DNA of 64,000 nt, taken from positions 279,871,352 to 279,935,351 of the forward strand of contig CP136064.1 in assembly GCA_032622095.1 (NCBI GenBank), written 5' to 3'. A model generated the notes under the pieces. It was not told where the DNA came from. It did not search any database and saw nothing but the letters and a program-made list of their open reading frames with translations. The stretch is from Siphonodentalium dalli (Eukaryota; Mollusca; Scaphopoda; Gadilida; Siphonodentaliidae). Positions within the stretch are counted from its first letter, which is position 1. Every line of letters starts with the position of its first letter. Below, in pieces: positions 1 through 64,000 of this stretch. Both the position numbers and the translations under genes were made by a program.

Positions 1-45
1 CATTCTGCAAATGACAGACACGCTATTTGCAGGCTTGGGAGATAT
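1..45. mobile_element. Fragment of AATGAGGTCCCC hairpin MITE (family A)
   Basis: The first bases match the terminal part of a MITE seen many times in this window (CATTCTGCAAATGACAGACA...), cut by the window edge. Intact relatives lie at 22026-22286 and 57188-57573. Confidence 0.6.
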
Positions 46-144
46 ATCACTCAAAGTGAAATATTGGCCCCAAGAACCTGAGTTTTAAGATCTTGATACT
101 TGGCTACTTCACAGGTAGTAAATGTACTGATAACAAGTAGAGAC

Positions 145-175
<31 letters not shown>

Positions 176-3100
176 CTGGTGGAATTGGAAACTCTTCATA
201 AATGACAATTAACATACCAACAGACTTTTCCAAATTGGAGGAGGAAATGGTGACTTTTCTCACTGGATCTGTAAGACAATTAAACAGGGATTATTACATT
301 AATGTATCTTCTACGAGCATAATTTGAGTTACTACCAAACTGGCAGATATAGAAAGTTCCCAGTTTATGAAAAAGACCCAAATGCAAGTAATCACTGTAG
401 CATGGTACACCAAAAATCACACGATTGACTGAGAAAATCACAACATTCAAGTGATCTAATCATTTCCACATGTGTGCTCTGGAGTCTCTAGGACAATGGA
501 AGAAATAATGGATTGCATCTCACATGGGTTGCCACATACAGAGCCTAGGTGATCAGAAATATTATTTTCATATTTGTTAATGTTTAGATGCAAAATGCTC
601 AATTTTCACTGGCCTGCATTATAGCTACTAGTCCAAGTCTTCTCGTACTAAAACCGGCTAAGATATTGGGATGGAGGTGCCAGTCTTTAGTCCAAGACCG
701 CTTGTATACCAATCCTATGACACGACTTACGCCCACGATCTGTGGCGGGAATTTGTGGTGTATTTTACTCGATTTACCTAGCAAATCAATACATGATGCT
801 ATATACATCGGAAAGGCTTACATCTTATGGTCATAATGGTGTATAATAATCTAACTTTAATGTTAAATTACACATAGAATATTCCGGTTGATTGACACAA
901 ACATCGATTTGTTTCTCTGTTTGTTTACGTTTTAACCGAAAGCCGAAGTGGTCCGAATAAGTTCGGCATAATCCGCTGTTTGTTCTGGGAATTCTACTTT
1001 CCGTTTCTATATATAGCGCGGGTTTTCCGAACAAAAATGGCGAAAACCGATCGCCCGAAAGTCCAGTTTTCTATGTGCTTTCAGAACAATTCCCGCACTA
1101 AAAACTTAATGACATAATGGAGGATCAGAACGGTAGTTTTGTTGACAATTTTCGCAAGCAACTTGTCAAAATTGGAGCAAATTAGAACTCTTGTGTCTGA
1201 CTTGCCAAGTTGCCATGCGTGTGATGTGCATTTTGACATCTGTGTTGATAAAATAATCGGAGAACCGAATCACACAGTTTCGAAATAAAGTTCTTCCGTT
1301 TTAGTGGGACTTTTCAAACTTAAGGTTCATTTATTTAGTGTATTACATTTATATCTCCAATGTTTAATTAATCTATTTATTATTTTATTTATTGACACAC
1401 ATAATTACGATTACAATGGAGAATTCATCGTAATTTGCGTTGTTGTCCAAAATCTACGGAATATTTTCAACGGAAAATGCCGAACACAGTTCGCGAGGTC
1501 AACCGAGTTCGCATACTTTAAAAAAATTGTAAACATTGAGGTAAATGTCTCTTTTCGCATTAAATTACCGTTTTAAATTCACAACTGATGTGGGTTTCAG
1601 ATAAAATAGCATGTCTTCTGCGGAAAATATCCGTTTATTGTCGCAATTGTGATATTTTATTTCATATAATTGTGGTTTTATTTGAGCGGGTCACTAACGC
1701 TTAAGTCGTGTCATAAGAATGCATGGGCCTGGAACTCGGACTAAAGACCGGCACCTCCATCCCAATATCTTAGCCGGCTTTAGTACGAGAAGACTTGGAC
1801 TATATAGCTACATGTAGTATGAAGGTGATTTTAGTATCATTTAATTGTCAGATTAGTTCATGTATATAATTGTATGTTAGAGATAAAAAAGAATTTGTCC
1901 TTGGTTAGTTCAGGGATATTCGGGTTTGCTATTCTTTATCATCAGCAGTACATCTACTCAATTTATTCCATATCCATTGAAGCGAGGCACATGTATTCAA
2001 GGTAATCCTAGCTATTGAATACATATTGTTGTATACCACAAGGGGAATACAAGCCCGAACTACTTGATATTATTGCCAAAAGCGATGAGGTGGATGACGT
2101 CAATAATCAGCTTTGGGCATTGCACAGATATTTACCAGTTTTTCATCAAACTTAAATCACATTAAAGGTAGTTATAGCATCATATTCATGGATTAATGTT
2201 ATCCGACACAAGATGTGGAATAAATACAGAAAACAATTTGCATCATAATCTAGAATCTTTTATCAAACTTATTATGGGCGGCGCATAGTCACATATCACT
2301 CAAGCTCCGCTTTTGTGAAATAAATCCTTGCGCTGTCTGCAACTCATTCGATATTAAAAAGATTCTCGATTAAGATGCGCATTGTATTCAATGCGTCAAG
2401 TCCATAGATTAACTAGAGTTTGAATTTTAAATCTCCATCAATTATGAAGTAAATATACATACCTCCTTGAACATCCTCATCCACTATGTAGAATTTATAT
2501 CCATCAGGGGAGGTAATGCTGTTGTCACTGTTCAGTGTGACATTATTCTGGGATGCGTTCTCCTTTACTTTTTTTGAGTGAACTGTTAGACCCTACAAGT
2601 GAAAATTTGCGAGTCCATTAGTTTTAAGTTAGACAGACAATCTGATTTTGTAAATTTAGTTATTATAGTTGCCCCAAGTTGAAAATATTATGTGTGGCAC
2701 AAATACAGTTGCAAGAGGTGTTTCCTAACACATAATTTCAAGTCAATAATATTTTAAAGTAGTCAAAAGTTTCATAGTTTGCAAAAATATTTCCAGTTTT
2801 CAAAGAATTTTCACTTGAAAGTAAACAGCATTTGTGAATAGTTTTGGGTGTTCTTAGTCACATAAATCAATATCTCAGTTGAAAGATTAAATTTCTGCTC
2901 CACAAGAAATGATGAGAAATATCTGATGTTGCACATATTTGTCTTAGAAATAAGGTTTAAATAATAAATTAATAATAAAATTAACATTGTCAGACCAACC
3001 TGGAAGTCATTTCCGAGTTTATAACTGCCGATACCATAGTTATATGTGAGTTCCACAACAAAATGGTTATCTTCTGCACCATACCCCACCATTGATTTAC

Positions 3101-6100
3101 TCCATTTACCATCATATGGCCTGAAACCAAATGAGAATGATCGTATTTTTTATATTTATACTCACAATGACATAAAATCAATTTGTTTACAATATTATCA
3201 CAATAACTGATCCCACTGCTAATGAGTAAGGCAAAATAAAATTATATATACTTGGAATGCTAATTGGAAACATTTTCTGTAGGGCCAAGTTTCCATGTTA
3301 GTAGGTGATTAGTTGTATAAGTAAATTATATATTTGTTATATTTGAGGCTCCATATGGGAGACTCGCATACATAATAGAATATGCTGGCACAGGATCTTT
3401 AATGATGCACCAGCTAAGCTCCCGTCATGAAAGGCTTAAGGAACAACAAATAAATATATTACATGCGCTGTTTGTTCAATATTATAAAGTAATGTACAAC
3501 TTCCCTGTCAGAACACATAAAACATAAAAAATATCCCATGTTTTAAATGGGTGGAATATGATCTCAACGGACTTAGCCCGATTGGAGATCCATTACATTT
3601 TCTAACTGATTCCACCCATATGGTGCCCCTCGCATACATGAGCTGTCGATACTCAGGAATATATCCTTCTATCTGTGTGAGGCTTGCTACGGGCATATAG
3701 CCAGAGTGGAGATTCATTGCATGCTCTATAGGCAAAGCGATGCTGTTAATAGATATGAACTTACCCATTACAGGATGCTTTACAACCTTCTTCAAATTCT
3801 TCATGCCTCAGAAACTGTCAAATAAGATGATAGTTAGTTAATCACTTCCATGAATTTTTAATTTAGTTTATATTTAAAAATATAACATTATACCCTCTCA
3901 TACTTCAGAAACTGTAAAATAAGCTAGCTAGGACATACATGTGGATGAATATAATGACTATAACTTATAATTATGCCACAATCAAGCTTTTCTTACATTA
4001 TATACGATTAATTTATTTACAATTGTATACATGAGAGGGTATAATATTATATTGTTAACATATATAACCTAAATTCTCTCAGATCTTTAAAAGGTTAAGT
4101 GCAAATATTTTGTGCTTAAGCACAATTATTGCATGATCACCATGGATAAACAAAACCCCCCTTAATTCTTATCGGTTGAGATTCTTTTAGAAAACATAAA
4201 ACAACCCGCCCAACCTGATTATGAACCTCATTTGATCTTTGAAGGGGGAAAACTTGTTATGGCTATAAATGCAATTAAGTGATTCAATTGAGCTTAAGCA
4301 TAATTCAATTGCGCTTAAGCAAAATAGTGTAGAGATATAAATAATGGCACTTAAGTAATTGTGCTTAAGCATAATTGCATTGCGCTTAAGCACAATTTAA
4401 TTGCACTTAAGTGAAATTGAATTGCAATTAAGTATGGGAGGCCTATTTCACGTTTATTAAATAATTGCGCTTAATTCACTTATGCATAAGTGTAATGTTG
4501 CTTTACGCTTAAGCGTAATAGAATTATGAGGGTAATTCAGATTAATTATGCTTAAGTGTAAATGAATTATGCTCAAGCATAAATGAATTACACTATTTAA
4601 AGCGTAAATGAATTAGGATTAAGTGTAAATGAATGATGCTCAAGCGTAAATGAATTATGCTTAAGTGCATTCTCTAGAGCCATAATTATATTAGGCTTAT
4701 GCATAATGCAACATTACACTTAAGCATAATAGAATTATGACTCTAGATATTGCACTTAAGCATAATTCATTTACACTTAATATCATTCATTTCAGTCTAG
4801 TAATAACTAGACCAAGGTTTCCTTGCAGTCAACTCTCATTTTGAAAGTAATGAAATTTAGGTCTAGTTTTAATAAGACTGAATTCATTTATACTTAATCG
4901 TAATTCATTTATGCTTAAGGGTAATTCAGATTAATTATGCTTAAGAGTAAATGAATTATGCTCAAGCATAAATGAATTACACTTAAGTGTAAATGAATTA
5001 CACTTATGCATTATTCATATACCCTCATAGAACTCTCCTCAAGCTGAAATGGATGCAACCACATTTATAATGACAGTACTAGTAACCTACATCAGATTAT
5101 ACCAATATACCTGAGGTAAGATAGCTGAAGAACTCAATTATGCTTAAGGCTTATTCATAATTCAGATGCATTATTATTAAGCGTAAATGATTTAGTATTA
5201 GTATTAGTATGGGAAGCCCAATTGACATTTAATAAATAATTGAGCTTAAGCACAATAAGGAATCTCTACTATGTAATTGCGATTAAGCACAATAAAAATA
5301 TTTCTTTTTGCGCTTAAGCACAATTAGATATTCCCTTATTGCGCTTAAGCGCAATTAGGGATTCCTTATTGTGCTTAAGTGTATTAAGATATTCCTTATT
5401 GCGCTTAAGCGCAATTACATCCTTATTGTGCTTAAGTGTAATTAATATCTCCCTCATGAGATCACCCCTCTGCAAATAGTAGAATCTGAATAGGCCTACA
5501 TGTGGACAGTCACCAATAACCTCCACCCATCGCACTATGGACTACATTTGAATTACAGGGAGTCTATATGCAGGGTTTCCGCTAGGGGGTAGGGGAATGG
5601 GGCCGGTAGCCGTCAAGGGGAAAAATCCAGGTAAAAGTAGCCTGTTTTAGCACTGGTTGAACTACTTTCGTTATATCAGCCAATAGAATCGGGTGAGTGT
5701 AGAAATGGCAGATTGTTTTGTTCCATTTCTGTACAAGTGCCAAAGCTATCAAACCTTATACATGTACCTGTCACTTTAAAACTAGTAAATATATTAGATA
5801 TAAATTAATTTACGAAGTACAGAACACCAGTAATTTGGATCCCGAGTTAAACGTGCTCGTTAATGTTAAAGACTCACTGTGGAAGACCCAGCAGATATTT
5901 TGGATGCATAACGTAATCGGAATATATTTTAGCAGCTGCAGTGTAAATATAGAAGGCTGATTACATATCTGGCCGATGAGTATTCCTTGTAGGCAGTGAT
6001 AAGATGCCTTGATGCCCGGTGCGGCTACTCCCACATTTCTCTCTCGCTCTACATGTATTACAATGTGAACAGTATATTTTGCGGTATAAAACATGACAGG

Positions 6101-7104
6101 TACGATTAAAATACTGCTCTTTTGCATAACATAACCGGGTACTAACCGCAACATAACTAACCAGCCTCAAAGGCATAGCTTCTAGCGATGTCAATTCCGA
6201 TCACTTCCTGTTTAAATTTTCTGTATAACAACGCGTTTAGAGTGTGTACACTCACAAGATATAAAATAAATTCACCTTTAAAATTCATTAGTACTATTCC
6301 AACAAAATTCAGAAGTTTTAAACATCTTTATACCTTTATAGACATGCAGTATGTCCTGGGGTATGGCAGGAGGGGAAAACTTAGCGAGGGGAACGGGGCC
6401 GTCAAGGGGACCTGCTGCCGGTATAGCGGAAACCCTGCTATATGTAATGCGGCTTAAATTGTGCTTAAGGGCAATAAGGAAGATTTAAAATTGCACTTAA
6501 GCACAATTAGCTCTATTGCGCTTAAGCGCAATAAGAATATTCCTTATTGCGCTAACCCCAATAAGAATATTCCTTATTCAAGTTATTGCGCTTAAGCGCA
6601 ATAAGAATATTCCTTATCATTGTGCTTATTTTTTAAGTGCAATTAGAGATTCCTTATTGCGCTTAAGCAAAATAAGATATTCCTTATTGCACTTAAACAC
6701 AATTAGATAGTTCCTTATTGCGCTTAAGCCCAATTAGAGATTCCTTATTGCGCTAGCTTAAGCTCAATTATTTATTAAATTTATGTCAATTTGGCTTCCC
6801 ATAAATTACCTATATAAATATGAAAACGGTCTCCCATATGTGACACACATAACTTTATAATCCAAAACATTCATGCACCCTCAACGTCTTCAGAAAATCT
6901 GCTGAGTCAGAAAAACATCATGGACAGATGGAGTAATGCAATTATCCCCACCCGCCCCACCCCCCTTCAAAAATAAAAATACACACACAGCTGCCACTGG
7001 TCAGCTGGCCACACCTGCATTCCAAGAATGTTTCTGTAAAATCGTGCTGTCTCCGTTCTATTTCCAACTTTGAAGACAAAGTGCAGGAATCGTTTTGTCG
7101 ACAT
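1..7104 (-). CDS. GLOD4: Glyoxalase domain-containing protein 4, 5' half (continues off left edge)
   Basis: Five exons read on the minus strand: 7104-7015, 3814-3765, 3120-3000, 2592-2463 and 268-218. All have AG/GT borders and their phases join into one frame of 442 nt (about 147 residues). The start ATG at 7104 gives [20 protein letters not shown], close to the N-terminus of human GLOD4. Exon 2 supplies [16 protein letters not shown], exon 3 [14 protein letters not shown] and [19 protein letters not shown], exon 4 the [13 protein letters not shown] strand, and exon 5 [17 protein letters not shown], which opens the second vicinal-oxygen-chelate (VOC) domain. Human GLOD4 is about 300 residues, so roughly half is present; the remainder must lie left of base 1. 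VOC proteins are often metal-dependent, but the GLOD4 reaction is not well established and I infer no substrate. Exon 4 is less conserved over its first 25 residues. The gene is divergent from MRM3. The introns hold a Mutator-like element, a CTTAAG array and a 7-bp-TSD element. Confidence 0.93.
141..175. repeat. (GA)n microsatellite
   Basis: A simple GA run of about 30 bases in the GLOD4 intron after exon 5, 43 bases from the exon border. Confidence 0.9.
629..1802. mobile_element. Mutator-like TIR element, 1174 bp, 9-bp TSD
   Basis: Terminal inverted repeats of about 85 bp begin TAGTCCAAGTCTTCTCGTAC and end with its complement. They are flanked by the 9-bp direct repeat TATAGCTAC (620-628 and 1803-1811). 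Long TIRs and a 9-bp duplication fit the Mutator superfamily. The interior has no transposase-like frame, so the copy is non-autonomous. It lies in GLOD4 intron 4. Confidence 0.8.
2037..2330. repeat. Dispersed repeat related to 8690-8985
   Basis: Shares blocks with 8690-8985: the TGTGGAATA-AACAGAA stretch, the CTTTTATCAAACTT stretch, the GGCGCA end, and a GCCAAAAGC-ATGA segment. The class is unknown and I see no TIR. It lies in GLOD4 intron 4. Confidence 0.5.
3325..3440. mobile_element. Degenerate TTAA hairpin MITE (family B1)
   Basis: Contains the family core (GGGAGACTCGCATA, CTGGCACAGGATCTTTAATG, CTCCCGTCATGAAAG) seen complete at 37429-37666. The left half is decayed. It lies in GLOD4 intron 2. 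Confidence 0.6.
4080..5560. repeat. CTTAAG-centred palindromic array, left block
   Basis: Dozens of short palindromes of the type GCGCTTAAGCGC and TGTGCTTAAGCACA alternate with spacers such as AATAAGGAATATT and AATGAATTA at roughly 25-40 bp spacing. The block is AT-rich with no coding potential. It lies in GLOD4 intron 1 and is separated from a second block at 6445-6780 by a transposon. Confidence 0.8.
5571..6437. mobile_element. TIR element CAGGGTTTCCGC, 867 bp, 7-bp TSD
   Basis: Ends CAGGGTTTCCGCTA and TAGCGGAAACCCTG are inverted copies. Both sides carry CTATATG (5564-5570, 6438-6444). The element sits inside the CTTAAG array. A relative at 37923-38935 also shows a 7-bp duplication. It has no transposase frame and its superfamily is uncertain (hAT-like ends, but a 7-bp rather than 8-bp TSD). 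Confidence 0.75.
6445..6780. repeat. CTTAAG-centred palindromic array, right block
   Basis: Continuation of the 4080-5560 array, with units such as TTGCGCTTAAGCGCAATAAG plus an AATATTCCTTA spacer. It lies 235 bp from GLOD4 exon 1. Confidence 0.8.
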
Positions 7105-7271
7105 TTCTTCTTTCAGTGTGAAGATTTCAATTAAATAATCGACAAACACCCTCAACTGATAACGAATAGACTCAACTCGAAAATACTCAAGTACGAAATT
7201 ACCTACCTCAGGTCAAGGTTAAACTTTTCTAACACGTGATTTGATTGGCTAAGCTAGTGCTCAAAACAAAA
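7105..7271. promoter_or_regulatory. Divergent GLOD4/MRM3 promoter
   Basis: These 167 bp separate the start codons of GLOD4 (minus) and MRM3 (plus), so the segment must hold the 5' UTRs and probably both promoters. It contains a CACGTG E-box at 7233-7238 and, a few bases on, an inverted CCAAT box (ATTGG, 7244-7248), a common pairing in TATA-less housekeeping promoters. No clear TATA box is seen. The promoter role is inferred from the head-to-head arrangement. Confidence 0.7.
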
Positions 7272-10200
7272 ATGGCTGCCTCCATGAAAACGCATTCGCT
7301 TCTCAGATTCTTACAGAAATCCCCGATAAAAGACGGTCGTGGTATCATGTCATTCAAATTGTTCAGCAGGAGTTATTCTAGACCGATCAGACGAAACGTT
7401 CGACGTATACTGACACAGCAAGATGAGCTGCAGTCTTTGAATAAAACTGCAAGGAAAGTGAAAGATCCCAAGAAAAATGCATTCGTACCATTTGTTCCAG
7501 GGGATCCAATCCAATCTTCGTGGGTTGGTGTTGACCGAAGGAACTTTACCAAAAAAGACCAAATCAAAGACGCAAGTTGGCTGTCAGTAGAAGACAATGG
7601 GCCTACCATGTCGGATCGAATAACGTATACCAAAATGATGGAAGACGATGCCGAATTTGGGTGAGCATTATAATTACTAATGTAGTGTCGACACTCACTG
7701 TATGAACACACCCTTATATACTATATATAGACAACATTGGAAACAGTATAATAAAAATAGGTGACAGCCCGAGGTGGCATGCATATTAACCAAAGTTTAT
7801 TTCTGCAGGCATGCTAGATCCATTGGATCTTAGTATCATGGCTTACACCAGCTAAGATCCATCTTGCCCTTTAAACAATATAGGCGGCTATAATTCCTAT
7901 AAAAGTTACAGTTATGACCAACGCATATGTATTTATCAACTAAATACTAATACCAGTGTGAAACCATCCACTCACCTACGTGTCATTTATCCTTAAAATC
8001 CGTCAAATAACAGAACGTAAACACAGACATTGCACGCGTTCCTGAATACCCGTGGAAAATCCAAACTATCTACAATTAGGTCGAGTTTAACTACACTCTG
8101 CGCATGCGTGACATTTGGTCTACTGGCCTCACTACAAAAAATTCCATGAAAACTGTCACATGTGCCGTGCACGTTTGTCATGTGATATTTAGGACCTCCT
8201 ACTTTTCGTGCTTCCGCCATTTGCAATGTGTTTTCAGGATTGGATTTTTTGATTAAATAATTACGGAATTATACACACGTTATGGTAGGTGTCAGAGCTA
8301 ATATAAACTGCAATAATGTTAACATTAATGACCATGTTAGTTGATTCTTAAAATTAAGTGTATTTTTAAAAATTAGCTCGTCGCCTAAGCTCAAAGAATA
8401 TTGGCTCCACGACCTGTATGGCGTAAGCCATACTAAAAGGTCGTGTTCCAAGACCACAGGCATGCAAGAAAGTTGAGGTAATGAATATGCTGCCTCGACC
8501 TGTCACCTATTTGCGTGATACTGTCTACAACCTTGTCTATTTCTACAGGGGTGGCGGCTACGATCCCTGACATGGCGGCTATAAAATCCCAAAAGCTACC
8601 ATGCCAACCATTGCAGATTCACCAGATGGGAAGGTTAACGCTCCCCGACAGTCCCCTACCCACCCATGGTTCCACTACAGGTATGAGGTTGCGGTCACAC
8701 AGTGAGTGTCCAATACAAGGGGACTACAAGCTGGAACTACCATGTCTTTGCATTGGCGTTGCCAAAAGCAATGAAGTTCATGACATCAACCATCCGCTCC
8801 GGGTGACAGATATGTTTTTTGATCCGACTTTAAAAACAATGAAAGTAATTATAGCATCAATGGTGGTCACAGTCATGGATTAACTTATCCAACACAAGGG
8901 TGTGGAATATAAACAGAACACAACTTGCATAATAATCTAGAAGCTTTTATCAAACTTGTTGTGGATGGCGCACAGTGGTCAAATTGGCCAATAGCCAATC
9001 TTTTTAGAATTTGGCTAATAAAAATTTCATTTGGCTAAACTTTTTTTTACCCCAATTGGAGACGGGAAGCATGTAGCCAGAAAGCTAATTAAAAAGCGCT
9101 GAATAGATCGACATTCAAGACGAAGTTAGGTGAGTATTTTTGTAATGTCCAATACATTGGCGGATCGGAATAGTATCCATCATTCACATTCACTGCACAT
9201 AATCAAACGTCACGAGACAGCAACAGGTAAGCTCTAACATTTAACCAGCCTAATCGTCAAAATGCTTAATCTGTACACTGGTTATGTAATTTATGTTGAT
9301 TAGGCAGTCTGTAAGAAGATAAAATACCTAAATGTAGTGTTCCTTATAATTGGATGTACAGGCGAGCAGTTCTTAACTCAATGGTTACGTAATGTGTCAT
9401 AAACTGCATCCCGTCTAATAACCACCTGGCTTCACATCATAAAAGGTTTGAATACAATAGATATTCAACAGTTATCACCTTACTATAATAAGCAATAGTT
9501 AGCGACCGTCATGGTGTCAGCGACATAGAGTTATTACAATTGGTTTAGCAGATTTATGTGATTATAATTATATAGAATGTTAGTTTAATGTTTGCGAATT
9601 TCGTTTCAGGTAATAACTCCCATAGTGCATCTGAACAAATGTTAATGGAGAGTAAAAACATAAAGGAAATACAAGTAACCAAAGTAGCCAAAGCAGAACA
9701 GTCCATCGTCTCCGCGATGACAAATTTCTGACTTTGATTTTCACCGGGCTTTTTGCATATGGTTGGATGTGAAATCCCGCCGTATTTTGTATTAATGCTT
9801 TACATGAATTGATCTGTCTGTGCGATATAACGCATACCTATGTTCGTATAATATTGTTTTTAAAGTTGTTTTTGTGTTGTTTTAGTTATGTTTTAATTCT
9901 GAGTAACAAATCAAGTTTAACACAAATATACTAGTCATTAATTGTGAAGCGCCGAGAAAATGAGGATTTAATTTGGCCCAAGTGTTTTTCATTTGGCAAA
10001 AAAACATTTGGCCAAAGTTTTTTTCATTTGGCTAATAAAATTTTCATTTGGCTAAATTTTGGCCACAAAAGCTTTCGGTCCAGTGTGAACACTGAACGCG
10101 CATAGTTAAGTCCGAAAACTTATTTCCACTGTGGTCCCAGTAGTGTAGTGTTGTGGTTGCTGTGTAAAAATAGAATAACACTTTTTCTGCATGAGAGATT

Positions 10201-13200
10201 TACATCTATGATACTATAGTGGGCCTGTTGTAAAAGTCTTTTGTATTAATATTTCGTCATTATATTCTACAGTATGATTTAAATTTATTTGGCTGAAATT
10301 CAGTGAAAATATACCGAAAAGGAGTTTAATATGAATGCATCATCACAAATCACCATGGAATGTTGTTTATGTTGGTTAGATGAAATATCAGCATTGATAT
10401 ACTTACAAACATATTTATTTGAAATACAAAAGTATACAGGTATGATAGGCGTATACATATGTAGTTGAATATTATGCCTGTGATCTCAGAAATATTTTGA
10501 GGATCAAATGCATAACATATCTATGAACCAAAGATTATTAATATATCTGTTAAATTCTTTTCTTTGCAGGAAATCTGTGATGGAAGCCAAATCAAAGAAG
10601 CTAAGAGCAGAGAGTGGGAGAATCCTCCTGGAAGGCAAACGACTGATTAAGGATGCAATCATGGCTGGAGTTACAGTGGAAAAAATATTCTTCTCTGGAG
10701 AATCAAGTATCTTGAATGAAATAAATACCACTGATGTTCAGAACTTTCCAGCCTACAAGGTCCTATACAAACATATGAAGCTCTGGTCAGATACACAGAC
10801 ACCACAAGGAATTATGGGTATGTGGATTATATAGCTAGTTTAATATTTTTGCAGATAAATAAAAGGTGTGCATAATGTATAATAATTTACCAGTTCCCAT
10901 AATTGCAGCTCTCGACAATTGGCCATGGAAATAAGCAATGCCATGGGAAACACCGTTGCAACATGTTGAATCTAACATGCCACAGCATTAAGTTTTCTGT
11001 GGGACAAATTTCAAGGGCTGTTTAATTGCATAGACTACTTAATATATAAGATGTAGAAACAATGAAAACATCCCAATAGTTGAAGACATGTTATTTTCTT
11101 TCAACTGTATGCATGCTCATCTTTGGTGGGACAGGCATCAGCCGCATCACACTCTATAATAAATTGAATGTGAATCCGTCCATATTTGGATATTCAGTCA
11201 TAGTGTTATGAATAGAAATTAGGTGGCATGTTGTTATGCGCAAAGTGTCACATATAACCGCGCCTCTATGAAATTTCTATTCAAACACTGGAACAAATGT
11301 TTAATTTGATATCATTTACCCTGTCTTGACCAGAATTTTTGTTTTGTTTATTGTTGCATGGCCTTATTCCTGCTGACACAAATCAACTCCACACATATAA
11401 AAAAAATTGTATTTGAAGAAGAAATCAGCATTTAGTACGGGTACGGAATGTTGACAACAGTAGTGATGTTGAGGCACAGATAAATGCTCAATTTTACTTT
11501 TGTATGTTTGATGTTGAATTCACAGTTAATGCCACCCATAAATAAAAGAAGTGAAAACTCTTTTTGTACCTGTGTTCAGATAGATCATTCATAGATTCGT
11601 ACTATGACTAGAAGTGCGATTTTGTTCACAGACCGTGTTCGGATGGATCATTCATAGAGGTGCAGGTTTGTTCACAGACCGAATTCAAAATCGACCTGTG
11701 CCCATACACTTCAGATAACAATTTTTTGTGTCAATCATTATGCGCAAACAACCAGCTCTGGTGTACACATTCATTTCTAAAAGCATACATTGGAATGGTC
11801 TATTTAATTTACTGAGCTGTCCACGTATTATAAGTAAACTGAGACATAGAACTTCCCTTGGGATACCTATTCATTCTTTTGTGGGGATGTTCAGACATTG
11901 GTTCAACTAACAAATATTTGTTCAAATTATTACCTGAATATCCCAACAAATTATGAAAATGCTAAATGGTAATCAAGTAAGTTGTAACTGACCATCAGTT
12001 AAGTACTCATGTTATATTCATAAAGGTAGCATTACACAATTTCCAGCAATCTTCGCCAACTTGGGAGGGGGTTCTGTAATTCAAATCTATGCTGAGCTGT
12101 TATCTTTGACATACATGTAGACCCCATCAAGCATTTTTTTGTTTTCGGCAGAAGTGATAGGTGTAAACAAATGTCTGTACTTCGGCTAGTTCGAACAATT
12201 TATCACTGAATTATGCCCCTTGATTTGCACACTAAACGTCCAACGTTCCCCATTTTTTGACAACCCAAAAGCAGATCATGACAGAGCGAATGTCAGCAAA
12301 TGAGCTTCTTCTTCCTGATAGAGCTATGGTACTGCAGAGAAATATTTGAAATAGAAAAAAAGTTATCAAAGCAATTTCAAAATATTGTCTTGCAGATGCA
12401 GATGAAAAAATTCAGAAGAGAGATATCGGCTATTTTCCTATAACTAAACATATGGAGTTGGCCTATACTAAAAACAAACATCATGTTAGCATCCAAATAT
12501 TTAACTTTTTTTGTGAACTTTCAGTTTTGTAAAATAATTAAACCATCAAACCAGTAATGTCAAAATCACATTTAATACAGGCTACATTGGCAGTTATGCT
12601 CCCCAGATACCTATTGTTCTATATTTCAGACCTCTACAACCTGTGAAATTGTGTACTGTTACCTAAGATGTGGATCTAAGACCATATGAATTATTTCTTT
12701 ACAGCAATATGCAAGATGCCAAAGGTTGGAGAGGGGATACACGCAACTGATGACAGTTTGCCGATCACCATGATTTGTGACAATGTTAAAGACCCGGGAA
12801 ACATGGGAAACCTGATACGGTCTGCAGCGGCTGTTGGCGTCAAAAACTTCCTTGCTGTTAAAGGTATGAACAGTAGTTGAACAGTAGTTGAACCGTTGAA
12901 CTCGAGCTTCCTGAAATTTTGCAAGAACCCTGTGCCATGAATTCTCTTATATATGTGAGTCTCCCATAGGGAGCCTCGCATATATAAGAGAATACATTGG
13001 TATTGTACGCCAGTGCGTTCTCTTATATAGGCGAGGCTCCCTATCTCACATTTATTAGAGAATGCTCTGGAAAAGGGTCTTTAATGCTGCACAAGCGCAG
13101 CTCTCGTCATGACAGGTTTAAATTGATAAATTCCTGTATTTCCGATTATAATGGTGTCCCTACTCATTATAATCGTCTTATATAAAATGGGCATTTGTAT

Positions 13201-16200
13201 TGCATAATACTTATCAGATCTTAGAATTGTAATGTTGAAGTGTAAATTGAACTTGAGTTATTATGACTTCTCCTTGACAACAGTCCACTTCTCCCCTAAT
13301 AATCAAATAGGGAGAAGTGACTTCTCCATTTTTGAAACCTCTGGGCTGGTCCCTGCTCCTATTGCAGAAGGTTCAAGGTAGGGTCCGGCGAAGCTTCGAG
13401 ATTCGATTCGATTCGAAATCGTCTTACTGATTCGATTCGATTCGAAATCGATCGTGTGATTCGAATGTAGTTCGAATCACCATATTAACCTCATTATGTG
13501 CGAACTTGTTGAACAGCGTGTCCTACAAAAGCTCTAAAACAAACGCACGCAGATGTCGTTGCGAACGCCGTCGGTGCACGAGATGCGGTCCTGTTTCGTT
13601 CAGTAAATTATTGCTCTTGGGTCGTCGTGGCGGCGAAATATCCATATCATCGATCCATCTCTTGTGCCCTTCCCTACTTTTTATTTATCCAAAGTTATAA
13701 TGGCGGAAATTAAAAGTTATTTTGAATGCAGCGTTGACAAATTCAGGTGCAAATCGTGCACGACTGTACTATCAGTTCAGAAAACGGGCACTACCTCCCA
13801 CTTATGGGCACACCTTAGCCGCAGTCATCCTGCAATCCACCATAAGGGCAAAAGAAAAGAAAGACTCAAAACGAAAATTAACCGGCAACACGTCTAGTAG
13901 TAGCGGCGATGCGGGCGAGCCCCTAAAAAGAAACAGTTGTCACTAGCCACCTTTACGATGAAGAAAGAATTGGGCCCTGATGAAAAAAAAAGTACGACAG
14001 AGTACGATTTATCTCGTCATATTTTCATGTGCCGTTCTCAACATTTTTTATTGTGACGCCAAACACGCACAGGTGATGGTATGGGGAGACACTCGCGCTG
14101 CAGCGGGATCGCCGACATAAATCTAGTTCTTGTTGATTTACCACGGGGAGTAAGATTCGATTCGAGATTCGATTCGATGTGAAATCCGCGTGTCTGATTC
14201 GATTCGAGATTCGATTCGAACAAAATCGCCGATTCGCCGGACCCTAGTTCAAGGTCATATGAATACCACTGTTTATACCAGATAGGTACAGGTCATATGA
14301 ATACATGTACCACTGTTTTATACCAGATAAGTACAGGTCATATGAATACCACTGTTTTATACCACATAACTACAGGTCATATGAATACCACTGTTTTATA
14401 CCAGATGAGTACAGGTCATCTGAATACCACTGTTTTATACCAGATAAGTACAGGTCATATGAATACCACTGTTTTATACCAGATAAGTACAGGTCATATG
14501 AATACCACTGTTTTATACCAGATAACTACAGGTCATATGAATACCGCTGTTTCCCCTCTGCTTTCATCCGGATCTAACATCGAAATCCGTCGATAGGCGC
14601 AATTTGACCTTGATTTTACCATTTTGAAGCTCAAGGTCAGGTCAGGGTCACGATTTGACCCATCGAAAACACTCTCCGGACAAAAGCACCCCTAGGTATC
14701 AAATTTCGTCGAAATCCGTCCGTTTTACCAGATTTGACCTTGAATTGACCATTTTGAAGGTCAAGGTCAGGTCGGGGTCACGATTTGACCCGTCCAAAAC
14801 ACTCCACGGACATAAGTACCCCTAGGTATCAAATTTCGTCGAAATCCGTCTGGCAGTTTTCCCGGCCATTGCTAACAGACAGACAGAAGTCCAAAATATA
14901 TATTAGACTAGCAGGTAAGCCCGCCACTGGCGGCAATCATCAGAAACATGACAATTTTTAATTTTTTTAATTTTATTTTTAATTTTTTGTTTTTCAATGA
15001 GTTAATTGTGCCTTTTTAATTTACTGGCTTTTTTAATTAATTTTTTGTTTTTCAATGAGTTAATTGTGCCTTTTTAATTTAATTTTTTGTTTTTCAATTT
15101 TACCCGATTTGACCTTGAATTGATCATTTTCAAGGTCAAGGTCAGGTCGGGGTCACAATTTAACCCGTCCATGACACTTCCCGTAGGTAGCAAGTTTGAG
15201 CTCAATCGGTTTGAGTCCATAAAGGACACACACATATATATCATTTGTGGGTACCCGTTTCAAGGTCAAGGTCACCTCTCGCAGTAAAACTGACCTGATG
15301 AAAATCTCCCCCGTTCCTTGGAACCCCCAAGTACGAAATTAAGTACGAACTTTCGTCTCGAGACGGTCAATGGAGCCGTATTTATACTTGTCGTGTATAT
15401 AGACGCTCTTTATCAACGACACTGCGGATACGAACGCTCTTTAACTATCAACGCGATTAACACCACAGTGCCGTTTTTTGGGAGTGAAGAACGGGTGCTC
15501 GGAGCTTCTCCAAAACGCCGCGACGACCATTCTCTTGGGTTTTTACCATTAGATGGGAAGTTTGGTCTCGATCGGTGCAGCCGTTTTCGATTCTATAAAG
15601 TATATATATATATATATATATACACATATATATATATATACGGGAGTCTCAAAATATATATTAGATGAGTACAGGTCATCTGAATACCACTGTTTTATAC
15701 CACATAAGTACAGGTCATCTGAATACCACTGTTTATACCACATAAGTACAGGTCATATGAATACCACTGTTTTATACCACATAAGTACAGGTCATATGAA
15801 TACCACTGTTTTATACCACATAAGTACAGGTCATATGAATACCACTGTTTTATACCAGATAACTACAGGTCATATGAATACCACTGTTTTATACCAGATA
15901 AGTACAGGTCATATGAATACCACTGTTTTATACCAGATAAGTACAGGTCATATGAATACCACTGTTTAATACCAGATAAGTACAGGTAACAGGTCATATG
16001 AAAACCACTGTATTATACCACATAAGTACAGGTCATATGAATACCACTGATTTATACCAGATAACTACAGGTCATATGAATACCACTGTTTAATACCACA
16101 TAAGTACAGGCCATATGAATACCACTGTTTAATACCAGATAAGTACAGGTCATATGAATACCACTGTTTTATACCAGATAAGTACAGGTCATATGAATAC

Positions 16201-17475
16201 CACTGTTTTATACCACATAAGTACAGGTCATATGAATACCACTGTTTTATACCAGATAAGTACAGGTCATATGAATACCACTGTTTATACCACATAAGTA
16301 CAGGCCATATGAATACCACTGTTTTATACCAGATAACTACAGGTCATATGAATACCACTGTTTTATACCAAGTAAGTACAGGTCATATGAATACCACTGT
16401 TTTATACCACATAAGTACAGGCCATATGAATACCACTGTTTTATACCACATAAGTACAGGTCATCTGAATACCACTGTTTTATACCACATAAGTACAGGC
16501 CATATGAATACCACTGTTTTATACCACATAAGTACAGGTCATATGAATACCACTGTTTTATACCACATAAGTACAGGCCATATGAATACCACTGTTTTAT
16601 ACCAAGTAAGTACAGGTCATATGAATACCACTGTTTAATACCAGATAAGTACAGGTCATATGAATACCACTGTTTAATACCAAATAAGTATAGGTCATAT
16701 GAATACCACTTATACCAAATAAGTACAGGTCATATGAATACCACTGTTTTACAAGTTAAGTACTGCTCTCAAACTAAATGAAAAGTCTCCTCCAAGCTAG
16801 AGGGAATTCTTCTCTAAGGTACACAAAAACGGCCAAACGAAAACTGTCACCCTATCCCTGTTATATTATTGTGTAGATTCTGGTCAGCTACCACAAGATA
16901 AACTTGGCCTCATTCATTATACATTTCTCATTTCAGGATGTGTAGACATATGGGAGCCGAAAGTTCTCCGAGCTGGTTCAGGTAGTCACTTCCATGTTCC
17001 AATTATAAACAATATTCCCTGGGAGCACATTAATAACTACATTGGTGAGGGAAGTCATGTATTTGCTGCAGACTTACAGAAAAATATTTCTGATGAAATT
17101 AATTCTGACGAAGCTGAGGTTCTGATAAAGTCTTCACAAGAATCTATGAAATCTGTTGATTACATTGAAAACGAGGATGAGTGTGATGACAAATTTGAGA
17201 TATCAAAGGGATATTTGGATAAAAATTTCCTGGAACTATATCGAAAAGCACCACTATCCTCATGTGAATACACCAAAACAGACTTCAAACAGAACAATAT
17301 CGTGTTCGTGATTGGAGGTGAAACTGTCGGACTAACTGCTATGGCTAAAAAGTTGGTGTTCGATAATTATGGACAAGTGGTTTACATCCCTATGTCTAAT
17401 AATATGGACAGTTTGAACTCGTCTGTTGCAGCAAGTATCATACTATATGAAATGAGACGACAGCTGAGTAGTTGA
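7272..17475 (+). CDS. MRM3: Mitochondrial rRNA methyltransferase 3 (SpoU family)
   Basis: Four exons, 7272-7660, 10570-10817, 12705-12863 and 16937-17475 (TGA), join in phase into 444 residues; human MRM3 has about 420. MRM3 makes the 2'-O-methyl guanosine in the peptidyl-transferase A-loop of mitochondrial large-subunit rRNA. The first 45 residues are rich in Arg, Lys and Ser and lack acidic residues except one, as expected for a mitochondrial presequence. Residues 131-212 form the RNA-binding N-domain (RILLEGKRLIKDAI; WSDTQTPQGIMG). SpoU motif 1 is NVKDPGNMGNLIRSAA from N239, with the key Arg at 251. Motif 2 is VIGGETVGLT (GGE 392-394; GGE for the more usual GNE is also seen in human MRM3). 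Motif 3 is IPMSNNMDSLNSSVAAS from 416. CVDIWEPKVLRAGSGSHF right after exon 3 also matches human MRM3. In-frame TTG upstream of 7272 was not used; ATG at 7272 fits the family. Convergent with EMG1. Confidence 0.96.
7756..8511. mobile_element. TIR element ATAGGTGACAG, about 755 bp
   Basis: AATAGGTGACAGCCCGAGG at the left is inverted at the right as CCTCGACCTGTCACCTATT. A second hairpin lies inside (8408-8446, CACGACCT...AGGTCGTG). No duplication could be read. An open frame on the minus strand (8226-7993) has no recognisable domain and I do not call it a gene. It lies in MRM3 intron 1. Confidence 0.6.
8690..10120. repeat. Dispersed repeat interrupted by TTTGGCTAA-rich insertion
   Basis: The segment 8690-8985 is a copy of the 2037-2330 repeat. 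From 8977 to about 10070 lies an insertion with inverted ends (GTGGTCAAATTGGCCAA and TTTGGCTAAATTTTGGCCAC) and repeated CATTTGGCTAATAAAA motifs. Repeat-like sequence resumes at 10081. The insertion is probably a DNA transposon; the TSD is unclear. Confidence 0.5.
10850..12660. other. MRM3 intron 2, no recognised feature
   Basis: About 1.8 kb of AT-rich intron sequence. A short direct repeat of the type TTCAGA-ATTCATAGA-TTGTTCACAGACCG occurs twice at 11580-11690. I see no other repeat and no coding signal. Confidence 0.5.
12885..13118. mobile_element. Family B1 hairpin MITE, degenerate ends
   Basis: Two head-to-head hairpins built on ATTCTCTTATATATG-GAGTCTCCCATAGG flanked by the family ends (CTTCCTGAAATTTTGC; CAGCTCTCGTCATGACAGG). 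It starts about 20 bp after the exon 3 donor of MRM3. Confidence 0.7.
13379..14246 (+). mobile_element. Non-autonomous hAT element with BED zinc finger, 868 bp
   Basis: TIRs TAGGGTCCGGCGAA and TTCGCCGGACCCTA are flanked by a perfect 8-bp duplication GTTCAAGG (13371-13378, 14247-14254), as in hAT elements. Subterminal runs of GATTCGATTCGA occur at both ends. Within it, 13694-13888 encodes a BED finger (FRCKSCTTVL, then TTSHLWAHLSRSHP), the DNA-binding module of hAT transposases. The catalytic RNase-H-like part is absent. Confidence 0.88.
13694..13897 (+). pseudogene. BED-type zinc finger remnant of hAT transposase
   Basis: About 65 residues starting MAEIKSYFECSVDKFRCKSC. The C-x2-C pair and the later H-x4-H pair (HLSRSH) define a BED finger. 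The frame ends shortly after, and no dimerisation or catalytic domain follows. The overlapping frame at 13722 is a shadow. It is transposon-derived and probably not a host gene. Confidence 0.75.
14255..14556. repeat. 39-bp satellite, left block (about 8 units)
   Basis: Units of the type ATGAATACCACTGTTTTATA-CCAGATAAGTACAGGTCAT. The 39-bp period equals 13 codons, so long open frames (MNTTVLYQISTGH repeated) arise by periodicity alone. It directly abuts the TSD of the hAT element. Confidence 0.9.
14557..15662. mobile_element. Dispersed repeat block splitting the 39-bp satellite
   Basis: Contains at least three related copies of a GACCTTGAATTGACCATTTT / AAGGTCAAGGTCAGGTCGGG module (14600, 14735, 15105), a GACAGACAGAAGTCC tail and (TA)n/(CA)n stretches. 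A short AAAATATATATTAGA direct repeat occurs at 14893 and 15652. The class is unknown; it may be composite. Confidence 0.5.
15663..16760. repeat. 39-bp satellite, right block (about 28 units)
   Basis: Same unit as 14255-14556, with CCAGATAAG, CCACATAAG and CCAAGTAAG variants interspersed. It ends 176 bp before MRM3 exon 4. Open frames on both strands are artefacts of the 13-codon period. Confidence 0.92.
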
Positions 17476-17484
17476 AATTATCTT

Positions 17485-17490
17485 AATAAA
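17485..17490 (+). terminator. MRM3 polyadenylation signal
   Basis: A canonical AATAAA lies 10 bases after the MRM3 stop codon, implying a very short 3' UTR. Further signals downstream cannot be excluded. Confidence 0.6.
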
Positions 17491-17837
17491 GATGTTTTTC
17501 ATATCAATGGGCTCACAAACTGAAAGTCAACTCAATACAGAAGTATATGGTGGCCCAGATTTATCAACATTCTTTACTTTACTCAGTTGTGATACAGGTA
17601 TGCGAATCTGCTAACTATGCACAACATGCACAGTTTTTTTTTGCACACAATATGAGAATATCTGGTATCACAGCTTTTCAGCCATAATTCATTGACATCC
17701 ATACGAGTTCTCTGAAAAAATGATTGAGGATGGACTCTTGAGTGGTTAGAGTACAATATTCATTCAAGATGCTTTCAGTCCATTAATGATCAAATTAGAG
17801 AAGTTCTGGTATCAAAATATGGTGCTGGATAATTGCA

Positions 17838-17940
17838 GAATGAAGTCCCCAGAGGGTGAATTTAGTGATGCTACCCTGCTGTGTGGGTTAGAGTCACCCT
17901 CTGAAGACCTCATTCTACAAATGTCCAGCACAATATTTTG
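17838..17940. mobile_element. Family A MITE fragment
   Basis: Hairpin of GCAGAATGAAGTCCCCAGAG against TCTGAAGACCTCATTCTACA in the MRM3-EMG1 intergenic region. Confidence 0.7.
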
Positions 17941-18004
17941 AGGCCTGAAGAATTTAATGCTCATTTTCTCTTTAGAGGATTGTCTGATAGTACACAGTAG
18001 TTAT

Positions 18005-18670
18005 TGTTAGCTCAACTTACTTTGTAAGTTTGAGCTATTGCCATGGGTTGACGTCCGTGTGTCCGTCAACAATTTCCTTTGGCGCGGGCTACAGGTCGTG
18101 CCTTTGGTCTGATCTTTATGAAATTTGTCATGAATGTTGACATTGACATGTAGATGGGAACGAGTCATTTTGGTGTCATTCGGCCAAAAAACATGGCCGC
18201 TGGCAGCCATCTTGGATTTCAAAATTCAATCCATTGGTGCGGGCTACAGGTCGTACTGTTCGCCTGATCATCATGACATTTGTCATGGATGTTAATATTG
18301 ACATATAGATGGGAACGAGTGATTTTGGGGTCGTTCAGCCAAAAAACATGGCCACCAGCAGCCATCTTGGATTTTACTCTTTGCATGACTAAATCCTTTG
18401 GTGCGGGCTACAGGTCGTAGCTTTGGTTGGAACTTCATGAAATTTGTCATGGATTTTAACAATGAGATGTAGATGCGAACGAGTCATTTTGGGGTTGTTC
18501 GGCCGAAAAACATGGCCGCCATCAGCCATCTTGGATTTTACTCTTTGCATGACTAAATCCTTTGGCACAGGTTAGACATTTCAATTAGCACCTTTCCTAT
18601 TCCTCCATTTACTGTCAACCATTAAATTATTCCCCTACTTAAGTTGAGCTACAGTGTCATTGACACTTTC
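18005..18670. repeat. Family D repeat, about three tandem ~160-bp modules
   Basis: Begins with the hairpin GCTCAACTTACTTTGTAAGT-TTGAGC, then about three modules CTTTGG-GCGGGCTACAGGTCGT ... ATGGCCGC-GGCAGCCATCTTGG. It ends AGTTGAGCTACAGTGTCATT. A longer copy lies at 27860-29060. Each module carries a CCAAGATGGCTG motif on the minus strand. Confidence 0.75.
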
Positions 18671-19281
18671 ATTATATGTGTTCCCGGATTCAGGATACAC
18701 TTCCTTTCCCCAGTGATTGTAACTGCTAGGGTTAATTGTATTGATAGGGTTAATTGTATTGATAAGCACAATACATGGGAGATGCAAATGATATAGTATA
18801 AGAGCACACAAGCATAATTAACAAGATCATATTCTTAATTGGTTATGACTGGTAGCTACCATTGTATAAGCGAGGGAGGATCAAACCAGTATCATTCTAT
18901 AGTAAGCAATAGTATGATACACGTCATAGACAAGGGTATCGTGGTATCTCAGACCTTATATGGACACATGATACCACCGACACTAGAAAATAACTACCCG
19001 TTCTCGGGAGCGAGAACGACACTTCTCCTGGAACCTCCCTACCAGCAACACCTCTGTTCATCAACCTATTGTGCTTATCGGCAGAGACTTATAAAAATAT
19101 AAAGTTATCAAATCTTCTGAACTCATCATTTGTTCCCATAAGTTGCCACTCTACCTTCACCACAAGATACTGCAGGACAGGATATTACTTGGTTGATTTG
19201 ACATTAGGCCCGATATGGTTGAATGCTGATATGAAGTTACCGAGCGCTGATATCAGGCCTAATATCAAACCAACCAAGTAA

Positions 19282-19963
19282 GGCCAAAAAAAAAAGTGTT
19301 TTGGTTCTCGGGCAATTTTTCTTTCTTCAAATCAATGAGGGAGGGGAGGGTTTTATTTTTATTTTTTCTGCACATAGTAAGCATGGACAAAGATACCTTC
19401 CTCTGTCTAGTAATAACCAGAAAGGTAGAGGGAACTGTTATGCATATAAACTCATTTAGTCTTATATCAAAATGACATTGTACTACCAGTGTATGACTGG
19501 GATTACCTAACAATATATATAAATGCCCCTGACATTAACTACTGCTATTGTTGTCTAAAAACTGATACCTCCCCATTCTAATATGTGATCCTGAATTTAG
19601 TCATGTGCCTTTCAATTGTATAAAGTTACATGTGCCTTTCAATTGTATAAAGTTACAATTAGTGTAAGTTGTTCACAATGACTAATTGTAAGAAGAGCAT
19701 GAGGATCAGCTAATCATTTTCTTAATTGTAGTCATCTACTTCATGTTGTAAGCCTGCAAGTCACTTTTTAACACATTACATGTTAGAACTCAATGCACAC
19801 TAATATTCAACACATATCTGCTATGGACATGTTGATAAAATAAAAAAATAAAATTCCTCTTTTTTTCAAATTTATTTGTTCGTAAGTTTTTTTGTCATAA
19901 CATCAGGCATTGCAATAAAAAGGCCTAATGCGGGGCCTGAGAACCAAAATTTTTTTTTTGGCC
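19282..19963. mobile_element. PIF/Harbinger-like element, 682 bp, TAA TSD
   Basis: TIRs start GGCCAAAAAAAAAAGTGTTT and end in an inverted GGCC. The 3-bp duplication TAA flanks both ends. A relative lies at 53329-54077. The 3-bp TWA target and GGCC end fit PIF/Harbinger. No transposase frame was found. Confidence 0.65.
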
Positions 19964-20635
19964 TAATATCCAATTTATTAATTAGATAGCCTCATAGTAA
20001 CTGACAACTCTGTCAAATGAGTAACATCACAAAAATTGATATCTACACATTATTTAGCAATGAAGTAGATTTACAGCATGTCGTAAAACCATATGACTCG
20101 GATTTGTGATGCCGTAAAATGATATTACTTGGATTGGTGATGTCGTAAAACGATATTACTCTGTTTAAGGGTAAATTGAAGCGATATTCACATAGTTCGA
20201 AAACAGGCCACTCTGGACAAAATGTCATATCTAATTAATAAATATTCATATAACTTGGTTCTGTACTGGTTGAATAAATTAAGAACAATGATAAATCTTA
20301 CTTCCTAATTAACAGGGTGTTTCCTGTCCATTTTCACCCAGTTCTTAAAAGTCGTAATTTGCATTTTCTATTCACCCAAAATCATAATTTCAATAACAAA
20401 AATAAAGAAAAACGATTACTAATGAATTTAGAATGGATGATTCTATCCATTCTCTAATTTCTATTTGAGCAATAGAATCTTCTAAAGGACACAAAACAAG
20501 CTGTGTCATTTCATTATTCTGTAATTCAAATTCCAAATGACAAATCTTGTGACGATGTTAACCCCCAAAGTCCTATTAGTTTGTTTGCTGGGATTTGTTT
20601 TAGAGATGAATGAAAACATAATTAAAATATAAATC

Positions 20636-20641
20636 TTTATT
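20636..20641 (-). terminator. Possible EMG1 polyadenylation signal overlapping the stop codon
   Basis: On the minus strand the sequence around the stop reads TAATAATAAAG, so an AATAAA hexamer begins within the stop codon. If used, the 3' UTR would be only about 20 nt. Other signals farther left are possible. Confidence 0.3.
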
Positions 20642-23600
20642 ATTTGACGCCCCATTCTTCTTCGAATGCCGAACATATTTTAGCAGCCGTTAGAGCAGCA
20701 GACAGAGGGTAGCTGCTGATTGAGAAAGTTTTCTCTGTGTAATCCACATCCACCTAAAAATATAATATGGATGGATTTACACTAAATTAAAGCTGTACAC
20801 AGGGGAGTAAATACAATGATTTATACAAACACTAAATTAAAGCTGTACACAGCAGAGTAAATAAAATAGAAAATGGATGGATTTACACTAAATTAAAGCT
20901 GTACACAGCAGAGTAAATACAATGTGATTTACACAAACAATAAATTAAAGCTGTACACAGGAGGAGTAAATACAATGTGATTTACACAAACAATAAATTA
21001 AAGCTGTACACAGTGCTCAACCCTTCATTTAGTAAATTTATAGCCTACAATCAATCTATTGTTTGTAAATTGTAATGGGACTGATAAATTTATAACGCAA
21101 AATTCTATGATACTTCTGTGGCATGAACATGTCCAACAAGTGATAGAAATCAATTCTTTCAGCTGGAAAATTGGTCCAATTTTATTGTCATATGATTTGC
21201 TAGATCATGCCATGAATCTCGACTCTGGCTAACGCCCGTAGAGATCATATTCCACCAGTATATATTTCTTAGTTATTATCTGTTCCTTAATAATGTACTT
21301 TACTGTAGGTGAAGGTCCCAACTCTAAATTTCATGATTAAAGCAATTTTTTGAGAGATTTTGCTTTGCGTTGCTGACAATTATAGCATTTCTCCTGGGTA
21401 AATAATTGAATGCTTATTGCGATATCGGCTCACAAAGGTCATAGAAAAAACATGCAATTTTGAGTTGGGACATTCACCCATTGTGAAGTACATTATTAAG
21501 GAACAGATAATAGCTGAGAAATATATTCCCCGCATTATTGTTTGATCTCTACGGGGGTTATACAGAGCAGAGATTCATGGCATGATCTAATGATTTGCCT
21601 AACACATAAGATTTCTTCAAAATGTAATAACAGTTTAGAAATATAGGCGAGTTCGGTCCTCCAGGGAGGCTCTCAATCGTTGCAATATCCTATGAATGAC
21701 CTAGCGCATTTGATAACTATTTATCTTCGTCAGGACCAGGATGGTGTGGGTAGATGCGGATTTTGCATGTCCTTTTATACTTTAGGTTGTTTGAACGTGA
21801 TTTGATTGGTCAATGGGTAGAAGTCAGGGGATTTTGGACCCAGAAGATAGACATCCTTAAATCCGACCCCCCACTCCCAGTACAGCACCTCAGGGCACAA
21901 AGAGAGATAGACTGGTTCTTAACTCCGTACAGCCACCAGGCATTAACAAGGACTTTTCAATTGCCTCTTTATTGTAATAACAGTTTAGTTGCCAATAGTT
22001 GGGTAGATAAGTCTGCAGTTACATGTATGCAAGCCTTGAAATAGTGTGTCTGTCATTTGCAGAATGAGGTCCCCAGAGGGTGAATTTAGTGATGCTACCC
22101 CGCATAGCGGGCTAGCATCACCAAAATCACCCTCTGGGAACCTCATTCTGCCGAGGTGTATGCAGAATGAGGTCCCCAGAGGGTGAATTTGGTGATGCTA
22201 GCCCACTGTGCGGGGTAGCATCACTAAATTCACCCTCTGGGGACCTCATTCTGCAAATGACAGACACACTATTTCAAGGCTTGCATGTATGGCAGAATTA
22301 AATCAAATGCCCACTTACACTGCCATGTGACATTGCACCTATCACAACCACTACAGGCTCCTCAGTATCAGCGAGCTTTCTTGGTTCTAAAACATCATCT
22401 GTGTGGAATGACATGCAATATTTATTACATCCAGCTGGCAGGTGATCTGAGATTGGGTTTTTAATAACCTGAAAAACGAAAGTATTTATTATAGGAGAGA
22501 TATCTCAGGGAATTTCAAATCAGAGATAGTTTTATAAGCAATATAAGGATTAAACTTGAAAAAAATTCAACAAAATATCTTTCTATTGAAGAATATATTT
22601 TGTGATCATAAAGTAGGAATCTTTAAAACTTCTACAATAAATCCTAAATTCATAATGTTCTGTAGTCTTTTTTGGAAGCGAGACTATGCTTTTGCCATTG
22701 CAAATCAACTGATTCAATCAATGAAAAAATTACCAACAATTTGAATAGTTTGACTGCTCTTATACTGTTGCTGATTTGCTTTAAATTAATATCATTGTAT
22801 TAAAACAAGAGATTAATAAAAGCAAAACATAGTGATATTATCCATGTGTTGTCCATGAATAATCAGTCTGAAAGCTCATGTTACTTTGTCTGTTTAATCC
22901 ATATTTTGGAGCTAACAGTTATTAGTGAATGCACCATGAACTCATATCAATATATATGGTCATTGCCCATCTATTTTCAAAAACCTTTTTTTTTAAAAGC
23001 CGTTAATCAAATAAGTCTCTTCTTTCAAAAATATATCATTATTGTGCACTGTATGTGTCACAATAGCAACATGGAATAAAAAGTTAGTCTTCATTTTACA
23101 CTATCAATTGCAAGCTTTTTTCACAATCTTCTCCCAAACAAAATTTGGTACAACTTGTAAACAAGCTAGTATTAAAGGTACTCAATCCGATCAGAGGGTC
23201 CTATATTACTATTTCTTTGGCGTTGGGGGGTAAAAAATATTTGATTCGAGTCGAGGAACCCACCCATCAAAGCTCAGAGTGATTAGATATCGATTTTTGA
23301 AATCTATTAATTTTCGGAGATCTGTCCCACAAGTTAGCAGAACCACGTGCTCAAAACGGACAAATTGCGGGTGTAAGATGGATAACTCTAAAATCAAGTG
23401 CTTACTATTAACAATAATAACCACTTGATTTTAGAGTTATCCATCTTACACCCGCAATTTGTCTGTTTTTATCACTTGGTTCTGCCAACTTGTGGGCTAC
23501 ATGATGCATTGGTGATGGGTATTGCTGTTAAAATAGTCCCATTCGGTAAAACTGCTATAAACATAAAGAATATTATCTTATAGACAAACATGGTTCTTAT

Positions 23601-26600
23601 ACTAATCATAAATATCGCGTAAATTGCATGTTATTGTCATGTTAGTACTCTGTGTTATGTAAACAAATGCCATGTTATGTAAAAAAAATAAAATGTACAT
23701 AAAGAGTAAGCGATAAGCAAAACACTCAACACTGGGGAGAAGACCCCACTAATGAACTTTTGTTAGAAATGACACAAAGTGTTTACAACATACCAGTATA
23801 GCGCCAGCTAATCCTTGCCGCTAAGATGTGGATGTTGAATGGGTCACAGTGAATCACTCTCCTAAAATAATTGCCTGGTGTTGAGTGTTTTGTTATCGCT
23901 CACTATTTATGTGATGTATATAAACTAACGCTCGGCTCACATAAAGTCTGTTTTGTGGATAATATCATTCATACTATCATTATACTATATTATTAGTATA
24001 TTCGTTAGGAAATGTTCATAATTTGGTAACTGTTATTTCCAAATTTTAACCTATAATGAAGGCCAACCGTGCCTTTAAATAAGATATACAGACCTTTAGT
24101 AGTTTTTGTGGCCCGTCTGATGCATGGATGCTTAACTTGTGTAAAAGTTGGACTGAAAAGAAATCATAACAGTGGTAGAGGACTAAATATACAGAACACA
24201 ATTTGATTTTAACTAGATTATGGCAGAACGTATTTAAGAATATTAATAGAGGAACAGTTTGGCTATATTAGCTACACATCCCTACAAAGGAATTTGAATC
24301 ACTAATTACTGGCAAAATTGGAAAACCAAAATATAGGATCGTTGAGAAAACTAAAATAAAATACAAGTATTTTTAATACTTGTATTTTATTTTAGTTTTC
24401 TAAATTGGGGTCCATTCCATGAGTTTATGTTCCACTCACCCAAATTTCCTTTCGGACATATTCCTCTGCCCGAGACACAGATTAATGCCTACATCACCTA
24501 CATATCTACCACTAAATAACACCATTGAACATGAATCGATAAACAAAGATAATTTTATTTGAGCACTAACACTGATCATTACAGAACCATTTTTCGTGAA
24601 AAGAATGCTTATGAGACCTACAAACATCAACATTATTGCCATATTCTGAAAGATATTGAACTGGTCATCACTAAAAGCCATGTGGTTGATTCTGACGTTG
24701 TCAAAGAACACACTGTTCTGACTGGTTCTCATTTATGATTATGTAAACGAGGTCCAGATGTTACCCACTGAAGGGCTATCAGGAATATTTCATGGAATAA
24801 AATATTTTCATGAATGTAATGTTAGTGAAGTCAGACATTGAAATAAATTGCAAATTTTAACAATTTCCTCTACTGTTGTTGGTAGCGGTATGGAAAATTG
24901 TCAGTACACTTATTTTACCCGCCGATTTAGCTTTATGTTTTGTATAAATGATTATCTGGATGACAACACACTTACATGTACATTACTTAACCATTCAAAA
25001 ATAAAACACAATTACAATTTCTTAACTTTATCTACTTAATATATTACCATAGATGTTCAGAACTTGGATTTAAATTATCGACTGATTTACTATCAGTAAA
25101 GCTGAACGGGTCACTCTCACCAAAAAAAAGGACTGAAAGATACACCATGTTTTGAAAATGTGCTGAAGGGTACACAGGTTTTGAAATCTCGTTTGAAATG
25201 ATGTTTAGTTTTCGTATCTGCCATGATTTATGTTAGAGAATAATTGTTTACGTTCCAATGAACATTAAAATGAATAGAAAACAAACTGCTGATGGGCGCC
25301 AGACTTTCAGAAACACACTTCAAACCCTGTGTACCCTTCATCACTTTATTTGGTGAGAGTGACCCCTTCAGCATCAGTAAATACTATTAGATCAGTTTGC
25401 TTCTGGACTGAGAATTCACCCAACGGTTATAGCGGTGCCACTCCCCCAATGCCCTATTATGTCCTATAAACCCTGGTTACAGCAAACCATAAAGCAATAA
25501 ATTATTGTGAATTGGTTTAAGAAAGGGTGTGTGATTATCATTGTTTTGACAAGTAAGTATGGGTGACTTCTAGTAAATTGTTATCCAAACTTACACCGTG
25601 ATCAGTTACTGTTTAATTATTATTGGGCAATTTGGTCACTGACAGGTTATTAATATACAACTTATTGTTGATTGGTGCCAAATTTAGTCATAGTCCTATC
25701 AATGCATATTCAACATTTTTAACCCTTTACCCAACAAAACAGCCAAATAAAGCTTCAACAGCCTAAAATATCTTCGGTCTGTCTCAATAACACCATACAA
25801 ATATGGATATCATTGGAACCGGTTCATTGACCACATTGTGATGGTTACAGTTATGCCCTGTGCCAATGCATTCTCTTATATATGCGAGTCGACCATAGGT
25901 CGCCTCGCATTTATAAGAGAATCCATAGACTTTTTACCATTTTTTCTTACATTCTTTAACAATTTTATATTTTGTTCTTACATTTTTTAACAATTTTTAT
26001 AATATTTTTCTACATTCTTTGACAATTTTATCATTTTTAATGTGTTAAGCCAATGCATTCTCTTATATATGCGAGGCGACCTATGGTCGACTCGCATATA
26101 TAAGAGAATGCATTGGCACAGGGTATATGGGTTGATCTTACCCATGAGTCCACAAAATCTGTCAAACGTTCTTGGTATTCTGGTCTGGGGATTTATCTCT
26201 ATTAGAACATTCTTTTCTGTGTGAATATAAACTTGTAGCAATCCAGCTCTGTTCAGAGGACTATCCATCAGCATCAAGAGACACTGCAAAGAATTAAGAC
26301 AGTTGCAAAAACATTGTATATGTTATAGCATGATTAAAGTTCAGGACGGAATAACAAAGAATCATGCCAAAAAGTAGTAAATATTTACATTTATGTGTAG
26401 TTTAAATGTTGAGTTCTCTGAAATGTTACAGTTGATGTGGTTGGAATTTTTGATAACCCTAGTTCATTGCTTCCAGGGGAGATAGTGCTTGGATTCTAAC
26501 AGCTTTAACCACTGAAGTAAGTCCATAATATGTCACATGAAATGAAGAACCCTCTCCCCTGACAAGGAGCCTCTTACTAATATTATCCTTTTATTGATAT

Positions 26601-29600
26601 GCGTATTGAAGAGTTCCCATCCAGCCCTTGAAATTAGGAAAATTGTTCCATAGCAAATACAACGCTGTCGCATGTTAAGATTCCAAATGTTGCCGCAGCA
26701 TTTCCCACAGCATTGCTTCTTGCTATGACCAATTTTGAGAACTGCCCATGAGCTGATAAGTATAATAAAAAGAAATTCCATTCATACACAATAAGTCCGA
26801 AATTGTACATTTAGAGTTTTTTGCTCACCTGATGTGTTATGTCTGGCCGACACAAGCTGATATCTCGCTTGAACTTCTTCCCGATATATTTATGTTTATC
26901 ACAGTTTAGCAACTCAAACTGCTTCCCAGCCTGCAATGAAACATTGCAGTCAGAAAATTTTACAATCAATTAAGCCTTGAAATAGTGTGTCTGTCATTTG
27001 CAGAATGAGGTCTCCAGAGAGTGAATTTAGTGATGTTACCCCACACCGCTGGCTATCATCACCAAATTCAGCCTCTTGGGACCTCATTCTACTTAGGCCT
27101 CATCTATCTATAGTCTCAAAATAACACTGTCTTAGTCACTTCTGTTCTGTTTCTATATCCCCTAATTTGGAGAAGATAAAATGCATAAATATTAAGGTGA
27201 CACGTGGGTGAACATCACCAACTTTTACTAGAGAACTTCAATCTGGTCCTCGGTCTTCCATAGAAGTAGAGGCCTTAGCAGAATGAGGTCACCATAGGGT
27301 GAATTTGGTGATGCTAGCCCACCATGCAAATAGAATCACTCTTACCAGAAATTATATTTCTTAGGGCAAAATACAATGAATACATGTTTTGGTAACAGGT
27401 CCAAAATATTTTGGGGCGATAGGGTATTTTTTTTTAGTCATTCTATTTTTTTGTTTTAAACTCGGCTTAAGGTTTGACGAGGGGCGGATGGCAGACTACC
27501 AGCCCTAAACCTTAGTTTGTCTATTTTTGGGGAATTTTATTACTGTTAGCACGATAACTTGAACAAAGGTCAACCGATTCCATTCATATTTTGATATAAT
27601 ATGGACAATTAACAACAATATCCCGATCGAGTTTGAAAACCAGGTTTGTCCAGTTCTTTTTACCTGCCTAATGGCTCTTAGTTTGTCTAGTTTAGCAATT
27701 TTATGACCGTTAGCGTGATAACTTTAAACAAATGGCAACCAATTCTATTCATATTTGTTATATGTAACTTTCACAACAATATCTCAATTGAATTCGAATA
27801 CCAGGTTAGTCTGATATTTTTTACCTGACATGTATCGCCCTTAGTTGTCTGTTTGTTTAGACAAACTTTACTTTGTAAAGTTTGAGCTATTGCCATAGCT
27901 TGGTATACATTGTCCATGGGCGTCTGTCAACAATTTCCTTTAGCATGGGCTACAGGTCGTACCTTTGGTCGGATCATTATGAAAGTTGTTATAGCTTATT
28001 AACATGCAGATGGGAACGGGTCATTCAGCAAAAAAACATGGCTGCCAGTTGCCATTTTGAATTTCGAAATACAATCCATTAGCACGGGCTACAGGTCATA
28101 CTGTTCGTCTGATCATCATGAAATTTGTCATGGGTGTTAATATTGACATGTAGATGGCAACGAGTCATTTTAGGGTCATTCGGCCATAAAACATGGCCGC
28201 CGGCAGCCATCTTGGATTTTACTCTTTGCATGACTAAATCCTTTGGCACGAGCTACAGGTCGTACCTTTGGTCGGATCATCATGCAATTTGTCATGGATG
28301 TGAACATTGACATGTACATGGGAATGAGTCATTTTGGGATAATTGGGCCATAAAACATGGCCACCGGCAGCCATCTAGGATTTTACTCTTTGCATAACTA
28401 AATCCTTTGGCATGGGCTACAGGTCGTACCTTTGGTCGGATCATCATGAAATTTGTCATGGCTGTTGACATTGACATTCAGATGGGAACGAGTCATTTTG
28501 GGGTCATTCGGCCATAAAACATGGCCGCTGGCAGCCATCTTGGATTTTACTCTTTGCATGACTAAATCCTTTGGCACGGGCTGCAAGTCGTCCTTTTAGT
28601 CTGATCATTATGAAATTTGTCATGGCTGTTGACTTTGACAAGTAGATGGGAATGATTCATTTTCGGGTCATTTGGCAAAAACAACATGGATGTGTGGCCA
28701 TCTTGGATTTTAAAATTCAATCAATTAGCAATGGCTACAGGTCGTACTGTTCGTCTGATCATCATGAAATTTGTCATGGATGTTAATATTGACATTTAGA
28801 TGGGACGAGTCATTTTGGGGTAATTTGGCCATAAAACATGGCCGCTGGCAGCCATCTTGGATTTTACTCTTTGCATGACTAAATCCTTTGGCACACCCTA
28901 CAGTCCACTTCCCTCATCCGATCATCACCAAACTTCATATTGATCTTGCTATTGATCTACTAGATGGGAGCTATCAAATGTTTTTCATATTCATTGAAAA
29001 ATAGCCACCAGAGGCCATCTTGGATTCTATTTTATACATATCTCTTCATGTTGATAATCTAGTATTTCTTAGCCATTGATAGACTTCGAGAACCAGATTT
29101 GTCTGATTTCTTTTGTACCTGAGTTATGGTTCCTTAGTTTGGCCAATGGGGTTATTGTCATAAGGATCAAATTTGTAGCCATCTTCTCAAATCCATCAGA
29201 ATTGCACAAGCTAGCTTCCTACATTCCATCCTTTTATGAAGCGATATATGATGTCATTGCGTTGGGACAAAAATGGCAACGTCATGCTCCAAAACTGGGT
29301 TGATTTACTAAGTTATAGGAATAGAACTCTAGGAATAGAACTCAAACAATATCATGACATTGGTCGAAAATCTTAGATGAATATAATAATAATTTATTTC
29401 TTCCCTTAAAAATGTAATTATTTTTTCATTCATCTACTCAAGAATGTGATTAACCAAACAATTAGTCTTCATGGATATCAATATGAAAAGCTGGCTATGA
29501 ATGTGATCGCTCTTTGAAAATCTAGCTACATTTGTAATCAATTTGAAAAGCTGGCTACGAATTTTATCGAGGCCTTGAATGTGACAATGACCCCATCAGT

Positions 29601-30886
29601 CTATCAGGTCGGGCACACATCCAAAACAGGCTACATAGCTCGTTTTGTCTATCATAGCCCGATTAAGCTACATTTTTAATTTGATTTACACGTCTCTTTT
29701 GATTTTGGGTATACCACAAAAAAGCAACCTGCCTACTAGTATGTAACAATGTTTGTCAATTTTTAGTAATTCTTGGTTGGACAGATTCACCACCAACAAT
29801 TCACTCTTATGGGTGGATCAAATAGAATCCGGCTTATAGTAGGGTATCTGGAGAAGTCGGCCCCGCGCGAAGTCAGCCCCATACGAAGTCGGCCCCATTA
29901 AGTAGAAGGGATTAAATCGGCTTAATTTTATTGAGATAGTGTTTTGTTGGCTTTTATTGGCTAATTGTAAGGTCCCCAACTTAATTTGATTGATTTAGTG
30001 TAGTGTTTGTGTATGCTAATTGTGAAGCCTTAATTTAAGGTTTTCTTAGTTGTAATAACAAAATGAACTTCACTTAGGGGGCAGTCACTGACAGCTGCTC
30101 AGTTATAAAATTAAAAACAATGATAGTTGCCGACAGACAATGGAAGAAAGCGCTAAGTACTCTTGATTGCTGCATAGCGAACGAAGCCATTAGCTCATTA
30201 TATATGAGAATATACTTAAATCTTGTATATATAGTACGTGAATATCGCCTCTACAATCGGCGTGATGACAACCCAAGACCATCCAAACGTCGTAGAATGA
30301 TGTCTCGACGCAGAACAAAGGACTAGGTACCTCGCGTACGTAGAATTCAACGGAACCAAAATATTGTAAAGATTTCAGCACCAATTACCGACAGTGATGG
30401 CTATGACGACTTTGTTAATTGAATTTATTATATTGTCATTATTATTATTATCAGTTTCATATTTCATATCATAAACTAAATGGTTCTGTTATATATGGGG
30501 CCGACTTTTCTGGGGCTGATTTCGCGTGGGGCCGTATTCGTATGGGGCCGATTCGCGCGGGGCCCACTTCTCCTGAATTTTATGGAAGTAATTGACTGCA
30601 AGCCATACTGTATTACTGACGAAGAAGACGAGTTGTCGTCGGCGAACGCACAAGGAACATTGGTGCACGTGAGAAGTTGAGAACGGGCACATGCTCACAC
30701 TATTGTTACATCGAAATTAGGTGAAGTGTGAAGTTGTGTCATTATACTCATCGTTTGCACAAATACCTTAACAGACTCTAAAGAAGCTTTCTCCAGAACA
30801 ACAATAAGTCGTTTTTGATTTTTGATTTTTGGAAGAATCCTTGATTTTTCATCGGAAATTTCATGTGTTTTCATGGAGGCCGCCAT
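20640..30886 (-). CDS. EMG1: 18S rRNA pseudouridine N1-methyltransferase (Nep1)
   Basis: Six minus-strand exons, 30886-30767, 26930-26829, 26283-26142, 24152-24094, 22468-22319 and 20753-20640 (TAA), join in phase into 228 residues; human EMG1 has 244. EMG1/Nep1 is a dimeric SPOUT methyltransferase that methylates N1 of a hypermodified pseudouridine of 18S rRNA and is needed for small-subunit assembly in the nucleolus. Recognition is direct: [102 protein letters not shown] and [15 protein letters not shown] all align with the human protein. Asp70 corresponds to human Asp86, the residue changed in Bowen-Conradi syndrome. The N-terminal tail is shorter than in human, and ATG 30886 sits in CAAGATGGCGGCC, a YY1-like start context. 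Introns contain MITEs, a 60-bp tandem repeat and a TIR element. Exon 3 is nearly touched by a TTAA element. Confidence 0.96.
20765..21012. repeat. About 60-bp tandem repeat in EMG1 intron 5
   Basis: Four to five copies of a unit containing TAAATTAAAGCTGTACACAG followed by AGTAAATACAATG, starting about 20 bp from EMG1 exon 6. Confidence 0.8.
21201..21589. mobile_element. MITE with 9-bp TSD, 389 bp
   Basis: TIRs TAGATCATGCCATGAATCTC and its complement are flanked by ATGATTTGC on both sides (21192-21200, 21590-21598). The long imperfect palindrome continues inward (TAATAATGTACTT ... AAGTACATTATTA). The 9-bp duplication suggests a Mutator-like MITE. Confidence 0.8.
21825..21990 (+). pseudogene. 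Possible Penelope-like element 3' remnant
   Basis: A frame reads [20 protein letters not shown], followed after an apparent frameshift by [13 protein letters not shown]. This resembles the segment IIYILKSDPDSHQ ... LRTLQPLGMNKR of the Penelope-like fragment at 44378-46064. Short and frame-disrupted, so tentative. Confidence 0.4.
22026..22286. mobile_element. Near-perfect palindromic family A MITE, about 261 bp
   Basis: ATGCAAGCCTTGAAATAGTG at the left is matched in inverted orientation at the right. Each arm contains a smaller hairpin (GAATGAGGTCCCCAGAGGGT ... ACCCTCTGGGGACCTCATTC), giving a hairpin of hairpins. It lies 33 bp from EMG1 exon 5. Confidence 0.85.
23176..23515. mobile_element. 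Family C TTAA foldback, right end lost
   Basis: Starts TTAA-AGGTACTCAATCCGATCAG like the complete copy at 34085-34520. The central palindrome CACTTGATTTTAGAGTTATC is present, but the right arm decays after GTTCTGCCAACTTGTGGGC. Confidence 0.75.
24344..24404. repeat. Perfect AT-rich inverted repeat
   Basis: AAAACTAAAATAAAATACAAG and its complement flank a short TATTTTTAATA centre, a strong cruciform candidate in EMG1 intron 3. Confidence 0.8.
25101..25372. mobile_element. MITE with 9-bp TSD, 272 bp
   Basis: TIRs GCTGAACGGGTCACTCTCAC and its near-complement are flanked by ATCAGTAAA (25092-25100, 25373-25381). A rearranged relative is at 31825-32005. Confidence 0.8.
25723..26123. mobile_element. 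Family B2 TTAA element truncated next to EMG1 exon 3
   Basis: Starts at TTAA-CCCTTTACCCAACA and carries both internal hairpins (GCGAGTCGACCATAGGTCGC and its inverse). The right terminal repeat TGTTGGGTAAAGGG is missing: after GGCACAGGG the sequence changes, 13 bases before the EMG1 exon 3 donor. Confidence 0.8.
26970..27330. mobile_element. Family A MITE, long version
   Basis: GCCTTGAAATAGTGTGTCTG, hairpin, internal segment with TATATCCCCTAATTTGGAGAAG, then a second hairpin arm GCAGAATGAGGTCACC. The right end is degenerate. It lies in EMG1 intron 1. Confidence 0.7.
27860..29060. repeat. Family D repeat, about seven tandem ~160-bp modules
   Basis: Repeats CCTTTGGCACGGGCTACAGG ... AACGAGTCATTTTGGGGTCA ... 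GGCAGCCATCTTGGATTTTA at regular spacing with moderate divergence. It lies in EMG1 intron 1. The short open frames here are incidental. Confidence 0.85.
29848..30577. mobile_element. TIR element with GC-rich GGCCCCGCGCGAA ends, about 730 bp
   Basis: CTGGAGAAGTCGGCCCCGCG at the left is inverted at the right (GGGGCCCACTTCTCCTGA). Subterminal copies of GAAGTCGGCCCC occur in both orientations. The interior frame at 30120-30326 has a basic C-terminus ([10 protein letters not shown]) but no recognised domain. The TSD is uncertain. Confidence 0.7.
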
Positions 30887-31824
30887 CTTGCCGAAAAGGA
30901 GATATCGTTCTGCCGTTGTAAGTTTCCTGATTCTGTTACCCTTCCAAATTGCTTCATGCATAGTATTAAAATAGGTATTTAGATCAAATTAGCGCTAATT
31001 CATGATTATAAAAATGTCTAATTTTAGATTTAGGTCATTGTAAATTTGACGACATTCCAAAAACAATCACCGAATTTGTTGTCATTTGTTACCGAAAAAC
31101 TTTCCAAACTTTCCGAAACTTGGGAAAGTTCAGCCACAACTTTTAACTTTTAAATCAAAGTTTCTATCAACTCCCTTGTAATGCTTGCAATTTTGGTCAT
31201 GTATCGGGATTAACCGTCGAGGGTAAAACTATAGAAAACTGTTTTTCATCCATCTCTCCAACAGGCAACACTGCAAATGCAAGAGTTTCCAAACTTGACT
31301 TGAGTCTTGACCAAAGTTTCATCACCAATTTAATCTTCATTTCATTAAGCGTGCCGCACACGATGCGATATATATCGTACGACGGTCAAATATCGGACAC
31401 CGGTTATGGGTCAAATCATACTCATAGCGTGTGCGGTGGAAAATCGCAGGACATTTTGTTGCAGAATCGCCCGGCAATTTGGGGCAAGAAATCAAATAAA
31501 TCTGATTTTCTACGATCGAGTCATACAATTTATTCGAAGATGCCAATCAGATTCAACTATTAATATGATCACGCAGCGATCACATGTAATTATTTCACAA
31601 CAACATGGCGTCCATGCAGTGTCCTTCAATTTCAAAGTCAGAGTTGCAGATATTTTGGACGGCGGAATACATTCATGCCTCTACAATACAATTACAACTA
31701 CAATTGAAACAGGTGGACTGGACACCACTGGCACTGTCACCAGCAAATTGGTGTCAAATTAAATAATATATGATTGTGAATTTGTGTGGGGATATTTCGA
31801 ATTAAATCAGGTATAGGGCCTACT

Positions 31825-32005
31825 ACTGCTGAAGGGGTCACTCTCACCAAAAAATGTGCTGAAGGGTACACTGAGGATTTGAAAATGTGCTGAAGGGTAC
31901 ACAGGGTTTGTGATCGCCACTAACATCATTACTTAAACTGTATTTCTGAAAGTCTGGTGCCCATTAGCAGTTTGTTTTCAGTTCATTTTAATGTTCATTG
32001 GAACG
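31825..32005. mobile_element. Rearranged copy of the GGGTCACTCTCACC MITE
   Basis: Contains GAAGGGGTCACTCTCACCAA, a duplicated AAAATGTGCTGAAGGGTACA, then the interior of the 25101-25372 element. No right terminal repeat. It lies between EMG1 and the large gene. Confidence 0.65.
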
Positions 32006-32589
32006 TAAACAATTATTCTCGAACAGAAATCATGTCACTAAATATAGACCTATACCTATATTATATACATTTATGCATTAATAATACGGTAACCCATTGC
32101 ATTCACAAGAAATTTAAACAACCAGATCGTACGATCCTATTGCATTGTGTGTGGTGGTCTACCGTAAGTAATAAAAACAGAAGTTGCACGACTAAAATCG
32201 TACCGTGTGCGCACACAGATCTTACGTCGCAAGGGTCTGCGACAAATATCGTGCAACAAATATCGCATTGTGTGTGGCGCGCTTTAGGCATAGTCTCCTA
32301 GTTACAAACCACAATAACCGCAAATAGTTGATTATGAATTTAATTTGCTGAAATGGCAATTTGTTTTGGCTATTGTGTTTAATCGTAATTCAATTGCGGT
32401 TAAGTGCGATACAATTGCTTTCAGTGCAATTTTGTAGAGTTGTAATTAATTGCGCTTTTAAAAGCACAATTGAATTGCGCTTAACCAAAATTGGATATAG
32501 AGAACCTAAATAAAAAAGAAATAGAATATTTATAATACCGGTATAAGTGAAGAACTTTCTGTAGAAATTTTATAATAAAAAAACTTTCC

Positions 32590-32700
32590 AGAGAAGATGA
32601 GGCCTAAGCAGAATGAGGTCCCCATACTAGGGATAGCGTCACTAAATTCGCCCTCTGGGGACCTCATTCTGTAAATGACCGGCACCTTATTCTGAGACCT
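32590..32700. mobile_element. Family A MITE fragment
   Basis: GCAGAATGAGGTCCCCATAC paired with CCTCTGGGGACCTCATTCTG. It ends 37 bp before the acceptor of the first coding exon of the large gene. Confidence 0.7.
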
Positions 32701-32736
32701 GCTCTTCCTCTTAATTATTTCTTTCTATTCTAACAG

Positions 32737-35700
32737 ATGGTCACATGATAGAGCAGTGGGGATGCCATGCATAATGTGAAGGTACTAAAACAATGTCTAA
32801 CAGCCGGATGACAAATGGATCTCAGGTGCGTTCACTAATTATTCTGAATGGATTCACCCACTCTGTTTGAAAAGTATAAATTAGAATGATCTATTCAGTG
32901 TTTATTTGCTTGAGTATTCAGTTAAACATTTGAACCTCATGTAGATTGGAAGGAGGGATAATAGTAGGGTCCTGCGAATTGGACATTTTGATCGAATCGA
33001 ATATCGAATCGAATTCAGGAAATCGAATCGAATATCGAATCGAATCACATCTGTATGTTGCATTCTCAATTGGGCATGTTTTGTCAACGATTAGACGATT
33101 TGTGAAACGTTCCATGAAGTACATGCACGAAGTTCCATCATAACTCATGTGGCGATGAACCGTCATTTGCAATACTATTAACTTCAATTGATAATTGATT
33201 AAAACGTTCATGCGACCGTCACGATGATTAAAATATAACCACTAAACGGATTATTGGAACTAAAATCACGCAAAATTTGTACAGATTGCATGTGCATGCA
33301 AAATTGCAAATCAACATTCGGAATTATCACCCGTTGTTATAAAACTTGAAGATGCAACAACAGTCGCAGTGTAGCATGTTTATGTAGTGCTGGATGCTTC
33401 TTGGGCAGATGATTCCATAGATGGGTAGTTGTCCCAGATGCTTGCGATTTATACACCATGTTGCATTCATCACATGTGTAAGCCTGCAGCTTTATCATGT
33501 TTAAAATAAACATGAATAACGGATGACGTTTTGTCAAGTGTCAAAGAACGCTCCGAAATTGAAAGTAAACTTCAAATGAAAACACTGCCAAAATGCATTT
33601 TTCGATGACGGGAACACGTGTTGTTTAAATTCTGAGCTATATTACATAACGCGGAATCTGAGACGGATACACCGCGGATAATGCTAGCGGTTGATCAGTC
33701 TCATTATGCTATTATAATTCATGCGCGTCGTCGGTCCATCTGCGATCTCCAAGATTTTGACTACCATGTTCAAAGATAGAAATCAGACGTATTTATTTGT
33801 CCTATAGTGGCTAATTGCTGTCTATACTTATATTTAATATATAAACGCGATGTACAATGATAATTATAAGGTGCATATATACATCATTTTCTGTAATTAA
33901 ATGGCACAAAACAGCTAAGATCGACATGTGTATACCTGCCCGTAAACCGCCTACTTTTCCATCAGTGTATATTCGAAATTTCGAGTTGGCAATTTCGAAT
34001 CGAATTCGAATCGAATTTGACTTTCGAATCGAATATCGAATATTCACAGGACCCTAGATAATAGGTCAATGGATATAAACTTAAAGGTACTCAATCCGAT
34101 CAGATGCTCCTAAATTACTATTTCTTTGGCTTCGGAACCCACCCATCAAAGCTCAGAGTGATTAGATATCGATGTTTGAAATTTGCTGTTTCTATTGTTT
34201 GTGGACGAGATCTTTTCCAGGACCACATGCTCAAATGGAAAATTGCGGTTGTAAGATGGATAACTCTAAAATCAAATGGTTATTATTATTATTAACCACT
34301 TGATTTTAGAGTTATCCATCTTACAACCGCAATTTGTCCGTTTGAGCACGTAGTCCTGGAAAAGATCTCGTCCACAAACAATAGAAACAGCAAATTTTTC
34401 AACATCGATATCTAATCACTCTGAGCTTTGATGGGTGGGTTCCTCGACTCGAATCAAATATTTTTTACCCCGAAGCCAAAGAAATAGTAATTTAGGAGCG
34501 TCTGATCGGATTGAGTACCTTTAAGATACTCTGAAAAAACTTGCCAAAATATCATAGCAATTTTCAAGCTGCTTTCAATTTTTCGCACAAAACAAAGAAA
34601 TATCAGTCTACAGGCTCCCATTTACTCTGATAACAAAGTTAGTTATTCTCCAGCTGTTTTCCATTTTTTACCCATAATTGAGATGAATCCTCTTTATTTT
34701 TCCTTAGTGGAAAAAATTCTGGGCCAGTTTTTCTAAATTCTATGAATTGAATGAGTAATATAGTCGGTATAAAAGTCTTTACCTTATTTAAATTGACCAA
34801 TTTTTATAAGGGAGCATTACTATGTGTTAGTATATATTACAATAAATATTACTGCAAAACCCAGATTGGGAACTGGGAGATATATTATACAGATACAGAA
34901 TTTGGGGCTCCAAATTACCATGTGGATCTAATATGAGCTGATGGCTGTAAAATAGTCTATGGATTCCAACTAAATCATATAGGTATGTTCAAATAAATCA
35001 TATAGGTATGTTCAACTAAATCATATAGGTATGTTCAACTAAATCATATAGGTTACGTTCAAATAAGAACAATATGGATTGTCACATGGTGTGTCAAGGT
35101 GGATGCGGTATCATAGTGGTAAATACTAGTACTTTGCTATATGTGAATTTATTAATTTTCAGAACAATGATAGAAATACTGAGGGTGATGCTAATGAGCA
35201 AAATGATGTGAGAGACGGGGATAGCCAGAATGGCTACCATGACGACCAGTCAGACAGGGGGCGTAGAAGGAGGAGCTCCCAGGTAAATAATGCCAAGGCT
35301 TATAATAAGTGCATCTGTGCGTCATCTACATTGTACCGTCTGATGCACTATGCCACATGGTTTACACCCATAGCATCCATTCCATCCAATCAATGTCTTT
35401 TAAAATTAAAATTAATGTATTAACTGATATGCGTAAAAAACTTTACTAAAAGCTCTCCGACACATGAAATGTAGAAACACAAAATTAGAAATTAAGAACT
35501 TTGAATTGATTACATGATACAGAAATGCAAAACTGATGTATCCTAGCTTTGTCGTGTTTTATTCCTAGAATCAATGAATGCCATCATTTTGTCCCAGAAG
35601 TAAACACAGATGGACACTAAAAAGTTTATAACGACTTCAACAACATTTTAGTGGCCATTCCCTGCATATCCCGTGATAAAAAAACAAGGTTTGAAAAGCT

Positions 35701-38700
35701 GACAAATGATCGCCAGTGAAAAGTTGACTACATTTATGACTGGCCTGAAAAGCTGACTATGAATGTGATATTCCCAAATTTCTAATTCATTTTGCAACAG
35801 AGACCCCAAATGATGCAGAGAACATCCATAGGCATACTCTACTCATTCGATATGAAGGTCTAGGTATTAATATACTTACATGTATTTATTACATTATTAC
35901 CCCCTAAATCCGGCCTCATATTTTTAGTTAAGACAATTGTGTATCATCGGCATGCACAGTGACGTAAGAGCTTAGCGCAATGATGTCGAAGTCAATGCCA
36001 TAACTTTATTATTATGTTAATTAGTATATAATTATGATAATCGATTTGTGTTGGGTTATTTAGTGTTGACTAAGATAAACATGCATGATAAGGGTGGTTA
36101 AACAATTTTCAACATGAAGACACATTTAAAATGGAACCATATTTTTTCTTGAAGGTGTGATTACTTCCTCTTTCGTTTTGATAAGGAAATCAATATATAG
36201 AGGATCTACAACGAGTCACCAGTTTATAGCGAAATTTACAAAACGAGTCCAGTAAATTAGGTCTGGATCGAGCCTTTGGCGAGGTCCAGACCTAATTTAC
36301 TGGACGAGTTTTGTAAATTCCGATATAAACTTGGGACGAGTTGTAGATTCTATTTATTACATGATCCAAAACCTCGACAAAACATACTTAAATCAACAAA
36401 TGGGACGCGAAACTAACATCAACTTCTATAAGGCATGCGATGACGTTTCACACAACTCTGCGTTGTTTGCACGCGCAAAGAAATAGTCCCATATAAATAA
36501 AGACTCTTTGGAGTATTTAATGGCGTATATTTAACGACATAACTTTTCAAACTCTTCATTCATTATAGTTTGTTGAAATTATATTGGAAGCCATAGTATT
36601 TTGAGACGTAGCGTACGGAATGTAAAGAAACCACAAACCGGAAGTCAGAGGTCACCTGGCACTATTTCCTGTTATTAAACGAACGTTTAATATCACAATT
36701 TATAGAATGGGTTTATTGAATGGAATAAAGGTAGGATCATGTAATAAATATATTTTTTTAACCCCAGCTGTTAATTTCAAGATAAATTTTCCTTGCTAAA
36801 ATGTGATTATGTGATAAAATTGAATCTCAAATTTGTCACAATTTTATATGAAATTTATTAACCTTGTCCACTAAATTTGATTTGTGCCTCACTAAAGCTC
36901 GACTCGAATAAAATTTAGTGCACTCAGTTGATAAATTTCATATAGAATTGCAACTCATTAGAGATCCTCTATTTGTTACAGCAGAAGGCTATATTGCCCC
37001 GAGCCTCTTATGCACGGCCGCCAGGGTTTGAAGTGAAGTCCCTAGAGCTATTAGAGTCATATCTGGAGAGATCACAGTTACAGGATCGATTCCGACAGAC
37101 CTTACAAGTGCTGTGCAGTCTTCCAGAGTTACCATACAACCCTTATCCTGGATTCATTAGGCGTCTCAGGAGATATGCTGAAGAGTGTGTATGACATTTC
37201 TCATGTTAAATGCTAACTTGAATGACTTTTCAAATTTAAACCTCTGACGATATTTTGTTTAAATTTTCTGTGGGAAGCAAGTATTCAGTTTTATTGATTT
37301 TAGCAGGCTTTGGGTACTGAATGATGAAGACATTGATGTAATTTTTGTGTTGTCGTGTCAGTAGTACACTCATTTACTGGTCTACTAAAAGAAATGATAT
37401 ATCCAAGGGCATAGCCATATAGGTTTAACCCTTCTATGACTGGAACTTCCTGAAATTTTGTGAAAACACTGTGCCAATGCATTTTCTTATATATGCGAGT
37501 CTCGCATTGGGAGCCTCATATATATAAGAGAATACATTGGCCTTACAATATTTATCTTGACCTTGCTAGCCAGTGCATTCTCCCTATGGGAGACTCACAT
37601 ATATAAGAGAATCCACTGGCACATGATCTTTAATGCTGCACCAGCACAGCTCCTGTCATGAAAGGGTTAATATGCTTTGTCAGATTTTAATTTATTAACT
37701 TTTTTTCATTTAGCTACCCAGCTGCACTGGTAAATCTAGTTCAGTATACTGATAACATTATACCCTCCGGCATAAAATTATTCATGGTTGAGGAATATAT
37801 CCAAGTGTAATCTTGATTGGTTGATGTGCTCGAATAATGCATCACCAATTTTACAGAGCATTGTTGTTGAATTGGTGGGTGAATATATTTAGTTTTGTCT
37901 TAAAGGGGGGGGACTGTACATCCAGGCTTTCCGCTAGTAGGACAGGGGGTCCCTTTAAGGGTCCCATTCCCCCAGCCAATTTTTCCCCTTCTGTCATACC
38001 ACAGGACATATTCCATTTGTATAAAGGTATAAAGATGTTTACTTCTCAATTTTGTTGGGACAGTACTAAGAAATTTAAATAGTTTAACTTTATTTGATTT
38101 CTATAGCGAGAATACACACTTGGACTGTTCTAACACTAAAAGTTGAATGTCAGTATGTCTGTAGGCCGGAACTAACATTCAACGTGCAGGGTCGATGTGT
38201 TCCATTTAGAATATAGAGTACACTTTATTTAGTTTTTACTGAAATGCTCCGGATTCTGAACGAGCACACCCGGCTCTGCACATTGCACGCTAGCTCCAAC
38301 CTGCAGACACAGTTACATGAGTTAGATGAACTGAGGAGTGATCAAACCCAACATCGCTAGAACACATGCTTTGTAGTCCGCTGGTTACGTTGCTGTGGTT
38401 AGGTTACGAAAAATGACCGCCGATAATTTAATCATACCCACTGAATCTATCTTCATGTCGTAAAATATATATATCACTCCATTTTGTTCAAAGCATCTTA
38501 TCTATGTTTATTATAATTTAGCTTGATATTTAGAACTAACACATTGCGCCTTTATTCTATTCCTTCATTGCTTCCAACCTGCTACTCGTCTCTCTGCTGA
38601 GTGTTATATTCCGGCACGTTATGCATCCGAACTATCTGCCGAGTCTTGAATAGTGAGTCGTTTAACTTCAACAGGCGCGTTTCCGTATACTGGGAACAAC

Positions 38701-41700
38701 GCAAGGCCTTCACCTGGCAATTAATTTTTATCTGATAAATTTTCTAGGTTTTAAATTTATTGTGGTTGATAGCATAGTAACTTGGGTAGAAAATGGATGC
38801 AAAACGATCAGCAAATCTACTCTCTGATTCTTCTATTGGCCGATACAACAAAAGTAGGTCCACAATGAAAACATTGACTGCATTTTCCCCTTGGCAGATA
38901 CAGGACCCATTCCCCAAAACCTGGCGGAAAGCCTGGTACATCGGGGCCATTTATGGGACATCTCCTTTTATACTCAACAGATTATATGCAACAAATGAAT
39001 GAATTTGAGTCATGAATTCGTGCCAAATACACTCATGTGCTGTATGAACAACACAAATAATATGGTAATTATAATGACTCCAGTCATAAATTCATTATAA
39101 TTACCATGTTGTTTGCATCATTCATAGAGCACATGAGTGTATTTTGCACTCATCCCTGGCTCAAATTCATTCATTTGTTGCAAATAATCTGTTGAGTATA
39201 AAAGGAGATGGTCCCATAAATGGCCAGATTTAGTGTACAGTACCATTTAAATCTTGTCACTATGATATTCGCCTCATATTATACAAATCATTTTAATTTC
39301 TTATTCACATGCTTATTTTCGTAATCTTGATGTTTTAGGTTCCATTTTCATTCTGACTCAGAAAGCGATATTAGAGCTATAATTGGTAAGACTTACTTAA
39401 AGACATAGTGTGCACATATTTCATTGAAAAAAAATCAATTTGTCAGTATCCAAACACTATCCCCATTGGAAGAGTGGGCTAGCATCACCTAATTCACCCT
39501 CTTGGGACCTCATTCTGCTTAGGCCTCATCTTCTCTGGAAAGTATCTTTATTATCAAATTAACAAGTTTTTTTAGATTCTCTAGAATCTTCTTTAGAATG
39601 TTGTTTTTTCCTCTTTTAGTTTAGTTTCTCTATATCCCTAAATTGGCAGATGACACAATGCATAATCAAGGTGCACTATCGGTGCACATCATCATTTTCA
39701 CCATCTGGGAACATAAATCTGTGTCTAGGCCTCCCGTAGCAGATGAAGCCATGCAGAATGAGGTTCCCAGAGGATGAATTTGTGATGTTTGCCCTGCTGT
39801 GCGGGGTTGTGTCACTAAGTTCTGTGCATGGTAGCAACGGTAAGTTCACCCTCTGGGGACCTCATTCTGCTAATGTCCAGCACCATGTTTTGAGTCCTGT
39901 TGACCTGTAAATGTTAATGCAGTTGAAGTTGAGCACTTCCTACAGACTTAACCCTTTACCCAACAAACCGGCCAAAAACGCCCAAATAAAGCTTCAACAG
40001 CCTAAAATATCTTCGGTCTGTCTCAATAACACCATACAAATATGGATATCATTGGAACCGGTTCATTGACCACATTGTGATGGTTACAGTTATGCCCTGT
40101 CGACCATAAGTCGCCTCGCATATATAAGAGAATGCATTGGCCTAAAAAAATTCTTTTTTTAACACTTTTTACCATTTTTTCTTACATTCTTTAATAATTT
40201 TATAATTTTTTCTTACATTTTTTAACAATTTTTATAATATTTTTCTACATTCTTTGACAATTTTATCATTTTTAATATGTGTTAAGCCAATGCATTCTCT
40301 TATATATGCGAGGCGACCTATGGTCGACTCGCATATATCAGAGAATGCATTGGCACAGGGCCTTTCTGTTGGGTAAAGGGTTAACACTGGGCATACAGCA
40401 AATACACCACAATTGACAGTTCGTGATACCTGGTTTATTTTTACGGACAATATACTAAGCAGGCCTGGCGATATTTATCGCTCCACATACTCATTTTTCC
40501 AGTCAAGTCAGCCCTGTTCCATGTGTGGGGTAGATAATACATCGGTTCATAGTGTTCCATGTATAGATAAATGCCCGATAGAAAATTTGTATATAGGGGG
40601 TTAAATGTAGCACACCATTAACTTTACACAACTTTGAAGTTGCCGACATTGTTTCGGCTGTCAATTTATAAACTCCACCCATCACCTTGTGTCAGTCCGC
40701 ATTGATTGGCATTTCACATGAAAATAAAATTCAGTGATTCATCATTTATCCTTGTAGATGTATCAGTTTTTCAACTTTCGGTGTGACGACTGCTAATAGA
40801 CTGTGGAACCGTAGCTCCCCCGCAGTGACCATCTCGATACCGCGGTGGATACCGTATACTACCTGTAATATTGCAGTCATTACTAGGGTATCACCCTGTT
40901 TTTCATGTCAGTTATAATGAGGATAACCGTAGGAGGCTCTGTACTATTGATAACTCTCTTTATCAGATATTCCTGTGCAAGAGTTGACAAGTTACAACCT
41001 CTTCACTGCCAAGGAACGTAACTCAGTGTTTGGTCTGAAAGGTATCATAAGGAGTGTTAACTATCAGCATTTAGAGAAATTCCGCTGGCTTTTAAAAGAT
41101 CTTACTCCAGATGCAGGTAGCTCTGTACACCGGGATGGCTACAGTGTAAGTATGTCTCGCGAATTAAGACCATTATGTCAAACAAAGTCATTATTTTCTT
41201 TTAACCCTTCATTGACTGAGCTTAAAATTTTGCAAAAACCCTGTACCAGTGCAATCTCTTCTATAGCCTTGCATATATAAGATAATGCATTGGCCTAACA
41301 ATATTTACCATGACCTTGTAAGCCAGTGCATTCTGTTATATATTCGATGCTCCCTATGGGAGACTCACATGTATAAGAGAATGCACTGGCACATGATCTT
41401 TAATGCTGCACCATAACAGCTCCCGTCCTCAAAAGGTTAAAGACGGTCTGTATTTTCCCAACAAGTTTTATATAGTTTCCCATGGTATAAAATAATAAAT
41501 ATGAATCGAAGCCGGAAATGCTTCTATCAATTAATATTGATTTTATTAAAATTTTGTAGTGGAATACATACAACAAATTAGGGCATTTTAATGGGCTATT
41601 TGTTTTTAGAACTGTTCTCAGATAGAGATAGAGTTCTCCCACATTTTGCTGTATCATCCAATTGTTCCTCAATGGACATCATGGAATCAGACTCATACTT

Positions 41701-44700
41701 CTTGAGCAGTCATATATCCTTTGTGCAATGACCGTGACATATTCTTAATTGCAGACACAAGTTGCAGTTTCCATTATTGGTCCATCTGCCTTCATTGGAT
41801 CGTTTTATCAGGTTGATTATTGTGTGAACATCCGAGTGGAATACTTGGTATCTGGGGCTGATGTTCTTCAGGTAATTATGTGTGTTTCAATTTAAACTCA
41901 TATTATAATTACATATATTCACATCCGCTTTTATTAGATAAAGTATTCACCCTTATTTTGACATGGTTGGTAAGCAACATTGCTTTAGCAAGATCAGAAT
42001 GCTACTCCCAATACTGAGAAATTTATTTTTATACCCCCGCAATGAAGTTAGGGAGGGTATACTGGAATCAGCTCGTCCGTCCGTCCGTCCGTGGACACAA
42101 ATTTGTCCGGAGTTTTTCTCAGTCATTTTTTAATCAATTTCCGTAAAACTTGGCACAGGCATCAACTACCATGGGAACCTGTACACCTGCGATTATGACG
42201 TCTGTCCGACATTTTTTGGTGGAGTTATCCCCCTTTTTCGACTTAGAAATGTTTTTGCAACATGCATAATTTTGTCCGAGCTTTTATTCCTACATATTTC
42301 GGTCCATGTTTTTTAATCTTGGCACTGATATTTAGTACCATGGGAACCTGTGCACCTGCGATTATGATGTCTGTCCGACTTTTTTGTGTGGAGTTATTCC
42401 CCTTTTCGACTTAGAACATTTTCGCAACATGCATAATTTTGTACGAGCTTTTATTCCTACATTTTTCTGTCAATAGGTTTAAGATTAGGGTTAGGGTTGT
42501 GCACTTGCAATGGAAACTGTTATTTTATTATTTTAACTAAATGTTTACTGACATGTGAAACATCTTAGTATTTTTAAAACACGGGGGTATCCTTAGTCCC
42601 ATTGGGACAGTCACACCTCTAGTTCCTTATATTTATGCTCTAGTCATCCAGGAATATTTATCAGAATGTATAATGCCATCATTAATTGTAATGTATTAAA
42701 TAAATGATTATTTATTATCATTATAATGTTATTATTATAATCTTTTATATTACACTGTTTCCATAACGTTTATTTTTATGTATATTTGTATGTATATTTC
42801 AGGGTGTTGCAATTTTCATAGAAAATGTCATGGCCGACATTGACAGCATGAACTCTGGGATGTCGCATATTCTTTTAGGTAAGAAAAATGGAGTAAGATT
42901 TGACTACAAGCCGCAAAATTCAAAATTGAACAAATTGCTGATGGGTAAACTGCCCCTATGCCCTAGGACTCGACGAACCGATCACTCTTTTGCCACATGG
43001 TTCGTTTATGCAGGCATTCTGATCAAAGTCAAGACAACAGCCTAAGTACCAGCTAAAATGTGCCACTTCTCCCTATTTTTTCCCAGATAGAAGTGACTTT
43101 TCTCTCATATGCCAGTACGGTATGCATATTTTCAAAACAGCATATTTAAAGACATATTATGTACTTGTTTGTTGCGTTAAACTGATAAGTTAGTATTCAG
43201 GAACTATGACAACTGGAGGAATGTAAAATTCTACTAACATCGCGAAAAATGAAGCAAATCAACCGTACCACTTGACGAAAACATCGTCAGAACTACGCTC
43301 AATTGTAAATATTTACTACTCGATTCGGGACGCATCTATCGGCGATAAACTAACGAAAACGATTTCGCCATCGAGAGTCACTGCATTTAATTCATATATA
43401 AAAATGACGGTTTGTGTTGTCAATTTGGATATACTATTTGTCAAAAATTACTACTTTGAACAAGATTATTCTCCATTTCTATTTGATCACCATACTGGAG
43501 TGTTTCACATCACTTTAAAGTGTATTAATTGATTATAATGGTGTGCTTACTCATCATTTGTAAATGGGCCCTTGTATTGCATCATACTTATTGGATCACA
43601 GAAAGGTGACATTAGAAAGTAAATTGAACTTAAGCCTTTATGACTTCTCTCTGATAACAGTTCATTTCTCCCTAATAATCTATTGCTGGTACAGCATTAA
43701 GGATCTTGTGCCAGTGCATTCTATTATATATAGGGAGCCTCGCATATACAAGAGAATACACTGGCTTACAAGGTCAAGTTAAATATTGTTAGGCAAATGT
43801 ATTCTCTTATATATAGGAGGCTCCCTATGACTGGAGCTTCTTGAAATTTTGTGTGCCAATCTCAAATATATAAATATATATGAGAGAATACATTGGCTTA
43901 ACAATATTTACCTTGACATTGTAAGCCATTGCATTCTCATATATATGCGAGGCTCCCTATGGGAGACTCGCATATATAAGAGAATCCACTGGAACAAGAT
44001 CTTTAATGCTGTACCAATTTGAATCTCCTATAATGACTGTCTTCCATATTTGTAGGTGTTTCTTTACCAATTGAAGACACAGAATATGCTGACACATGGA
44101 ACTATTCATTCTGGGACACCAATCTCATACAAGAAGATAAGGTATGTTGCTCTCTACATCAAATTTATTGTACCTCATTTGTACCAAGTTACTACCAACA
44201 TAACATTATGATGAAAACTAGCAACACAAAGATCTTGTATTATAGCCATGGCAGTGGACACTTAACTGTTCAAATATCATAAATATCATAATAAATTTTA
44301 TCACTGTCTTGTATTATTTCATGTTTGCCTATATATCAGTTTTGAACGATATCTATTCTGAACTAATTTTCTCTGGAAGGCAAAGAATCGAGATTAAACT
44401 CCAGAGAAGAGCTTTAGCTCTCAGATAACCTGCAAGTATTGGTCAATGGGCCAAACTACAACAAAACGCTGGCACCACAAGGAAACACATCCCCAACCCC
44501 TTTATTGAATGCACCTACACTAACTGCGAAATCTGCTCAAGTTTTGACAAAGAAATCTGGTTCAAAAGCAGCGCCCCGCGAAAGCGATTTACGGTAGATG
44601 CCTGTTTAGATACAACTGTTATATACACAACTGTAACGTCTACCTAATTACTTCTTCATGCTTCTTCATGCTAGTGTTCAAACGACTCTGGGATTCTGGA

Positions 44701-47700
44701 GTCGACTAGTCGAACACCAAAAGTCGAGTCGACGTCGACTAGTCGGCCAAATACATCACCAACCTTATACTAATGAAGCACATGTGAAAGAAAATTACAA
44801 ATTCCGTGCCATCATCACACTATTTACACTCTACTGTGATCGGAGAATTGAATCACGTGACACGTCACGTGGTTTTGTTGCAAATGAACCGGTGCTCTAG
44901 AAACCCACCGATCGCAAATAAGTTCCCTACGAATCTACGATGATAATGAGAATAAATAATTGAAGAAATAATTGAGGGATTTTCTGTTAATCATGAAATC
45001 AAATAAATACTTCCCTGCCAGTGTATAGAAAATAAACGATACTCAGTCTCAGAGTCAGCTCAAAATAAAAAACTAAACAAAAGAAAACGTGCACACACAC
45101 TGTGTGGCACACATACTGTGTGACACACATTATAATTATTAATGATTATATATACGATGTGTACATAGGCCTACTTTGTAAGTTGCCATAACTTCCGTAA
45201 GGCGTACGTAGCAAGCAGAGAGTTAGTCTCAGTTAGTGTCGACGAACACTTTTGTGGAAGCCCCTCCCTCTTTACATGTGTTGGTTAGAAATGCGCACTA
45301 CGAATTTTTGCGTCCGCGTTATAGGGAGTATGAAATGTGCGCGAGCGTAGAAACTAAATGACGCAATGCAAAGACCACGTGGCATTAACCTGGAACATGC
45401 GTGAGACGTCGGTCAAGTACGCCGCGACCTAATATTTACTGTTTATGGACCACGTACTTTTTAGAAGTCAAATATAGAGTTACTGCTCTTGTAATGATAA
45501 TGGTTAACTTGAATTATCGCATTGGCGAATTTCGGCGTAGTTCTATGTCAAGCTCGACATTAGGACATATGTTTGGACTTTGGAAAGCTTCTTGAACATA
45601 GACTAGCTATCTTTGCTGCTTTTCTGACCCACATTTAGTGAAACCATGCATTGTCAAGGCCAGCTGATGAGATTAGATACTGTATTTCGACTAGTCGACT
45701 GTGGAAGTTAGAGTCGATTACCCGAAAAACCAGCGTCGACGATTATTTGTCGACTAATCGTTTGAACACTACTTCATGCTCCAAGCAATATGTCGGGGAA
45801 GCGAAAAGGGAATTCTACATACGTCTACTCGAACATCTTGTGGACATTAGGTCGGGGCACCCAACACCACTTACCCTCCATTCCATTCAAGAAGGGCACA
45901 ACCCACAAACACTGAAATGCCATATAATATACATCCTCAAATCCGACCCTGACTCCCACCAAGCTACCCCCACCTGAACATATTTTGAGATCGAGTGGAT
46001 TTTCACTCTACGAACCCTCCAGCCACTGGGGATGAACAAGAGGGACTTTTGGTAAATTTTCTTATAATTTTCTCTGGAGGTGTGCTGGATAATGTTTTTC
46101 GCTCTAATTCTTATTCATTTTTCAGGGCAGTTTTCTCCAATCAGCAAGTGATGCCATTATTTCCAACAAATACATTACCATTGAGGTGAGTTTCATTGAC
46201 AGAAAGTACGAAATTTTTATGATTGTTCAGTGACTGAACACACAATATCCACCCCTCTACTAAAATATTCAAAACAATCAATAAACATTTATTAGGTTCT
46301 AAATGGGATTTTTAAAGGCCCACTTATTTTTTGAATGCCCAGATCACATTATACACATCATATTCCATATTAATATACCATGTGGAAGAGGAACCAAAAA
46401 TATATATATTCCACCTGATTCCACCAGAATGCAGAAGGGCTGTGGCCTGGGAGTGTCCTCCAAGTGATAGAGATTCTCAGATTCACCCCAAGACCTCTCA
46501 TGTTATTTACCCCAGAATGCATCATAATTCACAACTAAGAGATAGAGTTATTCCCCTTCCATTGAGAATAATAAACTGGCATTACAGACCAGATCGAAAT
46601 TAAGCACAGAACGCATGTTGGTACCTTGACAAAAACAACATGTTCACAGTTTATTCAACCGGATAAGTTGAAAATACACTATTTTGGAGCCTCCTCTTTC
46701 AAATGGTATATCAGACGCTCCTAAATTACTAGAAACACATGGTCAAACAGACGAAGATGCAGATGAAAATGGATAACTCTAAAATCAAGTGGTTTTTATT
46801 ACCACTTGATTTTAGAGTTATCCATCCTTACCCGCATCTTCGTCCATTTGACCACTTGTTTCTGGGCCACTATCTCGAGAAATAACAAACTTCAAAAATT
46901 GATATCTGATCACTCTGAGCTCTGATGGGTGGGTTCCTCAACTCGAATTAAATATTTTTTACCCCCCGAAACGAAAGAAATAGTAATTTAGGAGCGTCTG
47001 ATTGGATTGGGTACCTTTAAGATAATGTCATTTGAAAACAACAGTTACTTGCAATATAGGTTTTCTCTGGAAAATTTTCAACCAAATTTGATTCAGACAA
47101 GAGCCTGAATTTAGTGTGCCTGTCATTTGCAGAATGAGGTCCCCAGAGGGTGAATTTAGTGACACTATCCCGCATAATGGGCTAGCATCACTAAATTCAT
47201 CCTCTGAGGACCTCATTCTGCTTAGGCCTCATCTTCTCTGGAAAGTTTCTTTATTATCAAATTTCTATAGAAACTTCTTCACATAGATTCTATTTCTGTT
47301 TTAGTTTCTCTATATCCCCAAATTGGCAGATGACACATTGCATAATCGAGGTTGCCAATGGGTGTACATGTACATCACAATTCAGTATTCATGTTTAACC
47401 CTTTCAGTGCCAAGTCCGATTTTTGTATCAACCCATATACCCTGTGCCAATGCATTCTCTTATATATGTGAGTCGACCATAGGTCGGCTCGCTTATATCA
47501 GAGAATGCATTGGCCTAACAATTTTTCATCATTTGTTATTATTTTTTAGAATTTTTTAGAATTTTAATATTTTTTTCTTATATTCTTTAACAGACTTATT
47601 TTGTAGGTTTAGTGCCAGGGAATCTTACGTTTTTCATGGGCATCAAACTTATTACTATGAATACTTGGTGATAGTTTTGAGTTTTAACATGCCCTAAGGT

Positions 47701-50700
47701 TTTATCAAGTTTGTATTTAAATTTGCTATAGCATGCTTAAGCATACCCAAAACAAATTCAATCCAAAAAAATCTATTTTAAATTTTAAATTTTTTTTAGG
47801 GCCGATTTTACAAACCGTAAATTAGGGCCGATGAGATCGGCCCCTGGCACTGAAAGGGTTAAAACCATTTAGTGTTCAACTTAACCCTTCCATGACTGGA
47901 ACTTCCTGAAATTTTGTGAAAACCCTGTGCCAATGCATTCTCTTATATATGTGAGTCTCCCGTAGGGAGCCTCGCATATAATAAGAGAATACATTGGCTT
48001 AACAATATTTACATTGACCCTGTAAGACAGACATTCTCTTATATATGCGAGGCTCCCTATGGGAGACTCACATATGTAAGAGAATGCTATGGCACAGGAT
48101 CTTTAACCCTTTCATGATGGGAGCAGCGCTGGAGCCGCATAGTGCATTCTCTTCAGGGGCGCCGGAAGAGGGGGGGGCAGAGGGGGCAGCTGACCCCCCT
48201 GTCCTTGACCAAGGGGGCGAGCGGGGGCAGGACTTGCCCTTTTTCTGGAGACAGAAAATCCTTTTTGTGTGCTTAATCTCGTGTTTTTATAGCAAAATGT
48301 GACTTTTTTGGTCCAAATACCACCAATTTCACAAGGAATATTAATTTTTGTCAATTTTATCACAAAACGGCCATAAGAACCGACAAATACCATTAAAATA
48401 GGGATTTTTGCCACAATGAATTTATGGTTATTTTCCCGAGTTTGCGGAGAAAATGCCCTTTTTTGCAGAAAAGTGCCCTTTTTGTAGGCTCTGCCCCCCC
48501 TGCCCTTGGATGCTTCCGGCGCCCCTGATTCTCTTATATATACTTAGGGAGCCTCACATAGAGAGGAGAATGCACTGGTCAAAATAAATATTGTTAGGCC
48601 AATGTATTCTCTTATATAAGCAAGGCTCCTTATGGGAGATTCGCGTATATAAGAGAATGCATTGACATAGGGTTTTCACAAAATTTCAAGAAGCTCCAGT
48701 CATGGAAGGGTTAATGCTGCACCAGCACAGCTCCCATCATGAATGTGTTAAGTTCATCATTCTCTTTTCAGTGTGTTTTCAGATTGGACTCCCAAGAACA
48801 GGACTTCATGTATGGGAGAAAACACTGTGGACTCAACTTCCTTGAAGTGTTCAGAGAGGCAAGAGAAGAAGGGTAGGTTGGCTCCAGTATATATTTCAAC
48901 TCTAATCAAATATTAAATTGAAATCATAAATTTGAATTATATAACCAATCAATGAATTTAGGTTCCTGGCTGGCATGGCACGGCCAGAGCAAACTTTTTT
49001 TTAAACTTAAATTTTGTCTTAGGAGATTGGTATCAGGATATAACGAGCATCGACAGTGACGGCATTTGTCCCGTTGAGCCGCGAAGACCTGACAGCAATA
49101 AGAGACAAGTGTGGTAGATTGTTTATAAAGCTAAGATTTAGAACCAATGCAAGATCACGTGCCTGATTAAGTCAGCAGCTAAATATAGATCCGATGGAAC
49201 ACGCGAATCAATACACAAATTCCATTTGTAGGATTCGCTGGCAATATTATACGATCATTAATCAGGGCTAATATCGCAACATATACCTGGTAATTGACTC
49301 ACAATTACCACAAAACCACAGTTGCATCTAGGTGATATATAACCATGATGCTAATCGTATTCAGCAAGTCGTGAGAGTTGAACTATTTTGTCAAAGGGAC
49401 TTAACCAAGTTGTTACAGGGCTAAGGCCTTTCACAAGATTCGAAAATCCGAGAAATTAGGTTTTGTTTGAAACCTGTCCTCCCATTCCCCCCCCATTTTT
49501 TGTTTGTTTACCCTTTGCCATCCGCATGTCCATGATTCAGAGGACATCACTAATCCAGGTTGTCTAGTGTCTCATTTCAAATCCTTTTGAGGACAGCATG
49601 ATCCCATGGACTCAAAGCAAGAATTTGATAACTGCACAGTGAAAGCCCTACCAATAACTTCTCGACTACCTGTCTCATTAACAGTTAATTTAAGGTAGTA
49701 AATTTGGCAAACATGTCTTTGTTGTGTTACAACCCTGCATGATAAATATTTTCAGCTGATTATTGTGGCTAAAGTACAACATTTTTAGCCTTTGTTTTCT
49801 TTACAGAGTATTGAGTTTAACCCTTTACCCAACAAACCGGACAAAACCGGCCAAATAAAGCTGCAACAGCCTAAATTATCTTGGGTCTGTCTCAATAAAA
49901 CCATACAAATATGGATATCATTGGAACCGGCTCATTGACCACATTGTGATTGTTACAGTTATGCCCTGTGCCAATGCATTCTCTTATATATGCGAGTCGA
50001 CCATAGGTCGCCTCGCATATATAAGAGAATGCATTGGCCTAAAAAAAATCTTTTTTTAACACTTTTTACCATTTTTTCTTACATTCTTTAACAATTTTAT
50101 AATTTTTAATGTGTTAAGCCAATGCATTCTCTTATATATGCGAGGCGACCTATGGTCGACTCGCATATATAAGAGAATGCATTGGCACAGAGCCCTTCTG
50201 TTGGGTAAAGGGTTAAGTGAGTTTCATTTCAACACTTTAAATAAGGAAATATTTTATTCCATTTGTTTTAGTGTGCTGAGTTTTAGTGAGTTTCCACTGA
50301 GCACATTACACGAGGGAGTATTCCTGAGCAGGCCTCAAGCTGAGCTTTACCTGTCTGTGTTCAGTCCTCACATGGATCTACTAGAGAAGGAGGAGATCAT
50401 AGAAGAGAGTATGTATCACTTCATTTTAAAGGTACTCAATCCGATCAGAAACTCCTAAATTACTATTTCTTTGTCTTCAGGGGTAAAAAATATTTGATTC
50501 GAGTCGAGAAGATGGATAACTGTAAAATCAATTGGTTATTATTACCACTTGATTTTAGAGTTATCCATCTTGATCCGCATCATCGTCCATTTGACCACGT
50601 GCTTCTGGTCACAAACAATAGAAATAGCAAACTTCAAAAATCGGTATCTAATCACCCTGACCTTTAATGGGTGGGTTCCTCGACTCGAATCAAATATTTT

Positions 50701-53700
50701 TTACCCCCGAAGCCAAAGAAATAGTAAATTAGGAGCGTCTGATCGGATTGAGTACCTTTAACGCTTTCATGACTTTGTTGGTGCAGCATTAAAGATCATG
50801 TGCGAGTTCCAGTGCATTCTCTTATATATGCGATTCTCCCATAGGAAGCCTCGCATATATATAAGAGATTCCACTGGCTTGCAAGGTCAAGGTAAATATT
50901 GTTAGGCCAATGTATTTTCTTATATATGCAAGGCGTCCTATGGGAGACTCGCATATATAAGAGAATGCATTGGCACAGGGTTTTCGTAAAATTTCAGAAA
51001 GCTCCCGTCAAGAACCTCATGAAAGGGTTAAGCAACTTAATAATGCCGAGCCTGACTTAAGATGGAATATTTATCAATGAAATAGTCACAGACATGCATG
51101 TCTACACTATCATATGTTCCAACTTATATAAACATTGCTTTTTATGGATTCTTAGTTATAGGTAATATTGGCAATATTTTATTTAGATAAAATGGTCCCA
51201 GGACTTGTGTCATTTGTATAGACTGGGCTGTTTGCTAATCCCCCATGTCCTATCCTTGGGGATTGGTAATCACCAAATACACCCTCTGGGAACCTCATTC
51301 TGCTTAGGCCTCAACTGCTATGGGAGAGCAGATTGAAGTTCCTGAGGTGAAGTTGGTGATGTTCACCCATTAGTCACCTCGATTATGCGTTTTATTCTCT
51401 GCAAATTAGGGGGATATAGAAACTGAACAGAAGGGAAAAAGTAACTAAAACAATGTTAGTTTGAGACTAAATTCACCCTCTGGGGACCTCATTCTCCAAA
51501 TGACAGGCACACACTATTTGCAGTTACAGTAATGCTCTAAATAATCAACTCCTTAACCACAGTGGAATTATGGGTAATTTTTCAGGATTTTGTCGGAAAT
51601 ATGGCTTGTTGCCATTCATTGGAAAGCTCTCAGTGAGAGCTTTCCGATGAATGGCAACAAGCCATATTTCCGACTAAATCCTGAAAAGTTACCCATAATT
51701 CTGCTGTGGTTAAGGGGTCGATTACTTGGGGTATTACTATATATATAACTTTCAGACCCGCAGAGTGCTAAGAGTCAGAGATCTACAGCTACTCATGATG
51801 ATGTCGACAGAAATATGAATCACAGAATGAATAAAATAAAACCTAAAAAAATCCGGATAGATGGCTTCCGAGGAGGGGATGACATTGACTATGGACCTTA
51901 TGCTTGGCAAATCACATCGCCTATCAAGTAAGATATATATTAACAAAATCATATTGTCCAAAATAGATTGAGGTATACTATTAGCGGTATTTTAAGAATA
52001 TATTATATGTTATTAATTGGTTGTTTCCATATTGGCTGAGTTATGAGGATGAGGTCTGTCGTATTAGCCTGAGGCCCCAGGTCGAAGGCTAATACGACAG
52101 ACCGAGGCCTCATAACTCAGTCAATGTGGAAACAACCAATTAATAAGTATTTTATTAACTAGCAACATTGGCAATTGTTGTTTCACAGTATGAATATATT
52201 AACATAGACATATACCATTGTGTGCATTTATAAATTAACAATTATTCCAGGTATTTTTATTCCTGTGAACTTTGTTAAGAACATGCAGCAATTTGACAGT
52301 ACTGTCTGTTTCCACTGGGAATGATATTGATACGGATACATGTAGTTCATCTACGCATATTACTCCCAAAATCAGTGAAAGTCCATACCGTAGTACATCC
52401 GAAAGCAACTGTAATCTATCTTCTGTTGACCCAGTATTCTTTTCTGATCGAGCTAAATATGTATGACGTAATTTATGTTACCGTTGACTTATTGGCCGCC
52501 TTTTCACTTATTGGCCGACTTTTGTTACTTATGGTGCGGGCAGCATTCTACTTATTGCGGCCGATAACCTATAGCTAATTAATAAATATTGTTATGTCAT
52601 TATCAAAAGTGGTTATACCTTTACCCAACAAACCGGCCAAAACCGGCCAAATAAAGCTTCAACAGCCTAAAATATCTTTGGTCTGTCTCAATAGAACCAT
52701 ACAAATATGGATATCATTGGAACCGGCTCCTTGACCACATTGTGATAGTTACAGTTATGCCCTGTACCAATGCATTCTCTTATATATGCGAGTCGACCAT
52801 AGGTCGCCTCGCATATATAAGAGAATGCATTGGACTAAAAAAAATCTTTTTTTACCATTTTTTCTTACATTCTTTAACAATTTTATAATTTTTAATGTGT
52901 TAAGCCAATGCATTCTCTTATATATGCGAGGCGACCTATGGTCGACTCGCATATATAAGAGAATGCATTGGCACAGGGCCCTTCTGTTGGGTAAAGGGTT
53001 ATACCATGTTGCTAGTCCATTTCTATTATGAATGGATTCTCCTATGCAGTTATGAAAATATACAATGGAATAGTGGTCTATTATTCATTTGGAGGTGTGT
53101 TCAGGTAATAAAAGCAGACAACAGACAGAAAAACAGATAAAACAAGAGCAGAATAATTCATATTCATTGGTGGGAAATGTTCAGATAATATGTTCAACAA
53201 ATGTTGTTGAACATCATCTGAACATTTCCTAAGGGACCTGACTCATCAATGAGTATTTAGTTTAGAAATGTTTAATAAAAAGAAAATTTATGAGTAGAAA
53301 ATTGTATACCTGCAAATTTTGTATTTTAGGCCAAAAAAAAAAGTTTTTTGATTCTCGGGCATAGCCTCGTCTGGAAAAATGGCCCTTGTTGAACCATTTT
53401 ATTACAAATTTCAATTTGACCGAAGCTGTCAACTGATAACACGAAAATAGGAAACTAGAAAACATAAATTATTTGTTTCGAATATTATAGACATACAATG
53501 GTGTATGTGTTAGTATTCAAAAACAGACACTAGGCAAGATAACTACCAGGTATATTGTCACCACAAGCTGCCCAAACCCCAAGTATTGGCGATGTGTTTG
53601 CTGGTTTAATATAATAATATTTGAAGTTTTTATGGCTAGCATGTATAGTTACTATAGTATAGATGGATAAATATTAAAGTATATAGATAGATATAAATAG

Positions 53701-56700
53701 ATATATACTATAAAAGGTACATATTTCAAGTATATCAACAATAGTAATTTGAAATATACATTGTATATATATATCATTCTGTTAAATAATATAATAGGCT
53801 ATATGATGTAGGATAGTACAATGTCATATTTATGTCATTCTTTATTTAGATTTGATGTATGGGTAGTACAATGTGATAATTGGTCATTCTTTATAGTGGA
53901 ATACATTAGTTTATACAAAACAATGTTCTCCTTACATTTTCTTAACCTGGGAAGGTATAATAACCCATGCTAACTATGGGCATTATCCCCATAACAAAAA
54001 TAAAAATAAAACCCTCACTCCCTCATCGATTCTCAAAAAAAATTGCCCAAGAATCAAAAAACTTTTTTTGTTTGGCCTTAAAGATGCATTATAAAATTAT
54101 CTTCCTAAACACATCTTTCCGGAGTATAAAATAATAGATATGAGTCGAAGATAACTGTCCGGTAATGCTACTATCAATTAATTTTGATTTTATATCAACA
54201 TTTACTTATAAAATGATATAATCAATTGGGACATTTTTTCATTACTATTTTTTAGGAGTTCTCTGCTGTTGATCATTCCATTCCATTTTGAAAACTCATT
54301 ATTCACGGAATATTATTCTGAACATTTGGGCATGGAACTAATGAACCAGCTTTCAATGCAGGCTACATAATTATTGCGTGTTTGAACTGTAAATTTAGGA
54401 ATTTGTTTATTTATTTTATTGCGGTCAAGTACCTTGAAACCTTGGTGATATGTGCACTGTACAAGAAATATGTGATATGATAAGATATATATGTGATATG
54501 ATAAGATATGATAAGATATGATAAGATATGATAAGATATGATAAGATATATATGTGATATGATAAGATGTGATAAGATATGATAAGATATGATAAGATAT
54601 GATAAGATGTGATAAGATGTGATAAGATAAGATATGATAAGATATATATGTGATAAGATGTGATAAGATATGATAAGATAAGATAAGATATGATAAGATG
54701 TGATAAGATGTGATAAGATATGATAAGATATGATAAGATATGATATGATAAGATATGATAAGATATGATAAGATGTGATAAGATATGATAAGATATGATA
54801 AGATATGATAAGATATGATAAGATGTGATAAGATGTGATAAGATGTGATAAGATATGATAAGATATGATATGATAAGATATGATAAGATATGATATGATA
54901 AGATATGATAAGATATGATAAGATATATATGCAAGTGCTTATGTGGTGTGATTTTTGTTCTCAGATCGAATCTACAGAGGAAAATAGCAGCAAACCATCT
55001 AATTGAAGAGTTCTTTGATAGCGTTCACTCCATCCTGATTCTCGCTCTTATGGATAGGTAACAAGCTTTTACATTCTAAGATTGAAGAGTTCTTTGATAG
55101 CGTTCACTCCATCCTGATTCTCGCTGGGGCCATCTATTATACTCAACAGAATATATGCAACAAAATTTATGAATCGAGTCATTAACTCATTATCATTATA
55201 ATTACCATGGTGCAAATACATTCATTTGTTGCATATATTCTGTTGAGTATAAAAGGAGATGGTCCCATAAAGTACCCCTTTAACAAGTGCTATTGTCTCT
55301 TGCAGGGAATCATATGGCTGGGAGTTACTTGTTGAGGTGTACAAAGTGTTACATTCCACAGCTGGTCGACTCTTTCTTATAACAGAACAGAACAAAGCCA
55401 TCAGAGCTGTTATTACTGGACTATCTGGTGTAAGTAGAGAGTCTAAAAGAAGATTACGAAATCCTAATCTATCTATATAAAAGCCAAGTGTTTGTGTCTG
55501 TTTGTAACTCTGTCACGTTTTTGGTGCATTTAAAAATATGTGACCTTCATGTCCGATTGCCCCCAAATTTTGACCATGTCCTGGGCCACATCTTAGAATA
55601 TGACTCGCATAATTTCAGGCCAATCGGTTCAAGACGATCTGAGATATAATGCATTTGCCAAAGGTTGTCAAGGAGATATTTTCCCTGATATAATGAGTTT
55701 GTCCGAAGACGAATGTGGTTTCAGCGTCATTAGAAAATAACAAAGCCAAATTCTGGACAAACTCCGCGCACACTTTGATGGCTTTCTTTATAACATTTCT
55801 ACGATATTTTACTGTATGTCATGTTTGTCAACCCGTCATTTTTATTGGCAAACCCCTAGTACACTGATAAAACAAACCATATATCCTAACACACCAGAAT
55901 AAATTGACAAAATCCTGGCATCATGCTGGCTTTCCATGTTTAGCGGAAGCATCTTGAAAAATTTACAAACTTTCTGTTCCCATCTCCTGAAAAGTAGTCT
56001 GGCAGTACATTAACCCACTTGACTAAATACTCATCATTGACGAGTAGTTCCTTCTTAGGATATTTTCAGATAATAAGTTCATAAAAACTACCGTTTGTTG
56101 GATTTATTATCTGAAAATTTCCCACCAATTAATATTAATCATTCTGATCTTGTATTATCTGTTTTTCTGTCTTTCATCTGCTTTTATTACCTGAACACCC
56201 CTCTAAATGAATAATAGACCATTCAATGTATACTATTTTTACTAAGTGAGAGAACCGATTCAGTATAGAAGGGGTCAGGCAGAGATTCAGTATATTACTC
56301 TGATTTCATTTCCATGCAGCACAGGAGGTTTTGAATCAAGTATTATAACAACCACACACATGGCCGTGCTGTGGTTGTCTATAATTTAGGCGGAGGTGAA
56401 TGACATCATATAATTTGTTCCATATCGATCACTGATATTTTAAGATTGCGGGTGTCAATTTTGGAGAAAATATCACTTGTCTTCCAGTTAGCAACTGTTA
56501 TAAGATTGCTAAAGCATGGAATCGGCAATGAACTAACGAGATGAAAATAAAATTGGCTACTTCACAACTTCCAAAGAATTCCCATGTGATTTAGGCCTAC
56601 ATGTATTAGTTTAATTTAGACCAATTTTGTGGGTTAGCTTAATGAAAGCCAGCGAAGATGCCATGGTATGTTTCATGATGTCATTTACATCATTTTGGCT

Positions 56701-59700
56701 TTGCGGGCCAGAATCCAGATAAGATTGCACAATCTATGACAAGTCTTGTCATGTCGTCTCCACCGGGTCATTGCACGATGTTTCATATATTATTCTTAGC
56801 GTTATGTTTTGGATAAAAAGCAAATTCGAGGCACATCGTGTATGGTTGCTCCACTACGTGTCACGTGTAATTCATATTACATGGGTTAACTTTTCTTGAT
56901 TTTACAGGCTTGACATCTGAGATGATGATTATTATAACTGCTGGTAAAGGGGTGAATTTTACACTAATCTGAGATGATGATGATTATTACAAATGCTGGT
57001 AAAGGGGTGAATCCATGTCTCAAATTAATTCATTTGTTGCATATATTCTGATGAGTATAAAAGGAGATCCTACAAATGGCAGGATTTAGTGTACAGTACC
57101 CCTTTAGCACAAACCGTTAATTTATACAGTTGCTTGAGTTTTTGCACTGCAATTAACAAGTTACTCAGATTCATTTTCCATGCATTTCAAAGCCTTGAAA
57201 GTGTGTCTGTCATTTGTAGAATGAAGTTCCCATGCAGACGATGAATTTAGTGACGCTGTCCCATGTGGCAGAAGTATCTACAGTCTCAATTTAATATTGT
57301 TTTAGTTACATTTCCTCTTCTGTTCAGCTTCAATATTCCCTACTATGCAGAAGATAAAATGCATAATTGAGGTGACTAATGGGTGAACATCACCAACTTC
57401 AACTGTGGAACTTCAATCAGATCCTAGGTCTCCCCTGGTATTTGAAGCCTAAGCAGAATGAGGACCTTAGAGGATGAATTTGGTGATGCTAGCCCACCAT
57501 TTGGATAGCGTCACTAAATTCACCCTCTGGGGACCTCATTCTGCAAATGACAGACACACTATTTCAAGGCTTGTGCATTTCCTATCTTTTAGAGCGCCGA
57601 TCCTTCATTTGTACGGAATGAGATGATGCAGTACAGGGCTAATATAGCTGAACTCTTCAATAATGAATTGTAAGTGTCACATCAGGCCTCAAAATATGGT
57701 GCCAGACAATGCCAATGTAATCGATTATGGTTACAGTTACTTTGGTTTACATGATTACGATTACTGATTACATTTTTTCAAATATAATCTAAAATGATTA
57801 CAATTAAATTTGTAAAATGTTAACGATTACTTGTTTATTACATCTTATTGCAATATTTAGTTTCCAACAATTTTCATCCCATAGAAATAAAATAATGAAA
57901 TGTTATTGAATAAAAACAACACAATATAACATGTAAATAAGGAACCATTGAACAAATAAAACAAACAAGCAATGAAAACATTCAACACAACGATAGCCTT
58001 TAAACTCTGCCATTACATTTCACCATCATAAAGATTAATCAGACAGCCAGAGTAACGGTTCCTGGTTAGATCTGAATATTTTGTGCTGCTCTAAAACTAG
58101 CCCCTAAAACTGTCCCGCGGATGTGATAAGAAATTCTAAGTAAAATTTATATTAATTTATAGAAGCTTTTCCGGACAACTGTCCTCGATTCATATCTATT
58201 ATTTTATACCCCAGATTCCATATAAAACTTTCTGGGAAAGTTATAGACGATCTTTAATAATATAATTTTATAGATGGATACATTTTTGTCATGTATTCAT
58301 CAGTTATTTGTGAACAATTTAATTCAGCTATAATACATTTTTTCATACATCAACCAATGATTTGTGAAAATAGAGTAATAAGGACTCATACTACACAAAT
58401 GTTTTGTGAGTTATACATAGTAATGAGGATTGTTTGTCCATTACAGACAAGAGAGAAGTTTAGACATGATGTCAGCTGGTAACTATCTTGATGGATTGAT
58501 TGAGGACCTCCTCGATGTCGATGACAATAACTTCTCATCTCAATCTCATTTCGCAAAGGTTCGTCTATTGTGGATTTTCAAAAACCTTTGTTATCATTAT
58601 GTCCTCTTGAATTGTCAAAGCATTTTGAATACTTTTGTAGCTAGACCAAATAATTAAATACAGTCCTCTCTGGTACCTCTGACATGACCGGAGGAGAATC
58701 TGATCATTTTAATTTGTTCTGGAAAACCTACATATCGTCGGTGGGCTTCTACCTGCAATTTTGGTGCGAAACTTTTATTGCATATACGGAATCAACAGGT
58801 TCAATTACATAAATTCCTCAGATAACTTGTCAATATTTCAAGTATAAATGCCATTTTTCCATGTTTATCAGGGGAAATTGGTGTTCTAAAATGTCGTATC
58901 TGGGTTCCCAGTGAAATTTTTTATTAATTCTATAACATCGTAATTTTTATTTTCGAAAACAGTCCTGATAGGATAATTCTTGGAGTTTATGTTCAACTGA
59001 TTCATTACGAGGTTGAACATAGGCTCCAAGCTGTCAAATTCGCACCATGCTACCATCAATCCACCACAATAACGTATATGTTCTGCTGACAGTCCTGGTC
59101 ATTCTTAGAAATTTTACATTTATTCTGAAGAATGATGTCAGAAATGTAAAAATCTCATATCGCTCTTAGCATAATGTTGTTCAATGTAAATGATGTCATG
59201 AAAATAGAGGCAAGCGATAGACAATGAAATGGTTGTCCTGGTTTCCCTTATGTTGACAGCTCGAGATGTAAACATGGGATATGTTGCGCGGCTCTCCCAC
59301 CAATCAGCGTTGCGGTTTCTTACTGGAGGTGAAATATAGCTAAATTTGACAAAGAACAAATTGCATTATCTGGCAACCAACTGACCCTTATAAAATCACA
59401 CTGAAATCACCTGATTACCCAATAGGGCTGTCCGCCACCGTGGACTGATTAAGATTTTTCTTTGTATTGATAGATGAAGTTACTATTGAGGAAGATAAAC
59501 AGCATGTGTAAAACTATCCTCCTTCAGCTGGTGGAAGATACACTCCCAGAATCTCCTAAACTAAAGGTAAAACTCTTGTACAATGTGATTATATAGAGAG
59601 AGAGAGTAATCAATTGGTTCCCAGAATTACGTTAAATAATTCACAAGAGGTGAGATACGTCGGTAAAAAACGAGAGCGCACGCACGAGTATCTTACCTAA

Positions 59701-62100
59701 ATGTCTCTCACCTCGAGTGAATTATTTAACGTAATTCTCGGAACTGATTGATTACTCTATTTATTATATACTTGACGATGAATTATAAGGTTTTAGCAGT
59801 GAGATATAAGTGATATCCCACTAGTGAGTGATATCAGTTTGAAATTTCTGATGTATTGACATTCATTGGGGGCCACAGGCAAGTAACTAAAGTATATAAT
59901 AAACAGAATATCCACACTTTTTCAGTGGATATGGGTTAAATCTCATTCGTGATGACAAAACATTTGAATTTCCACTCGTGGCTAAAGCCACTCGTGGAAA
60001 TTCAATGTTTTGTCATCACTCATGAGATATAACCCATATCCACTGAAAAAGTGTGGATATCCTCTATTTATTACACTTCTGCATCAATTTGGTTCGCCAA
60101 ATATGATTAACACACACAGCATTAATGCATGAAAGTCCCGATGTGGAGAAAGATTAACCACCTAAATTTCAGTCAAGATCAGTAAGCAACGTAATGTCAA
60201 TGACGTAACGAGAAATGACATCGTTCACTTGTGACATTACCATTTTTAATCAATGGCGTTTTCAATGGAAATCATGTATCGGAGTGTAATAAATACTTTT
60301 ATTGCCAGAATTCAGGGACCAGCCAATAGATAGAGGGTGACTTAAATTGAGAGATATCGTCTCTCTAAATTGTGTCATTTCTCCCTAATGTTTTCCTAGA
60401 GGGAAGTACAGCAATGCCCTAAGTAATCGACCCCTTAACCACAGCAGATTATGGGTAACTTTTCAGCTCTCCCCAGCTTTCCGATGAATGTCAACAAGCC
60501 ATATTTCCGACTAAATCCTGAAAAGTTACCCATAATTCTGCTGTGGTTAAGCGGTTGATTACTTAGGGCATTACTGTAACTTCTCTTCCATATACCAGTA
60601 TGCTTATTTCCCTACTGCATATTCAAACTGTATTTTCTGATTATACTGGTGTCCTTACTCATTATAATAATTTTATAAATGGGTTGTTGTAATATATAAT
60701 ATTCTCCCTAATAATCCTGTGTGAATCAGTGACTTCTCCCAATTTGAATCCTCAAGGCTGGTCCCTGCCAGAAGAGGTTAGTTTTAGTCTTCTCGCCAAT
60801 CTATTATTCTCGATGGAAGGGGAATAACTCTATCTCCTAGTTTTTAAGTTTGATGCATTGTGGGTAAACAAAGGGGAAGATTTGGGTGAATCTGAGAATC
60901 TTTTATCACTTGAAGGATACTCCTAAGTCACAGCTGTTCTGTATCCTGGTGAAATATATATATTTATAGTTTTATTTCATGCCAACAACAGTCAATAACA
61001 CGTACTGACTCCATAAAGAAATAATCGAGAACTCAAACATTAAAGGTACTCAATCCAATTCATATAATCAGATTCCAACAACAACAAAATTTTTAGAAAT
61101 ACCGCTTCAGTTATCAGAATCTATTAATTGCCAAATAATAAAATTGCCCGAAACGTGTTATTTAACAACATGTTGTTCGACGAAATTTGGCCTTATTATC
61201 AACACAAAGCCTATTGATTTTAGAGTTATCCATTTTCGTCCGCAATTTGGTCCGAGACCGTTGGCTCGTCAACTTTTTACTGGGCCACGAATAAGTCTCG
61301 ATGGTGAAAAATAATAGATTTCAAAAATCAATATCTAATAACTCTGAGCTTTGATTGGTGGGTTCCTCGACTCGAATCAAATAGTTTTTACCCCCAAATC
61401 CAAATAAATAGTAATTGAGGGGCCCTTAATCGGATTATGCATCTTTAAGTTGGCCTTTAACTGAGCATTCAAAGCTATTCAATATCATGGACTTATTAGA
61501 CTGGCTTTAAAATGTCTGGCCATAGTAAATAGATACATTGTTTGATATAACTTTCTTCATTAACACTTTCATGATTAGAGCTGTGCTGGTGCAGCATTAA
61601 AGATCCTGTGCCATTGCAATCTTTTATATAATTGAGTCTCCCATAGGAAGCCTTGCATACATAAGAGAATGCACTGGCTTATAAGTTCAAGTTAAATATC
61701 GTTTGGCCAATGTATTCTCTTATATATGCAAGGCTCCCTATAGGAAATTCAAATATATAAGAGAATGCATTTGCACAAAAATTCAGGAAGCTCTAGTCAT
61801 GGAGGGTTAACTTCTTCACTGCTAAATGAAGTCACAATGTCATGCTATTTGATTTTTATATGCAGTGAGAAAATAAATGGAGATATTGTGGATATCTGTT
61901 AACTGATTCCATATGGAGGTACATGTGGAACATCAAACAGTCTCATAAACGCCTAAATACACTTTTTTTTCTTCTGAATTTTAAGATTTGTAACTGAATT
62001 TCTTACCTTCTAGGATCTCATACTGAAGCTGCAGGAGAGCTTTCCAAATGATGTGAGAAAACAGTCTATATATGTTCGGGCCCGAGATCGCCATGGTAAG
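32737..62100 (+). CDS. Unidentified large multi-exon gene (5' 639 codons; continues off right edge)
   Basis: Eighteen coding exons join with matching phases into 1917 nt with no stop: 32793-32825, 35163-35282, 36982-37184, 39339-39385, 40967-41145, 41755-41871, 42803-42878, 44056-44141, 46126-46185, 48772-48872, 50272-50408, 51756-51927, 54965-55057, 55306-55429, 57593-57669, 58447-58558, 59474-59566, 62014-62100. A splice acceptor at 32736 implies an upstream non-coding exon, perhaps near the EMG1 promoter. Residues 1-51 are acidic and polar, then basic (DRGRRRRSSQ). After that the protein looks globular, mostly helical and not low-complexity: PPGFEVKSLELLESYLERSQ, GIIRSVNYQHLEKFRWLLKD, YGRKHCGLNFLEVFREAREE, IDGFRGGDDIDYGPYAWQI (423-435 core), ESYGWELLVEVYKVLHSTAG. 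No signal peptide, membrane span or enzyme motif was recognised. I do not know the family. The donor of exon 3 (GTGTGT at 37185) was chosen because it alone keeps the frame into exon 4; TGT|GTATGA is a phase-breaking alternative. Confidence 0.85.
32965..34056 (-). mobile_element. Non-autonomous hAT element with BED zinc finger, 1092 bp
   Basis: TIRs TAGGGTCCTGCGAA and TCACAGGACCCTA with a perfect 8-bp duplication GATAATAG (32957-32964, 34057-34064). Subterminal AATCGAATATCGAATCGA runs parallel the element at 13379-14246. On the minus strand, within 33537-33337, a BED finger (YTCDECNMVY ... THLWNHLPKKHP) remains without a catalytic domain. Confidence 0.88.
33337..33537 (-). pseudogene. BED-type zinc finger remnant of hAT transposase
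   Basis: C-x2-C (CDEC) and H-x4-H (HLPKKH) of a BED finger are intact, and the frame ends soon after. The protein differs from the 13694 finger, so the two derive from related but distinct hAT lineages. Confidence 0.75.
34085..34520. mobile_element. Complete family C foldback, 436 bp, TTAA TSD
   Basis: AGGTACTCAATCCGATCAGA and its complement form the ends, and the arms pair almost throughout to the centre GTTATTATTATTATTAAC. TTAA flanks both ends (34081-34084, 34521-34524). TTAA-targeted; piggyBac or Kolobok type are both possible. Confidence 0.87.
34966..35057. repeat. 24-bp tandem repeat, about four units
   Basis: Unit AAATCATATAGGTATGTTCA followed by ACT or AAT, 106 bp upstream of exon 2 of the large gene. 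Confidence 0.85.
36195..36972. mobile_element. Composite foldback elements before exon 3 of the large gene
   Basis: A palindrome at 36201-36352 (ACCTAATTTACTGGACGAGT with its inverse), an inverted pair TTATTACATGATCC/GGATCATGTAATAA (36355, 36732), and a further foldback at 36845-36960. The right end ATCCTCTATTTGTTACAG runs into the splice acceptor, so the element may have donated the acceptor tract. Confidence 0.6.
37429..37666. mobile_element. Complete family B1 TTAA hairpin MITE, 238 bp
   Basis: Ends CCCTTCTATGACTGGAACTT and GCTCCTGTCATGAAAGGG are flanked by TTAA on both sides. Two inverted ATTCTCTTATATATGCGAG hairpins form the core. The same family recurs at 41205, 47885, 48107, 50762 and 61564. 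Confidence 0.85.
37923..38935. mobile_element. TIR element CAGGCTTTCCGC, 1013 bp, 7-bp TSD
   Basis: Ends CAGGCTTTCCGCTAG and GGCGGAAAGCCTG with direct repeat GTACATC (37916-37922, 38936-38942). Related to 5571-6437. No transposase domain recognised. Confidence 0.75.
38946..39226. mobile_element. Foldback MITE GGCCATTTATGGGA
   Basis: GGCCATTTATGGGACATCTC and GATGGTCCCATAAATGGCC form the ends, with long pairing arms through ACTCAACAGATTATATGCAA to the centre TAATTATAATGACTCC. Shorter relatives lie at 55125-55285 and 57030-57110. It is adjacent to the preceding element's TSD. Confidence 0.75.
39455..39890. mobile_element. Family A MITE, long degenerate version
   Basis: Two separated hairpin arms (CTCTTGGGACCTCATTCTGC; GCAGAATGAGGTTCCCAGAG) around the conserved interior TATATCCCTAAATTGGCAGA. 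Confidence 0.65.
39951..40380. mobile_element. Complete family B2 element, 430 bp, TTAA TSD
   Basis: CCCTTTACCCAACA and TGTTGGGTAAAGGG termini are flanked by TTAA (39947-39950, 40381-40384). The first internal hairpin is truncated, the second complete. piggyBac-like by target and CCC ends. Confidence 0.85.
41205..41436. mobile_element. Family B1 TTAA MITE
   Basis: TTAA on both sides, CCCTTCATTGACTGAGC left end, GCTCCCGTCCTCAAAAGG right end. It lies 59 bp after the exon 5 donor of the large gene. Confidence 0.8.
42032..42622. repeat. Dispersed repeat with (TCCG)n and ATACCCCCG ends
   Basis: Starts ATACCCCCGCAATGAAG and ends near ACGGGGGTATCCTTAG, inverted relative to each other. It contains (GTCC)n at 42082 and a duplicated module CATGGGAACCTGTACACCTG / CATGGGAACCTGTGCACCTG. 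Intron 6 of the large gene. Confidence 0.65.
43690..44000. mobile_element. Rearranged family B1 hairpins
   Basis: Several ATTCTCTTATATATAG / CATATATAAGAGAAT hairpin arms in disturbed order, ending 56 bp before exon 8 of the large gene. Confidence 0.7.
44378..46064 (+). mobile_element. 5'-truncated Penelope-like element interrupted by a hAT
   Basis: A 14-bp direct repeat TAATTTTCTCTGGA (44364-44377, 46065-46078) flanks the insertion. Without the 1.1-kb hAT about 580 bp remain, with C-terminal GIY-YIG-type endonuclease signatures: CTYTNCEICSSFDKE before the hAT, and SCSKQYVGEAKREFYIRLLE, IIYILKSDP and LRTLQPLGMNKR after it. Penelope-like elements end in such a domain. A 10-bp duplication next to the hAT also breaks the frame. 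No reverse transcriptase is present. Confidence 0.78.
44672..45771. mobile_element. hAT element TAGTGTTCAAACGA, 1100 bp, inside the Penelope-like fragment
   Basis: TIRs TAGTGTTCAAACGA and TCGTTTGAACACTA (near-exact complement) with 8-bp duplication CTTCATGC (44664-44671, 45772-45779). Subterminal GTCGACTAGTCG palindromes occur on both sides. Unlike the other two hATs, no BED finger is recognised in it. Confidence 0.87.
46690..47009. mobile_element. Family C foldback copy, left end lost
   Basis: Central palindrome ATGGATAACTCTAAAATCAA and its inverse, right end GGATTGGGTACCTTTAA. The left arm begins only at CAGACGCTCCTAAATTACTA. Confidence 0.75.
47100..47400. mobile_element. Family A MITE with interior fragment
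   Basis: TGTGCCTGTCATTTGCAGAA, a full hairpin (47131-47222), then the conserved interior TATATCCCCAAATTGGCAGA. The right arm is missing. Confidence 0.7.
47400..47870. mobile_element. Degenerate B2-type hairpin block with CCCTTTCAGTGCCA ends
   Basis: TTAACCCTTTCAGTGCCAAG at 47396 and CCTGGCACTGAAAGGGTTAA at 47844 form inverted TTAA-flanked ends. One CTTATATATGTGAGTCGACC hairpin remains. This is a third TTAA terminal type sharing the same hairpin core. Confidence 0.7.
48107..48710. mobile_element. Middle family B1 element of the nest
   Basis: CCCTTTCATGATGGGAGCAG to GCTCCAGTCATGGAAGGG, flanked by the duplicated internal TTAA of the outer element (48103-48106, 48711-48714). It is itself interrupted by a hAT MITE. 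Confidence 0.85.
48154..48527. mobile_element. Inner hAT MITE CAGGGGCGCCGGAAG, 374 bp
   Basis: Ends CAGGGGCGCCGGAAG and CTTCCGGCGCCCCTG are perfect complements. The 8-bp duplication ATTCTCTT (48146-48153, 48528-48535) comes from the host hairpin. It is non-coding. Confidence 0.9.
49821..50212. mobile_element. Complete family B2 element, 392 bp, TTAA TSD
   Basis: CCCTTTACCCAACA ... TGTTGGGTAAAGGG with TTAA at 49817-49820 and 50213-50216. Both internal hairpins are complete. It ends 60 bp before exon 11 of the large gene. Confidence 0.88.
50430..50757. mobile_element. Family C foldback, TTAA TSD
   Basis: AGGTACTCAATCCGATCAGA ... GATCGGATTGAGTACCT, TTAA at both ends. It begins 21 bp after the exon 11 donor. 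Its right TTAA is shared with the next element. Confidence 0.85.
50762..51027. mobile_element. Family B1 TTAA MITE abutting family C
   Basis: GCTTTCATGACTTTGTTGGT ... CCTCATGAAAGGG, with TTAA 50758-50761 (shared) and 51028-51031. Two hairpin cores. Confidence 0.82.
51250..51520. mobile_element. Family A MITE, degenerate
   Basis: GGGAACCTCATTCTGCTTAG, interior GGGGGATATAGAAACTGAAC, and right arm CACCCTCTGGGGACCTCATT. Outer ends lost on the left. Confidence 0.65.
51527..51738. mobile_element. Foldback MITE, about 210 bp
   Basis: AACCACAGTGGAATTATGGG and CCCATAATTCTGCTGTGGTT form long arms meeting at GAGAGCTTTCC. A relative with a shortened loop is at 60405-60592. It ends 17 bp before exon 12 of the large gene. 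Confidence 0.8.
52012..52150. repeat. Long palindrome
   Basis: TTAATTGGTTGTTTCCATAT ... ATGTGGAAACAACCAATTAA with a short GAGGCCCCAGGTCGAAGG centre, a strong hairpin. It may be a foldback transposon. Confidence 0.75.
52617..52998. mobile_element. Family B2 element with TTAT flanks
   Basis: Same element as 49821-50212, but both flanks read TTAT (52613-52616, 52999-53002) instead of TTAA. It has both internal hairpins. Confidence 0.83.
53329..54077. mobile_element. PIF/Harbinger-like element, 749 bp, TTA TSD
   Basis: GGCCAAAAAAAAAAGTTTTTTG and the inverted AAAAAACTTTTTTTGTTTGGCC ends, each with TTA outside. Related to 19282-19963. No transposase frame seen. Confidence 0.65.
54471..54930. repeat. 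GATA-rich microsatellite (GATAAGATAT)n
   Basis: About 460 bp of TGATAAGATA-type units, many perfect WGATAR sites, with scattered TATATATG interruptions. It ends 35 bp before exon 13 of the large gene. The 169-codon minus-strand frame is an artefact of the repeat. Confidence 0.92.
55125..55285. mobile_element. Truncated relative of the GGCCATTTATGGGA foldback
   Basis: TACTCAACAGAATATATGCA and its inverse TGCATATATTCTGTTGAGTA around TCATTATAATTACCATGG. A partial duplicate of exon 13 (GAAGAGTTCTTTGATAGCGT, 55084-55125) lies just to its left. Confidence 0.7.
55440..57030. other. Intron 14 of the large gene, mostly unassigned
   Basis: Opens with a dispersed-repeat start (CTATCTATATAAAAGCCAAG). 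Contains an inverted pair around TGATGAGTATTTAGT-like sequence at 56030-56130 and a duplicated CTGAGATGATGAT-TATTA-GCTGGTAAAGGGGTGAAT at 56918 and 56970. No coding signal. Confidence 0.45.
57188..57573. mobile_element. Full-length family A MITE, about 385 bp
   Basis: AAAGCCTTGAAAGTGTGTCT and AGACACACTATTTCAAGGCTT ends, two hairpin arms and the interior GAAGATAAAATGCATAATTG. It ends 20 bp before exon 15 of the large gene. Confidence 0.83.
57705..57850. repeat. Degenerate GATTAC-rich segment
   Basis: Repeated GATTACGATTACTGATTAC-type motifs, possibly subterminal repeats of a hAT-like element. Ends not found. Confidence 0.4.
59600..60070. mobile_element. Two adjacent foldback palindromes
   Basis: 59628-59758 pairs CAGAATTACGTTAAATAATT with its inverse around GAGAGCGCACGCACGAG. 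59906-60064 is a near-perfect palindrome: ATATCCACACTTTTTCAGTG ... and complement, centre CACTCGTGGCTAAAGCCACTCG. Intron 17 of the large gene. Confidence 0.8.
60405..60592. mobile_element. Foldback MITE related to 51527-51738
   Basis: AACCACAGCAGATTATGGGT ... CCCATAATTCTGCTGTGGTT, with about 40 bp of the left arm lost. Confidence 0.75.
61045..61443. mobile_element. Diverged family C element
   Basis: TTAA-AGGTACTCAATCC at the left, GATTATGCATCTTTAA at the right. Only the right half keeps the ACTCGAATCAAATA-TTTTTACCCC block. Confidence 0.65.
61564..61806. mobile_element. Family B1 TTAA MITE, 243 bp
   Basis: CACTTTCATGATTAGAGCTG ... CTCTAGTCATGGAGGG with TTAA on both sides. The hairpins are partly decayed. 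Confidence 0.8.
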
Positions 62101-63735
62101 GTGAGTAATCGCGAAGTCAATCTATATATGTGCGTGCCAGAGATCGCCATGGTAAGGTGAGTAATCGCGAAGTCAATCTATATATGTGCGGGCCAGAGAT
62201 TGTCGTGGTAAGGTGAGTAATCGCGAAGTCAATCTATATATGTGCGTGCCAGAGATCGCCATGGTAAGGTGAGTAATTTCGAAGTCAATCTATATATGTT
62301 CGGGCCAGAGATCGCCATGGTAAGGTGAGTAATTTCGAAGTCAATCTATATATGTGCGGGCCAGAGATCGCCATGGTAAGGTGAGTAATGAGAATTAAAT
62401 CTATATATGTGTGGGCCAGAGATCACCATGGTAAGGTGAGTAATCGCGAAGTCAATCTATATATGTTTGGGCCAGAGATCGCCATGGTAAGGTGAGTAAT
62501 GAGAATTAAATCTATATATGTGTGGGCCAGAGATCGCCATGGTAAGGTGAGTAATCAAGAATTAAATCTATATATGTGTGAGCCAGAGATCGCCATGGTA
62601 AGGTGAGTAATGAGAATTAAATCTATATATGTGTGAGCCAGAGATCGCCATGGTAAGGTGAGTAATCGAGAATTAAATCTATATATGTGTGGGCCAGAGA
62701 TCACCATGGTAAGGTGAGTAATCGCGAAGTCAATCTATATATGTTTGGGCCAGAGATCGCCATGGTAAGGTGAGTAATCGAGAATTAAATCTATATATGT
62801 GTGGGCCAGAGATCACCATGGTAAGGTGAGTAATCGCGAAGTCAATCTATATATTTGTGGGCCAGAGATCGCCATGGTAAGGTGAGTAATCAAGAATTAA
62901 ATCTATATATGTGTGAGCCAGAGATCACCATGGTAAGGTGAGTAATCGTGAAGTCAATCTATATATGTTCGGACCAGAGATCGCCATGGTAAGGTGAGTA
63001 ATCGCGAAGTCAATCTATATATGTGTGGGCCAGAGATCGCCATGGTAAGGTGAGTAATCAAGAATTAAATCTATATATGTGTGAGCCAGAGATCGCCATG
63101 GTAAGGTGAGTAATCGCGAAGTCAATCTATATATGTGTGGGCCAGAGATCGCCATGGTAAGGTGAGTAATCGAGAATTTAATCTATATATGTGCGTGCCA
63201 GAGATCGCCATTGTAAGGTGAGTAATCGCGAAGTCAATCTATATATGTGCGGGTCAGAGATCGCCATGGTAAGGTGAGTAATCGCGAAGTCAATCTATAT
63301 ATGTGCGGGCCAGAGATCGACATGGTAAGGTGAGTAATCGAGAATTAAATCTATATATGTGCGGGCCAGAGATCGTCGTGGTAAGGTGAGTAATCGCGAA
63401 GTCAATCTATATATGTTCGGGCCAGAGATCGCCATGGTAAGGCGAGTAATGATAATTAAATCTATATATGTGCGGGCCAGAGATCGCCATGGTAAGGTGA
63501 GTAATCGAGAAGTCAATCTATATATGTGCGTGCCAGAGATCGTCGTGGTAAGGTGAGTAATCGCGAAGTCAATCTATATATGTGCGGGCCAGAGATCGCC
63601 ATGGTAAGGTGAGTAATCGTGAAGTCAATCTATATATGTTCGGGCCAGAGATCGCCATGGTAAGGTGAGTAATCGAGAATTAAATCTATATATGTGTGGG
63701 CCAGAGATCGCTGTGGTAAAGTGAGTATGTGAAAC
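62068..63735. repeat. 56-bp minisatellite built from an exon end and its splice donor (about 30 units)
   Basis: Unit: TCTATATATGTGCGGGCCAG-AGATCGCCATGGTAAG-GTGAGTAATCGCGAAGTCAA (56 bp, some units 55). The first unit begins inside coding exon 18 (residues SIYVRARDRHGK) and includes the donor GTGAGT. Later units copy both. Two subtypes alternate: CGCGAAGTCAAT and GAGAATTAAAT. The right end decays at 63730-63775. Confidence 0.92.
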
Positions 63736-63789
63736 AATTCATATGTGCGAGGTTCAGATACAACCATAGTAAAGTGACCGTAGTATTCA

Positions 63790-64000
63790 GTTCTGATTGG
63801 TTATCTATACTAATAAAACTCAATTTTTGTTTTTTGTTTGTCGGGCTATGGGTTACCAAACAGCTGGACTCTCAGAGCTAAAAATTGCACACAGGGACCA
63901 ATTGACCCGGGGAGTGTCATGGGATAGGTGCCGTTGACATCAGATGTCTTAAAAGGGCAAGTTAAAATCACAATTTATATGATCATAAGCCACTCTGGTT
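63790..64000. repeat. Start of a dispersed repeat, cut by the window edge
   Basis: CTATACTAATAAAACTCAAT followed by TGTTTGTCGGGCTATGGGTT, resembling the left part of the 55478-55700 block (CTATATAAAAGCCAAGTGTT, TGTCTGTTTGTAAC). No gene seen. Confidence 0.45.

Follow-up and report, generated by a model that had tools for sequence, protein, structure and literature searches.

What becomes of a gene when the boundary between one of its exons and the following intron is repeated some thirty times is the question raised by this locus, where a single acceptor is followed by a long row of donors. The row is carried by a 56-bp minisatellite that has the highest TRF score (2619; period 56, 29.8 copies, 91% match) in the window, i.e., the whole 64-kb stretch of DNA that was analyzed. 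The same scaffold holds a second copy of the locus (copy 2, that of the window being copy 1) at a distance of 493 kb. The features around the junction are as follows.

62014..62100, + strand: predicted junction exon of 87 nt (DLILKLQESFPNDVRKQSIYVRARDRHGK), with a strong acceptor, a consensus donor, and an open frame
62065..63727, + strand: 56-bp minisatellite of 30 units, from TRF and unit alignment
62101..62106, + strand: first strong donor, GTGAGT, the sole strong donor that keeps the frame
62152..62157, + strand: weaker donor, GTAAGG, in unit 2, which would add 17 amino acids in frame
62158..62160, + strand: TGA, met by any transcript reading beyond donor 2
63741..63782 (about), + strand: decayed repeat unit past the array edge, found by local alignment and also present in copy 2
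64000..64000, no strand: contig end, followed by 100 N; the next exon is outside the window

The exon at 62014-62100, numbered 18 in the initial annotation, is the best-scoring splice-bounded open reading frame among those ending at the first array donor; its acceptor is TTCTTACCTTCTAG, with pyrimidines at 11 of 12 positions, and its frame continues into the two exons that follow, which are supplied by copy 2. The minisatellite starts 36 nt before the end of this exon, and its repeat unit consists of the last 36 nt of the predicted exon (62065-62100 in unit 1) and the first 20 nt of the intron, in agreement with the initial annotation, which had described an exon-intron junction multiplied about 30 times. 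The same annotation counted some 30 near-consensus donors after one acceptor, nearly every unit keeping the same sequence; the row of donors stands, with 28 exact AAG|GTGAGT sites, and ATGGTAAGGTGAGTAAT is unchanged in 24 of the 30 units. Moreover, two interleaved subtypes, A and B, had been taken as a sign of higher-order amplification. The interleaving is real (AAAAABABBBBABABAABABAABABAAABA in copy 1), but no fixed higher-order period was found in the subtype order of copy 1, and copy 2 has a single exact two-unit block duplication, in which units 2-3 equal units 5-6. The decayed unit beyond the array aligns with a score of 35, compared with a maximum of 31 in 500 shuffles.

Regarding the reading frame, the period of 56 is indeed not a multiple of three, and the TGA that had been predicted on reading into the second unit lies right after donor 2. 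Among the strong donors, only the first keeps the frame into the next exons, in both copies, and all 27 further strong donors of copy 1 give premature stops. The view that the first donor alone gives a normal product thus holds for the strong donors, but the GTAAGG after 62151 adds 51 nt and also keeps the frame, and the expectation of a frameshift or stop from later donors is true of almost every one.

Copy 2 has 16 units and 14 exact donors; the units at the 3′ end are common to both copies, the inner ones are reshuffled, and the array is found with both of its flanks in two contigs. Because the contig of the window ends at base 64000, copy 2 is probably the other haplotype of the window locus, in which case the two copies would be alleles. 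A simple tandem overlap of haplotypes across the gap was considered and rejected, since the search for a second copy of L033, directly right of the gap, found none. For L036, further right of the gap, an almost identical copy was found in inverted orientation at 279.74 Mb, which points to redundant contigs.

In our view, the array is quite probably a junction minisatellite of the kind termed “mirage”, in which unit 1 is exonic, the remainder is intronic and spliced out, and the copy number drifts. A 56-bp stretch across the exon end and the intron start would have been tandemly duplicated, and the duplicated unit would then have been expanded and homogenized via unequal exchange. Unit 1 would still provide the exon end and a working donor; with this donor in use, all the units beyond it would lie in the intron, and splicing would discard them, since under exon definition the acceptor is paired with the closest donor, i.e., the first one. 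The copy number would drift freely, in a nearly neutral manner, with the product little affected. In minigenes whose two donors are identical and whose flanking introns are long, the upstream donor is used exclusively (PMC9225289), and the introns of this locus, 3,455 nt upstream of the junction exon and about 2.0 kb for the array-bearing intron in copy 2, are the setting in which identical donors resolve in this way. In addition, splicing reportedly proceeds undisturbed in lancelet genes with junction minisatellites (PMC3087553, PMC3902484).

The initial annotation had suggested that array length tunes expression or splicing, with some splicing at later donors adding 56n nt and a premature stop, and leading to nonsense-mediated decay. 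Such tuning would draw on the 27 further strong donors, each with its premature stop, and on the unequal array length of the two copies, and an intronic VNTR shifts splicing in TERT, though via G-quadruplexes (PMC11830802). However, when identical donors compete under exon definition, the upstream one is chosen (PMC9225289), splicing is normal in the lancelet mirages (PMC3087553, PMC3902484), and the pattern of variation among the units does not support the idea. Among the 56 circular windows of 16 columns in the unit, the one with the donor block varies least (rank 1), but selection on the donors, considered on the basis of column variation, was rejected, since the excess conservation of donor columns over other non-CpG columns is not significant, as expected of homogenization; the low variability of the block leaves room for weak selection on it. 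Neither tuning by array length nor use of the later donors is supported here, and such tuning is unlikely.

It is very unlikely that the exon is not real or that the array is an assembly artifact, i.e., that an ordinary intronic or intergenic minisatellite merely resembles a junction. Pfam and PDB searches for the gene's identity, made with the spliced exons and the read-through frames, returned no useful match, and a loose test finds exon-like starts at 12.8% of random positions. The prediction of the junction exon, whose peptide matches no known family, is based on splice signals and frame; against the artifact, its acceptor and donor are consistent with phase and frame at either end, and the array and both flanks recur in the two contigs. 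Furthermore, the exon is preceded by three candidates.

55306..55429, + strand: candidate upstream exon (ESYGWELLVEVYKVLHSTAGRLFLITEQNKAIRAVITGLSG), a splice-bounded open frame identical in copy 2
57593..57669, + strand: candidate upstream exon (SADPSFVRNEMMQYRANIAELFNNE), with one synonymous difference from copy 2
58447..58558, + strand: candidate exon directly preceding the junction exon, with a compatible phase at both ends and identical in copy 2

Together with the junction exon, these four candidates (55306-62100) differ from copy 2 by synonymous changes only.

Even less probable is an array that is not used for splicing but acts as a run of U1 sites, suppressing premature intronic polyadenylation or holding the transcript on chromatin: predicted U1 pairing is strong at 28 sites (-12.3 kcal/mol), and such suppression by U1 is known (PMC3826338), but copy 2 has about half the units and an intron of only about 2 kb. 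An array en route to new introns or exons, its units serving as alternative exon ends according to the model published for lancelet globin genes (PMC3087553), is hardly credible, since the AGGT and weak acceptor-like CCAG sites of the units are set against a unit with no polypyrimidine tract, a stop in every third unit whichever the frame, and a period not divisible by three. Two further candidates were rejected: RNA structure hiding the donors, since the donor 9-mers are no less accessible than the array median, and a recursive splice site (ratchet point), since GAGATCGCCATGGTAAG|GTGAGT has no pyrimidine tract before the donor.

Returning to the mirage-type reading, several more donor-bearing arrays are present elsewhere in the same genome. 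One starts at an exon belonging to a homologue of USP47 (Pfam E 1.6e-12), another at an EGF-like unit, and further ones at exon-like sequences with no family match. By the loose exon test, 5 of 14 arrays are exon-like, versus the 12.8% of random positions, and this excess is no more than suggestive. We tentatively raise the possibility that new minisatellites keep arising at 5′ splice sites in a genome-wide recurrent process, which would leave dozens of genes or more with length-variable donor arrays behind one acceptor; their birth is perhaps tied to transcription or to U1 binding at donors. The recurrence of donor-bearing arrays in this genome makes donor choice among about 30 identical sites testable. 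The spliceosome's choice among identical donors is usually studied in two-site minigenes, and here a single gene presents 28 strong donors in one natural copy of its locus and 14 in the other, while other genes of the genome appear to offer more, so that natural arrays let the exon-definition rule (nearest across the exon) be tested directly. If the arrays are common, introns would keep growing through them, and sequence would go on being exchanged between the intronic copies and the codons at the exon end.

Minisatellites at exon-intron boundaries are already known as a kind. In human segmentally duplicated genes, variable ones alter gene structure in recent duplicates, although these average about four units, and novel introns and retained exonic repeats are stressed (PMC2812944). 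Like the present array, VNTR6-1 of TERT intron 6 (38 bp, 24-66 copies) is a length-variable intronic minisatellite, but it acts via G-quadruplexes, and the available part of its report describes no span of a splice junction (PMC11830802). The potato RdRp gene is reported to have likewise undergone tandem genomic duplication of a segment bearing splice signals; there a new intron was gained, whereas here the donor of an existing intron is repeated (PMC4974935). Finally, the mirages of lancelets are minisatellite-like tandem duplications of exon-intron boundaries, found in Adh3, the globins BflGb6 and BflGb9, TnC, and PGBD5; their edge units escape homogenization, and somatic instability is reported for that of Adh3 (PMC3087553, PMC3902484). 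The boundaries examined in this genome are all 5′ (donor), whereas mirages occur at both boundary types, and the lancelet globin mirages have few units, unlike the 30 and 16 found here and the roughly 80 at the L056 locus. The window array shares with mirages a unit that spans a (predicted) exon-intron boundary and a repeated splice signal (28 exact donors in copy 1, 14 in copy 2). The BflGb6 mirage has haplotypes with 6 and 3 units (PMC3087553, PMC3902484); the number of units here differs between two copies that are probably alleles.

The 56-bp minisatellite at positions 62065-63727 is reported by Tandem Repeats Finder as 29.8 copies with 91% matches, and splitting the sequence gives 30 units, each 55-56 bp, with a decayed unit beyond the array, at about 63741-63782. 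As the initial annotation had claimed, nearly all later units keep the donor block: ATGGTAAGGTGAGTAAT is retained in 24 of the 30, and exact AAG/GTGAGT donors number 28. The unit subtypes are indeed interleaved but follow no fixed period, and the case for higher-order amplification is weak. When 136 bp of the array were used as query, matches in the whole genome came from two places only, both on scaffold C4. The exons on which the argument depends are:

62014-62100, forward strand: predicted junction exon, with a strong pyrimidine tract, CTAG and an 87-nt open frame, DLILKLQESFPNDVRKQSIYVRARDRHGK, then GTGAGT, the first donor of the array
L040 (a piece of the second locus copy), from 1154 and from 1448: two exons after the array, NRNLAMHVDPNSLRHGMDADQIFEDEK... 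and VHTSTCIEQGKAPKAVALETVLIK

The junction exon, among the top-scoring splice-bounded open frames within the window, is phase-compatible with the upstream candidate exons 57593-57669 and 58447-58558, and its frame continues into both exons located 3' of the array in the second copy. The four candidate exons of 55306-62100 differ between the copies by two changes only, both synonymous. Because the predicted peptide has no family match in Pfam or PDB, the gene is left unnamed. The same predicted gene region contains a 10-bp GATATGATAA array (54474-54926, 45 copies), and a dispersed repeat whose ATATATAAGAGAATGCA arms are inverted, with genome-wide candidates in the thousands, occurs at 61600-61810 and many other places. 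Near the window start, 6970-17472 includes frames resembling GLOD4 by eye, minus-frame or split, and a likeness to SpoU family RNA methyltransferases (weak Pfam match, E 0.0018), while one 39-bp unit forms neighbouring arrays at 14252-14552 and 15668-16751 (7.6 and 27.8 copies).

The second copy, 493 kb away, was recognized from a 99% identical match at C4:280426250 to the sequence preceding the array. The two copies are colinear across the window, and sampled stretches extend the colinearity as far as 60 kb upstream of the window. Over 24.7 kb the copies differ by 2.8% substitutions, besides insertions. Moreover, the window's contig ends at base 64000, followed by 100 N, the assembly contains the exons after the array a single time, in the second copy only, and one piece to the right of the gap is nearly identical to an inverted copy nearby. 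Together, these features suggest an unremoved second haplotype, with a real duplication as the alternative. The window end abuts the gap exactly (C4:279935352-279935451), and C4 from ~279.7 to 280.43 Mb seems to contain redundant contigs, one piece inverted. The second array has 16 units instead of 30; the last two are the same in both copies and the inner ones are reshuffled. The locus is therefore variable in array length, whether its two copies are alleles or duplicates.

Regarding donor uniformity, the 42 internal units have three variant cells in the donor block (columns 30-45) and 134 in the remaining 40 columns. For excess conservation of the block, its variable columns were not significantly different from those among non-CpG columns (Fisher p 0.50, 42 internal units), and TCTATATAT is as invariant as the block itself. 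Homogenisation is enough to account for the uniform donors.

The reading frame was examined with the two exons borrowed from the second copy. Among strong donors, only the first keeps the frame, in both copies; use of donor 2 leads to a stop in the next exon, and donors past it meet TGA at 62158. The annotated view that the first donor alone gives a normal product holds, as regards predicted frame, for strong donors, with a single exception among weaker sites, GTAAGG after 62151, which is in frame and adds 51 nt, i.e., 17 aa. Predicted U1 pairing is -12.3 kcal/mol for the strong donor versus -5.1 to -8.1 for other predicted donors of the gene. For an exon between long introns, splicing at equally strong donors favours the upstream one, and with two identical donors in minigenes it is used exclusively (PMC9225289). 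Since coordinates give the upstream intron a length of 3,455 nt, and the array-bearing one is ~2.0 kb in the second copy, exon definition would be expected at the junction exon, and the first donor should win over the later ones.

Similar arrays were sought in the genome as three near-perfect donors with comparable spacing, with the reversed pattern as control. AAGGTRAGT triplets gave 913+595 hits versus 221+215, and CAGGTRAGT triplets 1153+1257 versus 445+357; these are hits, not arrays, and are dominated by a few long arrays. Fourteen array starts, all on scaffold C1 and selected by donor pattern, were read, including:

C1:65905340-65905900, minus strand (L064): 41-bp donor-bearing minisatellite starting at an exon end
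C1:5917550-5918070 (L056): 55-bp donor-bearing array of ~80 units, starting at exon-like NGESTHSLLEATQLRNKLVKSYEYIDAIR

The L064 exon matches USP47_C, the USP47 C-terminal family, over its full length (E 1.6e-12). The arrays of L056, L057, L058, L061 and L065 start at exon-like sequences, with an acceptor and an open frame, for which no family match was found; L065 has the weakest acceptor and a weak likeness to fatty-acid-binding proteins (E 0.7). A second copy of the L056 array, 0.4 Mb away, again suggests haplotype redundancy. The L066 unit is similar to the end of an EGF-like domain, with a best E of 1.1e-4 that falls short of the curated cut-off, in a piece that does not reach the array start. 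The L063 start is preceded by an acceptor; ATGGCAG stands ahead of the donor there, and a long open frame is lacking. No such exon was found at L059, L060, L062, L067, L068 or L069, the L067 and L068 pieces starting inside the array, short of the first donor. As the arrays were picked by donor pattern, these 14 starts do not establish donors as preferred birth sites of minisatellites.

By its anatomy, the 56-bp array is filed under an already known kind, the mirages of lancelet genes, i.e., minisatellite-like tandem duplications of exon-intron boundaries, whose copy number differs by haplotype and whose splicing was normal in the tested cases (PMC3087553; PMC3902484). The array shares the anatomical features of the lancelet mirages; the arrays described here are larger, and several examples occur in one genome.
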